DNA of 64,000 nucleotides, taken from positions 114,328,325-114,392,324 of the forward strand of contig CM075764.1 of NCBI GenBank assembly GCA_037974665.1, given 5' to 3'. This document shows positions 1 through 64,000 of this stretch, one piece after another. The notes below the pieces were generated by a model. The model worked only from the letters and a program-made list of their open reading frames with translations. It ran no database searches and was not told the DNA's origin. A program made the position numbers and the translations under genes. Numbering within the stretch: position 1 is the first letter of the stretch; each line of letters begins with the position of its first letter. The stretch is from Ehretia macrophylla. Taxonomy: Eukaryota; Streptophyta; Magnoliopsida; Boraginales; Ehretiaceae.

Positions 1-172
1 AATCTAGTAGCACTAAGTTGGGATTTGCTGTAGACAAACATGATTAAAAAGGAATTAAACTCGTTTGAAAGTTGAATTTTAGCCAAATTTTGTTCACACT
101 CTTACATGCACCACAAAAAAAGACGACTTCTGAAAACGTTACTCCTCTTAAATTTACAAGACTTGAACCTTA
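1..172 (+). repeat. Left arm of a 12-kb-spaced inverted repeat
   Basis: This stretch matches the reverse complement of 11943-12125 over its whole length, with position 1 pairing with 12125. Small indels and substitutions are scattered along it. The repeat may continue to the left of the window. No coding potential or transposon end is visible in it. The nature of the repeated unit is unknown. Confidence 0.8.
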
Positions 173-1653
173 GTGCAATATTCATATCGCTTCATTAAGA
201 CAAACATTAGATTTCGAGAGAGGGATAGTTAGTGTTTGGTTCACATTAGATTTCGAGATGATTTGTTTTATGTATAAAATATTCTTTTTATGACCTCTTT
301 AGGTCTATATGGTTTTGTACGATTGAAGAGACTTCATATTTTCTTGCCTACATAATAAAAACTGAGTCCTGACTTTTGAATATTGATTTTGACCCGAGCT
401 TAATTATTGATAAATTGACAAATGGAAACAAAGATTAGCCATGACAATGCCTAATATGCTAACGTCAAGACCTGCAATAGAGTCTTACTACGTTTGGGGA
501 GAGCACTCAACTTACTTAAGAAAAAAGTTATGTACTAAATCTTGAATGTGGTGCCTTTCGCCTTTGAAACGCGTCCTTCCTTCTAAATGACCGGGTTTCC
601 ACCCAATGTATTCGCACAACATTTATGTAAGAAAATTAACATCAGGACATGATTTTGTGTCTAGCAGAGTCTGTACATGGATACAGGTACATAAATGTGC
701 GTCTTCAATTGTCAAATTTGCCTAGTATAAAGGATTGCCATAATAACATATAAGCAAACATGTAGTGATTCAGATGTGGTAACTTGACTAGTTGTTGAAA
801 CACATTGGTGAACAAACTGATTGTAGTTTGCAAAGGCCGAAGTTTGAAGTCCTATCTGGCGAGGAATGCATTCAATTCTTGTGTGTATAACATTTGGCTT
901 CAATGTAATGGTTGTATTTTTGGAGCTACATCGCAAACAGAAGACTAAATGATGGATACAGAGTCCGTACATGATGGATACAGATACATAAACGTGCATC
1001 TTCAAAGCCAACCTTGCACTATTCCAGGATGGTATATAAAACCAGTTTAACATTAACAAGAATGTATGCAAATGTAAGAGTAATAACCTAAAACAGCAAA
1101 CTAATCGACAAAATTTAAGGCAGATAAACTAGTATATTACAGTTTTTCCTCAATTGTCAAATTTTTCTAGTATAGAGGATTGCCATTATCACATATAAGG
1201 AAACATCTAGGTGCTGACAATAAATAGCTGAGCAATGGCACACTGGATAGGCACAAACCAGTACAATAAGCAATTATGTGCACAAAATGAGAAATGCTGG
1301 CTCCAAGATAGAGATTTTAAATCTGGAATGAGGAAACGAAACAATGGCTGGATGAGAACATCTTGGGGGAGGTCGAGAAGGTCTTGAATTCTGAATACTA
1401 AAGTGCAGCTCTCGTTAAGAACAAATGAAAAAGAAGAACTATCTAGTTCACCCAAAAAAGAATGATCGCTGCCTACTAATAATTGAATGAACTTGGGCAC
1501 ACTTAACAAAACAACCACTTAAAACTACTAGCTCGCGGGTAATATGATAATATTCACTATATATCAAAAGAGATCAAGAATATCTTATAAAAAGTGATAA
1601 AGGACATCCATTAAAAACAAAAAAATTACATACTCATGCTTTTAAATCATTAT
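173..1653. other. Intergenic stretch with short internal repeats, no gene seen
   Basis: Two short motifs recur: one begins TCAATTGTCAAATTT (near 706 and 1149), the other is a GGATACAG-ACATAAA segment (near 675 and 960). At 1599-1641 there is a partial copy of a repeat also present at 27638 and 27981. Open frames on the minus strand (712-1071, 1207-1518) show no domain that I recognise and no gene structure. I see no functional gene. Confidence 0.5.
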
Positions 1654-1848
1654 TGATAAGACATGATCAGACCTTGAGCATTGAACCGCAAACATCGAGC
1701 ATTGAGCAGAATCTTTCTTTATTGAAAGTTGTATATTAATTTATTTGTTTTATGTAAAGTATCAATAGCTTTTATTAAGTTAACAGCACTTGCAATATTT
1801 AAAGGGAATGTAACATATGTTCATTGAGTGAAATATACAATAATAACA
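1654..1848 (+). repeat. 5' LTR of Copia-1
   Basis: A 195-bp LTR beginning TGATAAGACATG and ending AATAATAACA, with canonical TG..CA ends. It is closely similar to the inverted LTR at 16120-16322. The five bases before it (ATTAT) differ at one position from the five bases outside the inverted LTR read in element orientation (ATTCT). Confidence 0.85.
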
Positions 1849-1857
1849 ATTTTTTTA

Positions 1858-1869
1858 TGGTATCAGAAG
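1858..1869 (+). other. Primer-binding site of Copia-1
   Basis: TGGTATCAGAAG lies 9 bp after the LTR end. It resembles the copia primer-binding site TGGTATCAGAGC, complementary to the 3' end of initiator methionine tRNA, with decay at the end. Confidence 0.75.
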
Positions 1870-1980
1870 TCATCACTCACGTCCTGATCCACGTTCAAAT
1901 TTCTCTTGTTTTCTTTTGCTGTTGCCTTGGCCCCTTGTGTCTTTTTTTTTTCTTTGCTCCCCACTTTATCGTCTTTCTCT

Positions 1981-3202
1981 ATGACTACATCCTCTTCTTC
2001 CACTGTTGCATCATCCTCCACTTTTTCCCTCCCAACTTACAACATCAAGACTTTCGTTATTGTAAGTCTTGACACTACAAATTATTTAACATGGAAAACA
2101 CATGACAATTTTTTTCATCTTTAATGATCTACTCAAATACGTTGATGGAACTCTATCCTCCCCTACCAAGCCAATTGACTCATCTGCCTCAGTCGGCTCA
2201 TCTACTCACACTGTTCCTTCAATCTCTATTGATGAATGGCAACGTTATAACAGCTTTACTTTTGCCTGCATCACGGCCACCCTGTCTGACTATTTTGTTC
2301 ATCAAACACTGGAATTTGAAACAGCCCGCGACTTATGGACCTCTCTTGCGGAATCGTTTCTTCAACAATCTATTGCTCAACGATCTTTATTGCGCATTCA
2401 ACTTTGTGCCATGAAGAAAAATTCTCTCCATTGCCGACTATCTTCAACAGATTCGGTTTTTGTCTTCATCCCTCGCTGCTATTGGTGATCCCATCTCAGA
2501 CTCCGATCTGGTTCTTACCACCTTAAATGGTCTTCCGAAGTCCTACGGGCCTTTTGTCACCTCCATAGAAAATTCTGACATTCCCCCCTCTTTTGCTCGA
2601 CTCCGAGCAAAACTATTAACTCATGAACAACGTGTGTTGTTAGATGCTGATGATGTCCAACCTGTTGATATAAATTCAACCACTGCCTTACTTTCTCAAG
2701 TCTCTCTTAATTCCACTTCTTCTTCTTCAACTCAATCACGTCCCAATGTTTCCTCTACTATGCCACATGCCAACTCTATACATTACTCACCTCAATCATC
2801 CATTTCACAATTCAAATATCGCGGCAAATGTCAAATTTATCGTAAACAATGACACTCGACCTCTTGTTGTCGACTTCGATACACACCACCCAAACATTAC
2901 ACTGCCCCTTCTCACTTTGTTGGCTATCACCAACATCAATCTGCTATCCCTTCTCTTTTGCCTAACCCTCCCGCTACTTCCTGGATCCCAGACTCTGGTG
3001 CTACCTCACATATGACATATGACCCCGCTCTCATTCAAAACATTCAGCCCTACGATGGTTATGATCAGGTCATTATTGGTGATGGTAAGTCTCTCTCTAT
3101 TGCAAATATTGGTTCATCTACTCTTTCCAGCACTTCCAAAAATTTCTCTCTCCATAACGTATTTCATGTGCCGCAAATTACCAAACATCTTTTATCTGTT
3201 TC
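1981..3202 (+). pseudogene. Copia-1 gag and protease start (decayed)
   Basis: Gag begins MTTSSSS at 1981 and continues in several frames: a TTNYLTWK motif (copia Gag N-terminus), then SFTFACITATLSDYFV near 2240, then LRAKLLTHEQRVLLD near 2600. A zinc knuckle is only partly preserved (GKCQIYRK, where a Cys is replaced by Tyr) near 2825. The aspartic protease signature DSGATSHMT is at about 2990. The frame then runs to KHLLSV and is cut by the Copia-2 insertion at 3202. At least two frameshifts in gag mean no functional product. Confidence 0.85.
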
Positions 3203-3398
3203 TATTGAGCCAGAGTCCTACTCACTGCCTACTCTTATCTCCAAGCCACACAGATAGATTATAATCCCATCTTCTAGGGCGTATGTATTTGTATTGTCTT
3301 ATATCATACTTATCAAATTGTATCTTTGTATCTATTTATACACACTGGGAAAAGCAATAATATACGTAAGCTTTTGCACAGCAATTCTTGTCATATTA
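3203..3398 (+). repeat. 5' LTR of Copia-2
   Basis: A 196-bp LTR from TATTGAGCC to CATATTA. The boundaries are fixed by the GTTTC target duplication on the left and by the directly adjoining primer-binding site TGGTATCACGAGC on the right. It differs from the 3' LTR at only about ten positions, so the insertion is fairly young compared with its host element. Confidence 0.9.
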
Positions 3399-3411
3399 TG
3401 GTATCACGAGC
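3399..3411 (+). other. Primer-binding site of Copia-2
   Basis: TGGTATCACGAGC directly follows the LTR. It is the copia initiator-Met type site with one extra base relative to TGGTATCAGAGC. Confidence 0.8.
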
Positions 3412-3478
3412 ATAAGCACTCAAACGAGGCTCACGATCCTAAACACTTCTTTTTTTTTCCTGTATCTATATTGGTCTT

Positions 3479-5641
3479 ATGGCAACCGGCTCTTCCTCCT
3501 CCGCCACTTCTACCACACACACTCCTTAGGAATCGTTCTCCACCGCGCCTTTCTCTAATCTTATTGCGATCAATGTCGTGAACCAGTTGCCTCTGAAACT
3601 CACTCCCACCAATTATTTTTCATGGAAGACTCAATTTGATGCACTTCTATAGGGATCTGATTTGTTGGGCTACATAGATGGCTCCAATCCCTGTCCTCCA
3701 GCCCGCATTACAGTTGACAACAAACAACAATCAAATCCTCAACATTTGTTCTGGATGCACCAGGATAAGATTCTACTTCTTGGTATTATTGGGTCTCTTA
3801 GTCCCTCTGTTGTTCCATTGGATCGATCCTGTCAGTCTTCAACCGAAGCATAGTCTCGCCTTGCCAAACAATACGCAACACCATCCTCTTCTCATATCAT
3901 GGGCCTAGCCGAACAGTTAACACTTCTTTCGCGGGGCAATCAACCAATGGCTAATTATCTTGCTCGTATTTGCGATATTGCCGATGAACTAGCTCTTGTG
4001 GGAGCTCTAATTCCGCCGCAATACTTGATTACTCACACCTTGAATGGTGTTGGTCCAGCTTTTAAGGAGCTTGCTGCATCAGTTCGGGCACGTGATACGG
4101 TTATCACGTTTGATGAAATCCAGGAGAAGCTTCTTGAATATGAATCTTTTTTCCACCGAGAAGAGCAACGAGCAGCCGGTGCTCTTGGTTCGATCACTGT
4201 TAATGCCACTAGTTTTCAGTCATCCTTTGCCAAGAAGCATTCTAATGGCAACAGGAACAACTCTAGTCGGTCCAATGGTTCAGGAAACCAATAGCGTCGC
4301 AACAATGCCTCTTCGTTGAATTCTGGGGGAACTTCAAAATCAAATGTGGTTTGTCAATTTTGCGACAAGAAAGGACATGTTGCTCGTCAATGCTTCGCAG
4401 CCAAGAAGCTATTCTTTGCTGCTTCAAATCCCATAACAAATGCCACCACTGTCTCGCCTAATAGCACTTGGTTGCTTGACACTGGGGCATCTCATCACAT
4501 CACGGCTGACCCAAACAGTCTTAACACGAAGCAGGTCTATGATGGCCCGGACGATGTTATCTTAGGTGATGGTACGAATCTTTGCATCTCTCATACTGGT
4601 CGCACCACTCTCCCTTCCCCCTCTGGTTCTTTTGATCTCTATAATGTATTGTGTGTCCCTCACATGAAAAAGAATCTCATATCAGTAAATCAATTCTACA
4701 AAAACAATAATACTACCATTGAATTCTCACATTCTTGTTTTTCTATCAAGGATCGTTTCACGGGGGCAACTCTTGTAGTGGGCCGGAGCAAGAACAACAT
4801 TTATGAGTGGACTACTGCTCACACAGCTTCCTCTAATAAGCAGGCTAATGTAGGTATCAAAACCTCAGCACCAGGCTGGCATGACAGGCTTGGTCACCCA
4901 TCTACCAAAACTCTAAATTTGCTTGCGTCGACTAAATGTATTCCTATGTCTTCTCTCTCTCGTTTTCAATATTGTCATTCGTGCCATAGTAATAAGAGTC
5001 ACAAACTCCCATTTGGTGTGTCTAGCTTAGTCAGTAGTCATCCCATTGAATATGTATTTACTGATGTTTGGGGCCCGTCCCCGGTACGATCAATGGATGG
5101 ATTTTCGTTTTATGTCTTATTTGTTGACCACTTTACGAAATTTTCATGGTTATTTCCATTACGGTTTAAATCTGATGTTTATGAAATCTTTCTCAAATTC
5201 AAGCTCATGGTTGAAAAACAGTTTGACATCTCTATTAAAAACGTGTACTCTGATAGTGGTACTGAATATCATGGCCTGAAACCCATTTTTGTTCATCATG
5301 GTATTCAGCACCTGATTTTTCCCCCTTATACTCCAGAACATATCTCGTCTGCAGAGCGTCGTCACCGTCATATTGTTAAGGTAGGTCTAACGCTCCTGCA
5401 TCGTGCCTCTCTTCCCCTATCGCTTTGGGCATTTGCCTTCCAAACTGCAACTTACCTCATTAATCGGTTGCCAACTCCTGTGTTAAGTGGTAAATCACCA
5501 TATGAAATGTTATTTCACGCAAAACTGAATTATGGCAAACTTCGCATATTTAGTTGCTTGTGTTATCCCTGGCTCAGGCTTTCACTAACAACAAGCTTGA
5601 TCCCAGGCGTGTATCTTCCTTGGTTATTCCACCGTACATGA
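3479..5641 (+). pseudogene. Copia-2 gag-protease-integrase frame with in-frame stops
   Basis: One reading frame runs from ATG at 3479 (MATGSSSS) to 5641 and is broken by stops near 3530, 3651, 3851 and 4292. Gag has the copia LTPTNYFSWK motif (about 3600) and an intact CCHC knuckle CQFCDKKGHVARQC (about 4350). Protease has LLDTGASHHIT (about 4475). Integrase shows the HHCC region (WHDRLGHPS, then CHSCHSNKSHKLPF) and the catalytic D, D and E in DVWGP, YSDSGTEY and SSAERRHRH. The end of integrase is lost by a frameshift near 5570. The single-ORF layout is typical of copia. Confidence 0.9.
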
Positions 5642-7735
5642 CGCCTATCTTTGCTATGAGCCTTCTGGTCATAAGCTTTACACTTCCAGACACGTGCAAT
5701 TTATTGAAACTGAGTTCCCTTCGTTGACAAAGGCATTGTTAACTAGGTCTATCACAAATGATGTCATCTATAAGTGGTGCAATCTAGAGTCTACTGTCTT
5801 TCACTCTCATTCCCCATCGGCTCCCACTCCACCAACGTCCTCTGCGTCTCTTATCTCTCCCGTTCCATTTGCCCACACCACACCTATGTCAACTCAAGCC
5901 TCAGTGCCTGCATCGCCCACACCTGTCTCCACGCAAGCCGAAGCAGTACCCTCTAATGCTAGTTCTCTGCCCGTGCCCCCTACTCAGTTGTCTCCACAAG
6001 CACCCACAAATATACAAGCTTCACCACCTACTACAAGTGACCATATTGAACATGTTACTGCCGCTGCCATCAAACACACATCCCATGTCCACATGTTTGA
6101 AAAATAACATTGTCTATCCAAATAAGAAATATGTTTTCCTTACTATTAAAAACCCAAGCCCTCCAACAATTGAACCTGTGACTCATAAACAAGCTCTTAA
6201 ACATAAAGAATGGGTACATGCAATGGAGGATGAATTGATGGCATTACGACGGAACAGAACTTGGGACTTAGTGCCTCATGACCCCTCTCAAAATATTGTT
6301 GGATGCAAGTGGGTCTTTCGGATAAAAAGAAGACCTGATGGTGGCATTGAGCGCTATAAAGCGTGATTAGTGGCCAAGGGATTTCATCAAAGGCCGGGGC
6401 TCGATTTTCATGAGACATTCAGTCCAGTGGTTAAGGCATCGACCATTCGAATTGTACTTACCATTGCAGTGTCTCGCGGCTAGCCTATAAATCAATTGGA
6501 TGTTAACAATGTTTTCCTCCATGGTCATCTTACGGAAGATGTTTACATGTCTCAACCTCCAGGGTTTGTTGATCAGTCTCACCCCGATCATATTTGCAAG
6601 TTATACAAATCTCTCTACGGCCTCAAACAGGCCCCTCATGCATGGTTTAATGAGCTAAAAAGCTTTATACTGTCTCTTGGTTTTAAGAATTCCTTATCTG
6701 ATAGCTCTCTTTTTGTTCATTCTAATCATAACACTGTTACATACATCCTTGTTTATATTGATGATTTGTTAGTCACAGGCAGCTCTATCTCAGTCATTCA
6801 CCAAACAATTGCAAGATTGGCAGCCAAATTCTCTATCAAAGATTTGGGGCAGTTGACATATTTTTTAGGCATTGAAGTACTGCGGAATTCTCGCGGTTTA
6901 TTGTTATCTCAGCATTCATATATTCGTGAGTTCTCTAAATTTGGAATGAAAAATGCTAAGGAAGCAGATACCCCACTTAGCTCCAATGTCCATCTTACAC
7001 TCGATCTCCAATGTCCATCTTACACTCGATGAAGGATCTCCTGCGACTGATGTGACTTTGTTTTGCAAATTAATTGGTGGCTTGCAGTATTTGTCGCTAA
7101 CAAGGCCTGATATTGCTTATTCAATAAACAAACTTGCTCAATTTATGCATGCCCCAAAAGTGTCTCACTGAACAGCTGCAAAACGCCTTTTGCGATATCT
7201 AAAACAAACTGAACACTATGGGTTATGCATTCGGCCATCTACACTATTGTCTTTGACAGCGTACTCGGACGCGGACTGGGCAGGTAATCGAGATGACTAT
7301 ACTTCTATCTCTGCCTTTGTTATCTTTCTAGGCTAAACGCCAGTGTCATGGTCCTCAAAGAAACAAAGAACTATGGCTCGCTCTTCCACTGAGGCAAAAT
7401 ACAGAGCCGTCGCTTGTACTACTGCTGAGTTATGTTGGCTGCAGAATTTGTTAGGTGAACTGAAATTCTATCATCCATATAAACCACGTCTACTCTGTGA
7501 TAATATTAGTGCAACCTATGTGTGTGCTAATCCCGTCTTCCATTCTAAGATGAAACACCTTGCCCTTGATTATTATTTTGTTCGTGCCAAGGTTGCTGCT
7601 GGATTCATGCAAGTGGCACATGTATCTTTAGCAAATCAAGTCGCCGATGCACTTACCAAGCCATTACCCAAGCCCCGGTACGTTGAGTTACGGTCCAAGA
7701 TGGGTGTTTCTTCAGCTACCACCATCTTGCGGGGG
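5642..7735 (+). pseudogene. Copia-2 integrase tail, reverse transcriptase and RNase H
   Basis: After a frameshift the integrase tail (GHKLYTSRHVQFIE) is followed by a Ser/Pro/Thr-rich linker to about 6107. RT begins near 6165 ([24 protein letters not shown]), with stops near 6364 and 6482. It contains QLDVNNVFLHG, YGLKQAPHAW and the catalytic YIDD (about 6753). A 25-bp tandem duplication at 6981-7030 shifts the frame. RNase H follows, with DADWAG, the STEAKYRA Glu and LLCDN, plus stops near 7169 and 7334. The frame ends DALTKPLPKPRY..LRG close to the polypurine tract at 7728-7737. Confidence 0.88.
6981..7030 (+). repeat. 25-bp tandem duplication in Copia-2 RT
   Basis: CTCCAATGTCCATCTTACAC.. 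is repeated exactly at 6981-7005 and 7006-7030. Because 25 is not a multiple of three, it shifts the reading frame between RT and RNase H. It probably arose by replication slippage. Confidence 0.95.
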
Positions 7736-7737
7736 CA

Positions 7738-7934
7738 TATTGAGCCAAAGTCCTACTCACTGCCTACTCTTATCTCCAAGCCACACAGATAAATTATAAT
7801 CCCATCTTCTGGGGCGTATGTATTTGTATTGTCTTATATCATACTTATCAAATTGTATCTTTGCATCTATTTATACACACTGGGAAAAAACAATAATATA
7901 CGTAAGCTTTTGCACAGCAATACTCGTCCTATTA
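7738..7934 (+). repeat. 3' LTR of Copia-2
   Basis: A 197-bp copy of the 3203-3398 LTR, starting TATTGAGCC after a purine run (GCGGGGGCA, 7729-7737) that serves as polypurine tract. It ends TCCTATTA just before the GTTTC target duplication. Confidence 0.9.
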
Positions 7935-10101
7935 GTTTCCAAATTTACTCATGATAATAATCTCTCACTTGAATTTTTCCCTTCTAAATGTGTTGTCAAG
8001 GACCTCCGCACAGGAACCCCTCTCCTTCAAGGGCGCATTGGGTCCAACCTCTACAGGTTTCCCGTTCCTACTCATTCCATACCGAACTCTACACTTGCTC
8101 TAATTGTGTCAAGTATTTCTTCCACTTTGTGGCATAGTCGTTTGGGACATCCATCAAGATCAGTTTTATCATCGCTTCGCTCTCAGCAATGTTTGGATTT
8201 TTATGATTTTCTTTCTGTTAAGAAAGTTTGTAATGCCTGCATGTTAGGCAAAAGTCACAAGTTGGCCTTTAATGCATCTCCTAATGTCTCTTATTTCCCT
8301 TTAGAAATAATCCATTGTGATATTTGGGGACCAGCCCTTGTAACCTCTTGTTCTGGATTTTGCTATTTTATTTTTTTCATTGATGATTACAGTCGCTACA
8401 CATGGATCTATCCTATGAAAAATAAATTTGATTCTTTTTCCTGTTTTGTGTGTTTTAAATCTCTTGTGGAAAATTTATTTTCTACTCGTATAAAATATTT
8501 TCAGTGTGACAGTGCCAGAGAATTAACTCAAGGACAACTGTCATGTTTTATTGCTCAACATGGTATTCAATACCGCATTTCTTGTCCTCATACACCTAAA
8601 CAAAATGGTCTCGCTGAACGCAAAATTCATCATCTTACCAAAATGGGTACCACTTTTATGTTTCATTCAGCTATCCCAAAACGTTCTTGGTTAGAAGTAT
8701 TCTTTACTGGTGTTTTTCTAATCAATCGTCTCCCACACCAGTCCTACGTAATAAATCTCCTTTTTTCGTTCTTTACACAAAAATCCCCTGACTATCATCT
8801 CTTTCGTGTTTTTGGTTGTCGCTGCTTCCCCTTTCTCGGGCCATATAAGCAAGATAAGTTAAGTCCTAAATCTGTATCCTGTATTTTCTTAGGTTATAGT
8901 GATACATATAAAGGATATCGATGCTATTATCTTCCGTCCAATAGAGTTTACATCTCACGTCATGTTATTTTTGACGAAACTACATTTCCGTTTCGTGATT
9001 TGTCTGTAGATTCTACCAACTCCTCTGTTGATCCTCCTAAACCTATCACGACTCCCTCTATTTCTCTTTTTCCATCTTTTACAACGGTCACCACATCTCC
9101 CTGTTCCCCTTCTCCCTTACCCGTGCGCATACAACCCCAAACGTCTCAAACCCCAACGCTTCCATCTTCTCGCAACTTATCGCCTACTACAAAATCCACT
9201 TATTCTCTTTCCTCTAACACTGCGGACCCACCTTCACATTCTCCAAATTTGTCTCCTACTACAAACTCTACTGATTCTTTCTCTTCCAACACTACGGACC
9301 CACATTCACATTCTCCAAATTTGTCTTCTACTACAAACTCCACTGATTCTCTCTCTTCCAACATTGCGGACCCACATTCATATTCTCCAAATTTGTGTAC
9401 TTTTCCTACAAGCACGCCATCCCACATAAACCAAGATTCTTTAATTAATTCTCCTACTCTCTCACCTCTACCCGTGACCCCACCTCCATCAATTCTTTCC
9501 TATGACTTCTTACTATCACCTTACATTTCACCAAATAATGCAGTGTCCCCACAACCTGAAATGCCACCTAATAATTCCCCAAGCTCATTAAAACCATCGA
9601 CCCCACCATCCAATTTTTCCATTTCTTCACAACATACACATAATCTTCCTATGCTTCCAAATCCAACCATCACATCTCATGTCATACAAGCGTCCCCACG
9701 AACTCTTTTACCTACTCACAACTCTACACATACCATGACCACGCGGTTAAAGGATAACACTCGCATTCCAAAATCATGGCCTGACTTTGTCACTTACACA
9801 GCTAGCACTACCAATACCTCCTCTAATCAATCTCTTCTTGAACCCACTATGTTCTCTCAAGCACAGAGACTATCACATGGCGCGATGCAATGGCTGCTGA
9901 GTACAATGCTCTTTTGCAAAATGGTACTTGGTATCTGGTTCCCAAACCTTCAACTGCCAATATCATTGGCTATAAATGGGTTTTTCGCATTAAAAGAAAA
10001 CCCAATAGAGAAATTGAGCGTTACAAAGCTCGTTTAGTTGCCAAAGGTTACAGCCAAGAAGAAGGTCTTGATTACACCGAAACTTTCAGTCCAGTCATTA
10101 A
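7935..10101 (+). pseudogene. Copia-1 integrase and N-terminal RT (3' of the nest)
   Basis: An open frame resumes exactly at the nested insertion site and runs to 10037. Integrase shows the zinc region (LWHSRLGHPS, CNACMLGKSHKL) and catalytic D, D and E in HCDIWGP, FQCDSAREL and NGLAERKIHH. The C-terminal core has VFGCRCFPF and SRHVIFDE. A long Ser/Thr/Pro-rich linker follows (about 9000-9780), with a 72-bp repeat. RT starts in another frame near 9870 ([36 protein letters not shown]) and breaks off after ETFSPVIK. Confidence 0.88.
9174..9389 (+). repeat. Three 72-bp tandem units in the Copia-1 linker
   Basis: Units start at 9174, 9246 and 9318, each coding 24 residues of the pattern NLSPTTxST..SSNxADPHSHSP. 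The repeat keeps the reading frame. It sits in the variable linker between integrase and RT, where low-complexity sequence is tolerated. Confidence 0.9.
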
Positions 10102-10338
10102 ATGTAGACCCATAAATCCCAAAGTCTCCCATGTGTTTTTGTTATTACCCAGATTCCCCTATACCTTCTAACAAAATTAAAAAAACTGTTAAGTTGAATG
10201 GAATTTTAGCCTTTTATATTTATAAGTAAGAAAATAATATCTAAAAATCTATTAAAAAAAACTCAACTCCCACCATCTTTCTCCTACAACAACATCACCA
10301 TCCACCTCCAACATCCAAACCACAAACCCATATGTATA
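10102..10338. other. Unassigned stretch at the Copia-1 breakpoint
   Basis: Noncoding sequence between the broken RT and the solo LTR. It contains A-rich and CCACC-rich segments and no recognisable feature. If Copia-1 was split by inversion, this is the sequence brought next to the left breakpoint. Confidence 0.4.
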
Positions 10339-11832
10339 TGTTAGCTTGAGGGCCTTAATCCTATGTTTTGATGATAACTAAATCTTGATTATGAAATTAA
10401 TCTATTGACTAATCATATCTTGTAATGAGTTTATTGTTTGAGAATTAGTCAAAGTTTGAAGTAAGCTGATGAGGATTGGAGTGATGATCAAGCTCACAGA
10501 AAGTGATGATCAAACAAAAGGCATCCTCCAACTAGAAGATCAAAGCACTTTAATGGTCAAGATCTATGAAGATTTAAGATATGAACATCCTAGCTAAGAT
10601 CTTGTCCTAAAGAAGGAAGATTGAAGAGATTATCAAAGCACTTTGTGAATATCAATATTATACAATCTCAAGAGTGCCAAACAAATACAAGATACTGATC
10701 AATCTCAAGTTCTATGGTGGTGAAGATCTAAGACGTTACAAGTATAATCTTCTATAGAGATCTCTCCAAAGAAGAATGAATATCGTGGAAGATGAAGAGG
10801 GAGTCATAAGAAGAGACGTGACAATATAAAGGGTACCGGCAAATAATATGTCGAATGACTTTGAATTACTTGGTAAAGCTCAAAACGTTTCTTCCCTTTG
10901 AAAAAACTTTTTGAAGTTAATTTAAAATTATTTTCTTGTGTTTAAAATGACGCTTTTTGAAAAACTTGTTCAAAAGAAATATTGAGCATGTTTTTAGCAC
11001 TCAAAAGGATTTTAAAAAATGGTTAAGAGTTTTGCTTAGCTTGCCAAAACAGGGCAAGCCGGATACCAGATGAGTAACTCAACTAGCTTTACTCAACTGG
11101 CCTTTCCAGTGGCTTCTCAAACAATGTCAACAAGTAAACCGGGCGAGCTACTCGACCGACCACTCAACCGGCTTTTGTAAAAAAGAGTCGCTAGAAAGCC
11201 TTTGGAAATATTTTCTATATGTTCTAACACACCCCATTTGTTGAAAACACATCTTCCAATTGCACAAGCATTTGCTCTACAACTTTCATACCATCAAAAG
11301 ACATTTGTTTGAACAATTATTGAGCTTTAACTTGCAAATCAATTGAGCATTCAAGAGCATTAAATTGTATTTATCTACTCTAAAAGAGAGTTCATTGTAC
11401 TCATCATTTATTCATTCTTGTTGTAAGATAAACACTACTATAACTTTGAGAGAATCATTCTATAAGGAGTGTTTATAACTTCTTTGTGGATTAAAAGAAG
11501 TGATGAGGCTTGTACAAACTTTTATGGAATCAAGAGGTCATGTAGTGTTGGTTTGTGTTTCACCAACTTGTGAAGAAGCACTACTAGTGGAGCTAGTGGA
11601 AATTCTAAGGGGAGAAAGACCTTAAGTGGTGGATTAGATTAGTGAACCACTTAAAAATCAACGGCGTCATCTCTTTCTCTCTTCTCTCCTTATTTCTTTA
11701 TATTGTGCATGCATAGTGTTTGATAAATTGCTTAAGAGAATTCACTAGTTTTTATAATATCCGAAAAAGTAGTATACTTGCCTCCCTATCCTAATTTACC
11801 CCCCTTCCCTCTTAGGATAATTTGGGCCTACA
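10339..11832 (+). mobile_element. Solo LTR, 1.49 kb, with perfect GTATA target duplication
   Basis: The unit begins TGTTAGCTTGAGGG, ends GGGCCTACA, and is bounded by GTATA at 10334-10338 and 11833-11837. It has TG..CA ends, no coding sequence and no primer-binding site or internal region. This is what unequal recombination between the two LTRs of one element leaves behind. Its length and start resemble LTRs of long copia elements, but the lineage is not certain. Orientation is assumed from the pyrimidine-rich CCCCCCTTCC end typical of such LTRs. Confidence 0.85.
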
Positions 11833-11943
11833 GTATATACGTACATACTTATACATACTATAGGTATGTACATATATCATATATGCATATATGCCCACAC
11901 AAATATATGCCTACAGTATATACATACATACTTATACATACTG
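11828..11943. repeat. Duplicated CCTACAGTATATAC segment after the solo LTR
   Basis: A segment of about 33 bp starting at the last bases of the solo LTR (11828) recurs at 11910-11942 with one change, separated by TA-rich sequence. The second copy includes the LTR end, so the duplication happened after the LTR inserted. Confidence 0.7.
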
Positions 11944-12125
11944 AGGTTTGAGTCTTGTAAGTTTAAAAGATGAGTAATATTTTCAGATGTCATTTTTTTT
12001 TCTTTTTTTTTGTAGTGCATGTGGGAGTGTGAACAAAGTTTGGCTAAAATTCAACTTTCAAACAAGTTTAACCCTTCTTTAATTATGTTTGTCTACAACA
12101 AATCCCAGCTTAGTGCTACTAGATT
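11943..12125 (-). repeat. Right arm of the inverted repeat with 1-172
   Basis: Reverse complement of 1-172, with a T-rich expansion near 11991-12012. No transposon hallmark (terminal motif or target duplication) can be assigned, because the left copy starts at the window edge. Confidence 0.8.
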
Positions 12126-12194
12126 TAGTGGAGCGTTATGAAAATGATGACCTTGCTTATACTTTTTCATCTTTAATTTGAGGCTTTAGTAATT

Positions 12195-12294
12195 GAAAGA
12201 TACACTAGGAAAATATTTTTTTTTCTAATAAAATATTTTCCACTGAAAATATTTTACACAAATAAGTTATTTTACGGCAAACAAATAGAGCCTT
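12195..12294. mobile_element. Fragment of the hAT-like MITE family seen at 47498
   Basis: AAATATTTT-rich sequence ending GTTATTTTACGGCAAACAAATAGAGCC. The same end occurs inside the complete MITE at 47498-47916 (near 47803). Only one terminal segment is present. Confidence 0.5.
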
Positions 12295-12299
12295 AGAGA

Positions 12300-12830
12300 A
12301 AACGATATGAGGGGCCTATTTAGCGTGTGACCCACGCCATGTGGCCGTATAGTGGGCTTGACTAGGCTAGACCCACGTTAGTCCCCCATACGATGCAGTA
12401 GTCGGAGCCCCAATGGTTCCTAGGTCTAGGCCCTTATCCCCAGGGGTAGGTCAAGCCGATGGCAGGTGGATATATTGTCACACATAAGGCAACTTTACAT
12501 GACCTAGGAGACAAGGGATGCATACAGTCAGGACCATGCAACCGAATTAAGAGATTGATAACCGAATTCCAGCAAAGTACGGCCCAGACTGATGGGCATA
12601 TCACAGATTGAGATTTCTCTGTTACGGAAGATATGGCTCCATGCATATCTCGAAATGAGGACTATAAGAAGTAGGAGAGGGGCACCATGGAGGATATACA
12701 TTCTAGCTTATACACGTAATTCTACCCTCAGTATACCAGCCCTTACGTTGTCTATGACCATCATCCTCAGACCTAGTGACCTATTAGGGCCCCGTTATAA
12801 AAGGGTTCCCAAAAGATGATCTACCATTTG
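12300..12830. other. GC-rich island, possibly a decayed gypsy LTR
   Basis: This block is clearly richer in G+C than its surroundings. It carries GGACTATAAGAAG followed by GAGAGGGGCACC, resembling the TATA region of plant gypsy LTRs, then a run ending CAGACCTAGTGACC. No ends, target duplication or coding region could be defined. A short motif (AGTCCCCCATACG) recurs at about 60570. The assignment is tentative. Confidence 0.3.
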
Positions 12831-15518
12831 TGATTTTAATTGTAAATTTTAAGAGTTTATAAACATTAAAAAGGACGGGTGTTTATAGATCTTTTTAAAA
12901 AATTTCCGATAGAAGAAGCGGATACTTGTTTAGTTATTGCTCAATGAAGCAAGTGAAAATCATGTTGACCACGAATAAATTTATCCTATTTGTATTAATT
13001 AGACCACTAGTGTAATCTTACGTAGCCACCAAGAACTTTCGTTCATTAGTAAATCATTGATCAATATAAGTTTGCCAAGCATATAATATTCAATGATACC
13101 GAGTAGGTTCTAGTCCTTGCACACTACTCCAAGAAATGGAAAACATACAAAATTACTAGTTAAATATTCATCGATTTTATGGAAAAGTCTGCTATCCATT
13201 AATGGCAAAATAGCCGTCAATAAAAGACAATTAAATGCATGAAATATGATGGGTGGCAAATGATCATGCAAGATTCATGCAAAATGACGAAAATGGACTC
13301 CCAATAATTACATACAGAATTTAACATTTTTATTTGCACTCAATTTTAAAACATATTGTATGTAATGTGATTAGACTATAACATTTTCCACTATTATGGT
13401 GTTCCTTTTTTAATTGACCTGATGCATGTCTAAGGACGCATGCAGTAGCCAAGGGTTCACCAGTTTGGTAGTCGGATTTTGCTCGATAATCCGATACTCA
13501 AGTTCCGCCAAAAAATTTGAATCTATAAGTGACAAATGTCAGTCATTTAAATGTTATGAAAAAACTGAGTTCCCGTGTCTATTTAATATACCTAATGGTA
13601 GATTGATCATTATATCTAATAAGAATATTTAGGGTAAATACCCAGTTTGGTCTCTTATCTTTAGGGTTTATGTTATTTTAGTCCTTATTTTTTAAAATGT
13701 ACCTTTTTAGTTTTATATTTTTACCATTTATCTCAATTTAGTCCTTATTTTTCAAAATGAACCATTTTTATCCTGTATATTTATTATTTGTCTCAATGTA
13801 GTTTTTTTCTTTATCATTATGGTCCATGTTAATTTTTCACCATTTTAAAAGAAGTAACAAAAGAAAAGTCTTAGATAAGAAAAATAAACAAAAAAACCAA
13901 AAGTAAAGTCAACTCTATCAACTATGACCTTAACACCTCACTTCCACCCACCACCAAGCCAACAATCCAACCGTCCATCTCAATCTCAAGCCTCATCTGA
14001 CGGTTTACAGTCCATCACAACGTACATCTAAAGCCACCAAGCTCTTTTTTCTTTTTTCTTTTTTGATATAGCTTAATATTGTAATGTAACTAGCGAGAAT
14101 TGGACAAGTTCTTGCATACATAGTGGTATATGTCGCTATGCCGAAGCCCTGGTGGCGCACCAATCTTTTTAACCATCAAGCTAAAAGGTATGTAACATCA
14201 CCATAGAATTAGCTGTGTCACTTCATGATTGTATGCTATATATCATATCCCAGAATTGAGTCGTTCTTCAATATGATCATTTTTTTCTGATTTTCAAGTG
14301 ACATACACAAACACAAACAGGTAGGTTGCATGTGTATTTATTGTCACACTCCAAACCCAAAATACGAAACTTGAAAAATGACATATGTCTTATGGATTTG
14401 TGTTAGAGAATTCAATCATTTCACATAGGAGTTAAAATCCCAATTACTTGATCTAATATCAATTGATTTTAAGATAAAGTTAAAATAACTAACATGATAT
14501 TAGAGCCGAAGTTACCAATCGGTCTTCGAAGTCTTGTAGCCACCCATTTAAAATATTTAAATTATCTACTTGTGAGACTAAAAAACAAATCATGTTTGCA
14601 CAAACGGAGCCGTTAAAAATAATAAATAAATATAATAATTCTTTAGGCAAGTATCAACTTTAACCTGAATTATTACTGACCAGAATTATCACTCACTCAC
14701 GAGCTTAAATTATATATATTTGAGTAGGGGAGATTGTGGACAACCATGATATTAATGGCCACTTTATATAATTTGGTGTCAGGATTGTATAATAACTCGA
14801 TAATTGTCTTTTTGGTAAATGAATTTGAATATATGAGTACCAAGACAGTTATTTTTTTAGGCTTGGTAGTGCTTATTAACCTGGATTCGAGGCTTGACAC
14901 GTGACACTAATGGTTAGAATTACTAAAGATCTCCAACATCCCCCTTGTATATGTAGAATGAGATAAGGTTTAATTGGTGGCCCAACAAAATCTATAAACC
15001 TTATCAAAATTAGCTATGCAAATCTAGGGAAATATCCTTGTAATTCACTAATTCAGTGGCATAGCCACCTGATCTTAAGGGTATAGAATTATGCATGTAG
15101 ACATCCTCATCTAGAAAAGAAATGATAAAAAGAAAGAAAAAAAATCATATTAGATCATTTTTATTGTACGAGTACACTCGTTAATCCCTCTCAATATATG
15201 AGTCCACCCGATAACCCCTGATACTGTCTCCCACCCATCTAGAAACATAGTAAGCTACAGGTTGAAAATCAGAAAATGTGGTCAAAAGAGGTTGCTAAGC
15301 CAGTTGTTATCTTGCTTTTGTAGTCCATATGATATATTCAAACCTTGCTGACCAAGAAATGCCAATTGTTGATCATTGACCCTCACAGTAATATACATAT
15401 GTTCTAGGTGCATCTCATTATGTTGATATATAGTTTGTATAGCCACAATGTATTGCCTAATAAGTTCTTAAAGCAATTACTTCATTCAAATATTTACAAC
15501 CATATTTTTGTTGAACAG
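12831..15518. other. Intergenic region upstream of the GNAT gene
   Basis: AT-rich noncoding DNA. Near 13640-13800 there is a repeated TTTAGTCCTTATTTTT motif, a common style of dispersed plant repeat. At 14335-14660 there is a dispersed repeat with a TTAAAAATAATAAATAAATATAA core, also seen at about 60940 and 62190. No gene is recognised. A GNAT promoter should lie in the last few hundred bases. Short TA-rich stretches are present (around 15395 and 15430), but no TATA box can be chosen with confidence. Confidence 0.4.
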
Positions 15519-16106
15519 ATGCAATCACAAGTCAAGGAAGATCAAATGGATGTAGACTCCAAGGAAGTAGAAGGTGACAATTCAAACATCACCCTTCGTC
15601 TATTGGATCTCTCTGATATCGATGATTTCATGGAGTTGCATACAGATGACAAAGTAAGTAGATGGTGTAGTTGGGACACCTTCACCTCAAAAGAGGCCGC
15701 AATGAAGTACATTGTCGAATCTATTATACCTCATCCATGGTACAAATCAATATGCCTACAAGACAAGCCCGTTGGTGGAATTTTGGTAACACCATGTCAG
15801 GGGAATGATAATTGTAGGGCTGAACTCGGCTATGTTGTTGCGTCCAAGTATTGGGGCAAAGGAATCGCTACCAAGGCTGTTCAAATGGTGGCTTCGGGTA
15901 TATTTATCAAATGGCCTGGTCTAGAGAGACTTGAAGCTTTGGTGGATGTTGAGAATCCAGGTTCACAGAGGGTGTTGGAAAAGGCAGGTTTTGTAAGGGA
16001 AGGTGTTCTAAGGAAGTATTGTCTTGTTAAAAGAAGTCCAAAAGACATGGTGATGTTTAGTCTCCTTTCCAGTGATCCCCTTGTTAACTATTTTATATCC
16101 GATTAA
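15519..16106 (+). CDS. GNAT-family N-acetyltransferase
   Basis: A 195-residue intronless protein of the Gcn5-related N-acetyltransferase family, which moves acetyl from acetyl-CoA to an amine. The substrate of this plant subgroup is not known to me. The acetyl-CoA loop is seen as AELGYVVASKYWGKGIA, with the Q/R-x-x-G-x-G/A type motif near residues 111-117. It is followed by ALVDVENPGSQRVLEKAGF, the family's C-terminal signature, and LRKYCLVK. It resembles the Arabidopsis At2g32020/At2g32030 proteins. I chose ATG 15519 because upstream residues in the same frame (from 15408) are hydrophobic and unlike the family. ATG 15546 is an alternative start. The domain is complete with no frameshift. The stop is only 13 bp from an inverted Copia LTR, so its transcript must end inside transposon sequence. 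Confidence 0.88.
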   Translation: MQSQVKEDQMDVDSKEVEGDNSNITLRLLDLSDIDDFMELHTDDKVSRWCSWDTFTSKEAAMKYIVESIIPHPWYKSICLQDKPVGGILVTPCQGNDNCRAELGYVVASKYWGKGIATKAVQMVASGIFIKWPGLERLEALVDVENPGSQRVLEKAGFVREGVLRKYCLVKRSPKDMVMFSLLSSDPLVNYFISD

Positions 16107-16119
16107 TAATTGAAAGAAT

Positions 16120-16322
16120 TGTTATTATTGTATATTTCACTCAATGAACATACGTTACATTCCCTTTAAATAATGCAAGTGTTGTTAACTTAATAAAAGC
16201 TAATGATAAGTTACACAAAACAAATAAAATAATATACAACTTTCAATAAAGAAAGATTCTTCTCAATGCTCGAGGTTTTCCTATATCAGGTTCAATGCTC
16301 AAGGTCTGATCATGTCTTATCA
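16120..16322 (-). repeat. 3' LTR of the inverted Copia fragment
   Basis: A 203-bp LTR on the minus strand from TGATAAGACATGATCAG to AATAATAACA. Relative to 1654-1848 it has an 8-10 bp indel near the start and scattered substitutions. Confidence 0.85.
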
Positions 16323-16449
16323 CGCTCCCTCAAGCAAAACTGAAGGATACACGGTGAGCTTGTCCCGAAGAGCAAAGAGATCATGTCTTACCACGCTCCC
16401 TCAAGCAAAACCGAAGGATACACGGTGAGCTTGTCCCGAAGAGCAAAGA
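16310..16449 (-). repeat. 71-bp tandem duplication at the RNase H/LTR junction
   Basis: Positions 16310-16380 and 16381-16449 are near-identical copies of the segment coding the last RNase H residues plus the polypurine tract and LTR start. Only the copy next to the LTR keeps the LTR boundary. Confidence 0.9.
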
Positions 16450-17550
16450 AACGATGAACGCAAAGACCCTTCGTCATGATATCGACAATTTGATCAACAC
16501 TAGAGACAAAAGAAGCTTGTAGATGACCAGATATAACATTTTCTCGAACAAAGTATACATCTATTTCAATATGTTTGGTACGAGCATGATAAATAGGATT
16601 TGCAGTCAAATATGTAACACCAATGTTGTCACACCATAGGGTAGGAGTAGTAGAAGAGTTGAGTCGGAGCTCCGAAAGTAAAGACTGGAGCCAACAAATC
16701 TCAGTAGTGGCATAGGCGATGGCCTGATATTCAATTTCGGTGCTTGAACGAGCGGTAGTAGTTTGCTTCTTTGCAGACCAAGATACAAGATTAGGACCCA
16801 GAAAGATGCAATACCCATGTATGCTACGGCAATCATCAGGACAACCGGCCCAATCAAAGTCAGAATAAACAAGGAGCGCAAAACTATTAGAGGCTTGGAA
16901 AGTTAAGCCATGCGAAACAGTGCCTTTAAGATAGCGGAGAATGCGTTTCACAATAGTCCAATGAATTTCTATTGGTTTTTGCATAAATTGTGATACTTTA
17001 TTGACAGCCAAAGCAATGTCAGGACGAGTAATTGTAAGATAGTGTAGGGCACCGACAACACCGCGATACTGAGACGAGTTTGAGAAAGGATCACCAAAAT
17101 ACATAGACAACTGTTGATTAGGAGCAATAGGAGATGAGACAGGTTTGGCATTATCAAGTTTAGTGCGTAAAAGCAGATCAATGACATATTTATGTTGGGA
17201 TAAAAATAGACCATTTGAGGAGTGATGTACATGAATGCCCAAAAAATATGATAAAGTGCCAAGATCCTTTAAAGCAAACTCCCGATGCAGAAGAGAAATA
17301 ATAGAAGCGATAGCAACTTCCAATGATAATAATATCATCAACATAAACTAGCAAGAAGAGTACCACAGAGCCACAAAAGAGAATGAAGAAAGAAGAGTCA
17401 GATTTGGAAGCAGAGAAACCAAGCTGGCTGAGATATGTACTAAGACGAGAAAACCATGCCCGAGACGCTTGTTTGAGCCTTACAGTGCCTTTGTGAGTTT
17501 ACAAACATGATATGGGAAAGATGGATGAATGAAGCCACTCATGCCAGAAA
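16388..17550 (-). pseudogene. Copia RT (C-terminal) and RNase H, frameshifted
   Basis: The minus strand gives HVCKLTKAL, then a damaged YGLKQ motif with a stop, SRAWFSRLSTYLSQLGFS, and the catalytic LVYVDDIII near 17340. A small indel then shifts frame, and the longest open stretch (16388-17344) codes LKDLGTLSYFLGIHV, the RNase H residues SDFDWAGCP, SSTEIEYQA and LWCDN, and ends VDIMTKGL..LLEGAW. All motifs are copia-like. The protein is not functional because RT is truncated and shifted. Confidence 0.88.
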
Positions 17551-17599
17551 ATGACATTATCTCAGGGCACCTTACTGTCTTGAATTGTTGTTTAGGTGA

Positions 17600-18270
17600 T
17601 TTCATCTACATACTTTCAATGATTAAGACTGGGCAAGTGCTACTCACAAGGAGATCAACTACTGGTTTCACTGTATTCCTAGGCCCTAATCTGATCTCCT
17701 AGTGTTTTAAGAGGCAGCCAACAACGGTAAGATTTTCCACAAAAGCATAATATAGGGCCATGACCCATACTGCAGTAGAAATAAAATGACTTTCTTATTT
17801 GTTACATGGTCTACATATTCTAGTGCCCAAACATGTGCTTCATTGTGACAATGTATCTGCTATAGAGCTAGATTATCACTTTGTCAGAGAGATGGTGGTT
17901 TCTAAGGCTCTGAACGTTTCCTATATCTCTTGAGCAGAACAAGTTGCTGATTTATTTACTAAACCTTTGGCCAAGACTCAGTTTCTCTATCTCAGAAGCA
18001 AGTTATCTATAGTCTTGAAGGGAATGATAAACATACTGCATAGTTTGATAAATTATAAGTTGTACAGCTAGCATACAACTAGCATTCTAGAAAGATTCTA
18101 GTTAATTAGGCTTGTATATAGAGCACATACTGCACATGCAAATCAGTTACTTATGCTGAAGTTGATTCCAGCTGCAATTGAGATCCAAAAATATCTCATT
18201 TGGCTTATAAATATCTTGTAAGCCTTATTTCAGAAACATAATAATGAAATCACATTTTTCTCTTTCATAG
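17600..18270 (+). pseudogene. Decayed Copia RNase H end with 3' LTR (duplication copy 1)
   Basis: The plus strand reads RRSTTGFTVFLGPNLISW, then HCDNVSAIELDYHFVREMVV, then AEQVADLFTKPLAKTQFLYL, which are copia RNase H motifs with stops and deletions. A short purine run and an LTR-like start TGATAAACATACTG follow at 18025. The LTR fades out near 18270. The lineage differs from Copia-1 and Copia-2. The copy at 32449-33420 is homologous. Confidence 0.75.
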
Positions 18271-18650
18271 GAGGTCCCAATTGGTAGTCAATCCTCTCCC
18301 TCCCTTTTCAAAAAAATGCATATAATAAGATCGAAAAACTTTTATACCTTTGTAGATCTTGTAACTTGTAATTATGAATCTTATGCATGTGAATTATATT
18401 TTTTTTAACAAAATTGAAATATATCTATCAGGTAAAATGGTAAACAGTACATAGATAAATTAATTTTCATGATGACAAGACGCATTCCAATTGAAAAAGA
18501 TTTGGATGATAATGCAATTTAAACTACTTAAAAAGGTAGTTTATTATAATGAAATTTTTGTTACGTGTAAAGATACAGGACTATTTTTTGCCACGTTTTA
18601 GTGAAAGATAAATGTAGGGTTACTAAAGCTCTTATAATAATAACTGGCTT

Positions 18651-18778
18651 TTGAAACATATAGATTGATAACTGTGAATTCATCCTATTTTGTTCATTGC
18701 GTCATAATTTTGTTTTGAAACATATAGATTGATAACTGTGACTTCATCCTATTTTGTTCATTGCGTCATAATTTTGTT
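18651..18778 (+). repeat. 64-bp tandem duplication
   Basis: A unit beginning TTGAAACATATAGATTG occurs at 18651 and 18715 with one substitution. The corresponding place in duplication copy 2 (near 33770) has a single unit, so this duplication postdates the segmental duplication or was lost there. Confidence 0.9.
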
Positions 18779-18912
18779 CAAGACCTGAATTCTACCTGCA
18801 CCAGTGGTAGAATTAGATATAAGAATAATGCATATTTTATTGTTTATGATGGTATGCTTTTAATATGTGAATGGCATGATACATCTTATTTGTGATATAA
18901 TTTAAGTCTTGT

Positions 18913-19948
18913 TGTTAAGCCAATTAGATTGATTGGTAATTGATTAATTGATTCGAGATTTTTAAGACAATTATTGATTGGCTATGTTTTGCAAAACTTA
19001 TGATATTACCATACTTGTGCTTTTACCTTTTATATTGTGCAGGAAAATCTTATGGTATCTTACCATATGAGAAGAAGATTTGTGCTAATTAAGGAATGAC
19101 ATTTAGTGCATATTCACATAGAAAATACGAATAAGGTTTTATGAGTAAAGGTTTTTCTTGCAGTCCAAGACAATATGCAATAGCAATCTTGTATTTATAT
19201 AGCAGCAATCACGGCAGAAAAGATGAGGCAGAAACAGAGAGTTACAAGATAAAATACAAGAGAGTTTTATGTCCAGTGTTCCAAGTGATGTTGCAACACG
19301 ATCTGTAGTTGAGTGCTTGATTGTATTAAGTGTTGCAATTTTATTTTATTTGACGGTAAGACATGAGTAATTTGTATGAGTCTTTGAGTGATTAGTTTAC
19401 TGTCTCTTTTATTCATTCTTTGGGAGAAGAAGGTGTAGTTCTCGGAAGAGAATGTTGCAAGTCGAGGGGAGCTCGCCCAATCGAAGTTCGTTAAGGAGTT
19501 CTTCATCTAGGCGTCAAAGATCAAGAGTGAGTCTTTACTTGTGTAAGTCCATTGATATTGTAACTTGTTGTTTCTTAATGAACAGGTTTGTTGGACCAGG
19601 GGAAGTCCCGTGGACGTAGACCGCACGGTTAAACCACGTTAAATCTTGGTATTCTTTATTTCTGTTGTAGCTTTTTATTTCCGCTGTTGTTTACTGTTGC
19701 TACTTATGTTGGAACATGAAGTGGAATAAACTAACTAAGCAATTAGATTAACAGATTGTTAATGGTCTGTGATAGAACTAATATTCCAGTTAATGTTACA
19801 ACATCACTTATAACAGAATTGTAACAGAATCAGTTTACACCAAGTTATTGCATATGTTTTTAGTTTTCATCACAGAGCTTCATCGATTAAGCAGATTAGC
19901 CATCTTGCTGAGAAATTAATCCATACTTATACTGCACAAATTTTAACA
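18913..19948 (+). repeat. 5' LTR of element A
   Basis: A 1036-bp LTR starting TGTTAAGCCAATTAG and ending TTTTAACA. It differs from the 3' LTR by scattered substitutions and short indels, by eye roughly 5% divergence, so the insertion is moderately old. Confidence 0.9.
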
Positions 19949-19950
19949 AG

Positions 19951-19963
19951 TGGCATCAAGAGC
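19951..19963 (+). other. Primer-binding site of element A
   Basis: TGGCATCAAGAGC starts 2 bp after the LTR. It is a variant of the initiator-Met type copia site TGGTATCAGAGC. Confidence 0.7.
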
Positions 19964-20026
19964 AGGTTACGAACTAATTCGGTTAGATTCTTGGGAGTTT
20001 TGAGTTGTTGTCTTGTAGAAATAGGT

Positions 20027-21370
20027 ATGGACACCTTGCGTGAGGGAGGCTCAATCACTAAACCACCGCTGTTGGATGATGCGAATTACTCTTATTGGAA
20101 GGCTCGAATGAAGGCATTCATCAAGTCAATTGATGAGAAGACTTGGAAAGTTATCTTGACTGGCTGGACATCTCCTACCAAAACAAATGTTCAAGGCAAT
20201 GTTGCAACAAAACCTGAAATAGAATGGACCAAGGATGAAGATCTTTTGGCAAGTTGGAACTCCAGGGCACTAAATGCAATTTTCAATACTGTTGACTTGA
20301 ATCAATTCAAGTTAATTTCAACGTGTGAATCTACTAAGGAAGCTTGGGAGATATTGCAAACAGCATATGAGGGTACAACATTAGTTAGAAGATCAAAATT
20401 ACAGATGCTTGCCACTAGATTCGAACAACTGAGGATGCAGGAGGATGAAACCATTGCGGATTTCAATGCCAATTTGTGTGACATTGCTAATGAATCTTTT
20501 GCTTTAGGAGAAAAGTATTCAGATTCAAAACTTGTGAGGAAAACCTTGCGCTCTCTTCTAGACATATTTGGAATCAAAGTTGCAGCCATAGAAGAGTCAA
20601 AAAATGTTGATGAAATCAAGATTGATGAACTGATGGGGTAACTCCAAACCTTTGAGATGAAGTTTAAGCAGAAGAAGAAAGAAAAAGGCATTGCTTTTCG
20701 GGCTGAAGAAAGAAAAGGAACAATAAGCTCTTCGGATGATGAGGACTCTGAAATCTCTGAATCTTTGGCCGTGATTACCAAGAATTTCGATAATGTTGAA
20801 AAAATGGGACAAGCGAAGAAAGGGATTTGGACAATCAAAAGGTGAAAGAAAGCCTTTTGTTGCAACACTGCCTGACACATTCAAAACCCAGAACTTTAAA
20901 CTGACTGATGAAAGAAAAAAAGGTAAAGGAATTCAATGCCGTGAATGTGGGGGGTTTTGGTCACATTTAAGCTGAATGTACAAATACCTTGAAGAAGAAG
21001 AAAAAGGTCATGAAAGTTACCTGGAGTGATGAATCGGAGGAATTCTCAGAGAGTGATGAAGAGCATACCAGTAACTTTGTTGCATTTCATGTTGCTACAG
21101 CATCTCGTGAAAACAGTCTAAATGAAGAAGCTGGTACAGCTGTTGCAGCACTGGATAAAACAGATGATGGAACTAGTGAATCTGATTGCCTTGAGTCAGA
21201 CAGTGATGATGAACTAGACAGCGAAGAAGTCATGAAAATGTACAAGAACATGTGCAAAAAATGGGTGATCATGTGCGAAAAGAACCAGGGACTGGAGCTG
21301 AAGATTCTTGAGTTGGAGGAACAAAAGGCTAAACTAAAAAACCTGGCTGAAGAAAGACTGATGGAAGTGT
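20027..21370 (+). pseudogene. Element A gag with zinc knuckle and coiled coil (frameshifted)
   Basis: The start ATG 20027 gives MDTLREGGSITKPP then NYSYWKARMKAFIKSID, the Sirevirus-type Gag N-terminus. The first frame ends with a stop near 20639. Similarity continues in other frames through a CRECGG zinc knuckle with a stop (about 20935) and an acidic, coiled-coil-like segment (20989-21370: WSDESEEFSESDEE, KMYKNMCKKW, ELKILELEEQKAKLK). The order and the W/C/L pattern after the knuckle match Sirevirus Gag. At least three disruptions mean no functional protein. Confidence 0.8.
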
Positions 21371-21639
21371 AGATGTTGCAACATGACTTAAAACAGATGC
21401 AGCAAAATATAAAAATGTTGAATTCTGGAACTGAGAAATTGGATCACATGTTATCCATTTAAAAATCGAGCAGTGATCATACTGGACTTGGTTTTTGTGA
21501 AGGAGAATCTTCTGGAAAAACTGTTTTTATCAAAAGTTCAAAAAATTCAGAATTATAGCATAAGGTTGCGACTGCACCCAATAACAGTCAAATTACCCTG
21601 GTTACTGATGTTACAACAACAATAGCAACATCGCAGAAA

Positions 21640-22800
21640 TAATTTAGGAAAAAGAAGAACAGGTTTGTTCCTATTTGTCATTTGTCTTATACCTGGACAC
21701 ATCAAACCTCACTGCTACAAACTCCAGAGAATGCTAGAAAAAGGTAAGTCTCTCAATCAGCAAAAGAGATCCTCACATATGTTTTCACAACACAAGGTAA
21801 AACAATTATGGGTGAAGAAATCTGATTTAACTTGTTTTGCTATTTATACTTCTACATAAGCCTGTGCTGTTAACTCTTGGTATTTTGATAGTGGGTGTTC
21901 TAGACATATGACAGGTATGCGTGAAGTTCTTATCAACTACAGGAAATGTGATGAAGGGCAAGTTATATTTGGAGATGGTGTTAAAGGACAAGTTCTAGGA
22001 AGAGGAACACTTGAAATTGAAGGATTTCTAAGACTCAAGAAAGTACTGCATGTTGAAGGGCTGAAGACTAATCTTATTAGTATTAGTCAATTGTGTGATT
22101 AGGGTTTGTTTGTGAAATTCACTAAAGATAGTTGTCATGTGTTAGATGTATCTAATAATTGTGTACTTACATGGAAAAGATCATCTGACAACTGTTACAT
22201 GCTTACACCATCTCATGAACAATCATTGCCATGTTACAACTGTGCAGTACGAGGTGTGCCAAAGCTAAGGAGTCAGCAGACAATAGAATTCGGTAGAAAA
22301 AGGAAGGACCAATAAGATGAATGCTGAAGACATTGGTTCATGAAATGTTACAACAAGCAGTGTAACAACTGAAGTTAGCACTAAAGAAATTCAAGCTGAA
22401 ATGCCTCAAGTTTACAAAAAAACATGCTGCAGAGGATGTGATTGGATCAATACATGATAGAATCCGAACTAGAGTTAAACCCAAGCTGAACTATAGGGAC
22501 ATGGTAAGGTATATATGCTACACTTCTCTTTTAGAACCCAAAAATGTGAAAGATGCTTTAGAAGATGAATTTTGGATAAATGTCATGCATAAGGAATTGA
22601 ATCAGTTTATCTGTGAACTTGTTGAAATTGGAACCATTGTTTTAGAATATGTTGCAATAGAAAAACAATTGACAGATATCTCCACTAAAGCTTTAGTTCT
22701 TTTGAGATTTGAAACCCTAAGAAAAGCTTTAAGGATTTGTAGTCTACAATGTTGCATCATGGATTGCCACAGGGCCATGAAAGAAACTTGAGAAATTTGA
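21640..22800 (+). pseudogene. Element A second zinc knuckle, protease, and integrase/RNase H scars
   Basis: A knuckle remnant (CLIPGHIKPHCYKL, about 21680) precedes protease WYFDSGCSRHMTG (about 21880-22100), which runs to LISISQLCD. After NCYMLTPS (integrase start, about 22200) the sequence jumps to the RT upstream region (IGSIHDRIRTRVK, LEPKNVKDALED, 22438-22610). It then jumps to the RNase H tail (EYVAIEKQLTDISTKAL, about 22640-22760). The catalytic cores of integrase, RT and RNase H are all missing, so at least two internal deletions occurred. Confidence 0.8.
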
Positions 22801-24894
22801 AAGGTTAATAATCAATTCAACTTGTGATTTAGTTTGTGAACCATACTTCCTTGTACACATTGAATATTGATTGAGAAAGCTAATCTTGATGGTCTGCAAG
22901 TGCAGGAGCTTGAACTTTCTGAATAGGGATAAAGAGAGAAGTCTCTCTAAATCCATTATTATATTCTATTCATCATTGAGATTTAAAAAAAATATAAAAA
23001 GAGTAAGAAATAATGTGGTTATCAAGCACTGGAAAGAGCTACCTAATCCAAAATAAAAGAGATTAGTGTGAAAGCTACCAGTTGCAACATGAGCTGAAAT
23101 AGTGAAAAAATACATGTGAAAAAGAAATACAGTGTGCAAGCTACCAATTACAACATGAGCTGACACAAGAAAAATATTATGTTTTCCTACGAGATGAATA
23201 GATGATCAGGTATGTTTGAGCTGATTGCGAGAGTTCCTACACCTTGAAGGTTTGATGGTGAAAGCTATCTATTTCAGAATTCAATTTCGCATACATACAC
23301 ACATGGTTCATTAATTAAATCTTGGACTGAAATGAGTATTGATGAGTACAGTTTCTTGAGTGACTTCATGCTTCCTGAACATATCATGCATTTTAATTTT
23401 TGAAAGAAAACAAAAAAAAAACACACAAAAAAACAAAAAAACAAAAAACACAAAAACATGGTAAGATCTCAGGGGATTTTGAGCAAATTGGAGATACTGT
23501 GAAAAATATTGTTGCAACATCGGTTCTAAATTGCTTTTGGATAATATGATGCAGCCTTTGTCAATGATGTTTTTTTTGTATTGCTGAACAATTTGGTTTA
23601 CAGTTTTTACTATTTTTCTGACAATTTGCCTCTTTGCCTTTGCTTCATGAGACTTACAGTTTACATGCTTAATTGTGTCATTCTACTATCGTGTTGGTTA
23701 GTTGTTACAATTGTGCTACTTAACTGCTCAAAAGGTTGTCCACGATCAGGTTGAATCCCTTGTGAAGTTGTCTTTTCCATTCCATCTTTCTCACAAGTTT
23801 TTGCAGGAAGTTGATATTCAGGAGGAGCCTCGAGCTGAAGGCAATGTTGGACCAGCTTCTGAAACAACTACTGTTGCATTGTTGCAATAGGTGCAGCAAT
23901 TTCATAATGAAGTCCATGAGTTGTGCAACGATCAAGCCACTATTGAAGTCAATCAGGAGAAGATAATGGCTGACCTTAGGACGTTGATACAAGGACAACA
24001 GACCCTACTCGATTTCGTCTCCAAATACACTGTTTGACTGTTGTTTGTTTAATGATTATCGCTCTGATACTTTACTGATTTTAGTTATGCTTTGGTATTT
24101 TACTATGTTTAAATTTTGCTGCTCTACTTTGGGTCCATGTTTGTGTTTGCTGATTTCTGCTAAATCCTTTGGTCTGGTACTTTGCGTTTCTACTTTGGTT
24201 TCTTTTGGAAAAAAGGGGAGACTGTTATTGCTATTACTATGTGCTAGTTGTTGCTTGAGGGGGATAATATGCTATTGATTTGCTATGATTTGTTGCGTCT
24301 TATTTCCTTTTTGCTCTATTGCCTGTGTTTCTATGATGGTTTACTGATTGTTGCAAGAGGATTACCATCTTTGGGTTACTATCTTTTGCAAGATCATTAT
24401 ATTTGTTGTTTTGATATTTTTTTATCTATGTTTCCATTTATGCTATATTGTTGCACCAGGATTATCTTTGCTTTGATACATCCTTATATGTGTTGCTGAA
24501 GAATTTCTTTTTTATGTCTCTACTACTCTGCTATTGTTACTGATCACTTATGTTGCTAGCTTTATTGCTCTGATCATTTGCCTCTAATTCTTTGCCTTTG
24601 GTTTGGAAAAAAGGGGGAGAATTATGTTGTGTTGTGCTGCTACTGCTTTGTTATCTTTTACAGGAGCACTATATTTTTTACCCTGATACATTTCTATCTG
24701 TGTTCCACTGCGTGTTGCAACAGGCTGATAATTGCTCTGATGCTCTCCTGTTTGTGTTGCTTTAACACTGTTGGTCTATGGAATGTTGCAACAAAATCGT
24801 TATTTGTTGCACTTGCCATTATGTACTTGGGCAGTAGGAGGTTACATTGACTGTGATATCAGGGTTTTGCCAAAACAAAGCCAAATGGGGAGAT
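22801..24894 (+). other. Element A 3' noncoding region with repeated purine runs
   Basis: No domain is recognised; the open frames are short and of low complexity. Purine runs of the polypurine-tract type occur at about 24209 (AAAAAAGGGGAGA), 24255 (GAGGGGGATAA), 24607 (AAAAAAGGGGGAGAA) and directly before the 3' LTR at 24884 (AAATGGGGAGAT). Multiple tract-like motifs upstream of the 3' LTR are a described property of Sireviruses. The octamer GTTGCAAC recurs here. Confidence 0.65.
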
Positions 24895-25919
24895 TGTTAA
24901 GCCAATTAGATTGATTGGTGATTGATTAATTGATTGGAGATTTTTAAGGCAATTATTGATTAGCTATGTTTTGCAAAACTTATAATATTACCATACTTAT
25001 GCTTTTACCTTTTATATTGTGCAGGAAAGTCTTATGGTATCTTACCATATGAGAAGAAGATTTGTGCTAATTAAGGAATTACATTTAGTGCATATTCACA
25101 AGGAAAATAAGAATAGGGTTTTATGAGTAAAGGCTTTTCTTGCAGCCCAAGACAATATGCAGTAGCAATCTTGTATTTATATAGCAGCAATCACGGCAAA
25201 AAAGATGAGGCAGAAACAGAGAGCTACAAGAGAAAATATAATAGAGTTTTCTGTCCAGTGTTCCAAGTGATGTTGCAACACGATCTATAGTTGAGTGCTT
25301 GATTGTATTAAGTGTTGCAATTTTGTTTTATTTGACAGTAAGACATGAGTAATTTGTATGAGTCTTTGAGTGATTAGTTTAATGTCTCTTTTATTCATTC
25401 TTCGGGAGAAGAAGGTGTAGTTCTCGGGAGAGAACATTGCAAGTTGAGGAGAGCTCGCCAAATCGAAGTTCGTTAAGGAGTTCTTCATCTAGGCATCAAA
25501 GATCAAGAGTGAATCTTTACTTGTGTAAGTCCATTGATGTTGTAACTTGTTGTTTCTTAATGAACATATTTGTTGGACTAGGGGAGGTCCCGTGGACGTA
25601 GACCGCACAGTTAAACCACGTTAAATCTAGGTGTTCTTTATTTCTGTTGTAGCTTTTTATTTCCGCTCTTGTTTACTGTTGCTACTTATGTTAGAACATT
25701 AAGTGGAATAAACTAACTAAGCAATTAGAGAAACAGATTGTTAACGGTCTGTGATAGAACTGATATTCCAGTTAATGTTGCAACATCACCTGTAACAGAA
25801 TCAGTTTACACCAAGTTATTGTATCCGTTTTTAGTTTTCATCACAGAGCTTCATCGATTAAGCAGATTATCCATCTTGCTGAGAAATTAATCCATACTTA
25901 TACTGCACAACTTTTGACA
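24895..25919 (+). repeat. 3' LTR of element A
   Basis: A 1025-bp copy of 18913-19948, ending TTTTGACA, followed by the target duplication CTTGC at 25920-25924. Confidence 0.9.
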
Positions 25920-26618
25920 CTTGCAAATACTTAAAGTTTGACAGTATAATTAGTTTTGTAAACTGAATTTAAGGTAAAAAGAAGATTATGATTTCAGATT
26001 ATTTGCTAGCATTTAGAAAAGAATGTTTATACCTCTGCTATCAACCCACAAAAATATTAATAGAGAAGGATGAACTTTATTTTGCAGGCAAGGCAACTTA
26101 ACCTTTCAGGTGATTTTTATTTACTAAAAAAAGACGGGTTGACTATCTATTTGAAACCAGGTTTTGCATTTGCCGAGAGTAAGCCATATCCCCTAGACAT
26201 ATTTGGTACTCTTCATCCTTATCATCCCGGATATTGAAACTGACATCCAAATATTTCTGAGCTACCATTAACGTCCTCCAAATTCGCAACAATTAACGAT
26301 TGTAGTCTCTATTTTCTCTTTCCCTTTACCCCGTAACCAAATAAAATATAAGAGTAGCAGCATGTTCCATAAGAAATTAGAGGACAGGTAATGATGAAGC
26401 TTATATGTGGATACAACCCAAGCAATTTTCCACCTAATCCACAAGCAAGAGGTCCATCAGTATCAAAATCTGTAGACAAGTCAAAAAGTAATTAACGCAA
26501 TTAGGATAGGTTCTCAATTGATTTTGTAAACTCCTGCTTAAAGTCTTTTTACTTGTACTAAATGATTGTAACCCAAAAGACATCGATTGATACATGTAAT
26601 TATAATAAAAGTACGGTT

Positions 26619-27210
26619 ACATTTTGTTAGCAACAAAACCATGTGGTTTCTCTTGGGGTCTTCTTCCCCTATCCTCACCGGCCATAGATGGGCACCGCTC
26701 ACCAAATTTTCTTGGTTTTGGGGCTTCAGTTTCTACCCGAAGTCCCCTTTATCTCTCTCTCTCTCTCTCTTTCCCTCTCATACTTTTTGGTTTTTACTTT
26801 CTCTCTATTTTTCTTATGTACAAATTTAGATTTACTTATGATGTTGTGATTTTTGATGTGTTGATGTTATGTACATATCATTAATTGCTGTTAGATACTA
26901 TTCGGAGTCCTCAAATTGTGACTAGAGTTTTCTCTTTGTTGTTCACAATCCTTGTCAATACCTATCTTTCTCGTCTGGCCACACCCGACTCTTTTCAATG
27001 CGAATCACCTCTGTGGTAGTTTGGATTGTTTTAGCAATTCTGATAGGTCCATTTTCCCTTGTACGGTAATTTTCACCCCTCTTAACATTGTTTGTACTGT
27101 TTGTATATTTTCTAGTTAGTTTGAGTGTATTTCTCTTGGACTTTTGTATAGTTCAAGCCCAATCAATCTTTGTATGTTTTGTTTTTAATTAATAATATTA
27201 TTCTTGACAA
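26619..27210 (+). mobile_element. Poly-A-ended retroposon (LINE-like 3' fragment or retrosequence)
   Basis: An insert of about 590 bp ends CTTGACAAAAA and is bounded by a 12-bp duplication, AAAAGTACGGTT (26607-26618 and 27211-27222). Duplication copy 2 has the related uninterrupted sequence (AAAAGAACGATT, about 37530). A long target duplication with a terminal A run indicates insertion by LINE machinery. No RT or known protein is encoded. A (TC)n run lies near 26752. It may be a 5'-truncated LINE tail or a retroposed transcript. Confidence 0.75.
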
Positions 27211-27397
27211 AAAAGTACGGTTCATGATTTTTTTTAAAAAGGCAAAAACGTATAGTCACCAACTAGACTAGGATATTAAAAGTTGGTTGGCATTGTGAAA
27301 GTTACATTTTTCCATTAGATATTTGGCTAAAGCCGTTTGCAATCATCAAGTCAACAATTGATATCTTGATCATCGGGTGGTTGGTTGCATGTCTTAT

Positions 27398-28062
27398 ATA
27401 TATTTTTTTTCTTTTGGTCAACGAGATTTATTTCTAACAACAAAACCGTTAACTAATACTAGCGGCATGCAACACTACATAAACTACCAAGTACTCCTAT
27501 ATGTGATGGTTAAAATCTGGCTCCTTCATGCTGGATGTATCTCAATTTCATAACCTTGACTTTCAATCACAAATATACAAAAAAAAAAAATTATTTTTTC
27601 CATTTGTTTGAGTCTTCTTTCTAAGAAGTGAGAAAGGACATCCATTAAAACATAAATTTACATATTCATGAGTGAATTTGTAACTACAGACAGCCCAACT
27701 GACTTCCTAAACAAAGGCTTGTTTGAGTCTTCTTTCTGAGAAGTGAGAAAGGACAGTCGAGATTGCAAGGAGACATGAGAGAGCACGAAAAGTATACAGA
27801 TTTTATTATGAAGATTGTGTATTACTTGGTGCCTAAGTTGTAGAGACTAACTATGGAAATATACATGAGATTACTTGGTGTCCAAGTTGTAGAGACTAAC
27901 TATGGAAATATACAACTATGGTAAGTAATACAACTAGAATAATAGTACAATCGTGTAGTACAACTGTACATACGCTAACAAGGACATCCATTAAAACATA
28001 AATTTACATACTCACGGGTGATTCTGTAACCACAGACAACCTAACCGACTTACTAAACAAAG
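27398..28062. repeat. Repeat cluster next to the gypsy element
   Basis: An 82-bp unit beginning AAGGACATCCATTAAAACAT occurs at 27638-27718 and again at 27981-28062. The segment ahead of the first copy (TTGTTTGAGTCTTCTTTCT) recurs at 27719. A 40-bp unit with TAGAGACTAACTATGGAAAT is tandemly repeated at 27831 and 27871. A partial third copy of the 82-bp unit lies at 1599-1641, before the Copia-1 LTR. No gene is seen. Confidence 0.7.
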
Positions 28063-28292
28063 TGTTATGGTCTAACTCAAGCTACTAATTTTATTGATAA
28101 TCAGCCAGGGGAAACCCAGCTGAGAATTACTACAACTTGAGCTAAACAAGCTAAGAACAGAGAGGGAATTACAGAGAAGATAGCAGAGAGATGAGAGAAG
28201 AGAGAAGAGATAGAGCACAAAGAAATGATGCTAGTGGTTACTTGCCTATCACTACACCTCACTCAACTATATATTCCCTAACTGTTACAACA
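28063..28292 (-). repeat. 3' LTR of the gypsy element
   Basis: About 230 bp, from TGTTGTAACAGTTAGGG to GACCATAACA on the minus strand, directly after the coding region ends (28296). The TG..CA ends are as expected, but no second LTR is available in the window to confirm the boundaries. Confidence 0.6.
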
Positions 28293-28295
28293 ACT

Positions 28296-29713
28296 TTACG
28301 AATGTATCACGTAATCAGCAAGGGCCTTGGGAGGCTTTATCACACGCTCACTTCTTCGTGCCTGGGCTGGTATATGGACTGATTGGGCCTTAGTCTGGTT
28401 AGCAGTGGACCTGGACTGATGGATGATGGTCGTAACATTGCCTCGCCCTTTTTTGGGAACCTTGTCCTCAAGGTTCAAGTGAGGAAACTGTTGTTGGATG
28501 ACAGAAAAATCCTCCCAAGTAGCATCTGAAGCCTGGAGGCTTTCCACCTGTATCAATACCTGGTGGTAAGCGTCCTTGTCGCTGAATATGTCGCTATGCC
28601 AAGACATCCACAGGTTGGAGAGTACGAGTAGTTGGTGTGGAGATCAGGGGCAGATGAATCACCTGATTAGCTGGTGTACCAACACATTTTTTTAACATAA
28701 AAATGTGGAACACTGGGTGGATTCGAGCAGTGGAAGGTAATTCCAATTTGTAATCCACCTGGCCAATCCATTGAAGAACACGAAAAGGCCCAAAATAACG
28801 AGCTCTGAGTTTGTGATAGCGCTGTAGTCGAGTTGATAGTTGACGGTAAGGCTGGAGCTTAACGAGGACCTAGTCATCAACTGCAAAAGTAAGATCTCGA
28901 TGATTTTTATCAGCTTGAGCTTTCATATGTGCTTGGGCACGCCTCAGGTTATCATTGAGCTGCAAAATCAGCTTATCCCGTTGAACCAAGTGTTGTGCCA
29001 CTGAATCGTTATCTGTAGAATCAATGAGATAACGTTGGATTGTAGGAGGTGGATGACCGTAGAGGGCTTGAAAGGGAGACATCCCTGCAGCTGTATGGAA
29101 TGCCGTATTATACCAGTATTCTGCCCATAGGAGGTACTGTACCCAAAGTGTAGGTTGTTCGTGAACAAAAGAACACAAATACATTTCGAGGCATTTGTTG
29201 AGGGCCTCAGTTTGACCATTTGATTGCGTATGGTGGACACTGCTCATAGATAAGGAGGTGCCTTGTATACGAAATATTTCTTTCCAAAAACTGCTCAGGA
29301 AGAGAGGATCACGATCGCTAACAATGGATCGGGGAAGTCCATGAAGACGGATGATTTCCTTCATAAAAACCATGACAACTGTTGTACTTGTAAAACTACT
29401 TGGCAATGCACAAAAATGTCCATACTTCGTCCACAACCACCAAAACAGTAGATTTTTCATTTGAAGATGGTAGTCCAACAATAAAATCCAGGGAAATGTC
29501 CTCCCAAACCTGCTCCGGGAGTGGTAATGGTTGTAAGAGACCAGCCGGAGAAGCTTGAGAGGATTTTATTTGTTGACAAATCATACAGGCTGCTACAAAT
29601 TCATAAACTTCCTTGCGCATATGAGGCCAATAAAAATTGGTAGAGAGCCGTTTGTACGCGCGGAGAGATCTCGCGTGTCCACCAAGCTTCGAGTTGTGGA
29701 ACTCCTGTAACAA
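28296..29713 (-). pseudogene. Gypsy integrase and chromodomain-like tail
   Basis: The zinc-binding region is at 29396-29713 (HNSKLGGHA then CMICQQIK), followed by the first catalytic Asp in SLDFIVGLP. A frameshift near 29460 leads to 28870-29481, with the second Asp in SIVSDRDPLF and the Glu in NGQTEALNKCLE. After further breaks (28692-28886) the tail at 28296-28607 reads QVESLQASDATWEDFSVI then NLEDKV, typical of the chromovirus chromodomain. All three catalytic residues are present, but the frame is broken at least twice. Confidence 0.85.
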
Positions 29714-29874
29714 CTGAAATTTAAGAGGAGTGAAGTTCGGAATATAGAGTTTGTGCTTATAGTAGAGAAGGCCCTGTTTGCTAGAAAGCTGAGGAAAGGT
29801 TGTGGGGCATTCTGCAAGTTATTGATGACAGGTAACCAACTGTGGATCATTGAGATTAGCTTGCCTCAGTTCAT

Positions 29875-31200
29875 TCACAAAATCAAATTGAGGAGTACTG
29901 AAAGCCAAGAGAGTATAAAGTTCCGCCGGGACCAAGCATCAGCCACTATATTCTCCCTACCCGGACGGTATGCAATATCAAACACATAGCCAATGAGCTT
30001 TACTAACCAATTCTGCTGTTCCAGAGTTTGAATAGTTTGCTCGTTCAACTCCTTGAGACTGCGTTGGTCCGTTTTAATCGAAAATTGCCGGCCTAGTAAA
30101 TACTGACGCCATTTGGCAACGGCCTCCGTGATGGCATACATCTTGCAATGGTATGTTGAAGCTACTTGCATGCAAGGTAATAACTTCGTGCTGAAAAAAG
30201 CTATGGGATGTCCCTGTTGACTGAGGACTGCGCCAATGCCCACAGCTAAGGCATCTGTCTCTAAAATAAACTGCTGCAAAAAATCTGGAAGAGCTAAAAT
30301 AGGGGCCGTTGTCAAGGCCTACTTAAGCCGATCGAATGCTTGTTAGGCTGTGTCAGTCCACTTAAAAGAGTCTTTATGCAACAGATCAGTTAACGGACTT
30401 GCAATAATGGCATAACCCCGAATAAAGCGCCGATAATAACCAGTGAGGCCCAAAAATCCATGAAGGGCTCAGACTGAAATAGGAATAGGCCACTCGGCAA
30501 CAGCCTGTACCTTAAGTAGGTCCATTTGTACTCCCAAACCCGTCACGACATGGCCCAAATAGTCAATTTGGGGCTGCCCAAAAACACATTTAGAACGCTT
30601 GGCCACAAAATGATGCTAAAGCAAAAGCTGCAAGATAGTTTCAAGATGTGCCAAATGTGTGGCCTGAGTAGAACTATACACCAAAATGTCATCAAAGAAA
30701 ACCAAGACAAATCGACGAAGATAAGGCCGAAAAATATCATTCATAATTGACTGAAAGGTAGAGGGAGAATTTGTTAACCCAAAAGGCATTATCAAATATT
30801 CGTAGTGGCCACCATGAGTGCGAAATGCTATTTTATGAACATCTTCGGGCCTAACTCTAATTTGATGATACCCCGACAAGAGGTCCAGTTTAGAGAAGAC
30901 TGAAACTCCGTGGAGTTCGTCTAATAGTTTATCAACGGTAGGAATAGGGAAACGATCTTTGACGGTAGTAGCATTAAGGGCACGATAATCCGTGCAGAAT
31001 CGCCACGTCTTATCTTTCTTTTTTACCAACAAAATCGAGGACAAGAAAGGACTGGTGCTCGGCTGTATAACCCCATCCTTCAACATTTCAGAAACCAACC
31101 GTTCAATTTCAGATTTTTGACAATGTGGGTATCGGTAGGGGCGAACATTAACTAGTGGTGTATCGGGAAGTAAGTGTATGACATGATCTTATGGGCGTCT
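29875..31200 (-). pseudogene. Gypsy reverse transcriptase and RNase H
   Basis: RT at 30616-31098 shows [52 protein letters not shown] and the catalytic FFDDILVYS. It continues with stops to RNase H at 29875-30315, with LETDALAVGIGAVLSQ (catalytic Asp), the YAITEAV Glu and IKTDQRSLKEL, ending VADAWSRR. The gap 30316-30615 still aligns to the RT thumb/connection in broken frames. Confidence 0.85.
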
Positions 31201-31339
31201 AGGGGAAAGTCCTTGAGGTTTTTGAAAGACAGAGGTGTATTTGTCTAAAAGCTTGGTAAGGGCAGTGTCTGGGTTAAGTGTAGGAGTAGTGTTGGGTTTA
31301 TCGGTTGAAGGTGAAAGAATGAGTCCACCGTGTCCGTTT

Positions 31340-32010
31340 CTGTCAATCGACAAAACTGTGAAACTTCATAGGGCGAGGAGCATTTTCACGAATCCCTTGC
31401 AAGCAAACATCATGACCTTCATGAGTAAAGGTCAGGGTAAGATCATTATAGTCGTGGAGGACGTTACCTAATGATGCAATCCACTGTACACCAAGCACAG
31501 TGTCAGCACCATGAAGTGACAACACATAGAGATCCAAGGTAAAGGAAAAATTCTAAATGTTGAGCTCAATATTGCGCACACGACCCTTACAAATAAGAGT
31601 ACCACCGTTTCCTACTATCACACCAAATCAAGGATATGTTTCGATAGGAAGACCCAAATGGCGAACAATTCTACTATGGATGAAATTTTTAGCAGAGCCG
31701 CCATCCACAAGTACCTAAACCACTGCTCCAGCGACTGTTGCATGGAGCCGGATTGTCGCAGGTGACAGCGAGCCGCCGAGAGCATGAAATGATGCCTTAG
31801 TAACCGGCTGAAGCTCCGCGAGTTGCAATTGCTCTTCTAATTCATCATCAGGTGGGTCATTGGCGTCATCAAGGAGGTCGGGATCGAACAGATAGAGGCG
31901 TGGGGTTTGACAACGGTGGCCGAGGACCCACTTATCGTCACAGTTGTAAAATAAACCAAGTCCTCGGCGTTTTTGTATTTCTGAAGCAGAGAGTTTGCAG
32001 ACAGGAAAGT
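31340..32010 (-). pseudogene. Gypsy Gag zinc knuckle and protease
   Basis: The minus strand from about 32000 reads a knuckle with the first Cys lost (LGLFYNCDDKWVLGHRC). A linker follows, then the protease region (VLVDGGSAKNFIHSRI, where the usual DSG/DTGA is altered to DGGS), then LHGADTVLGVQWIASLG at 31343-31537. The catalytic Asp is retained but its neighbour is changed. Gag upstream of the knuckle is absent. Confidence 0.75.
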
Positions 32011-32448
32011 GGGTTAGGGTAGTGTTTGGTGTATGGGTTGGGGTTGGTGTATGGAGTATTTGGGCTAAGTGTATAGGTTAAGGGTGGGCTTGGTGGGGTG
32101 GGTAACAGAGGACCCAAATTTTATCTTCATAGCACTAAAATTAGATGAAAAGGGTGGGCAAAACAAAAACATAAAAATAACCTAGCTCTTGATATTATTG
32201 CATGAGAATGCATACTAATTCACAGACCAAGTCACCTTAATAAAACTTGGACACATATCAAAGTTTCATTTATATTATCTTGAAAATTTTTGATCTGGCA
32301 TCAACCCATTTTATAAAGTAATCATTTTTATATGAAGGATAATGACCATAAAAGCATGGGAACTCCGGTAATGCAGCCCTAAATAGAAGATTAAGATACG
32401 TGAAGCCCCTTTTACAACAACCTAGTTCTTCAATCTCATTTTGGCCCA

Positions 32449-33420
32449 TTTCATCTCCATGTTTTCAATCATTCACACTGGGCCAGTGATACTCACACAA
32501 GGAGATTCACTACTGGTTTTACTATATTCCTAGGACTTAATATGATCTCCTAGTCTTAAGAGACAGTCAACAGCGACAAGATCCTCCATAGAAGCATAAT
32601 ACAGGTCATTGCCTGCTCTGCAAATGAAATAAAGTGGTTTTCTTATTTACTACATGATCTACATATTCTAGTGCCCATACATGTGCTTCACTGTGGCAAC
32701 GTATCTGCTATAGCCTTGGCCTCTAATCTTGTGTTTCATGGGAGAACTAAACACATAGAGCTGGATTATCAGTTTGTCGGGGATGGTGGTTTTTAAGGCT
32801 CTAAACATCCTTTGGCAAAACTCAGTTTCTCTATGTTAGAATCAAGGCTTGAAGGGATGATAAACATATTACGTTAGTTTGATAAATTATAAGTTGTACA
32901 ACTAGCATTCTAGAAAGATTCTAGTTAGTTAGGCTTGTATATAGAGCACACATACTGCACGTGCAAATCAGCTAGTTATGTTGAAATTAAAATTCAGTTG
33001 TAATAGCCACAAGACTTTGGTCCAGGTAATGTTACTCTCTTTTTATACGAGATGTTGCGAGTTTGAGTCTTCCTCGTTACATTGTACGACCTTAGACTTC
33101 TCCTAAATCAAAAAAAATCTAGTTGTAATGTGCACATGCTGAAACTGAAATTAGATTCCAGCTGTAATTGAGATCTAAAAATATCTCATTGTATCTTATT
33201 TCAGAAACATAATAATGAAATCACATTTTTCTCTCAAAATATATCTCTCTAGATATTTCAGAGGTCTCAATTGGTAGTCAATCCTAATCCAAAAATATCT
33301 CATTGTGTCTCATTTCAAAAACATAATAATGAAATCACATTTTTCTCTTAGAAATCTCAAAATATCTCTCTCTAGGTATTTCATAGGAGGTCTCAATTGG
33401 TAGTCAATCCTATCCTCCTT
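32449..33420 (+). pseudogene. Decayed Copia RNase H end with 3' LTR (duplication copy 2)
   Basis: Homologous to 17600-18270. Reads STTGFTIFLGLNMIS, then HVLHCGNVSAIALASNLVFH and HIELDYQFVGDGG with stops. It keeps a stretch around the HTKHIEL motif that copy 1 has lost. The LTR-like part begins at about 32857 (TGATAAACATATT). It contains a partial internal duplication and the SINE. Confidence 0.75.
33005..33120 (+). mobile_element. tRNA-derived SINE
   Basis: A 116-bp insert bounded by a perfect 9-bp duplication AGTTGTAAT (32996-33004, 33121-33129). It carries a box A-like TTTGGTCCAGGTAATG near 33015 and a box B-like GCGAGTTTGAGTC at 33057-33069, and ends with an A run (CAAAAAAAATCT). These are the hallmarks of a pol III-transcribed SINE. 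Duplication copy 1 lacks it. Confidence 0.75.
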
Positions 33421-33848
33421 TTCCAAAAAATGCATATAATAAGAGTGAAAAAATTTTATACCTTTGTAGATTTTGTAACTTGTAATTATGAAATTATATG
33501 AATGTGAGTTACATTTTTTTTAACAAAATTAAAATATATCTATCAAGTAAAATGGTAAACAATACTCAGATAAATTAATTTTCATGATGACAAGACGCAT
33601 TCCAATTGAAAAAGAGATGGATGATAATGCAATTTAAACTACTTAAAAATATAGTTTGGTATATTGAAGTTTTTGTTACGTGAACAGATACGGGACTATT
33701 TTTTGTCACGTTTTAGTAAAAGATAAAGGTATGGTTACTCAGAGCTCTTACAATAATAATTGGCCTTTGAAACATTAGAGATTAATCACTATGAATTCAT
33801 CCTATTTTATTCATTGCATTATAATTTTGTTCAAGACCTGAATTTTAT

Positions 33849-34144
33849 TGTAACGAACTAAGATTTTGAAGGAGAATAGAAAGACATAAAGAAAGGAAAA
33901 TTATAGAGAATTTAAGAAGAAGAACAAAATATAGTAAGTTGATGTTTTTGCTTAGTTTCCCTTTGATACTATCCACAAGGATATATAGTGCTTTTCATGT
34001 CACATGCTCAATGCTTAACAGATTCTAACTAACAGGATATGTGTGTGCTCTTTCTCACAGCTGGGCTAAGATGATCAACCGTACGTAGCTTGGGTTGGAC
34101 CATTATCATTAGTAGAGTAATCCACCGATATTAGGTTCATAACA
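33849..34144 (-). repeat. 3' LTR of element B
   Basis: 296 bp. Read on the minus strand it runs from TGTTATGAACCTAATATC to TTCGTTACA. It is about 93-95% identical by eye to 36524-36819. Confidence 0.9.
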
Positions 34145-34158
34145 TTACCTTCCCCTCG
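34145..34158 (-). other. Polypurine tract of element B
   Basis: On the minus strand CGAGGGGAAGGTAA immediately precedes the TG of the 3' LTR. This fixes the direction of the element. Confidence 0.7.
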
Positions 34159-34234
34159 AAACATCATCAATTGCATTGCCCACATTATTAGTTGCTCCCA
34201 AGAAGCCAACATCACAAGCCATAACTCTCTTATA

Positions 34235-34617
34235 GTGGAGTATACCATATCCAAATTACCTTGCTCATAAAATTCAAGTTTAGCTTTATACTTCCCTAAC
34301 ACTTCATCTAAATCTTTAGGATTTTCCCCTTTGTCTCTCGTTGCAATAATCTGTATGAATATTCCACCATCTTTATAGATGTCCTTCACATTAAACCATG
34401 ATAGCAATTCAACGTCAAACTGGAACGTAGCATTGGGCGGGGGCAAAATGGTTTGAGGAATGGTGAAAATAGCATTTTCACCCTTCTTGATACCAAAGGT
34501 CCCATTCCTTAATCACTTGTCCTTGGTCGAGGATGAATTTGAACGAAGTGCTGCTGTCATGTCTTGAATCAAGCTTAGTTCCATCCAGCAGTGTTCCTGT
34601 ATGATGCACGTCAACTT
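34235..34617 (-). pseudogene. Captured FKBP62/65 (ROF)-type fragment in element B
   Basis: The minus strand reads HHTGTLLDGTKLDSRHDSST then FKFILDQGQVIKEWD in one frame, a frameshift near 34495, then KKGENAIFTIPQTILPPPNA and FQFDVELLSWFNVKDIYKDG, ending KDLDEVLGKYKAKLE. These are FKBP-domain motifs (YTGTLLDGTKFDSS, GQVIKGWD, FDVELLSW) followed by the inter-domain VKDI-KDGG segment typical of plant ROF1/FKBP62 and FKBP65. The AYGESGSP-like loop expected after FTIPPEL is missing. The active site is therefore incomplete. In the host such proteins are peptidyl-prolyl isomerase co-chaperones; this piece has no predicted activity. Confidence 0.85.
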
Positions 34618-34644
34618 CATTGCCTGAGCATTGATACATGTCAA

Positions 34645-35320
34645 CTATGTACCAGCAAATGAGCCAATGCCCTTAAGAAATAGCTCATTCACAGTGTAAG
34701 AGTCTAGACACCCCCGTACTCCATCAACTTTGCAGAGTAAATTTTCCTCCATCCATTTATTTTCCCCAAAATCCTCCAAAACTTGCACATTGAATCTGAC
34801 ACAATTACTATCAACTTCTGCATCACAATCTCCTTCTGCAAGATTTTGATAAACTCTAATGTGTGTTGCAAGAGCATTTGATTCTCCACTAGACTTCTTC
34901 AAGCTAAAGACATTAGATCCATTAATTTCAATCTCAAGTTGCAACTTTATATCATTAGACCCCTGTTGCTCCATTACTATATTACCATTATTTGTCTCAT
35001 ACTCATAGTTGCTGCCGTCATGAAATTCATGATAATCATCCAAAGCTTCAGGAAAATAGCAATTGCCTGCATAATCAATCCATGCAATAGGCTGTTGCAT
35101 ACCGGTCCCCAAGTCCATCCGTGTCATGTGCAAGAAGTCTAAAACACATGAATCACCATTTAATTTCACCTCCGTTGTTGGCTTCTTTATTTGAAGATCT
35201 TTTTTGACTAATGCAACAATGTCATAAGAGAACTCAGACCATTCGCCCTTATCATAATACATCAAACATTGTGGAAGCCTACTCTTCTCGTAGTTAAAAT
35301 AATTTCTCAGCAAGGACTTT
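34645..35320 (-). pseudogene. Captured RCD1/SRO (WWE-domain) fragment in element B
   Basis: Within the open frame 34645-35496, residues from about 60 on match the N-terminal half of plant RCD1/SRO proteins. The WWE domain reads CLMYYDKGEWSEFSYDIVA, CVLDFLHMTRMDLGTG and PIAWIDYAGNCYFPE. The DIKLQLEIEINGS segment and the start of the PARP-like domain (LDSYTVNELFLKGIGSF) follow. The PARP-like and RST domains beyond this point are absent. RCD1 proteins are nuclear regulators of stress and transcription factor binding. The fragment is uninterrupted by stops for 283 codons and is in the element's sense orientation, so it could be translated from an element transcript. I infer no function. Confidence 0.88.
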
Positions 35321-35514
35321 TGAAGATAAAAAGTGTAGCCATCACAGTTGCTTCTTAGTCCGTCCAATGGATCCATGTGCACCCTGAAACTAGTAGGCAT
35401 ACATCCAAGATATTTCAAGTACGAATCTTGCAAGAATAATGGAGGATACGACAAAAATCCAGATGAAGGACTGGGTGCTTGACATTTCAAGAACACTTCT
35501 TAACCTAAGCCATG

Positions 35515-35650
35515 AATCCTTAATCCAAGACCTTACCCAAACTCCCAATTCAAGCGCACCCACGCTGGTACAAGTTGAAACCATATCCCTCACAAGAATT
35601 TCATCGAACAGTCGACACGCATCATCAATATCATGTTTTCTAACTACAAC
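35515..35650 (-). pseudogene. Probable captured PPR-gene fragment in element B
   Basis: The minus strand reads HDIDDACRLFDEILVRDMVS followed by TCTSVGALELGVWVRSWIKD. The first part matches the ARRLFDEMPxRDVVSW core of plant PPR proteins of the PLS class and the second their GALELGxWVHSYI segment, joined with a deletion between them. The match covers only about 40 residues, so it is suggestive rather than certain. Confidence 0.55.
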
Positions 35651-35680
35651 ACACTTCGCCGGGTTCTCATCTTCCTCATT

Positions 35681-36187
35681 TTATGCATCTTTATCGTCTA
35701 AAGCAGATTCTAAGTTGGTTAGTGTCTCCATTGGAACATTGCAAGAAATTTCCAATTCCTTGGGAACATCTTCGAATTCATCCACTTTCTTTTGCAATTC
35801 AATGATTACACTTTTCTTTCTCTCTTTATCCTTAAACTCAGTTTCGTCTTCAACAACTATCATTTCAGTATCTTTAACACCATACTTTTTGACAATAACT
35901 TCCTCTTCCTTCTGTCCATCATCTTGCCCCGAAGTCAACTCAACATTTGGCCCTTCGAACACAACACCCTCTTCCTGACCCGTATTTTCACCACCGACCT
36001 TCGAATCACCCATGAAGCAAGTCACTGTCCCCGGAAAACAACTGATTTCTATTTGAGTTTTACTATAATAGGCGGCCCATTGTGTACAGTGTTGCTGATT
36101 GTGATAAGCAGCAACATCACCAATGGCAATACAACCTGCGTATGGATCGAAGATATAGATTTGACTGTGATTAGAAGGGTACATCAT
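35681..36187 (-). CDS. Unassigned charged ORF of element B
   Basis: A 168-codon frame with an aromatic N-terminal part (PSNHSQIYIFDPYAGC, HCTQWAAYYSK), then a Glu/Lys/Asp-rich half (GQKEEEVIVKKYGVKD, VIIELQKKVDEFEDVPKELE). I recognise no domain. It may be element-specific Gag-like sequence or another captured host piece. It ends 30 codons before the PPR-like stretch, in the same frame. Confidence 0.4.
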   Translation of the reverse strand: MMYPSNHSQIYIFDPYAGCIAIGDVAAYHNQQHCTQWAAYYSKTQIEISCFPGTVTCFMGDSKVGGENTGQEEGVVFEGPNVELTSGQDDGQKEEEVIVKKYGVKDTEMIVVEDETEFKDKERKKSVIIELQKKVDEFEDVPKELEISCNVPMETLTNLESALDDKDA

Positions 36188-36190
36188 GTA

Positions 36191-36493
36191 CTAACCTCCA
36201 TGCCACAAGTGTGCCTGGTTATCGTAGGCGCCGATTGCATAACTTCTAAATGTACAGTAATCGCCATAAGTGGTCGTCATCATCGTTGAAGAAGTGGATG
36301 AAAGGACATTAGGTGCCACAAATTTCTCTACTAGGAGCTGCAACTGATCGAGTTTGCCATCAATCGCCTTGAGCTTAGAAGTGAGAGCGCCACGGATTTG
36401 TTGAAAATTATCGACCCTGCGAGCATTTCGTGTTGTAGTTTCTAGAAGTTTCTTCACCCTCTTCTCCATAGCGTCAAGTGTTGTTCCGTCCAT
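36191..36493 (-). CDS. Coiled-coil-like first ORF of element B
   Basis: From ATG 36493 (MDGTTLDAMEKRVKKLLETT) the 100-codon frame has heptad-like helices (LTSKLKAIDGKLDQLQLLVEKFV). It starts 31 bp inside the LTR boundary and 13 bp past the primer-binding site, as the first frame of gypsy-type elements often does. It resembles the short helical N-terminal region of gypsy Gag proteins but has no zinc knuckle. Confidence 0.45.
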   Translation of the reverse strand: MDGTTLDAMEKRVKKLLETTTRNARRVDNFQQIRGALTSKLKAIDGKLDQLQLLVEKFVAPNVLSSTSSTMMTTTYGDYCTFRSYAIGAYDNQAHLWHGG

Positions 36494-36505
36494 CTTGAGT
36501 TCGAT

Positions 36506-36523
36506 TCTCAATGAAAGCACCAA
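36506..36523 (-). other. Primer-binding site of element B
   Basis: TTGGTGCTTTCATTGAGA on the minus strand directly adjoins the 5' LTR end. This type of sequence occupies the primer-binding position in plant gypsy-type elements. The matching tRNA was not determined. Confidence 0.65.
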
Positions 36524-36819
36524 TGTAACGAACTAAGATTTTGAGAGGGAATAGAAAGACATAAAGAAAGGAAAATTACAGAGAATTTAATAAGAAGAAC
36601 AAAATAGAATAAGTTGATGTTTTTGCTTAGCTTCTCTTTGATACTATCCACAAGGATATATAGTGCTATTCATGTTACATGTTCAATGCTTAACAAATTC
36701 TAACTAACAGGTAACGTGTGTGCTCTTTCTCACAGTTGGGCTAAGATGATCAACCGTACGTAGCTTGGATTGGGCCATTATCATTAGTAAAGGAGTCCAC
36801 CAATATTAGGTTCATAACA
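36524..36819 (-). repeat. 5' LTR of element B
   Basis: 296 bp, the same length as the 3' LTR, with matching ends. The target duplication copy TCTAT follows at 36820-36824. Confidence 0.9.
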
Positions 36820-38010
36820 TCTATCTGCACCAGTAGGTAGAATTAGATATAAGAATATTGCATATTTTATTATATAATTTAAGTCCTGCAAATACTTAAA
36901 GTTTGACAGTATAATTAGTTTTGTAAACTGAATTTAAGGTAAAAAGAGGATTGTGATTTCAGACATTTGTTAGCATGTAGAAAAGAATGTTTACACCTCT
37001 GCTATCAACCTCAAAAATATTAATAGGGAAGGATGAGCTTTATTTTGTAGGCAGGGCAGCTTAACCTTTCAGGTGATTTTATTTACTAAAAAAAGACGGG
37101 ATGGCTACTTATCTGAAACTAGGTTATGCATTTGTTAGAAATAAGCCTCATTCCTTGTATACATTTGGTGTACTTTTTCTTTACCGGCATGGGATATTGA
37201 GGTTGGGATCTAAACATTTTTGAATTACCATTAACATCCCCCAAATTCGCAGTAATTAGCGGTTTATAGTCTCGATTTTCTCTAGCATGTTCCGTAAGAA
37301 ATTAGAGGAGAGGTAATGATGAAGCTTATATATGGATACAGCCAAAGCAATTTTCCACTTAATCCACAAGCAAGAGATCCATTAGTATCAAAATCTGTAG
37401 ACAAGTCAAAAAGTAATTAACGCAATTAGGATGGGTTCTGAATTGATTTTGTAAACTTTCGCTTAAACTCTTTTTACTTCTGCAAAATGATCGTAACTCA
37501 AAAGATATCGATTGATACATGTGATTATAATAAAAGAACGATTCAGTATTTAAAATTAAAAAAAAAGGAAAAAAAACGTATAGTCACCAACTAGACTAGA
37601 ATACTAAAAGTTGGATGGCATTGCGAAAGTTACATTCTTCCATTCGATAAAGAACTATAGACAATCGTCTATATTGTTTATATTCAATTATAGATTTTGG
37701 AATGATTAAAAATAAATAAAAATTATAGATTTTGGCTAAAGCCGTTTGCAATCATCAAGTCAACAATTTATATCTTTGATCATCAGTTGGTTGTTTGCAT
37801 GTCTTCTGTTAAAGTAAGGCACAATGCACAATTAAATCAACTAATGCCTCGCATTGGAAAGTTCCAAGTAATAATCAACACTTAGTTTAATAATTCGCAG
37901 CCATTCTATTATTTTATTTATACCTATAATGAATGGCATTGGGATATTAATGTTATTTCCTATGAACGTGTTGCGCTTGGATTTTTATCAATCTAAGAAA
38001 CGAACTGGGG

Positions 38011-38463
38011 CAGGGGCAGATCCAGCTGGAGATCGGTGGGACTCTAACCACCTAATATTTTTTTTTCTTTTTTAGTTTATGTATATTTTTTGTCTCCAAC
38101 ATTTCTACATAATGATTCATCCCCCGAATATAATTGATACACCACACGTACAATAACTGTCGTCAATCCACCCACCATTTTATTCTCTCTGTCTATATAT
38201 ATATATATTTTTTTTTATCTTTTCCACTCCCCCAACTCCCTTTTTCAATTTTTCCATTTCACCTTTTCCTTTTTCCCCAGTCCCTTTTCCTCATTCCTCT
38301 TTCCATTTTCTCTTTTTCGGTATTTTTTCCCTTTCCCCTTTTTCCTCAATCCCTTTCTCGATAACAATTCTCTTTCACCATTCCTACAGGCCACAATCAT
38401 CTAATAAAATAATATTAAAAGAAATTTCAACCTCCCAACATTAAATTTCTGAATCCGTTCCTG
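38011..38463. mobile_element. hAT-like MITE, 453 bp
   Basis: The ends are imperfect inverted repeats (CAGGGGCAGATCCAG and, reversed, CAGGAACGGATTCAG). The flanks AACTGGGG (38003-38010) and AACTAGGG (38464-38471) match at 7 of 8 positions, the 8-bp duplication size of hAT elements. The interior is pyrimidine-rich (38170-38370, CTTTTCC-type) with a short TA run, and has no coding potential. Confidence 0.8.
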
Positions 38464-38471
38464 AACTAGGG

Positions 38472-41179
38472 ATATCTCTCAACCTTGGAATTGATTGATT
38501 AAGAGTTGGTTGAAATAGCTTGATAGCCATTTATTATGGTCTAATGTCGAACTTAAACCTCGTATCACATATATTGTATGAACGTGATTGACTTGAAGCG
38601 AGTATGTATTGAAAAGCAACAATACATCATGAAGTTTATAATTTTGTAATGGATCCAATATAATCTTATTTAGGATAAGCTCCTTGTTAAAAAACAGAAT
38701 TAATATTATGAAAATTGGGAACAAGTCAATTAGTTGTCGATTGAATTGCAAAAATATTCCGAACGTGATTGTTGCCTTCTTTTAAATTGGTGCTCTAACG
38801 TACCACCTAATTTAAATATTGTTCATTACTTTTAGCTTATTTCATCCCCAATGAGTGGGTCAAGTAATATTCTGACCAAAAGAGGACATGTATTTTCTTT
38901 TTTTTTCTTTTTTTGGTGAAAAAAGAAGACATGTATTGAGTGATGATAAATTTTATTTTATCTTTCTCAAATTGAGGAAGCCAATGACTTCATATCCTAA
39001 ACTTAAGCAACATCAATACTTTGACATTTATCCCTTTTTGGATTACGAATCTATTCAAATGAACTTAAACAAACGATGGGAAACAAATCCAATCAATAAG
39101 AAATGGAAACTTTTAACTCTCCTTTTTTAGGAAAATTCTATCAATGGTACCTTAATTTTAATTATCTATTTTAACCCAACTCCGTCAATTTTTTCATGGT
39201 ATTTGACATAACACGTTTGAAAAAGAATAAATGTTTTAAAGTTAAAAAAATAATTTAACTGGTCCATTTTTTTTTTTGTCTGTCCAAATAAGAGTGACAA
39301 AATAGTTTAAAAACTATGAAATCTCTTACCTTTCTTAACCAAACAGTGGAAAAATTTTCAATTTTCCGACTGGCATCAGTTTGTCCAAAAAAGTGAATTC
39401 CACGTATATAAAGTCTATTCCATATGTAATGACTGATATTAACTCGGTTTAATTAAATAACAACACCAAACAATTTAATTTAGAAAAAGTAAAAGCGAAT
39501 ATGATGTGGGCTCCATTTTGAAATTAGCAGACGTGGGCCATAAGAAGACTCAGGTCCTAACTTATCTGCAGTTAAATGGGCCCCACTGTATGGGGTAGTA
39601 GATTGGGTTAGCCTTGACGTTCGGGCTTTGACAATGACAGTTCTGGCCCAGTGGGGACACTGTCTAACTTTCACCACGTCTTTTTTTTTTTTCCTGTCAT
39701 TTCACCACGTCAATCTACTCACTTTACACCCACGATAAGAATATTAAATTCAAAAACAAGTTGGAAGCTATTTTGACTGAAAACGTTCATTATTAAGGCA
39801 CTAATATCTTCCCAAGGTGGTAGTGGAAATAAAATTATTTTTATTAAATTATAAATTTAATATTTTTTATTATTTTAAAATTTTATTTTTTATTAATTTG
39901 ATACATATGTGATAACGTATTATTATTTCTGAAAACTTATCAGTTAGTGATTAAATTCCGTAAATAAATTTTCACATTATCCAAAAATGAGGTACTAATA
40001 TCTTCTCGAACTATTAAAATAGTTTTTAATGATTCAAAACTAATATTATGAACCTTTAATATTTATCTTTTTATTCAAATGAAAAAAAAAATTATGTAAT
40101 TATGTACATGTTATTTTTAGGACTAAATTCAAAATTTGGATAAGTATTAGAACTAACTTAAAAATTGGAAAGATGATTGAGGGTTATAAAAGTAATATCC
40201 TTTTTTCCAAATTTAAATAAAAAAGACGAAAGGGGTCAAGAAGGTTGTTGAAGTTGATAAATAAATATAAAAAACTCTATTTTTAACGGTTTAAATTTAT
40301 AAATAAGTTGATAAATTAAGATGGTAAAAAGTCTAAACATCTCCTATAAATGGCTCAAAAATATATTTTTTTTTTGTCGAAAAAAAAAACATTTGGTCCA
40401 CCAAAATTCTACCAAATATAACATGACCCTGACATAGAACTCAAAATAAACTTTTCCGCAAATATATTGTACAACATTTTTTTATAGATAAAAAATTATG
40501 ATAATCGATGTAGATACTAAAAGGTCTTAATTCATGGGTGTCACCAATTTGAAAAAGAGTATATTTGCGTGTGGCACAATCCCAGTTAGAATATTCCCAT
40601 CCATGACAGCCTTTGACGCGCGCACAAATGAAAATTCCACACCCACATGCGGATTTTTTTTCTATGAAATATGTGATAAATTAATCACAATTATATCAAA
40701 AAAAAATACTTTAATTAATTAACAAATGTCAATTAATTATTATAAATGAATTTATTATAATAATTTATTTAAAACTCTATAAAATCAAATTAATAATTAT
40801 TACATCTTACATATGAATGAAGGTGAAGAAATAAGAAAGATACTGAAATTGCTTTTTTACCAAAAAAAAAAAAAAAATTGCTTCAGTCCAAATTAAACCG
40901 CCATGACATGACAAAACAACCATTGAAATTACAAGGACACCAGCCCCTGGTTTCCATCCAATTATACTCAATTCCATGCCCACGCGTCTTTCATATTATC
41001 CCAACAACAATAAACCCCACCCCTACCCCTCCACCTTAATTTGTTTGGTAATGCCATATGTAGAAATTCATATATTACATGAATACATTTCTACAACCTT
41101 TATGATTAATTTATCTCTTATAATTTTTTTTTTATCAAGTAGTATATTTATCAATTAAACAAGATAAATATAAAGGAGA
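38472..41179. other. AT-rich intergenic region, nothing coding seen
   Basis: Long A and T runs and degenerate sequence. A less AT-rich segment at 39500-39680 carries several TGGGCC/GGGCCC motifs and a CACGTC, elements often seen in plant promoters. No gene follows them, so they are probably fortuitous or relic. At 40250-40330 there is a trace of the AATAAATAAATATAA dispersed repeat. Confidence 0.45.
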
Positions 41180-41850
41180 TTTGTATCTAAACTATACAAG
41201 AATTCAGAGATCAAAATAAAAGTATAAGATATAAACATAAATCAGATGCAAAGTTTCAAAATTAAAAGGCTACCCAAAAACTTCAACCAGTCTACAACCA
41301 ATCACTAAATACCCACTAGAACCGCCACACAAGCAGCAAAGAGCCTACCAAGGCGAGCCGCTAAATAACGCGTGAAAAGGAGTCATGCGAGCCCAACGAA
41401 GGAAGAGGACTGGATACTCCAGATGGTGGAGTAAAAATCCAAACATTTAGCGTTGAAGGCGTAGTCCAGCTGAACCCTCCAACTATACTTATACGGGTAT
41501 TTTAACATCACAGAAGTGAGGATTAGAAGTAGCAGTAGTCGTTGATCAAAAAGAGCAAAGACATACATCAGTGATAACCCAAACACACAACATCACAACT
41601 AAATTCATAACAAAAAAAATCAAAACCAATAAAAACTTACACAAAATATATACAAAATAGAAAAAATAAAATAAAGAGAAATAAAAAATAAGAAAAAACT
41701 AACTAAGAGAGGAAGGAGAGAGTTGGGTGCTACCGGCTCGAAGGCCGGAGCACTGAAAACAATCTCAAAGAAGTGGTGAGATAGTATTTAACTAGAAGAG
41801 AATAGTTTCTCGTTAGGAAAGAAAGAGAAATGAGAGGCGATGTATTGTGA
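41180..41850 (-). mobile_element. Retroposon-like repeat, copy 1
   Basis: On the minus strand it shares with the neighbouring copy (41905-42730) a segment containing TATCTCACCA, then GTAGCACCCAACT, then CTCTCTCCTTCCTC. No protein domain is seen. It is likely a member of the same noncoding retroposon family, with ill-defined ends. Confidence 0.45.
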
Positions 41851-41904
41851 GTGATAACTTAAACTTTTAGATACTGTGATTGCTTCACATTATACTAGGT
41901 TAGA

Positions 41905-42730
41905 GATTTTTTTCTGGGTCAAAAGAAACACTTGTATTAACAATAACAAACTGATACAAAAGTGAGTCAACACACCAAAATCAAGAAAAGAAAATATAGA
42001 CATATAGACCAAGGCTTAACACCAAAAGACACATCTAAAATCTAAACAAATTGGGCCATATGAATAATCGGAGGCCTAAACCGACAAACCCTAAAACAAA
42101 CCCTAGACTACCAGAGCAAGTTGCCGGTACACAGAGGTGACACTGGCGACAGTAGGGACAGTAACAAAAATACCACAAAGAATAGAGAGCACTTAACCTG
42201 TTACTCAAACCAGAACATACTCCAAATATGATATTTACATGGCTCCAAGCATGCCAAAAGCAAGCAAGGAAAATGCGTGAGATGCGGGTAATGCCACCCC
42301 GTTGGAAACTACTAGACACCGAATCTCCATAAGTTGCTAAAATGACAGAGTCTAGTCGCGAATGGTGGAGACGCAGTCTACCAGTGTCCTTCCAAAAACA
42401 CCACTAGAATTGGTAGTTATTAACGCAGAGAGTGATGAGAGAGTAGCAAAGACAGACACCAAAAGAACACAAAAGTAGCATTATTTGCAGCCACTAGAGC
42501 ACTCAAACCAGAGGAAGAGGTGATTAGGACTTGCAACAACAGAAATAAAAAATACAAACCGACTCCAAATACGAGATTTATAGCCCAAAAAAGTAAAAAC
42601 CAATGCCAAGAGATGAGGGAGATAGTTGGGTGCTACGGCCCAAGAACATGTACAAAAAAATGGTGAGATAACCTTTAATCAAAGGGGATGAATTTCTCCG
42701 TCAAAGGTTTGGAGAGAGAGAAGATAATAT
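41905..42730 (-). mobile_element. Retroposon-like repeat, copy 2, with poly-A end
   Basis: Minus-strand sequence ending ACAAGTGTTTCTTTTGACC then CAGAAAAAAA (near 41910), like the 3' tail of a LINE-derived element. The body is rich in TTT/GGGTTT sequence with no RT. It shares the GTAGCACCCAACTATCTCC segment with the copy at 41180-41850. A target duplication could not be found with certainty. Confidence 0.5.
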
Positions 42731-44489
42731 TTGGTTAGTTTAAAATTTTTGGTTGGATAGAATGCTAATCTAAAAAGAAGGATCGCCAATGATCATTAAA
42801 TTGTATGAAGTCTTGAATCATACCCTAAACACTTTATACTTTCAAGTTAACCATTAAGCTTTGCAATTGATTTAAATAAGTTATCTTGTCTAATCTTAAA
42901 TTTAAAACTAATCAATTTAGAATACAAAAATGGCCTTTCATTAAAGTTTCTAAGTATTTGATGCTCGTCCATTAAATTTTAATGTCAAAACTGGATAAAT
43001 GACTTATTTGAGACAATACAAAATTTAGTGCACAATTGGAAAACAAATCGTACAAACTTATTGACTAGTGATGTATATCACCGTAAAAGAATATAATTAT
43101 GTGCAAGACCTTTTTTTTTTTATTTTAATGGAGTGCTAGACACAATCAAAAGAGTCTCGCTTACTCATAAATGTGCATATTAAAATTAATAAATAAGTAT
43201 AATTTCACTGTTTAAAATATATGATCAATTTTAATATGTCCATTTCACAAGACTACACAAAAAAAAAAAGAAAAAAAAAGAAGAAAGAAGAGAAAACAAA
43301 TTGTGGTGGAGGACAAAACAAAGAACATCCACCACCAAAGACTACAACATAAAACCGTAAACTATTACATTATCGATGGATTTAATAGTGAACAATTTTT
43401 ACTGGTTATATTAAATATTTGAATTTATAAAAATATTTTGTACAAAAAATATGTTACTCTAAACTAAAGAATTTTTTTTTATGTAATCATTAAATTATAT
43501 TTTATAACTCCTACTCAAAAGTTAAAATAGATCAAAATAGTGTGAAAAAAAGTAAGCAAAAAAAGCACTAAACAATGAGCCAGTCTTTTTTGTTGTCTTC
43601 ATAAGGGTATTTTCCTTTTTCTCTTTTATTTTCTTTTCAAGTACTTTTGGTGATGTTATAAGTCTTGTCTCCATCAGGACGAAAAAAAGAAAAAAGAAAA
43701 AAGAAAAAAGGGTCTTGTTTCCACATATATCTTTATAAATAGAAAGTGACCATATTAGCTGAAGTAATAAAGGTATTCTCAGTGGAGTTTTAAATGTAAA
43801 TTTTTTTATTTTTAGATATTTTTAAAATTTTATAGTTTAAAAAATAATATTATTTATAAAAAAAATACATGCATCTATCACTTTTGATTCAAAAAATATC
43901 AAAATAAAATTTCAAAACAAAATAAATTTTGAGACTCTATTTTAATATCTTTTAAATTAAAAATGACTAATTTTACGTTTTTTTTTTTTATAAATATAAC
44001 TCTAAAAACATCCAAATTTAAAAATTTTATATTATAAAGCCAGGATACGTGCACAAGATCCACAAACAAAAAGAGAATTGAAGAAAGCAGACATAGAAGG
44101 AAAGAGCAAAAAAAAGATGAGCAAAGCTTAGTAGGCTTTATACAATCTTTTTTGTTTGCTTCCATTAATCTTTTCTTTGAATTTGGTTTTGCATAAAAAG
44201 CTCAATTTCAAGAAAAAATAGAGCTTTTTCTTCAGAACCTTTCTGGGATTTTATGTGTGAGTGTTTTTGTGTTTAGATATGAAAGTTTCATAGAGAGGGC
44301 TCTGTTTTGAGTGTTTTTGGAATTTGGATTTGTTAAAGATGGAGTTTTTATTTGCGTGTTTTGATATTTAGCCAAAAAGATTGAAGCTTTTCTTCATTTT
44401 CACTAAGTTGTAGTAAAGGTGACCCTTTTTTGCTTTCTTTCTTAGCTATCAAATGGCAGTTTCTGACCAAATTCATTGACCATTTCAGG
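42731..44489. other. Intergenic DNA and probable FLZ promoter/5' leader
   Basis: AT-rich with long homopolymer runs. TATA-like motifs lie at 43731 (CTTTATAAATAG) and 44031 (ATTATAAAGCC). The purine-rich stretch 44050-44130 and the sequence to 44489 could be the 5' leader of the FLZ transcript. A CAG-GTATTT donor-like junction at 44489/44490 suggests that the leader is spliced. Confidence 0.35.
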
Positions 44490-44639
44490 TATTTACTCTC
44501 TCTATCTGTGTGTGTTGTGTGTTCTAATATGTCTTTTTTGTATCTTTATGTGTATGCTTATGTACGTGTTTATGTTTGTGTATGTGTCTATATTATGAAT
44601 CTTTATGTGTATGCGTCTATATTATGAATCTTTATGTGT

Positions 44640-44690
44640 ATGCATATGTGTGTGTGTGTGTGTGTGTATGTGTGTATGTCTTTGTCTGCA
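44640..44690. repeat. (TG)n / TGTATG microsatellite
   Basis: A TATGTGTGTG-type simple repeat within the probable leader intron. Further TG runs are at 44785-44803 and 44925-44940. The open frames across this region are low-complexity artefacts. Confidence 0.85.
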
Positions 44691-44758
44691 TGTCTATATT
44701 CTGTATCTTTATGTGTATGCATATGCATGTGTCTGTGTATGTATGTGTGTGTCCATAT

Positions 44759-45036
44759 GTTTCATCATGTATATGCATATATATATGTGTGTGTGTGTGT
44801 GGTTAGCTTAAAATTGATTAGGGGCTTTTGTATTTAATGAGATATGCTGAAAAGTTGAGAACTTCAATGTGATTTTTGTGTAGAAGAGTGTTACTATGAA
44901 TGTGTTTCATGTATATGCATACATGTGTGTGTGTGTGTGTTGATTAGCTTAGAATTGATTAAGGGCTTTTATATTTAATGATCTATAGTGAAAAGTTGAG
45001 AACTTTAATTTGATTTTTGTGTAGAAGAGTGTTATT
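44759..45036 (+). repeat. Tandem duplication spanning the 3' splice site before the FLZ start codon
   Basis: Segments beginning GTTTCAT at 44759 and 44903 are diverged copies about 140 bp long. Each contains a TG run, TTAGCTTA(A/G)AATTGATTA, AAAGTTGAGAACTT and TTTTTGTGTAGAAGAGTGTTA. The second copy leads into the FLZ ATG at 45037. The first copy ends with its own ATG at 44896. Confidence 0.85.
44896..44943 (+). other. Potential 15-codon uORF upstream of FLZ
   Basis: ATG 44896 occupies the position in the first duplicate that the FLZ start codon has in the second. It codes 15 codons and stops at TGA 44941-44943. It would be in the mRNA only if the first acceptor (44881-44883) is used. It could then lower translation of the main frame. 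Confidence 0.4.
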
Positions 45037-46332
45037 ATGCTGAAGAAAGGATCAAGTGCAAGCACAAGCAAACAATCAGTAATGGCAGATTATGATCCAT
45101 TACCATCTCCTACTACTAAAGATACTTGCACAAGGCCTAGTTCCTCTTTTCTTGGTTCACCAAGTTTGTTTAATGGTTTTGCTTCAAAGGGCTGTACAGA
45201 TTCTGACTCGATTATGAGTCCAACTTCGATTCTTGATAGCAAGTCGTTTTCTGCGTTTATAAATCCCTTTTGGTCTGATACAACCAGCAGTCCGAAAACC
45301 CTGAAACCAGAGAGTAAAATCGATTGGGATAAGTTGGATTCGAGAGGGGTTGGTCTTGGTCTTGTTGACGTTCTAAGTGAAGATTTTAATTCTGATTCAA
45401 GAATGGTTAAGCATGATAGCAGAATGGTTTTGTTTGGCTCACAGTTGAAGATTCAGATACCTCCTATGCCGGGTTCTGTTGTTTCCCCTGCTGCTTCGCC
45501 GAAATCTCCACCTGAATTTGGTATCAAGACTAGGAATTCTCATGTTGGTGGTCCGTTTTTGCCTGGCTTATCCTCATCTTCTTTGAAGAAATCTCCCTTT
45601 GGTTCATCAAATTCGGGCATGGATAACGCAAATTTGAATTCTCCTCGGGTTTTCGGTCCTTTCTCCGCTAGTGAAATGGAGCTCTCTGAGGAGTATACTT
45701 GTGTGATTTCGCACGGTCCAAATCCAAGAACCACCCATATATTTGATGATTGCGTTGTTGAGAGCTGCTGTGGTGTTTCTAGATTCTCCGAATCACGAAA
45801 GGAGAATGGGTTTCCGGCGAATAGCTCGATGAGCTATCCATCTGAGAATTTCCTCAGTTTCTGTCACTACTGCAACAAGACTCTTGGCCAAGGAAATGAC
45901 ATTTACATGTACAGGTTAGCTCAAAATACCTTTTCAATCGAATCACGAGCCTATTAGTGAAGCAAATTCAATGAAGCGACAACTGGTATCGTAGAGAAGA
46001 TAGATGCATATAGTTTTTGCATATTCATGTGAACTTTGCCGAGTGTCTTTAGAGAAACATGTATATATGTTATTATTCATATCCATAGCGATCTATGAAT
46101 ATCGTCCTAATTTGGGTCTTGCTCTGCCCTTAAATGGATAACTCAAAGCTTATGAAGTTAAATTTGAACTTTTGTGAATTCTTTGTTATTTTTTCTTCGT
46201 ATTGATTCGTGTTTATCGTATGTCAGAGGCGAGAAGGCGTTCTGCAGCAGTGATTGCCGGTACAGAGAGATGATGTTAGAGGCAGGAATAGAGACACGAG
46301 AGTTTGATGATCTTTATGGAACACCACCATGA
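45037..46332 (+). CDS. FCS-like zinc finger (FLZ/DUF581) protein, two coding exons
   Basis: Exons 45037-45914 and 46227-46332 (intron 312 bp, GT..AG) give a 327-residue protein. The N-terminal half is Ser/Pro-rich with family-typical motifs: SDSIMSPTSILDSK, WDKLDSRGVGLGLVD, MVLFGSQLKIQIPP, GIKTRN, MELSEEYTCVISHGPNPRTT and THIFDDCVVESCC. The FLZ domain spans the intron: CHYC at residues 276-279, then GEKAFCSSDC with Cys299 and Cys303, and ends REMMLEAG. It contains the expected Cys4 zinc site. FLZ proteins are plant-specific adaptors that bind SnRK1 kinase subunits in energy and stress signalling. It is complete, with an acidic C-terminus (TREFDDLYGTPP). Similar proteins include Arabidopsis FLZ family members of the longer class; I do not assign a member number. 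Confidence 0.9.
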
Positions 46333-46879
46333 GACCTTACTCCATGGCCTAATGAAGCTAATTCTCCATTTCTCAATTTTCAGCATATGACAAGATTGTC
46401 TTTGTATTTGGAGTATTAAATCTTCTTTTTTTATGGGTGTTTTTGCTGCATTTTCACATTGTGCTGATTGGGTGTCTAATAGAGAGTCTGTAGTTAGTGA
46501 CTCAGGAACGCTGAACTGTTGTAGTATTGATTTTATTCAACGAAAAAAAAGGCAACAATTGTAATGATGTTAAGTGTTATTGGTTTTGTTACACCCCGTT
46601 ACAACCTTAGTTCCGTGTGAGATTTTGTTCAGTTTATAATGATTTGTAGCTTACTAATATTGTTAACAAGGGATTAAGCATTTTATGACGGACGATTATG
46701 CAATGTGTTTTTTTTTTTTACCTCAGGGAGGTTAAGCCATTATAATAGAATCATCTTGAAGAATGTTTCACTCGCCTATCTTGGTGGGGGATACTTTTTA
46801 TAACATATAAATTAAGAGACTGTCTTAATTCAAAACTAGCAAAGTTAATTTGTGGACATATTATTTTCTTGATAAACAT
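46333..46879. other. FLZ 3' flank
   Basis: The FLZ 3' UTR probably covers the first 150-250 bases. A TTGTAATGATGTT motif near 46560 is a plausible 3'-end region. No other feature is seen. Confidence 0.4.
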
Positions 46880-47165
46880 GCCTCAATTGAAAGTTGGATT
46901 GGTTTGATAGAATTTCTTACGGTCTTCAATTAAGAACTTTAATGGACTATTGATCGGGGTTACCGTCTTCAAGAATTTGAGAATTATTTGGAAATTTATC
47001 TCCACAACGAGGTTTGATATCTTCAATTCAACTGTTTTAACTAGGCCTTCACGAAGAGCCATAAGTTCAGTCCTGTAGATCACCTGCACCAATTGCACCC
47101 AGTTTGTTTTTTGAGTAGCCATCTATGTTGAGTTTATAGCATCCACAAGGCTTCTCCCATTTAAT
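46880..47165 (-). pseudogene. LINE-type RNase H fragment
   Basis: The minus strand reads KPCGCYKLNIDGYSKN, then, after a small indel, YRTELMALREGLVKTVELKI then NLVVEINFQ and LKFLIEDRKKF. This is the plant RNase H-like domain (RVT_3 type) found at the ends of non-LTR retrotransposons, with catalytic Asp in NIDG and Glu in TELMALREG. The usual Asp after VVE is replaced. It is a short isolated fragment with a frameshift, hence a relic. Confidence 0.75.
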
Positions 47166-47497
47166 CCGAGTTTCCAGTCTCGTATGTATGTTACTATGCG
47201 TGGTAGTCGGTTCGAGACGAGCTCATGACTGTCGATGAATTGTAGTTCAAGATGAGTACATAATCATTAATTATAACTATTGATTCGTAAAGAATTAAAT
47301 GTTGTAAAGCGTATCCACAAAAATCTTATTCTGAACTTTACGTCAGGGTCATATTAGCTGGTAGGGTTTCGTTTCGAAGACTTAATCAAAGATTCTGCTT
47401 TAATTGGGTGCTCGTTGGGTCTACAGCTCTTAGCTTTAAATATTGAAGATGATGATAAAAGATGATGTTGGCTCAAGGTTTTACATCATCTTTCTTT

Positions 47498-47916
47498 GGC
47501 TCCGTTTGTTTGTCGTAAAATATTTTTAGTATTTGATAATATTAAAAATTAATTAATTAAAAAGTATTTTTTAGTCAAAAATAGTGGTTATATTTTTTTA
47601 ATTTTTCGGTGTTTGATAATACTGAAAAATTAGTCAACTGAAAAATATTTTTTAATCAAATATTATGACTAGTATAAAATTTAAAAAAATATTTTTATCT
47701 CTTTTAAGAGATGAAAACAGTTTACATTTTTCATACATTAGTTTTTATTCTATTTTTTTAAAAAAATATTTTTCTCTAAAAATATTTTTTATAAATAAAT
47801 TATTTTACGGCAAACAAATAGAGCTCAAACACTAAAAAATATTCTATTTAAAAAAAAAAAATTTATTTAAAAATATTTTTTATAAATAAATTATTTTACT
47901 CCAAACAAACGGAGCC
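47498..47916. mobile_element. hAT-like MITE, 419 bp
   Basis: Terminal inverted repeats GGCTCCGTTTGTTTG and CAAACAAACGGAGCC are perfect over 15 bp. The interior is AAATATTTTT-rich, with an extra internal copy of the right end (ACGGCAAACAAATAGAGC near 47811). No clear 8-bp target duplication could be read, so the superfamily is inferred from the terminal sequence. A related fragment lies at 12195-12294. Confidence 0.75.
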
Positions 47917-48989
47917 TTTATTGTAAAACTCATTGATCATCTCATAATTAAAGCACAATCATAAGACTAATGACTAAAGCACAATCATGAGACCAATGAC
48001 CTCAAATTGATTAGATTCCTTTCTTAAGTATCTATTTATGTCCACTTCAACTTCATATCATGTCCATGTTTGGCAACTGTGTGAGGCTTAATAATATTGT
48101 TTGCCTTCTGTCTGAAGGCTGCATAATATCAATAGGGGACTATTACTCTTGGACTTCAATCATGAAAAGGACTATTTAGATGGAATTGTTATATCTGGCA
48201 GCAGTATAAATCAAGAAACATGCACAATGAAAGATACCCAAAATAATAATAATGATAATACGGTATACGAAGTTTTTTTTTTTTTTACATGACATGAATT
48301 CAATTAGCGAAATTCGACTACTAAATTATTTGATAGAATTTGATAACTAGTTGGTAAACTTTTGAGTACAGCGATACGTCCCCACACAACTACCAAGTCA
48401 GTCAATAGCGGAATTCCAGAGCAGTGAGAGATATAGAACCCGTGATCTTATATGAGCGATTTTATTTCCAATACCACTGGACCATACCCTTAAAAACAAT
48501 GCACAAAGTTCTTATTATGAATAATTCTAAAAAGGACTCAGACATATTCTGAATTTATTATACATAGTTTACCTTGCATTTTTATGGCCATGACCATGAC
48601 CATGTTGATTTCTCTGGGAATGAAGATAGAATTACTAACCATAAAATACAGTCCCAAATTCCATCAATTTTTGTAGCTTCTTGTTTTCGGTAATGCTAAA
48701 TGACTAAGTTCTTTCCATTTGTTTATTAAGGTCAAAATCAGTTAAGCGGGAAATATAACCGTCATGCTTCCCAATTGTTGTTTGTCAATGAATGACTTCG
48801 CAAAACGGTAATAGTTGAAAAACTAATGCTTTGCAATTATTGTTTATCAACGAAGAATATGTCTGTAAAACGGTAACGGATAAAAAAATCAATGAAATAC
48901 GATTTGCAATTTTTTTCCTTCAGTACATGTGAGAGGCTGAGAAATGCCTGTGTAGTTGGTGTCTTTTGATATATTAGCTCCCTTTTGAA
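47917..48989. other. Intergenic region, no feature recognised
   Basis: Mixed AT-rich sequence with a short near-repeat (AAAGCACAATCATAAGAC / AAAGCACAATCATGAGAC, 47950-47990). I see no gene. Confidence 0.4.
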
Positions 48990-49462
48990 TCGGAAAGTGT
49001 ATCAGTCTTCATCCCAATTCTAGTCCAGAATGGTGTCTAATGAGGAGAAAAGAATTGGGACCTTAAACTATTGGGGACTACATGATACGCTAGGTAAAAT
49101 TATGTACAATCGATCTCAAAATGACTTTGCCTCTTTCTTAAATTACTCATAATATGAGTTTCGTATACTACTAATCTCTTCGAATCTAAAAGTGCTCAGT
49201 CTTCATCGATCCCTATTCTAGTCCAGAATGATGCCTGATGAGGAAACAAGAATCGGGACCATTGAACTATAGGGGGATTATACGATACGTAAGGTAAAGT
49301 TATATACGACAGATTCCAAAATAATTCTAACTTTTAAATTCGTGTATATAATAAAAATTTCATGCACCACTAATACTTTCGTATCTGAAAATGCCGAGTC
49401 TTCACCGATCCCCATTCTAGTCCAGAATGGTGCCTGATGAGGAGACAAGAATTGGGACCATG
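48990..49462. repeat. Tandem repeat of about 198 bp, 2.4 copies, each with a hairpin
   Basis: Units align with starts about 198 bp apart. Each contains CAGTCTTCATC-like, TTCTAGTCCAGAATG and CTGATGAGGA segments. In every unit a TCCC-ATTCT stem (49012, 49210, 49409) faces AGAAT-GGGA (49051, 49249, 49448) about 30 bases away. The stem is perfect in unit 1 and has one mismatch in units 2 and 3. The bases between hairpin copies diverge more than the hairpins. The function is unknown. Confidence 0.8.
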
Positions 49463-50870
49463 GCTGGTGAAACCCTTAACGACTAACAACTGCCTAGATG
49501 CATGCAATGCAAATTGGGATCATTGAACACTGAGCAAATATACAATATTGTTCCATTATTGAAGGACTTTTTTAACCTATTCTTTGCCATCATGCTCTAA
49601 GGCTTAAGCAGTGCTATTAATATTGAGGCAGTGGCACATGTATTGATGTGCAGTTGGTGACAAAATTTAATGTGATTGTTAAGCTCTAGCCTTTAGCTTT
49701 TAAAAATATAATTATCAATTTGTTTTCTATAATTGTGGAAAAATGATTGGTGAACTCTAGAATTCTGTATGCCATCTATGCTTTGGCACAAATTATTGCA
49801 GAACCTCCTCTTGGTGGGTAGTGTTTCTATCCGGAAAAACGGTCTTTGGTATCAGATTCCATATTTGTGATGTTCACTTTTTTATTTTATGGATCGAAGT
49901 GTCGTTTAACTAAGAGGAGAAATCTCCCTTCTTGGTATGTGGTCCAATATATATTTTCATATTTATATTTATTTTTTGTTTTGATTTACAATAAAGGTTG
50001 AAATCGTGATTTAAACTTAAAATTTCTTATTATAACATGCCACTATCTAATTATTTTATCCAACTTTTGAGTGTCAATATCTTCATAATTCATGACATAA
50101 TAAAAAGTATTCAAGCCTAATTTATACGGTTAATGATAAAACTACTAAGAGATTTGCAATATCGCACATTGATCGGAGAAAGTGAGGTTGATAAGTTAGA
50201 GTTATAAGTTTAAGTACAACATAAGATGAATCATTTTGGATCTAGTTGATTTTTTTTTTAAATATTATGATTATTTTCAAATTTATGACATAAGTTTCAT
50301 TTATGAGTATAAAATTTTGAGCTAAAAATAGGGTGATTATGATAGACACTAGAACAATAAATATCGCGAACATGTTATTGATACTATAAATCGCCTTTGG
50401 ATAGGTGGAACAACTTTGTTCAACTTTAGTGGATATTCAGGAAACTGTCGAAAAGCCAAATTTTAAAATGAATCTTCATTGATGCTATAGCTTCATACGA
50501 AGTGAGATTTGGTATTATTTTTTAATAACGAATTACTAATTTTAAATAGAATCATATTAAATACGTTTAGAAGCCACAAAATCTGTGGTTCGTGATACTT
50601 GATTATCTCCGTAAACTGCAATCACAATGTTGTGGCCAAACTTTGATCCGCTATCAATACATTTTAAATTGACTCTAGTAAGCAAAATTAAATGGGAGAA
50701 ATCTGTGCGTTAACCGGCTAGGAGGCCCCGCCAGTTGGTCTAGGCAGGCTGGCTTTCTTTTTTTGAGTTTTTTTAATTTTATTTCTTTTCTTTGTGTGTT
50801 TCATAACGTATCAATATTTTTTTTTCCTTGTTTGATGACTGCTTGGTCGCTTTGGCCTTTTAAATAAGTG
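49463..50870. other. Intergenic region, no feature recognised
   Basis: AT-rich, with a short GC-rich block at 50715-50750 (CGGCTAGGAGGCCCCGCC). No coding frame or transposon end was identified. Confidence 0.4.
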
Positions 50871-50878
50871 ATTGTAAT

Positions 50879-51050
50879 TAGGGATGTGCAGCAAAACCGT
50901 TAACCCGGTTAAACCGTTAATCCAATCCAAACTAATTCATTTTTGATAATTTCTTAAAAGTTTGGTTGGTTATGGTTTAAGTTTTCATAAGAACGGACTA
51001 CATAGTTTGGTTTATGATTTTTACTATCAAAACCATAAACCTAAACCGAT

Positions 51051-51101
<51 letters not shown>

Positions 51102-51425
51102 TAGAGAACTTTTCACTTTCCTCCATATTATTTAATTTATCTCCCATCTCCCTTTTCATTGAAAAAATCAAAAGACACAATGAGTACTTCTCTATATTTT
51201 AGATTTTTACAATATAATTACTTTATTCAAATGCAACTATAAGTTAAATTGAATATATGATTTGGGTTGGTTTAAGTGGTTTGATTTTTCCAAATATATT
51301 GGTTTGGTTTGGATGGTTTTGAGAGGTGTATGGTTGGCTATGGTTTTAATTTTTCCAAACTAAATGTTTTGGTTCGGGTCAAAAATATGTTTTAAACCAC
51401 CCAAACCGACATATGCACACCCCTA
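50879..51425. mobile_element. hAT-like MITE, 547 bp, with (AT)n core
   Basis: The ends are TAGGGATGTGCA and, reversed, TAGGGGTGTGCA, a typical hAT terminal sequence. The flanks ATTGTAAT (50871-50878) and ATTGTAAC (51426-51433) match at 7 of 8. The interior has repeated GGTTTGG/AACCGATCC-type sequence and an (AT)n microsatellite at about 51053-51096. Confidence 0.85.
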
Positions 51426-51433
51426 ATTGTAAC

Positions 51434-52240
51434 AACTTTTATTTTGAAATATACACATTTGTTGAATTAGCCAAAAAAAAACAAAAACAAAAAACAAAGC
51501 TCATTAAGTTGGGCTGGTGGCAACACGATTAAGATGAAGCCCACGGCGGCTTGCAATTGGCCCATTCTTATGTTGGGTGGACTCACTACCCAGACAAGAA
51601 TCACAAGAAGATATTGGCAATTTCTCTTCACTAGATTTAAAACGTTACATGTTATATCTCATGTCATACTCATAATATTACATAACGTCACGATTTTTTT
51701 TTTTCTAGTTGAAATTATGAATTCCTTGATTAAACTATATAATACATTAGCCTATCAAGAAAAATCAGTATTTAAAAGAATATGCAACAATTTAAGCATA
51801 TTAATAAATAATCTCGACTTAACTTGCCAGTTTGCAACACAATTGACAAACTACACATTTACCAAGGTAGATGTAAAGAACACGACATTCATATGATAAA
51901 TGTAAAAAACTGACATCTTTAATAATATGTTAATCTTTTATATTAACATTTATTTCGAGGATGATATTCAAGCAATATTACTCATAAACTTGATTAATTA
52001 TTAAAAAAGAAACTCTTGTGGCTCTCTCCAAAAGTGATTTAATTACTTACTACTACCACAAATTGAAGGAAAAAAAACTTTTTGTGGTGTTGATTTTGTT
52101 ACTTATCACATCAAAAGCCCAATTTTGTCATTTTCCCAGAAACCGATGGTCATAGAATACACTATAAGAAGCCCATTTTAGCCGTACAATAAAAAATAAA
52201 AAAAAACTATTTATTTATTTAATTAATTAAAATTAGAAAA
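51434..52240. other. Upstream region and probable promoter of the FBT gene
   Basis: Noncoding AT-rich sequence. Near the gene there are AGCCCA (TGGGCT) motifs at about 52110, 52171 and 52253, resembling the site II elements common in promoters of plastid- and housekeeping-type genes. A TATA-like ACTATAAG lies at about 52161. The transcription start was not determined. Confidence 0.4.
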
Positions 52241-55200
52241 ATGGCGAAATTAAAGCCCATTTCAATCTTATTGCCTTGCCAAACTTCACCTCTCTTCTTC
52301 TCTCCGATCCGCCGGAAACCTCCTTCCCTCGCCGCTGTCTTCCGCCGTCCGTACCGTCGGAAACGCTCAGCCAAGCCGTCGACGGAATCAGACATGTCCG
52401 TCGCCGTTGAGATGCCGTCCACCTCTCTCCGCGTCTCCGACTCCGAACCATTACTAGATTCCAGAATCCGTAAGTTCGCTGTGGCTAACGTATATATGTA
52501 TATATATGTATATATTTATATGTATGTAAGTATGAATTCATATGTATATGTATATATTCCTGGAGGATGCTCGATATTATGGTCCCGGTTGTTTCAGCTA
52601 TATATATATATATGTATATGCACACTCACATATGCAATAGAAGAACATAATGTGTAGAAATTGAGGTTTGGAGGTGCTACATAATTCGTGATAATGCGTT
52701 TAGAATTGGATTGGATGATTGCTATTGTGGATCAGTGTTGGTGATGAAGGGACATTGTAGTTGCTTCATAACGTATTAGGTTGGTTTGATGACGTTAATT
52801 ATATTGAGTTGATTATGATGAATAAGCATTTGTACGTGGAAGAAAAGGTCGATGTGGCTAATTTTGATGGGCATAACAAATATCTGTGTTACTCGGGACT
52901 TTGATAGAAGCTTCGGATATGGGTGCATGAAGTGTAAGATTTGTCAAATTATTGACACGTAAGACCGGGGGGATTCGGCAAAATTTGTCATACTTCACTA
53001 TGGTAAAATGAAATTGTATGCGATAATTCCATACATTTGAAAGAAGATTATGGCAAAATAGACATGCTTAAGTCACTTTATATGTTGTGGATACTGGATT
53101 TAGCTTCATTGCTTTGTCTGTACCAAGTGAGAAGTATCCTGCAACTTTGTTGGAGTGTTGAGTGTTCAACCGTTGTTATGCCAGGCATTATAGAAGGATT
53201 TGTAACTAGTTAATGCAACACAGTCAGGCGTGTGGGAGGGCAAAATAGTTCTTTAATTCACGTTGAAGCCTAAGCTTGTTGAGGCAAATGCAGAAATGGG
53301 ATATTTATAGCTGTGTCCGTGAAGAGAAATATAAACTTTGTTGAATTGTGTTGATCAACCAAGCACGTGGAGTAGCTTTTGTTGAGTGTGGTTTTAGGCT
53401 TCAATGATTTGTTTGTGTGTTTATGTTTTATGTTTGTAATTCGATATCGTGACTTGTAACCTAGTTGTTTAGTGATATTGAGATGGCACTGTGACATTAT
53501 TGATTGCTTTGAGCTGGAAACTATGAGTAATTATTCTTCCGGAAGGCCATGTATGGAGGTTTTTGGGTCAAGGACCCTCTTTCCATCATAATGTCTGATT
53601 AATTTTGAATTTGTGTCCTCTCTCTGGCAGCATGTCCTGTATAATAGTGTAGTTTCTTCCTGGATATCTCCTTGGTATACTTATTGGAGACAAAAACAAG
53701 AAAAGGAAAAGCTCCTTGATGTTGGCCATAGTATAATTTTATGAAGAATGAATGTTGTCATGGTGTGGATGCTATCTTAGAGTGATTGATCTAAAGCAAG
53801 TTAGTCAGCAAATAGAGTTGAAGAGAAGCTTTATGTTGTGAAAATGTTTTTAATGATTTCAACAAAGGTGGCATTCCCAATTTTAGATACTAAACTTAAT
53901 ACTTGTACAGCAAACCAGAGCACATCAGGAAAGCTGGTTTCTAAATAATTTCATTTATCATGGATTGAGATTATGCTGCCATTCATATGCCATTATTCTT
54001 GGAAACTCTCTCCCTCTCCCTCTCTCTCTCTCGCTCTCTCTCATGCAAATTATTCTTCATTACTGTAGGTAAAGGCGATTTGCGGACCACCAAAGTGGAA
54101 GAAGATTCAAGCTCATCCAGTAAAATGGCCTCTCGCAAGAACAGATATTCTGTCAGCTCCATCAGATGCTTCGGGGTAGAGCTAACGCCAGATAACATTG
54201 CAGTTGCCATGGTATATTTTGTCCAAGGAGTCTTAGGCCTTTCCAGGCTTGCTGTTAGTTTTTACTTGAAAGATGATCTTCATTTGGATCCTGCAGAGGT
54301 ATGTCAGGTTTATAGAATTTCTGTAGTTAACGATATACAGATGTTACAATCAGGACTTTCCATTAGAGGACAGTTTTTCCTGATTGAAATGTTGACTGAC
54401 AACTTTTATGCGTTTGACTAGACAGCCGTGATAACTGGTTTTTCATCATTACCTTGGCTTGTTAAGCCTCTTTATGGTTTCATCAGGTTGGGTTCATCTT
54501 GCGATTTATATATATTTGTCTTGCTTCCTTTTTGTTATTAAGCTCTTCTGTAACAATGAGCTCTCAACCACAGTGATTCCTTCCCACTTTTTGGGTACCG
54601 GAGAAGATCATATTTGGTTCTCTCAGGGCTCCTTGGGGCTCTTTCATGGAGCTTGATGGCTACCTTTGTTGACGGCAAGTATGGCGCTGCCTTCTGCATA
54701 CTTCTTGGATCTCTTTCTGTTGCATTTTCAGATGTAGTAAGTCCCGAATTTTTTCTTGTCAATCTATCTTCTTGGAGAGATTACGGTTTCATAGATATGG
54801 TTCAATTCCTTCTCTCTCCCTCCCTCCCTCCCTCCCTTTAGAGCTTTTCACAAATTTTTAAACAGGAATGATTCTACACGTTTGCATGCATATACAGTGA
54901 ACTGGATCATTCAATTTTTAGTCAGTTGTACTCCGGATACTTTTGGCTTCGGCTTATAGTATATGAAGCCGTTTATAATAGCATTGGATAAAAATTTATC
55001 AATCCCCAACCCAGAATTACAAGCTTTTGAAATTATTATGTTACAATGCCATTATTCATGTGTCTACTTGGTGTCACTGACTTTAGTCTTTAGCTGGTTC
55101 TAGTATCCTCATTTTGCTGCCTATAAGCCATCTTAGAGAAACTAAAGCATAATGCAGGTTGTAGATTCCATGGTTGTGGAGAGGGCTCGTGGTGAATCTC

Positions 55201-56475
55201 AAAGCATGTCTGGATCTCTTCAGTCATTATGTTGGGGTTCTTCAGCTTTTGGAGGAATAGTAAGTTCCTATTTTAGTGGCTCTCTGGTGGATGCTTATGG
55301 TGTAAGGTATGTTGTTTGATCTGCTTTAAATTATGGAATGCTATAGCCCGGTCATAATTCCTCATGAAATGTTTCTATGCTCAGGTTTGTTTTTGGGATG
55401 ACAGCCTTGCTTCCGTTGATTACATCTGCGGTTGCTGTACTTGTGAAAGAGCAGCGTATGCTTGGCCCAGTAAGGGGACAGAGTTTTTCTTTGCCGACGC
55501 CTGGGTTCTTAGAGAGCTCGAAAGATAATATCGTCCAGTTGTGGGGTGCTGTTAAGCAGCCCAACGTATTTCTTCCCACTTTATTCATTTTTCTATGGCA
55601 GGCAACACCACAATCAGATTCTGCTATGTTTTTCTTCACGTATGTGATTTCATGTTAATTTTAATTTTCTTTTTTTCGTCTTTATTACTTAGGGTAGTCT
55701 ATAACAGAAGCTACTTTTGATTCTAGCACAAACAAACTTGGTTTGACTCCAGAGTTCCTGGGACGTGTTAAGCTAGTTACTTCAATTGCATCACTTATCG
55801 GTGTTGGACTTTACAATGGTTTTCTAAAGAAGGTCCCTTTGCGGAAGATATTTCTAGTAACAACTACATTTGGTGCAGCTCTGGGAATGACCCAGGTGTG
55901 TTTTCTAAGAGTTAATGGTTAACGTTTCTCTGATTGTGTTTTAAGTTTTATCTGTCTAATAGTTCTCTGAATGGTCGTTCTTGTTTCTGCTCAGCTTTTC
56001 CTTGTAACAGGACTAAACCGACAGTTTGGTATAAGTGACCAGTGGTTTGCGATGGGGGATTCATTGATATTAACAGTACTTGGCCAGGTAGGGTGGTTTC
56101 TCACATTTAATGCATAAATTTATCGCAGTATGCTTGTAATGTTGTTGCCGGTTTTGTAACTAGTTTCCATTTCAGGCTTCTCTCATGCCCGTTCTTGTAT
56201 TAGCAGCAAGAATATGTCCAGAGGGAATGGAGGCAACTCTTTTTGCGACCCTAATGTCCATATCTAACGGAGGGAGTGTCCTCGGAGGCTTGATTGGTGC
56301 TGGTCTAACCCAGCTCTTCGGTGTCACCAAGGACACATTTGCCAATCTGGCTTTTCTTATAGTTCTTTGCAATCTAAGCTCCTTGTTACCTTTACCTTTA
56401 CTTGGCCTCCTTCCTGAAGATAGTCTAGATGCTGATTCGAAGGAGAGTAGTGATATCGAGATGAAGTCTAACTAA
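52241..56475 (+). CDS. FBT1: Folate-biopterin transporter, plastid type (FBT1-like), nine exons
   Basis: Exons: 52241-52469, 54069-54298, 54422-54486, 54574-54736, 55158-55306, 55385-55639, 55727-55895, 55995-56087, 56176-56475. All introns are GT..AG and phases join cleanly to 1653 bp, 550 residues. Exon 1 codes a Ser/Arg/Pro-rich leader, as expected of a chloroplast transit peptide. The rest has the FBT/BT1 (major-facilitator-like) membrane segments: [77 protein letters not shown], [56 protein letters not shown] and [11 protein letters not shown]. The family carries folates across the plastid envelope; the close relative is Arabidopsis At2g32040. Intron 1 is 1.6 kb. I see no disruption; the symbol is by similarity. 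Confidence 0.93.
54005..54042. repeat. (CT)n tract at the FBT intron 1 acceptor
   Basis: A TCTCCCTCTCCCTCTCTCTC run sits 27-64 bases before the exon 2 acceptor and may serve as its polypyrimidine tract. A similar TCCCTCCC run is at 54815-54838 in intron 4. Confidence 0.8.
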
Positions 56476-58231
56476 TATTCTCTGCCCATGCCCCTAAGGC
56501 CCATAGCGGGAACATCATGCACCGGACTGCCCTCTATGCTCCATAAGGGTACCTGTTTCAGCCTCAGGAGTTCAACTTTTTACCCGACTGGTGGATTCAA
56601 CAGCCTCAGTTGTGGTTTATAGAATTTGCAACAGGAGATATCAAGACCATAGAGTTGTAAATATCCAACACTGATGTAGAATAATGTAGGTTTCTAATGT
56701 GCAGGCCTTGTAACAATTTTTTTGGAGATTGATGAAAATTTTGTGATACAAATGAACACTTTTCATTGTAACTTGATGTATGAAACTCTTCGCAGGGGCG
56801 GAGAATGATCTATCCCACTTTTGAATCTAATTCATTAACGTTTTGAATTGGCTCTGAAGTTGTTTAAACCTTGACTAGTTAGGTTAAGGTTATAATTATA
56901 CATACAAATCTTAAGCATTTTCCAATTGAAGCCAAATCATTAGAAGCTTGCATACTGAATTGTTCAATTTTGATATTCCATCTTACATTGATTATGTTCA
57001 ATTTATATTTGACTTATAATTTCTACTTATATTCATCACATACTTAAATATTTTGGACTAATTGATTAAACCTAATATGTTGACAATTAGTGCAGGATAG
57101 AGATGGTTCAAACTTTTATAACTTTCTTGTAAGGTGGTTCCTTACTGGTTCATATAGGATTTCATGTGCCCTCTGCTACTTGGGGTGGAGTATCAACAAG
57201 TGATGCTTTACTTAAGTATTTTGAATTAGTTAATAAATGACAAACTAAGCTAACCCACAATAAAAATACAATATAAGTAAAGGTTTCTGTTTGACCTTTC
57301 GGCCATCTAATTTTTTAATACACAGGTGGCCTTCATCATTATGTGAGTTCTACTTATATATGACAGATGCATGACGCCATCATTATGTAAGTTTTAGTTA
57401 TGTATTACATATACATGACGATCAGCCGAATTATGTGAGGGGACCTATCACGTGGCAACTGATAGTGGTTCACATGGTGGGTCATACAAACTCGTGCGAT
57501 GTGCAGTCACATCTAAACGAACCAACCAACTTCATCAATTCAGCTGCATACCTTCCGCAACTGGAGCAAACCCTGCAAAAAAAAAAAATTGCTGCTGCCC
57601 CACGAATCTGTCATCAAAATTTTATTGGATAACTTCCACCTGGGATTGTCCATTGGAACAATCATTTTAGTTCATGCATTAATGTTGTATCTAGTTCTTT
57701 TAAAGATCAGGACTACACGTTTAGAAAGTTTTTCAAAGGATTTAAATTTTGAAACATATGATTTTATATAAAGAGGTATAGTGCAATTTAATTAAGTATA
57801 AAATTTATTGAGACTGACTCAAAAGAAAATAAATCTTTTAACTAATTTAAATTTAAAATGAAAGCAAATTTCCGGTTCACACGCCAAACATTTTACATGT
57901 TTTACCTAGTATTTCTCTTTTTTGGAGAAGAGAGCCACAATGCTAGGTTAAGAGAAGTGCATCATAAGACGACCAATGGTCTAGTTGTACTAGAAGAATT
58001 TGCATCATAGTACAACCTATGTGTAGAAGAAGAATACAGCAAAGAGTGTACTCCGGATAACCAGTACGATTGCATCATTGTACAGTATGTAGTGTAGATG
58101 AAGAATACACTAAGAGCTTATTTCATTTAGTGGGCAACATGAATTTTGTGTTCGATTTTGTTCATTTTATAGAACTTTATATAAGTCATTTTTAATTGCA
58201 CTTTACTTGATTTAACATTACCCTAGATATC
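56476..58231. other. FBT 3' flank and intergenic DNA
   Basis: The FBT 3' UTR probably extends to about 56780 (TTTTCATTGTAACTTG). After it come short degenerate repeats: a CATCATTATGT(G/A)AGTT pair near 57335 and 57378, and a TTGCATCAT.GTACA pair near 58000 and 58071. Nothing coding is seen. Confidence 0.4.
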
Positions 58232-58425
58232 ACGATTCCATGGATAGTTTCTTTTGACCTCATAATGGAGGACATAGCTTATGATCATCGACTTTGATCA
58301 TGCCACTAGACATTTGATTAAGACATTGCACAATGATCCGAACACTTTGTTGAATCTCTTTCAATACGAAGACAATAATGATCATAGCAATCTCCTTTGA
58401 TATCTATTGGCACGTTGGGATCCGA
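58232..58425 (-). pseudogene. Nuclear fragment of mitochondrial nad7 (NUMT), decayed
   Basis: The minus strand reads DPNVPIDIKGDCYDHYCLRI in one frame, then, after a frameshift, QQSVRIIVQCLNQMSSGMIK and VDDHKLCPPL with a stop, then KKLSMES. This matches the conserved core of NADH dehydrogenase subunit 7 (complex I 49-kDa subunit; family form GDCYDRYCIRIEEMRQS, then IIVQCLNQMPSGMIK). Plant nad7 is normally mitochondrial, so this is a short transferred fragment. Its frameshift, stop and substitutions show that it is old and non-functional. Confidence 0.75.
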
Positions 58426-60984
58426 TTGGATATTGACACATGGAATACTTAGTACAATATGGATAACTCTCAAATTTTGTATAATATAATGTTCCTCATT
58501 TGCCACTTTATTGAAATCCAATTTCATCTCTTTGTTACATTGTTAAAAATGATTTGATGCCATAACACTTTTTCTTTGCATTGGTTGTGCATTTCCTATT
58601 TCATAACTTTATTATCTCCATAATTGAGATCGATGCCTCTACTTTTGGGCCAAACCATGGGCCAAACCATGAGTATTAACTGCCAAAGTAGAGTCTACAT
58701 TCCAAAAGTTGCCATGCGCGCGGTTAGTTGTAAGCTGAATTGCCACATGTTAGAAGGTCAATTCTCACAAATGACATCGTTTAATATATATTATACGATT
58801 TATACTTTATTAGAATAAAAGAAACAACTATAGAACCAAAAGCTCCTACTAGGAAAATTAAAATAACAAGAAACAATATTGAAATTGAATATTGTTGAGA
58901 AACATCGATTTCATCTCAAAATTAATTTATATTATGTGATGTAGCAAGAATCTTATTTAATGGTTTAAAGTTTATGATTTATTAATTTGAGAGAATTGTA
59001 TTTTTTTTAACATTTTCCTTCACGTGTGATTAGGAATCGAATAAATGAGAAGAGTTGTCTAGGAGAAATGACATAATATTAGGGTATCCAATTTTTTCAC
59101 ATAGATAAGTCAATCGACTTTCAAGATCATCATATAAAATATTAGACTAATGCACCTAGTATCAATTAGTTTTAAGATGAAACTCCAGCTATTTAATGTA
59201 ATATCAAAGCCAAGTATGCGTATTGATCCTATATTATTCATCCACTTACGACCCGTTACTCTTCCCAATTTATTGTTTTCAATTAATCACGAGTCACATG
59301 TGAAAAAAGTATTGTAACATCTAATTATCCTACATAAATAAATCAAAACTTTTAAAACCATAAAATTATATTATCTCACGTAAATAAATCAGAACCACAG
59401 GTTATATTGCCCCATGAGATAGCTAGTTGACAAGGAATTCGCACGTCTTCGAGACACTACAAAGGATTTTCTTTAAAATAAACACAAGATTCAGCTTCTG
59501 TTGACCACATCATCAAAGGTACAATTATTGTTATTATTAAAAACACATCATGGGAATAACTATAATGATGGATGAGAATAATGGAGCATGATAAATAAAC
59601 AAACTTTTTCTTATTCAATTCATGCAACCCTAATCTAGCCATTAGTGCAAGATCTTATCAATACGCTTTCTTTTCATTCCTTTTTTCTACTCCTATTATA
59701 TGTTATGGATATCAAACAAAATGGTGGAGGATTCTATCGGATTAAGAATTTGTTGGATGGAAATTTGATCATGTCTCGAATTTGAAATAATCAAATTATT
59801 ATTATTTGTAAGAGCAATTGTGATAAATTTATACTTAACTAATCTAATCATATCTTTTCTAGGCTACATTATATATCTTGATATTTAAACACGAGTATGA
59901 ATTTGTAAAACTTTTTAAGAGTATTTTCCATAATTTAAAAAAAGACTCTATTGGATGGATAGATGAAAAGAAAAAAGTGGTTGAAAGAGAAGTGCTAGAT
60001 GGTGCATGTGGGGAAGCCATGTGGAGGACATTTAAATATTATGAAAGTCTCCATTAAAATTTTGATTCATACTTCTAATTATAGATAATGAGGAACCAAA
60101 CAAGACTCCATGTGAGAAATCATTGAAACTCTGAAAACTGGATCTAGAGCTAAAACCCATGTACAAATGATTATGCACAAGATGTTAATTGACATAGATT
60201 CTCAAATAAATGGGTGTATAGTCAGCTAACAACATTACTAAAAATAAAAAACAGTACATGAGGTCAAATACTACAACAACCTTGATTAGTCTAAAATTCT
60301 ATTCTTTTTTCAATTTTGATTCAATGGAGATTTAAACTATTTTTATATATGTTAGAATTAAGCGCTTATCAGCAGGTTAAAAATTTAAATATTAGTATAA
60401 CCGTAACTTTATTTTCTTATAATGGCAACGCAGAGCCCTGCATCTATACATATTGTAGGTACGGTGGGCTTGAGCGGCTTTGTAGTGAGCACAAGGTACA
60501 CATGTAGGATAGACTGTTAAGTACTGATACCACGTTCATACGTGATAGCGAATCTATAGGGTGATCACTAGTCCCCCATACGGCCAACAATATAATTTTT
60601 TAAAAATTATTACACACTTTAAGAATCGATCTTGATTTTTTTTTATTTTTTTTATTTCTTTACAAAAGTCAGTTCAACAATCATTTGTACATTCTTTCAC
60701 TTTTCATGAGGGTGGGCTTAGCCGGAATATCTTTCGGCTGAAGGCGACTGCAGATGGTGCACAAACAAGCCAAGTCTGCATCAGCCTTATTTCAATCAAG
60801 TTCTTGAAATGGTACTGAACGTTTCATGACTACAACTTGGTAGGCAAAAGTCATTTTCAAATACAAAAGGATAGATCTCTTAATATTGTCACACCCCAAG
60901 TCCAAAAATTTTACGTTTATGAGCGAGACTCTATCGTACGTTGAAAGTGTTAAAAATAATAAATAAATATATTTAACTTTTTTT
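58426..60984. other. AT-rich intergenic region with traces of dispersed repeats
   Basis: No gene is recognised. A short direct repeat (GGGCCAAACCATG twice) lies at 58646-58671. A less AT-rich stretch at 60440-60590 shares AGTCCCCCATACG with 12385. At 60885-60984 a dispersed repeat (TTGTCACACCCCAAGTCC .. TTAAAAATAATAAATAAATAT) begins and continues after the MITE at 62032, so the MITE inserted into it. The same family is at 14335-14660. Confidence 0.4.
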
Positions 60985-60987
60985 TAA

Positions 60988-62028
60988 GGTAGCGATTGGT
61001 ACACTGGAATAGATTTGGGTAGAAATGGAATGAGCCAATGAATGGAATGAAATTGAGAATATAATGAACTTGGGAATGAAAATGACATGTTTACTATGCT
61101 CTAAGAATTAAGAGTAGTAATATGAATAACTTATATAATATGACATAATTGTCATTTTATTATTATAATATTAAAATATAAATAAATATAAAAATAACTG
61201 TAAATAAAATAAACATAAATAATAATAATAATAACAACAACAACAACAACAATAAATAATAATAATAATAACAAATAAAAATAATAAATAATAATAATAA
61301 TAATAATAACAACAACAACATCAATAAATAATAATAAAAATAATAATTAGTATTAATAACAAAATAAAAATAAAAATAATAATAACAAGAATAATAACAA
61401 CAACAATTATTATTATTATTAACTTGGTATTATTATTTTTATTTTTTTCTTTTTTATTTTTATCATTATTATTTTACTTTATTATTATTTTAATCACTAT
61501 TATTATTTTTTAATTTTGTTTTTATTATTATTTTATTTATTTATTATTATTATTATTTTTTATTATAATAATAATATTATTTATTATTTTTTTTTTTATT
61601 TTTATTATAATAATAATATTATTTATTATTATTTTCGTAATAATATTATTTTATTTTTAATTATTATTATTATTATTATTATTTAATCACTATTATTATT
61701 TTTTAATTTTGTTTTTATTATTTTTATTTTCATTATAATTTTCATAATAATAATTATTATTATTTTATTATTACATTTTTTAATTATTATTATTATTATT
61801 GTAAAATAAATTATTTATAAAAGTTATGTTATATAAAGGTATGGTAGTTAAATTTATTTCAAACACATGAGAATGAGTCATTCCCATATATTTGGTCAGG
61901 AATGGCTATTCCCATATATGTGGGAATGATATTCCCAAGTTCATTCTCTCATACTAAACATGAGAATTAGAATATAATTGAGAATGTCATTCCATTCCCA
62001 ACTCATTCTTATATATTAATCACTGCCT
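60988..62028. mobile_element. PIF/Harbinger-like MITE with expanded trinucleotide core
   Basis: The ends GGTAGCGATTGGTA and, reversed, GGCAGTGATTAATA form imperfect inverted repeats flanked by TAA on both sides (60985-60987, 62029-62031), the 3-bp target typical of PIF/Harbinger. The subterminal parts (AATGGAATGA.. and reversed) are also inverted. The centre, about 61150-61800, is a long (AAT)n/(AAC)n tract that switches strand to (ATT)n near 61405. No transposase is present. Confidence 0.75.
61150..61800. repeat. Trinucleotide microsatellite in inverted halves
   Basis: The first part (to about 61400) is AATAAT/AACAAC-rich on the plus strand; the second part is ATTATT-rich. The halves are thus complementary over hundreds of bases with imperfections. 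Confidence 0.85.
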
Positions 62029-62031
62029 AAT

Positions 62032-62830
62032 AGTTTAAACTTTTAAATGAAGTGGTCTCTTAATATTGTATCAGAACAAGTTACCAAATGTTTTTGGGTT
62101 CAAATATAGCCGTCACCTATTTAAAAATATTAAAACTGCCAATGTGCAAGGCTAAAAACACGAATCCTGCCTACACATAAATGAGCGTGTTGAAAATAAT
62201 AAATAAATATAATAAACTCATCTCTAACCATTTAAACTTTTTAAAAATAAAGTGTAACTTAATAGAGAGTTAATTATCAAGTTTAAAATAGTTATTTAGG
62301 GTTATCATTTAAGTCCAAATTTCTAATTTATAAACAACACTTTTGTATCATGTCTTCCACCAACGTTGAATGTCATAAAAATAGCAATTCTTCGATTAGA
62401 AAGGAAGAAGTACATATTGAGGCATAACTTTTTCCCCCAAATTAAATCGATTCACTAGCAAATATTATCCATCAAGATAGCTAGGCAACAAATTTTACTA
62501 TTTATATTCATAGAACATGCCAAGAGATTAGTCGTCCATGGACCTGCTTATGATCCCTTAGAAGCATTAATTGATGGGGACTGAAGGAATGCTGTTGTGG
62601 CCACTGGACTTGCCGGTGGCCTACCAGACAAGAATTCACATGTTGAAAAACTAGTCGATGACGACGCTCTTCATGTGGCCAAAAAAATTGAACATTTGTA
62701 TTTATATATGGTGTGTCTCAAGTTTTAGAAACCCCACAAACATGCCCATTTTTTTTTGTCTCTGCGGACCAAAAGTTGAGAATATATGTCTTTTGAAGAG
62801 AACATAGACTGCATTAATTTGTTGAGATTA
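62032..62830. other. Dispersed-repeat remainder and intergenic DNA
   Basis: 62032-62260 contains two segments of the family with ATTAAAA..AATAATAAATAAATATAA (also at 14335 and 60885), including a TTGTATCAGAACAAGTTACC start. The remainder to 62830 has no recognised feature. Confidence 0.4.
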
Positions 62831-62836
62831 GATTAT

Positions 62837-63239
62837 TCTTAATAGCGGCTCTAAAAGATAATTTGGATATTTAACTCTCAAATTGGGTCTCCAAAAAATA
62901 ATGATTGAGGTTTTTACAGACATAGAAAAAAAAAAAAAAGCAATACCAATGGGATTTGTGAAACTCAAATATACATAGGGTCCTCTAATTTTTACATCAT
63001 ACACGATTTTTAAAGCAAAAATAGAGCCCCGGTATCCATTTTCTTCAACAAATTTATTGAAGAAAATGGAGACCAAAACTCTATTTTTGCTTTAAAAACC
63101 ATGAATGATGTCAAATTTGGTAGAAAAATATGGATTTGACATTTACAAACCTCCATTGGTGTTGTTTAATTTTATCCATGGAGTCTCTAAAAACCTTAAT
63201 TTTTGTCTTTTAGAGCCTCCATTGAGGATACCCTTAAGA
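62837..63239. mobile_element. Foldback MITE
   Basis: The two halves are inverted repeats for most of their length. A CTCTAAAAGA segment near the left end (62850) faces TCTTTTAGAG near 63205. The central 20-bp arms at 63007-63026 and 63079-63098 are exactly complementary, and inside them 63035-63048 pairs with 63057-63070. The left end has a deletion of about 20 bp. No coding region or clear target duplication is seen. Confidence 0.7.
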
Positions 63240-64000
63240 GGAGGGAGATAAATCTAATTTAGATAATTATTGGGATCCGTACGCAAGAGTATGCATTTGT
63301 GGATTTCGACTCCGATGCAATAATGGTGAACTGTTTACTTCATTTCGTTACAGTTGTAGTTTACTAGTATTAGACTTTTCTTATAAAAACATTATAAGGG
63401 GTCCAAATATCGCATTTGTTGGCATGATTTCCGACTTGGTCTTTTGTGTCCCTTTTTTTGTTTTTGTTTTTATAAAATATTTTCTTGCATCTCCATTTAA
63501 TTTAGCCCTTAAAATTGAGAAGTCTATCCTGTCAGAACTCTTTGACAATGTTTGCTACATTTTGACTAGGGAAAAGGGCAAAACAGCTCTCTATGTTTTG
63601 ACGAAATTATACGTTAGACTTTATGGTATTTTAAAATTTATTAACATCTTGTCATCTTGTAATTTATAAGATTGTATAGTAAGAAACCTCTCCGTGTTAA
63701 CAACGTTTTTATAATTTATATAGAGTACTTAAGTTATTATGGTGCCACATGGCCTAATATACAATTTTAACAAAATGTATATGGATCGAAGTTTTTACAA
63801 TTTATCCTTTTAAAAAGTACTTAGAAAGAATCTTCTTTGGTTGGCCAGAATACAATAAGTTTTTTTTTTGGATTCCAAAATACAATAAATATTAAGGGGC
63901 AAATTTCATTTTTGCTATTATTGCTTACCCTTTTAGTGTATACTTAGGGTTTCGATTATTGCTTTCACAATGACAAACCATGATCAAAATCGAAGATGAC
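63240..64000. other. Intergenic region at the right edge
   Basis: AT-rich. A stretch from 63575 (GGGCAAAACAGCTCTCTATG) resembles common dispersed plant repeats, but its ends could not be defined. No gene is seen before the window ends. Confidence 0.35.

Follow-up and report, generated by a model that had tools for sequence, protein, structure and literature searches.

How do pieces of several unrelated host genes come to lie side by side between the LTRs of a single retrotransposon? The question is raised by element B, which occupies positions 33849-36819 (2.97 kb, sense on the minus strand) of the window, the 64,000-nucleotide stretch of Ehretia macrophylla DNA that was analysed. The preliminary description had seen here an element without pol but with a pair of 296-bp LTRs, a target-site duplication, a primer-binding site (PBS) and a polypurine tract (PPT), and all of these signals were found again (Table 1). 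The LTRs (TGTTATGAACC...TTCGTTACA in element sense) have TG..CA ends and are 92% identical, with 17 transitions and 6 transversions making up the 23 differences at 296 aligned sites (K2P 0.083). The target-site duplication is 5 bp long with one mismatch, and the PBS-like site is also present, as TTGGTG(C/T)TTTCATTGA, in the relatives L009, L010, and L013. A tRNA-like extension of the PBS beyond base 18 was dropped because it is absent from L010 and L013. The borders between LTR and PBS and between PPT and LTR are seen in several copies. In addition, a paralogous segment of the window (17.6-27.7 kb) still has the vacant site, GACCTGAAT-TCTAC-CTGCACC, near 18.8 kb, and element B was therefore inserted after the segmental duplication. 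Two LTRs, a short target-site duplication, a PBS-like site, a PPT, and a formerly empty site identify element B as an LTR retrotransposon. A profile search found no pol domain in its scanned frames, so that it has no pol of its own by which it could be assigned to Ty3/gypsy.

Table 1. Features of element B and its insertion site (window coordinates)
Feature	Position	Strand	Basis
Target-site duplication copy TTTAT	33844..33848	.	flank comparison, empty site near 18.8 kb
3' LTR, 296 bp	about 33849..34144	-	LTR pair comparison
Polypurine tract CGAGGGGAAGG, adjoins 3' LTR	34148..34158	-	sequence read
FKBP62/65-type fragment covering the first FKBP domain and the beginning of the next, without introns	about 34272..34622	-	FKBP_C 4.5e-9
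RCD1/SRO fragment, WWE domain up to just short of PARP domain	34623..35366	-	WWE_5 8e-30
Probable SCC3 (cohesin, SCD) fragment ...SYPPLFLQDSYLKYLGC, frame-shifted	about 35401..35505	-	Pfam SCD below cut-off
PPR (PLS-type) gene fragment	35506..35641	-	PDB match and genome matches
5' leader frame, ATG beside PBS, acidic region, two in-frame stops	35642..36493	-	frame reading
PBS-like TGGTGCTTTCATTGAGAA, directly adjoins 5' LTR	36505..36522	-	sequence read
5' LTR, 296 bp	about 36524..36819	-	LTR pair comparison
Target-site duplication copy TCTAT	36820..36824	.	flank comparison, empty site

All recognised host pieces of element B are in sense orientation. The earlier placement of an RCD1/SRO fragment at 34645-35320 and of an FKBP62/65 fragment at 34235-34617 was right in identity, and both sets of borders had to be redrawn. 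The RCD1 piece is 91.6% identical to a gene at C1:44.30 Mb over 748 columns of DNA, and the second FKBP reading frame matches a wheat FKBP in the PDB (4.6e-28). For the PPR fragment, previously called probable, support comes from PDB entries of designed PPR proteins of the PLS type (6.3e-10 as a sum across repeats; no stretch passes alone) and from two matches in the genome: an open frame of 705 aa is 61% identical over 31 aa, and a frame of 173 aa 49% over 43 aa. The short piece itself has no match in Pfam, NCBIfam, or the protein database; PPR pieces recur in L014 (below cut-off) and L019 (6.8e-13). Capture of more than one gene was thus correctly recognised, and the count of two or three is probably too low, a likely fourth having been missed: the adjoining piece probably derives from cohesin SCC3, judging from an SCD score of 0.0042 in element B and 1.2e-4 in its sister L009, both under Pfam's cut-off, and from 73% identity over 30 aa to C17:18273964-18274056. 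A protein-database search with this piece gave no match. The leader frame has no protein-database relative at E<=0.1 among 892 candidates; its acidic part and the PPR piece recur together elsewhere in the same genome. The reading frame of element B is broken by the two stops in the 5' frame and by shifts close to the SCC3 piece, where RCD1 ends, and within FKBP.

The parent genes show in which form the pieces were taken up. In the FKBP62-type parent (C17:30.59 Mb) the sequence is interrupted by two introns with GT..AG borders, 840 and 97 nt long; element B has neither, which supports capture of spliced mRNA. RCD1 is uninformative in this respect because its parent has no intron within the captured stretch. 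The relatives give the same picture as FKBP62. The BIG parent (C13:58.23 Mb) has three exon matches separated by 4155 and 176 nt, and the CSN4 parents (C12:4.02 Mb and C11:3.22 Mb) have two exon matches each; the frame in L019 is uninterrupted for both genes. Similarly, the aldo-keto reductase parents are interrupted by 258 nt and the frame in L077 is not.

Further copies show that the element spread after capture. A full-length sister at C17:28.28 Mb carries the whole block (91.7% over 3017 aligned columns), and the RCD1-FKBP join is also found at C17:24.67 Mb and C17:21.97 Mb. This join is identical in element B, L009, L013, and, at the protein level, L018. Other cargos are present between LTRs of the same type in L010, L013, L014, L019, L020, and L021 (for L020 and L021 the K2P values are approximate, the LTR ends being placed inexactly). 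They include CNOT1, Mg-chelatase H, a proteasome gene, BIG, CSN4, and ARP2. L019 alone has pieces of at least four host genes that score above cut-off, and a fifth just under it. Members retain the LTRs, the PBS, the leader ATG, and, in seven of eight delimited same-LTR interiors, the last pol codons before the PPT, encoding an NLEDKV-type tail; the only exception is element B itself. An SH3_Tf2-1 remnant of the integrase tail was found in L055 (8.1e-21) and, below cut-off, in the same-LTR L010. Among 226 LTR-match candidates, of which 40 were scored and 13 stretches read, no autonomous element with element B's own LTR was seen. L017 has a gypsy-type gag/pol between LTRs of this type; since cargo like that of L013 flanks it on either side, we take this gag/pol to be a probable nested insertion.

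The combination of pol tail and PPT, taken as a pattern, has 554 matches in the genome, and the reversed control has none. Element B is outside the sample drawn from these matches because it does not have the NLEDKV tail. Upstream of the tail, 23 of 30 loci contain host Pfam domains above cut-off (about 17 different cargos), three contain integrase, and four neither, in a non-random sample that includes several sister copies and is made up of the 30 exact matches that come first when the contigs are taken in order (C1-C4). In these 30 stretches 67 sense frames match 47 Pfam families at 1e-3 (the first 25 of the 47 families were named, and 41 of the 67 frames viewed singly). Some cargos were labelled by eye without a match above cut-off, namely NAGS, a Ca-ATPase (L056), BRO1/ALIX, DWF1, UGT, GOST, and the gypsy element of the window. 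The EDKV codons, the PPT, and the start of the LTR are common to the pol-bearing L051, L058, and L072. It is this 3' end, shared with pol-bearing kin, that connects the clan to Ty3/gypsy; element B itself has no tail codons. Pol-bearing Ty3/gypsy elements, namely these three and, by eye, window 28296-32077, have an NLEDKV-kind end before the 3' LTR as the clan does. Unlike element B, L051, L058, and L072 carry pol, and their LTR starts differ from that of element B.

The members of the clan carry many different sets of captured genes, often fused into one long frame. The frame of L020 covers 855 aa inside the interior (897 codons in full), and those of the L077 group 799-818 aa. Within 1.5 kb upstream of the tail, a sense frame of at least 300 codons exists in 18 of 30 loci (in L051 and L058 this is pol), and an antisense frame of that length in none. 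Where pieces of two different host genes meet, 15 distinct joins have at least one copy with both pieces in the same frame (three each in L013 and L019, two each in L077 and L076, and one each in L020, L055, L059, L061, and L069). Both pieces had to be recognised by Pfam above cut-off, except for CNOT1 (by PDB) and the 3' half of RCD1 (by DNA match). By chance one third of joins would be in frame, and finding domains via open frames biases towards in-frame joins. Two of the 15 are in the same frame with a stop in between (CNOT1-CHLH in L013, PPR-CSN4 in L019), and two are shifted in other copies (RCD1-FKBP in B and L009, BIG-ARP2 in L019). As a weaker sign, in 17 of 30 loci no sense frame is longer than the one that runs into the tail. 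This does not hold for the other 13 (L050-L056, L060, L061, L071-L073, and L076); of L050, L052, and L062, which share AICARFT, only L062 has the tail frame as its longest. The joins are thus mostly in frame, yet the sister copies do not show purifying selection. Changes between copies (12 stretches, 9 pairs, pooled) are 102.5 synonymous and 277.5 non-synonymous in frame, which matches both shifted frames (111/269 and 99.5/282.5), so that purifying selection is not seen since the copies parted.

Taken together, element B is very probably a non-autonomous, Ty3/gypsy-derived LTR element whose interior has given way to a leader frame and to exon pieces from the mRNAs of host genes (PPR, probably SCC3, RCD1, and FKBP62), and a member of a large clan with differing mosaics. 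The domains, the LTR structure, and the missing introns agree with the original suggestion that an LTR element captured several unrelated host genes. It had also been suggested that a chimeric transcript might encode new fusion peptides or give rise to small RNAs against the RCD1 and FKBP genes; the frame of element B is broken, and purifying selection is not seen between copies. Template switching is the route that we infer. Particles from intact gypsy relatives would package element RNA along with cellular mRNAs, and reverse transcriptase would switch among plus-sense templates. As a consequence, the inserts would be spliced and in sense. Subsequent rounds and recombination between elements could then assemble the mosaics.

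Spliced pieces in sense orientation would likewise result if transcription had read through from elements beside genes (3' or 5' transduction) and the chimeric transcript had been spliced, and transduction is the route named for Bs1 in the relevant part of a review (PMC13317346). However, the host pieces are flanked by the element's leader and tail and their parents are unlinked (RCD1 on C1, FKBP62 on C17, BIG on C13, CSN4 on C12/C11), so that read-through would need many independent events plus internal joining. Moreover, RCD1 is cut within an exon at both ends and not at splice sites. Read-through is therefore unlikely. Capture at the DNA level, as in Pack-MULEs, Helitrons, or repair-mediated filler DNA, would agree with the mosaics of small pieces from many genes that are known from such elements (PMC13317346, in its section on them), but the carrier has LTRs, a 5-bp target-site duplication, a PBS, and a PPT, introns are absent from the FKBP62, BIG, CSN4, and aldo-keto reductase pieces, and none of 77 antisense frames (from the same 30 stretches and eight same-LTR interiors including B) has a Pfam match. 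This possibility was rejected on the missing introns and the lack of antisense pieces, and is extremely improbable.

The long chimeric frames and their restriction to the sense strand could also mean that the fusion is a working gene which the host has retained, a proposal that has been made for Bs1. Given that the changes between copies in frame resemble those in shifted frames and that the frame of element B is broken, the idea of a host gene under selection was rejected, and its probability is very low. Lower still, and close to nil, is the chance that ordinary host exons simply happen to be flanked by LTRs unrelated to them. No observation was found to favour it: the paralogous site is empty, sister copies contain the same block, and the LTR-PBS and PPT-LTR borders recur in several copies; it was rejected for the empty site and the sisters.

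The best reading is therefore that spliced mRNAs were captured much as in Bs1, and on an unusual scale. Maize Bs1, which is without full pol, resembles element B in having exon-only pieces of unrelated host genes within an LTR element. These come from three genes according to the passages on Bs1 in PMC13317346 and PMC4717578. In this comparison by description, Bs1 has a single cargo set, whereas members of the clan differ in their cargos, L019 has pieces of four or more host genes, and frames reach 897 codons. TRIMs are very short, have short LTRs, and lack coding capacity. Exon-carrying TRIMs share with the clan exon-only pieces, a 5-bp target-site duplication, and copies made after capture. 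GmaRetroS15 of soybean has exon-only pieces from three genes and a 5-bp duplication and multiplied after capture, and the gene-carrying TRIMs described for Medicago and soybean comprise 30 elements of 1.17-1.45 kb in seven subfamilies (PMC4717578, in part). Compared with these, element B is too long at about 3 kb, and its relatives hold long open frames and the pol tail. Pack-MULEs end in terminal inverted repeats with a 9-bp target-site duplication, and Helitrons in 5'-TC..CTRR-3', unlike the LTRs and 5-bp duplication of element B. These DNA transposons are like the clan in that many elements each have their own set of gene pieces (PMC13317346, in part), but here introns are absent, whereas Pack-MULEs hold introns too (PMC4717578, in part). 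Capture of many host genes by LTR elements has been reported as well (672 and 1343; PMC3726574), as has retroduplication of NLR genes in pepper (PMC5664825); the passages concerned do not mention multi-gene mosaics in one frame that are fused to a residual pol tail.

Why joins are mostly in frame may have an explanation at the level of the element. It is possible, though we hold it only tentatively, that the clan shuffles exons in frame: an element RNA would be copied efficiently only if a single frame extended from the ATG of the leader, beside the PBS, as far as the pol tail beside the PPT, and this filter would let only in-frame captures through. Either premature stops might expose the RNA to decay, or a leader protein might be needed from the same RNA.

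So far, host-gene capture by plant LTR elements has been known from single cases (Bs1, a few TRIMs) or from genome tallies (rice, sorghum). Here, a 3' end common to the elements occurs at hundreds of places in one genome, and most of the 30 sampled loci bear host-gene pieces. Because parents, sisters, empty site, and pol-bearing kin are in one assembly, mechanism, order of capture, and retention of frame are directly testable. The clan is a standing supply of fusion reading frames, which annotation may take for host genes. If the frame filter exists, a selfish element would yield fusion proteins whose several domains are drawn from dozens of host genes, and a benefit to the host would not be necessary.

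The LTRs of element B, the pol-less retrotransposon, differ at 23 of 296 sites (K2P 0.083), which presumably corresponds to about 3.2 or 6.4 million years under two assumed substitution rates. On the minus strand, which is B's sense strand, the LTR starts with TGTTATGAACC and ends with TTCGTTACA. The PBS-like sequence TGGTGCTTTCATTGAGAA stands directly after the 5' LTR; just ahead of the 3' LTR is a purine tract. A segment is duplicated within the window (17.6-27.7 kb versus 32.4-37.8 kb), and its other copy contains the empty target GACCTGAAT-TCTAC-CTGCACC, while the occupied side in B's copy reads GACCTGAAT-TTTAT-[element]-TCTAT-CTGCACC. Since the other copy has the unoccupied target, B inserted after the segmental duplication; its insertion duplicated 5 bp of the target. 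The two segment copies hold different LTR elements at different points (see table).

In sense order, B begins with a leader frame, which has its ATG just after the PBS, contains an acidic stretch, and gave no match in the protein database at E<=0.1. It is followed by a PPR piece (supported by a PDB match and genome matches) and an SCC3-like piece of about 30 codons, which is 73% identical over 30 aa to C17:18273964 (contig C17 of the same genome) and in the sister element L009 matches Pfam SCD at 1.2e-4, under Pfam's cut-off. Next comes an RCD1 piece of 744 bp (WWE_5, 8e-30) that matched 30 proteins, those with names being from plants. The last is an FKBP62 piece, and the RCD1-FKBP join reads ...TGCTCAGG/CAATGAAGTTGAC/GTGCAT...

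The parent of the RCD1 piece is located at C1:44.30 Mb (91.6% over 748 columns). Two separate exons were found there by tblastn with three homologues, one for residues 1-~365 and another, farther downstream, for the PARP part, so the gene has several exons. The FKBP62 parent at C17:30.59 Mb, with three exon matches, has introns of 840 nt (CAAG/GTTAGT...TTCAG/GACAAG) and 97 nt (TTTG/GTATAC...CTCAG/TGAAG). B, L009, and L013 run uninterrupted across the position of the longer intron, as do L009 and L013 (at the DNA level) and B (at the protein level, residues 36-118) across that of the shorter one. The parent has a further acceptor site where the element's GTGCAT starts; the exon upstream of it was not found in the 7 kb of sequence covered at this locus. 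The expectation of the preliminary description that parental introns are missing from the captured pieces therefore holds for FKBP62, but the RCD1 stretch lies within the first of the two exons located in its parent, with both ends exon-internal. The CSN4 and BIG pieces of L019 are also uninterrupted where the parent genes have introns. RNA-to-RNA template switching would predict that captured pieces lie in sense orientation. The domain search covered sense frames first, and antisense frames then served as the control: of 77 with at least 80 aa, from the 30 clan stretches described below and eight same-LTR interiors including B, none matched a Pfam family at 1e-3.

Further copies of the captured block, a search for which had been proposed, were found among 13 stretches around B-type LTR matches: L009 contains it in full (91.7% over 3017 columns), and L013 and L018 share it from RCD1-FKBP to the 3' end. 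Upstream of RCD1-FKBP, L013 carries CNOT1 (PDB, 3.3e-6) and magnesium chelatase H (Pfam, 6e-33), and L018 carries sequence like this part of L013. Five more elements have LTRs in common with B but not its cargo block, the overlap being only 79 nt of PPR (L014) and 33 nt of FKBP (L019). L019/L020-type cargo is present at some 23 separate places in C1:5.02-5.60 Mb, including L021; several are spaced by about 15 kb, and a larger unit that includes this element seems to have been duplicated there in tandem. In L017 (C17:21.96 Mb), a 12-kb stretch between B-type LTRs contains gypsy-type gag/pol. Since L013-type cargo flanks this sequence on either side, we interpret it as a nested insertion. By eye, two B-type LTRs of L015 (C3:44.46-44.47 Mb) enclose a copia-type 833-aa frame, close to an HSP70 piece; the opposite strand has a stretch with a WWIPW module and Ca-ATPase-like sequence.

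Features of the window and cargo of elements sharing LTRs with B
Feature	Window position	Strand	Content
B	33849-36819	minus (sense)	flanked by 296-bp direct repeats (LTRs)
First segment copy	17599-27716		another LTR element, LTRs 18912-19948 and 24894-25919
Second segment copy	32448-37805		B
Ty3/gypsy element	28296-32077	minus	by eye, of Ty3/gypsy type, with integrase and an NLEDKV 3' end of clan kind
Repeat region	61145-61818		dense direct and inverted repeats, ~72-81% identity
L010			proteasome
L014			PPR-like, under cut-off
L019			FKBP, PPR, CSN4, BIG; actin-type match just under cut-off (25.9 bits vs 27)
L020			BIG and ARP2 inside a single 855-aa frame
L021			actin family

B belongs to a clan of elements with LTRs, PBS, and a leader ATG that also end, in seven of eight same-LTR interiors (B being without it), in the last pol codons (EDKV/NLEDKV, the tail) ahead of the PPT. 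The 34-base clan pattern (EDKV codons, 15 free bases, GGTAATG; at most one mismatch) gave 284 + 270 matches in the 1.58-Gb genome, and the reversed control pattern gave none. LTR start sequences are unlike among the subfamilies. The Ty3/gypsy element of the window is possibly kin of the clan's enzyme donor. The first 30 listed loci with zero mismatch (contigs C1-C4) were scanned against Pfam for frames of at least 80 aa within 1.5 kb upstream of the tail; the 67 sense frames gave 47 families at 1e-3, and 40 of these 67 frames were additionally scanned singly. A host-type domain above cut-off was present in 23 of the 30 loci; 22 of these were seen singly, L048 being counted as first family member, and L054 rests on the tally of two cupin members. 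Cargos are common to L048/L049, L050/L052/L062, L053/L054, L059/L070, and L063/L067, which leaves about 17 distinct ones. Three loci matched integrase families and were identified from their sequence as L051, L058, and L072, and the singly scanned frames of L060, L064 (one of its two), L074, and L075 gave nothing above cut-off. Among the matches listed, the cargo domains include MTHFR, AICARFT, kinase, cupin, WD40, actin, GRAS, MOR2, aldo-keto reductase, CSN4, cyclophilin, HSP70, raffinose synthase, EMP70, ANTH, copine, cullin, DAGK, DAGAT, and Ca-ATPase. A PPR-derived module ending in ...WWIPW(S/T)... recurs in L010, L011, L015, L020, L069, L074, L075, and L077. The first ~50 residues of the L077 frame match 38 further genome places with open frames up to 1256 aa, some of which may be PPR genes. 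In L071 (375-1388), a Ca-ATPase piece lies beside a MULE-transposase-like stretch under the cut-off (25.5 bits versus 27.6), and a transposon piece may also have been captured there.

Seven of the 30 loci are open throughout 511 codons up to the tail, and sense frames of at least 300 codons are found in 18 (two of them pol), antisense ones in none. Within the L077 group, frames reach 799, 807 (one TAG within the match), and 818 codons in some copies and are broken in others. All recognised pieces are in the tail frame in L013, L010, and L020. In L009, the leader, PPR-to-RCD1, and tail are in one frame and FKBP is out of frame; L019, L014, and L021 have one frame shift each and B has three. Either the joins were kept in frame at copying, or the open frames reflect young copies and a search biased towards such frames. 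Maintenance of the clan frames after insertion was not seen, because in 12 stretches from nine copy pairs the in-frame changes match those of shifted frames.

Exon-only capture by LTR elements has already been described for Bs1 and TRIMs (PMC4717578, PMC13317346, PMC7264820, PMC3726574), and one of these presents GmaRetroS15 as a TRIM with pieces of three genes (PMC4717578). A clan with such broad in-frame mosaics is not described in the LTR-capture titles and abstract openings searched, which cover few of the subscription papers. Based on these precedents and on the lack of a similar clan in those titles and openings, B is one more gene-capturing LTR element of the kind already known, and what is new is the breadth of the clan's in-frame mosaics.
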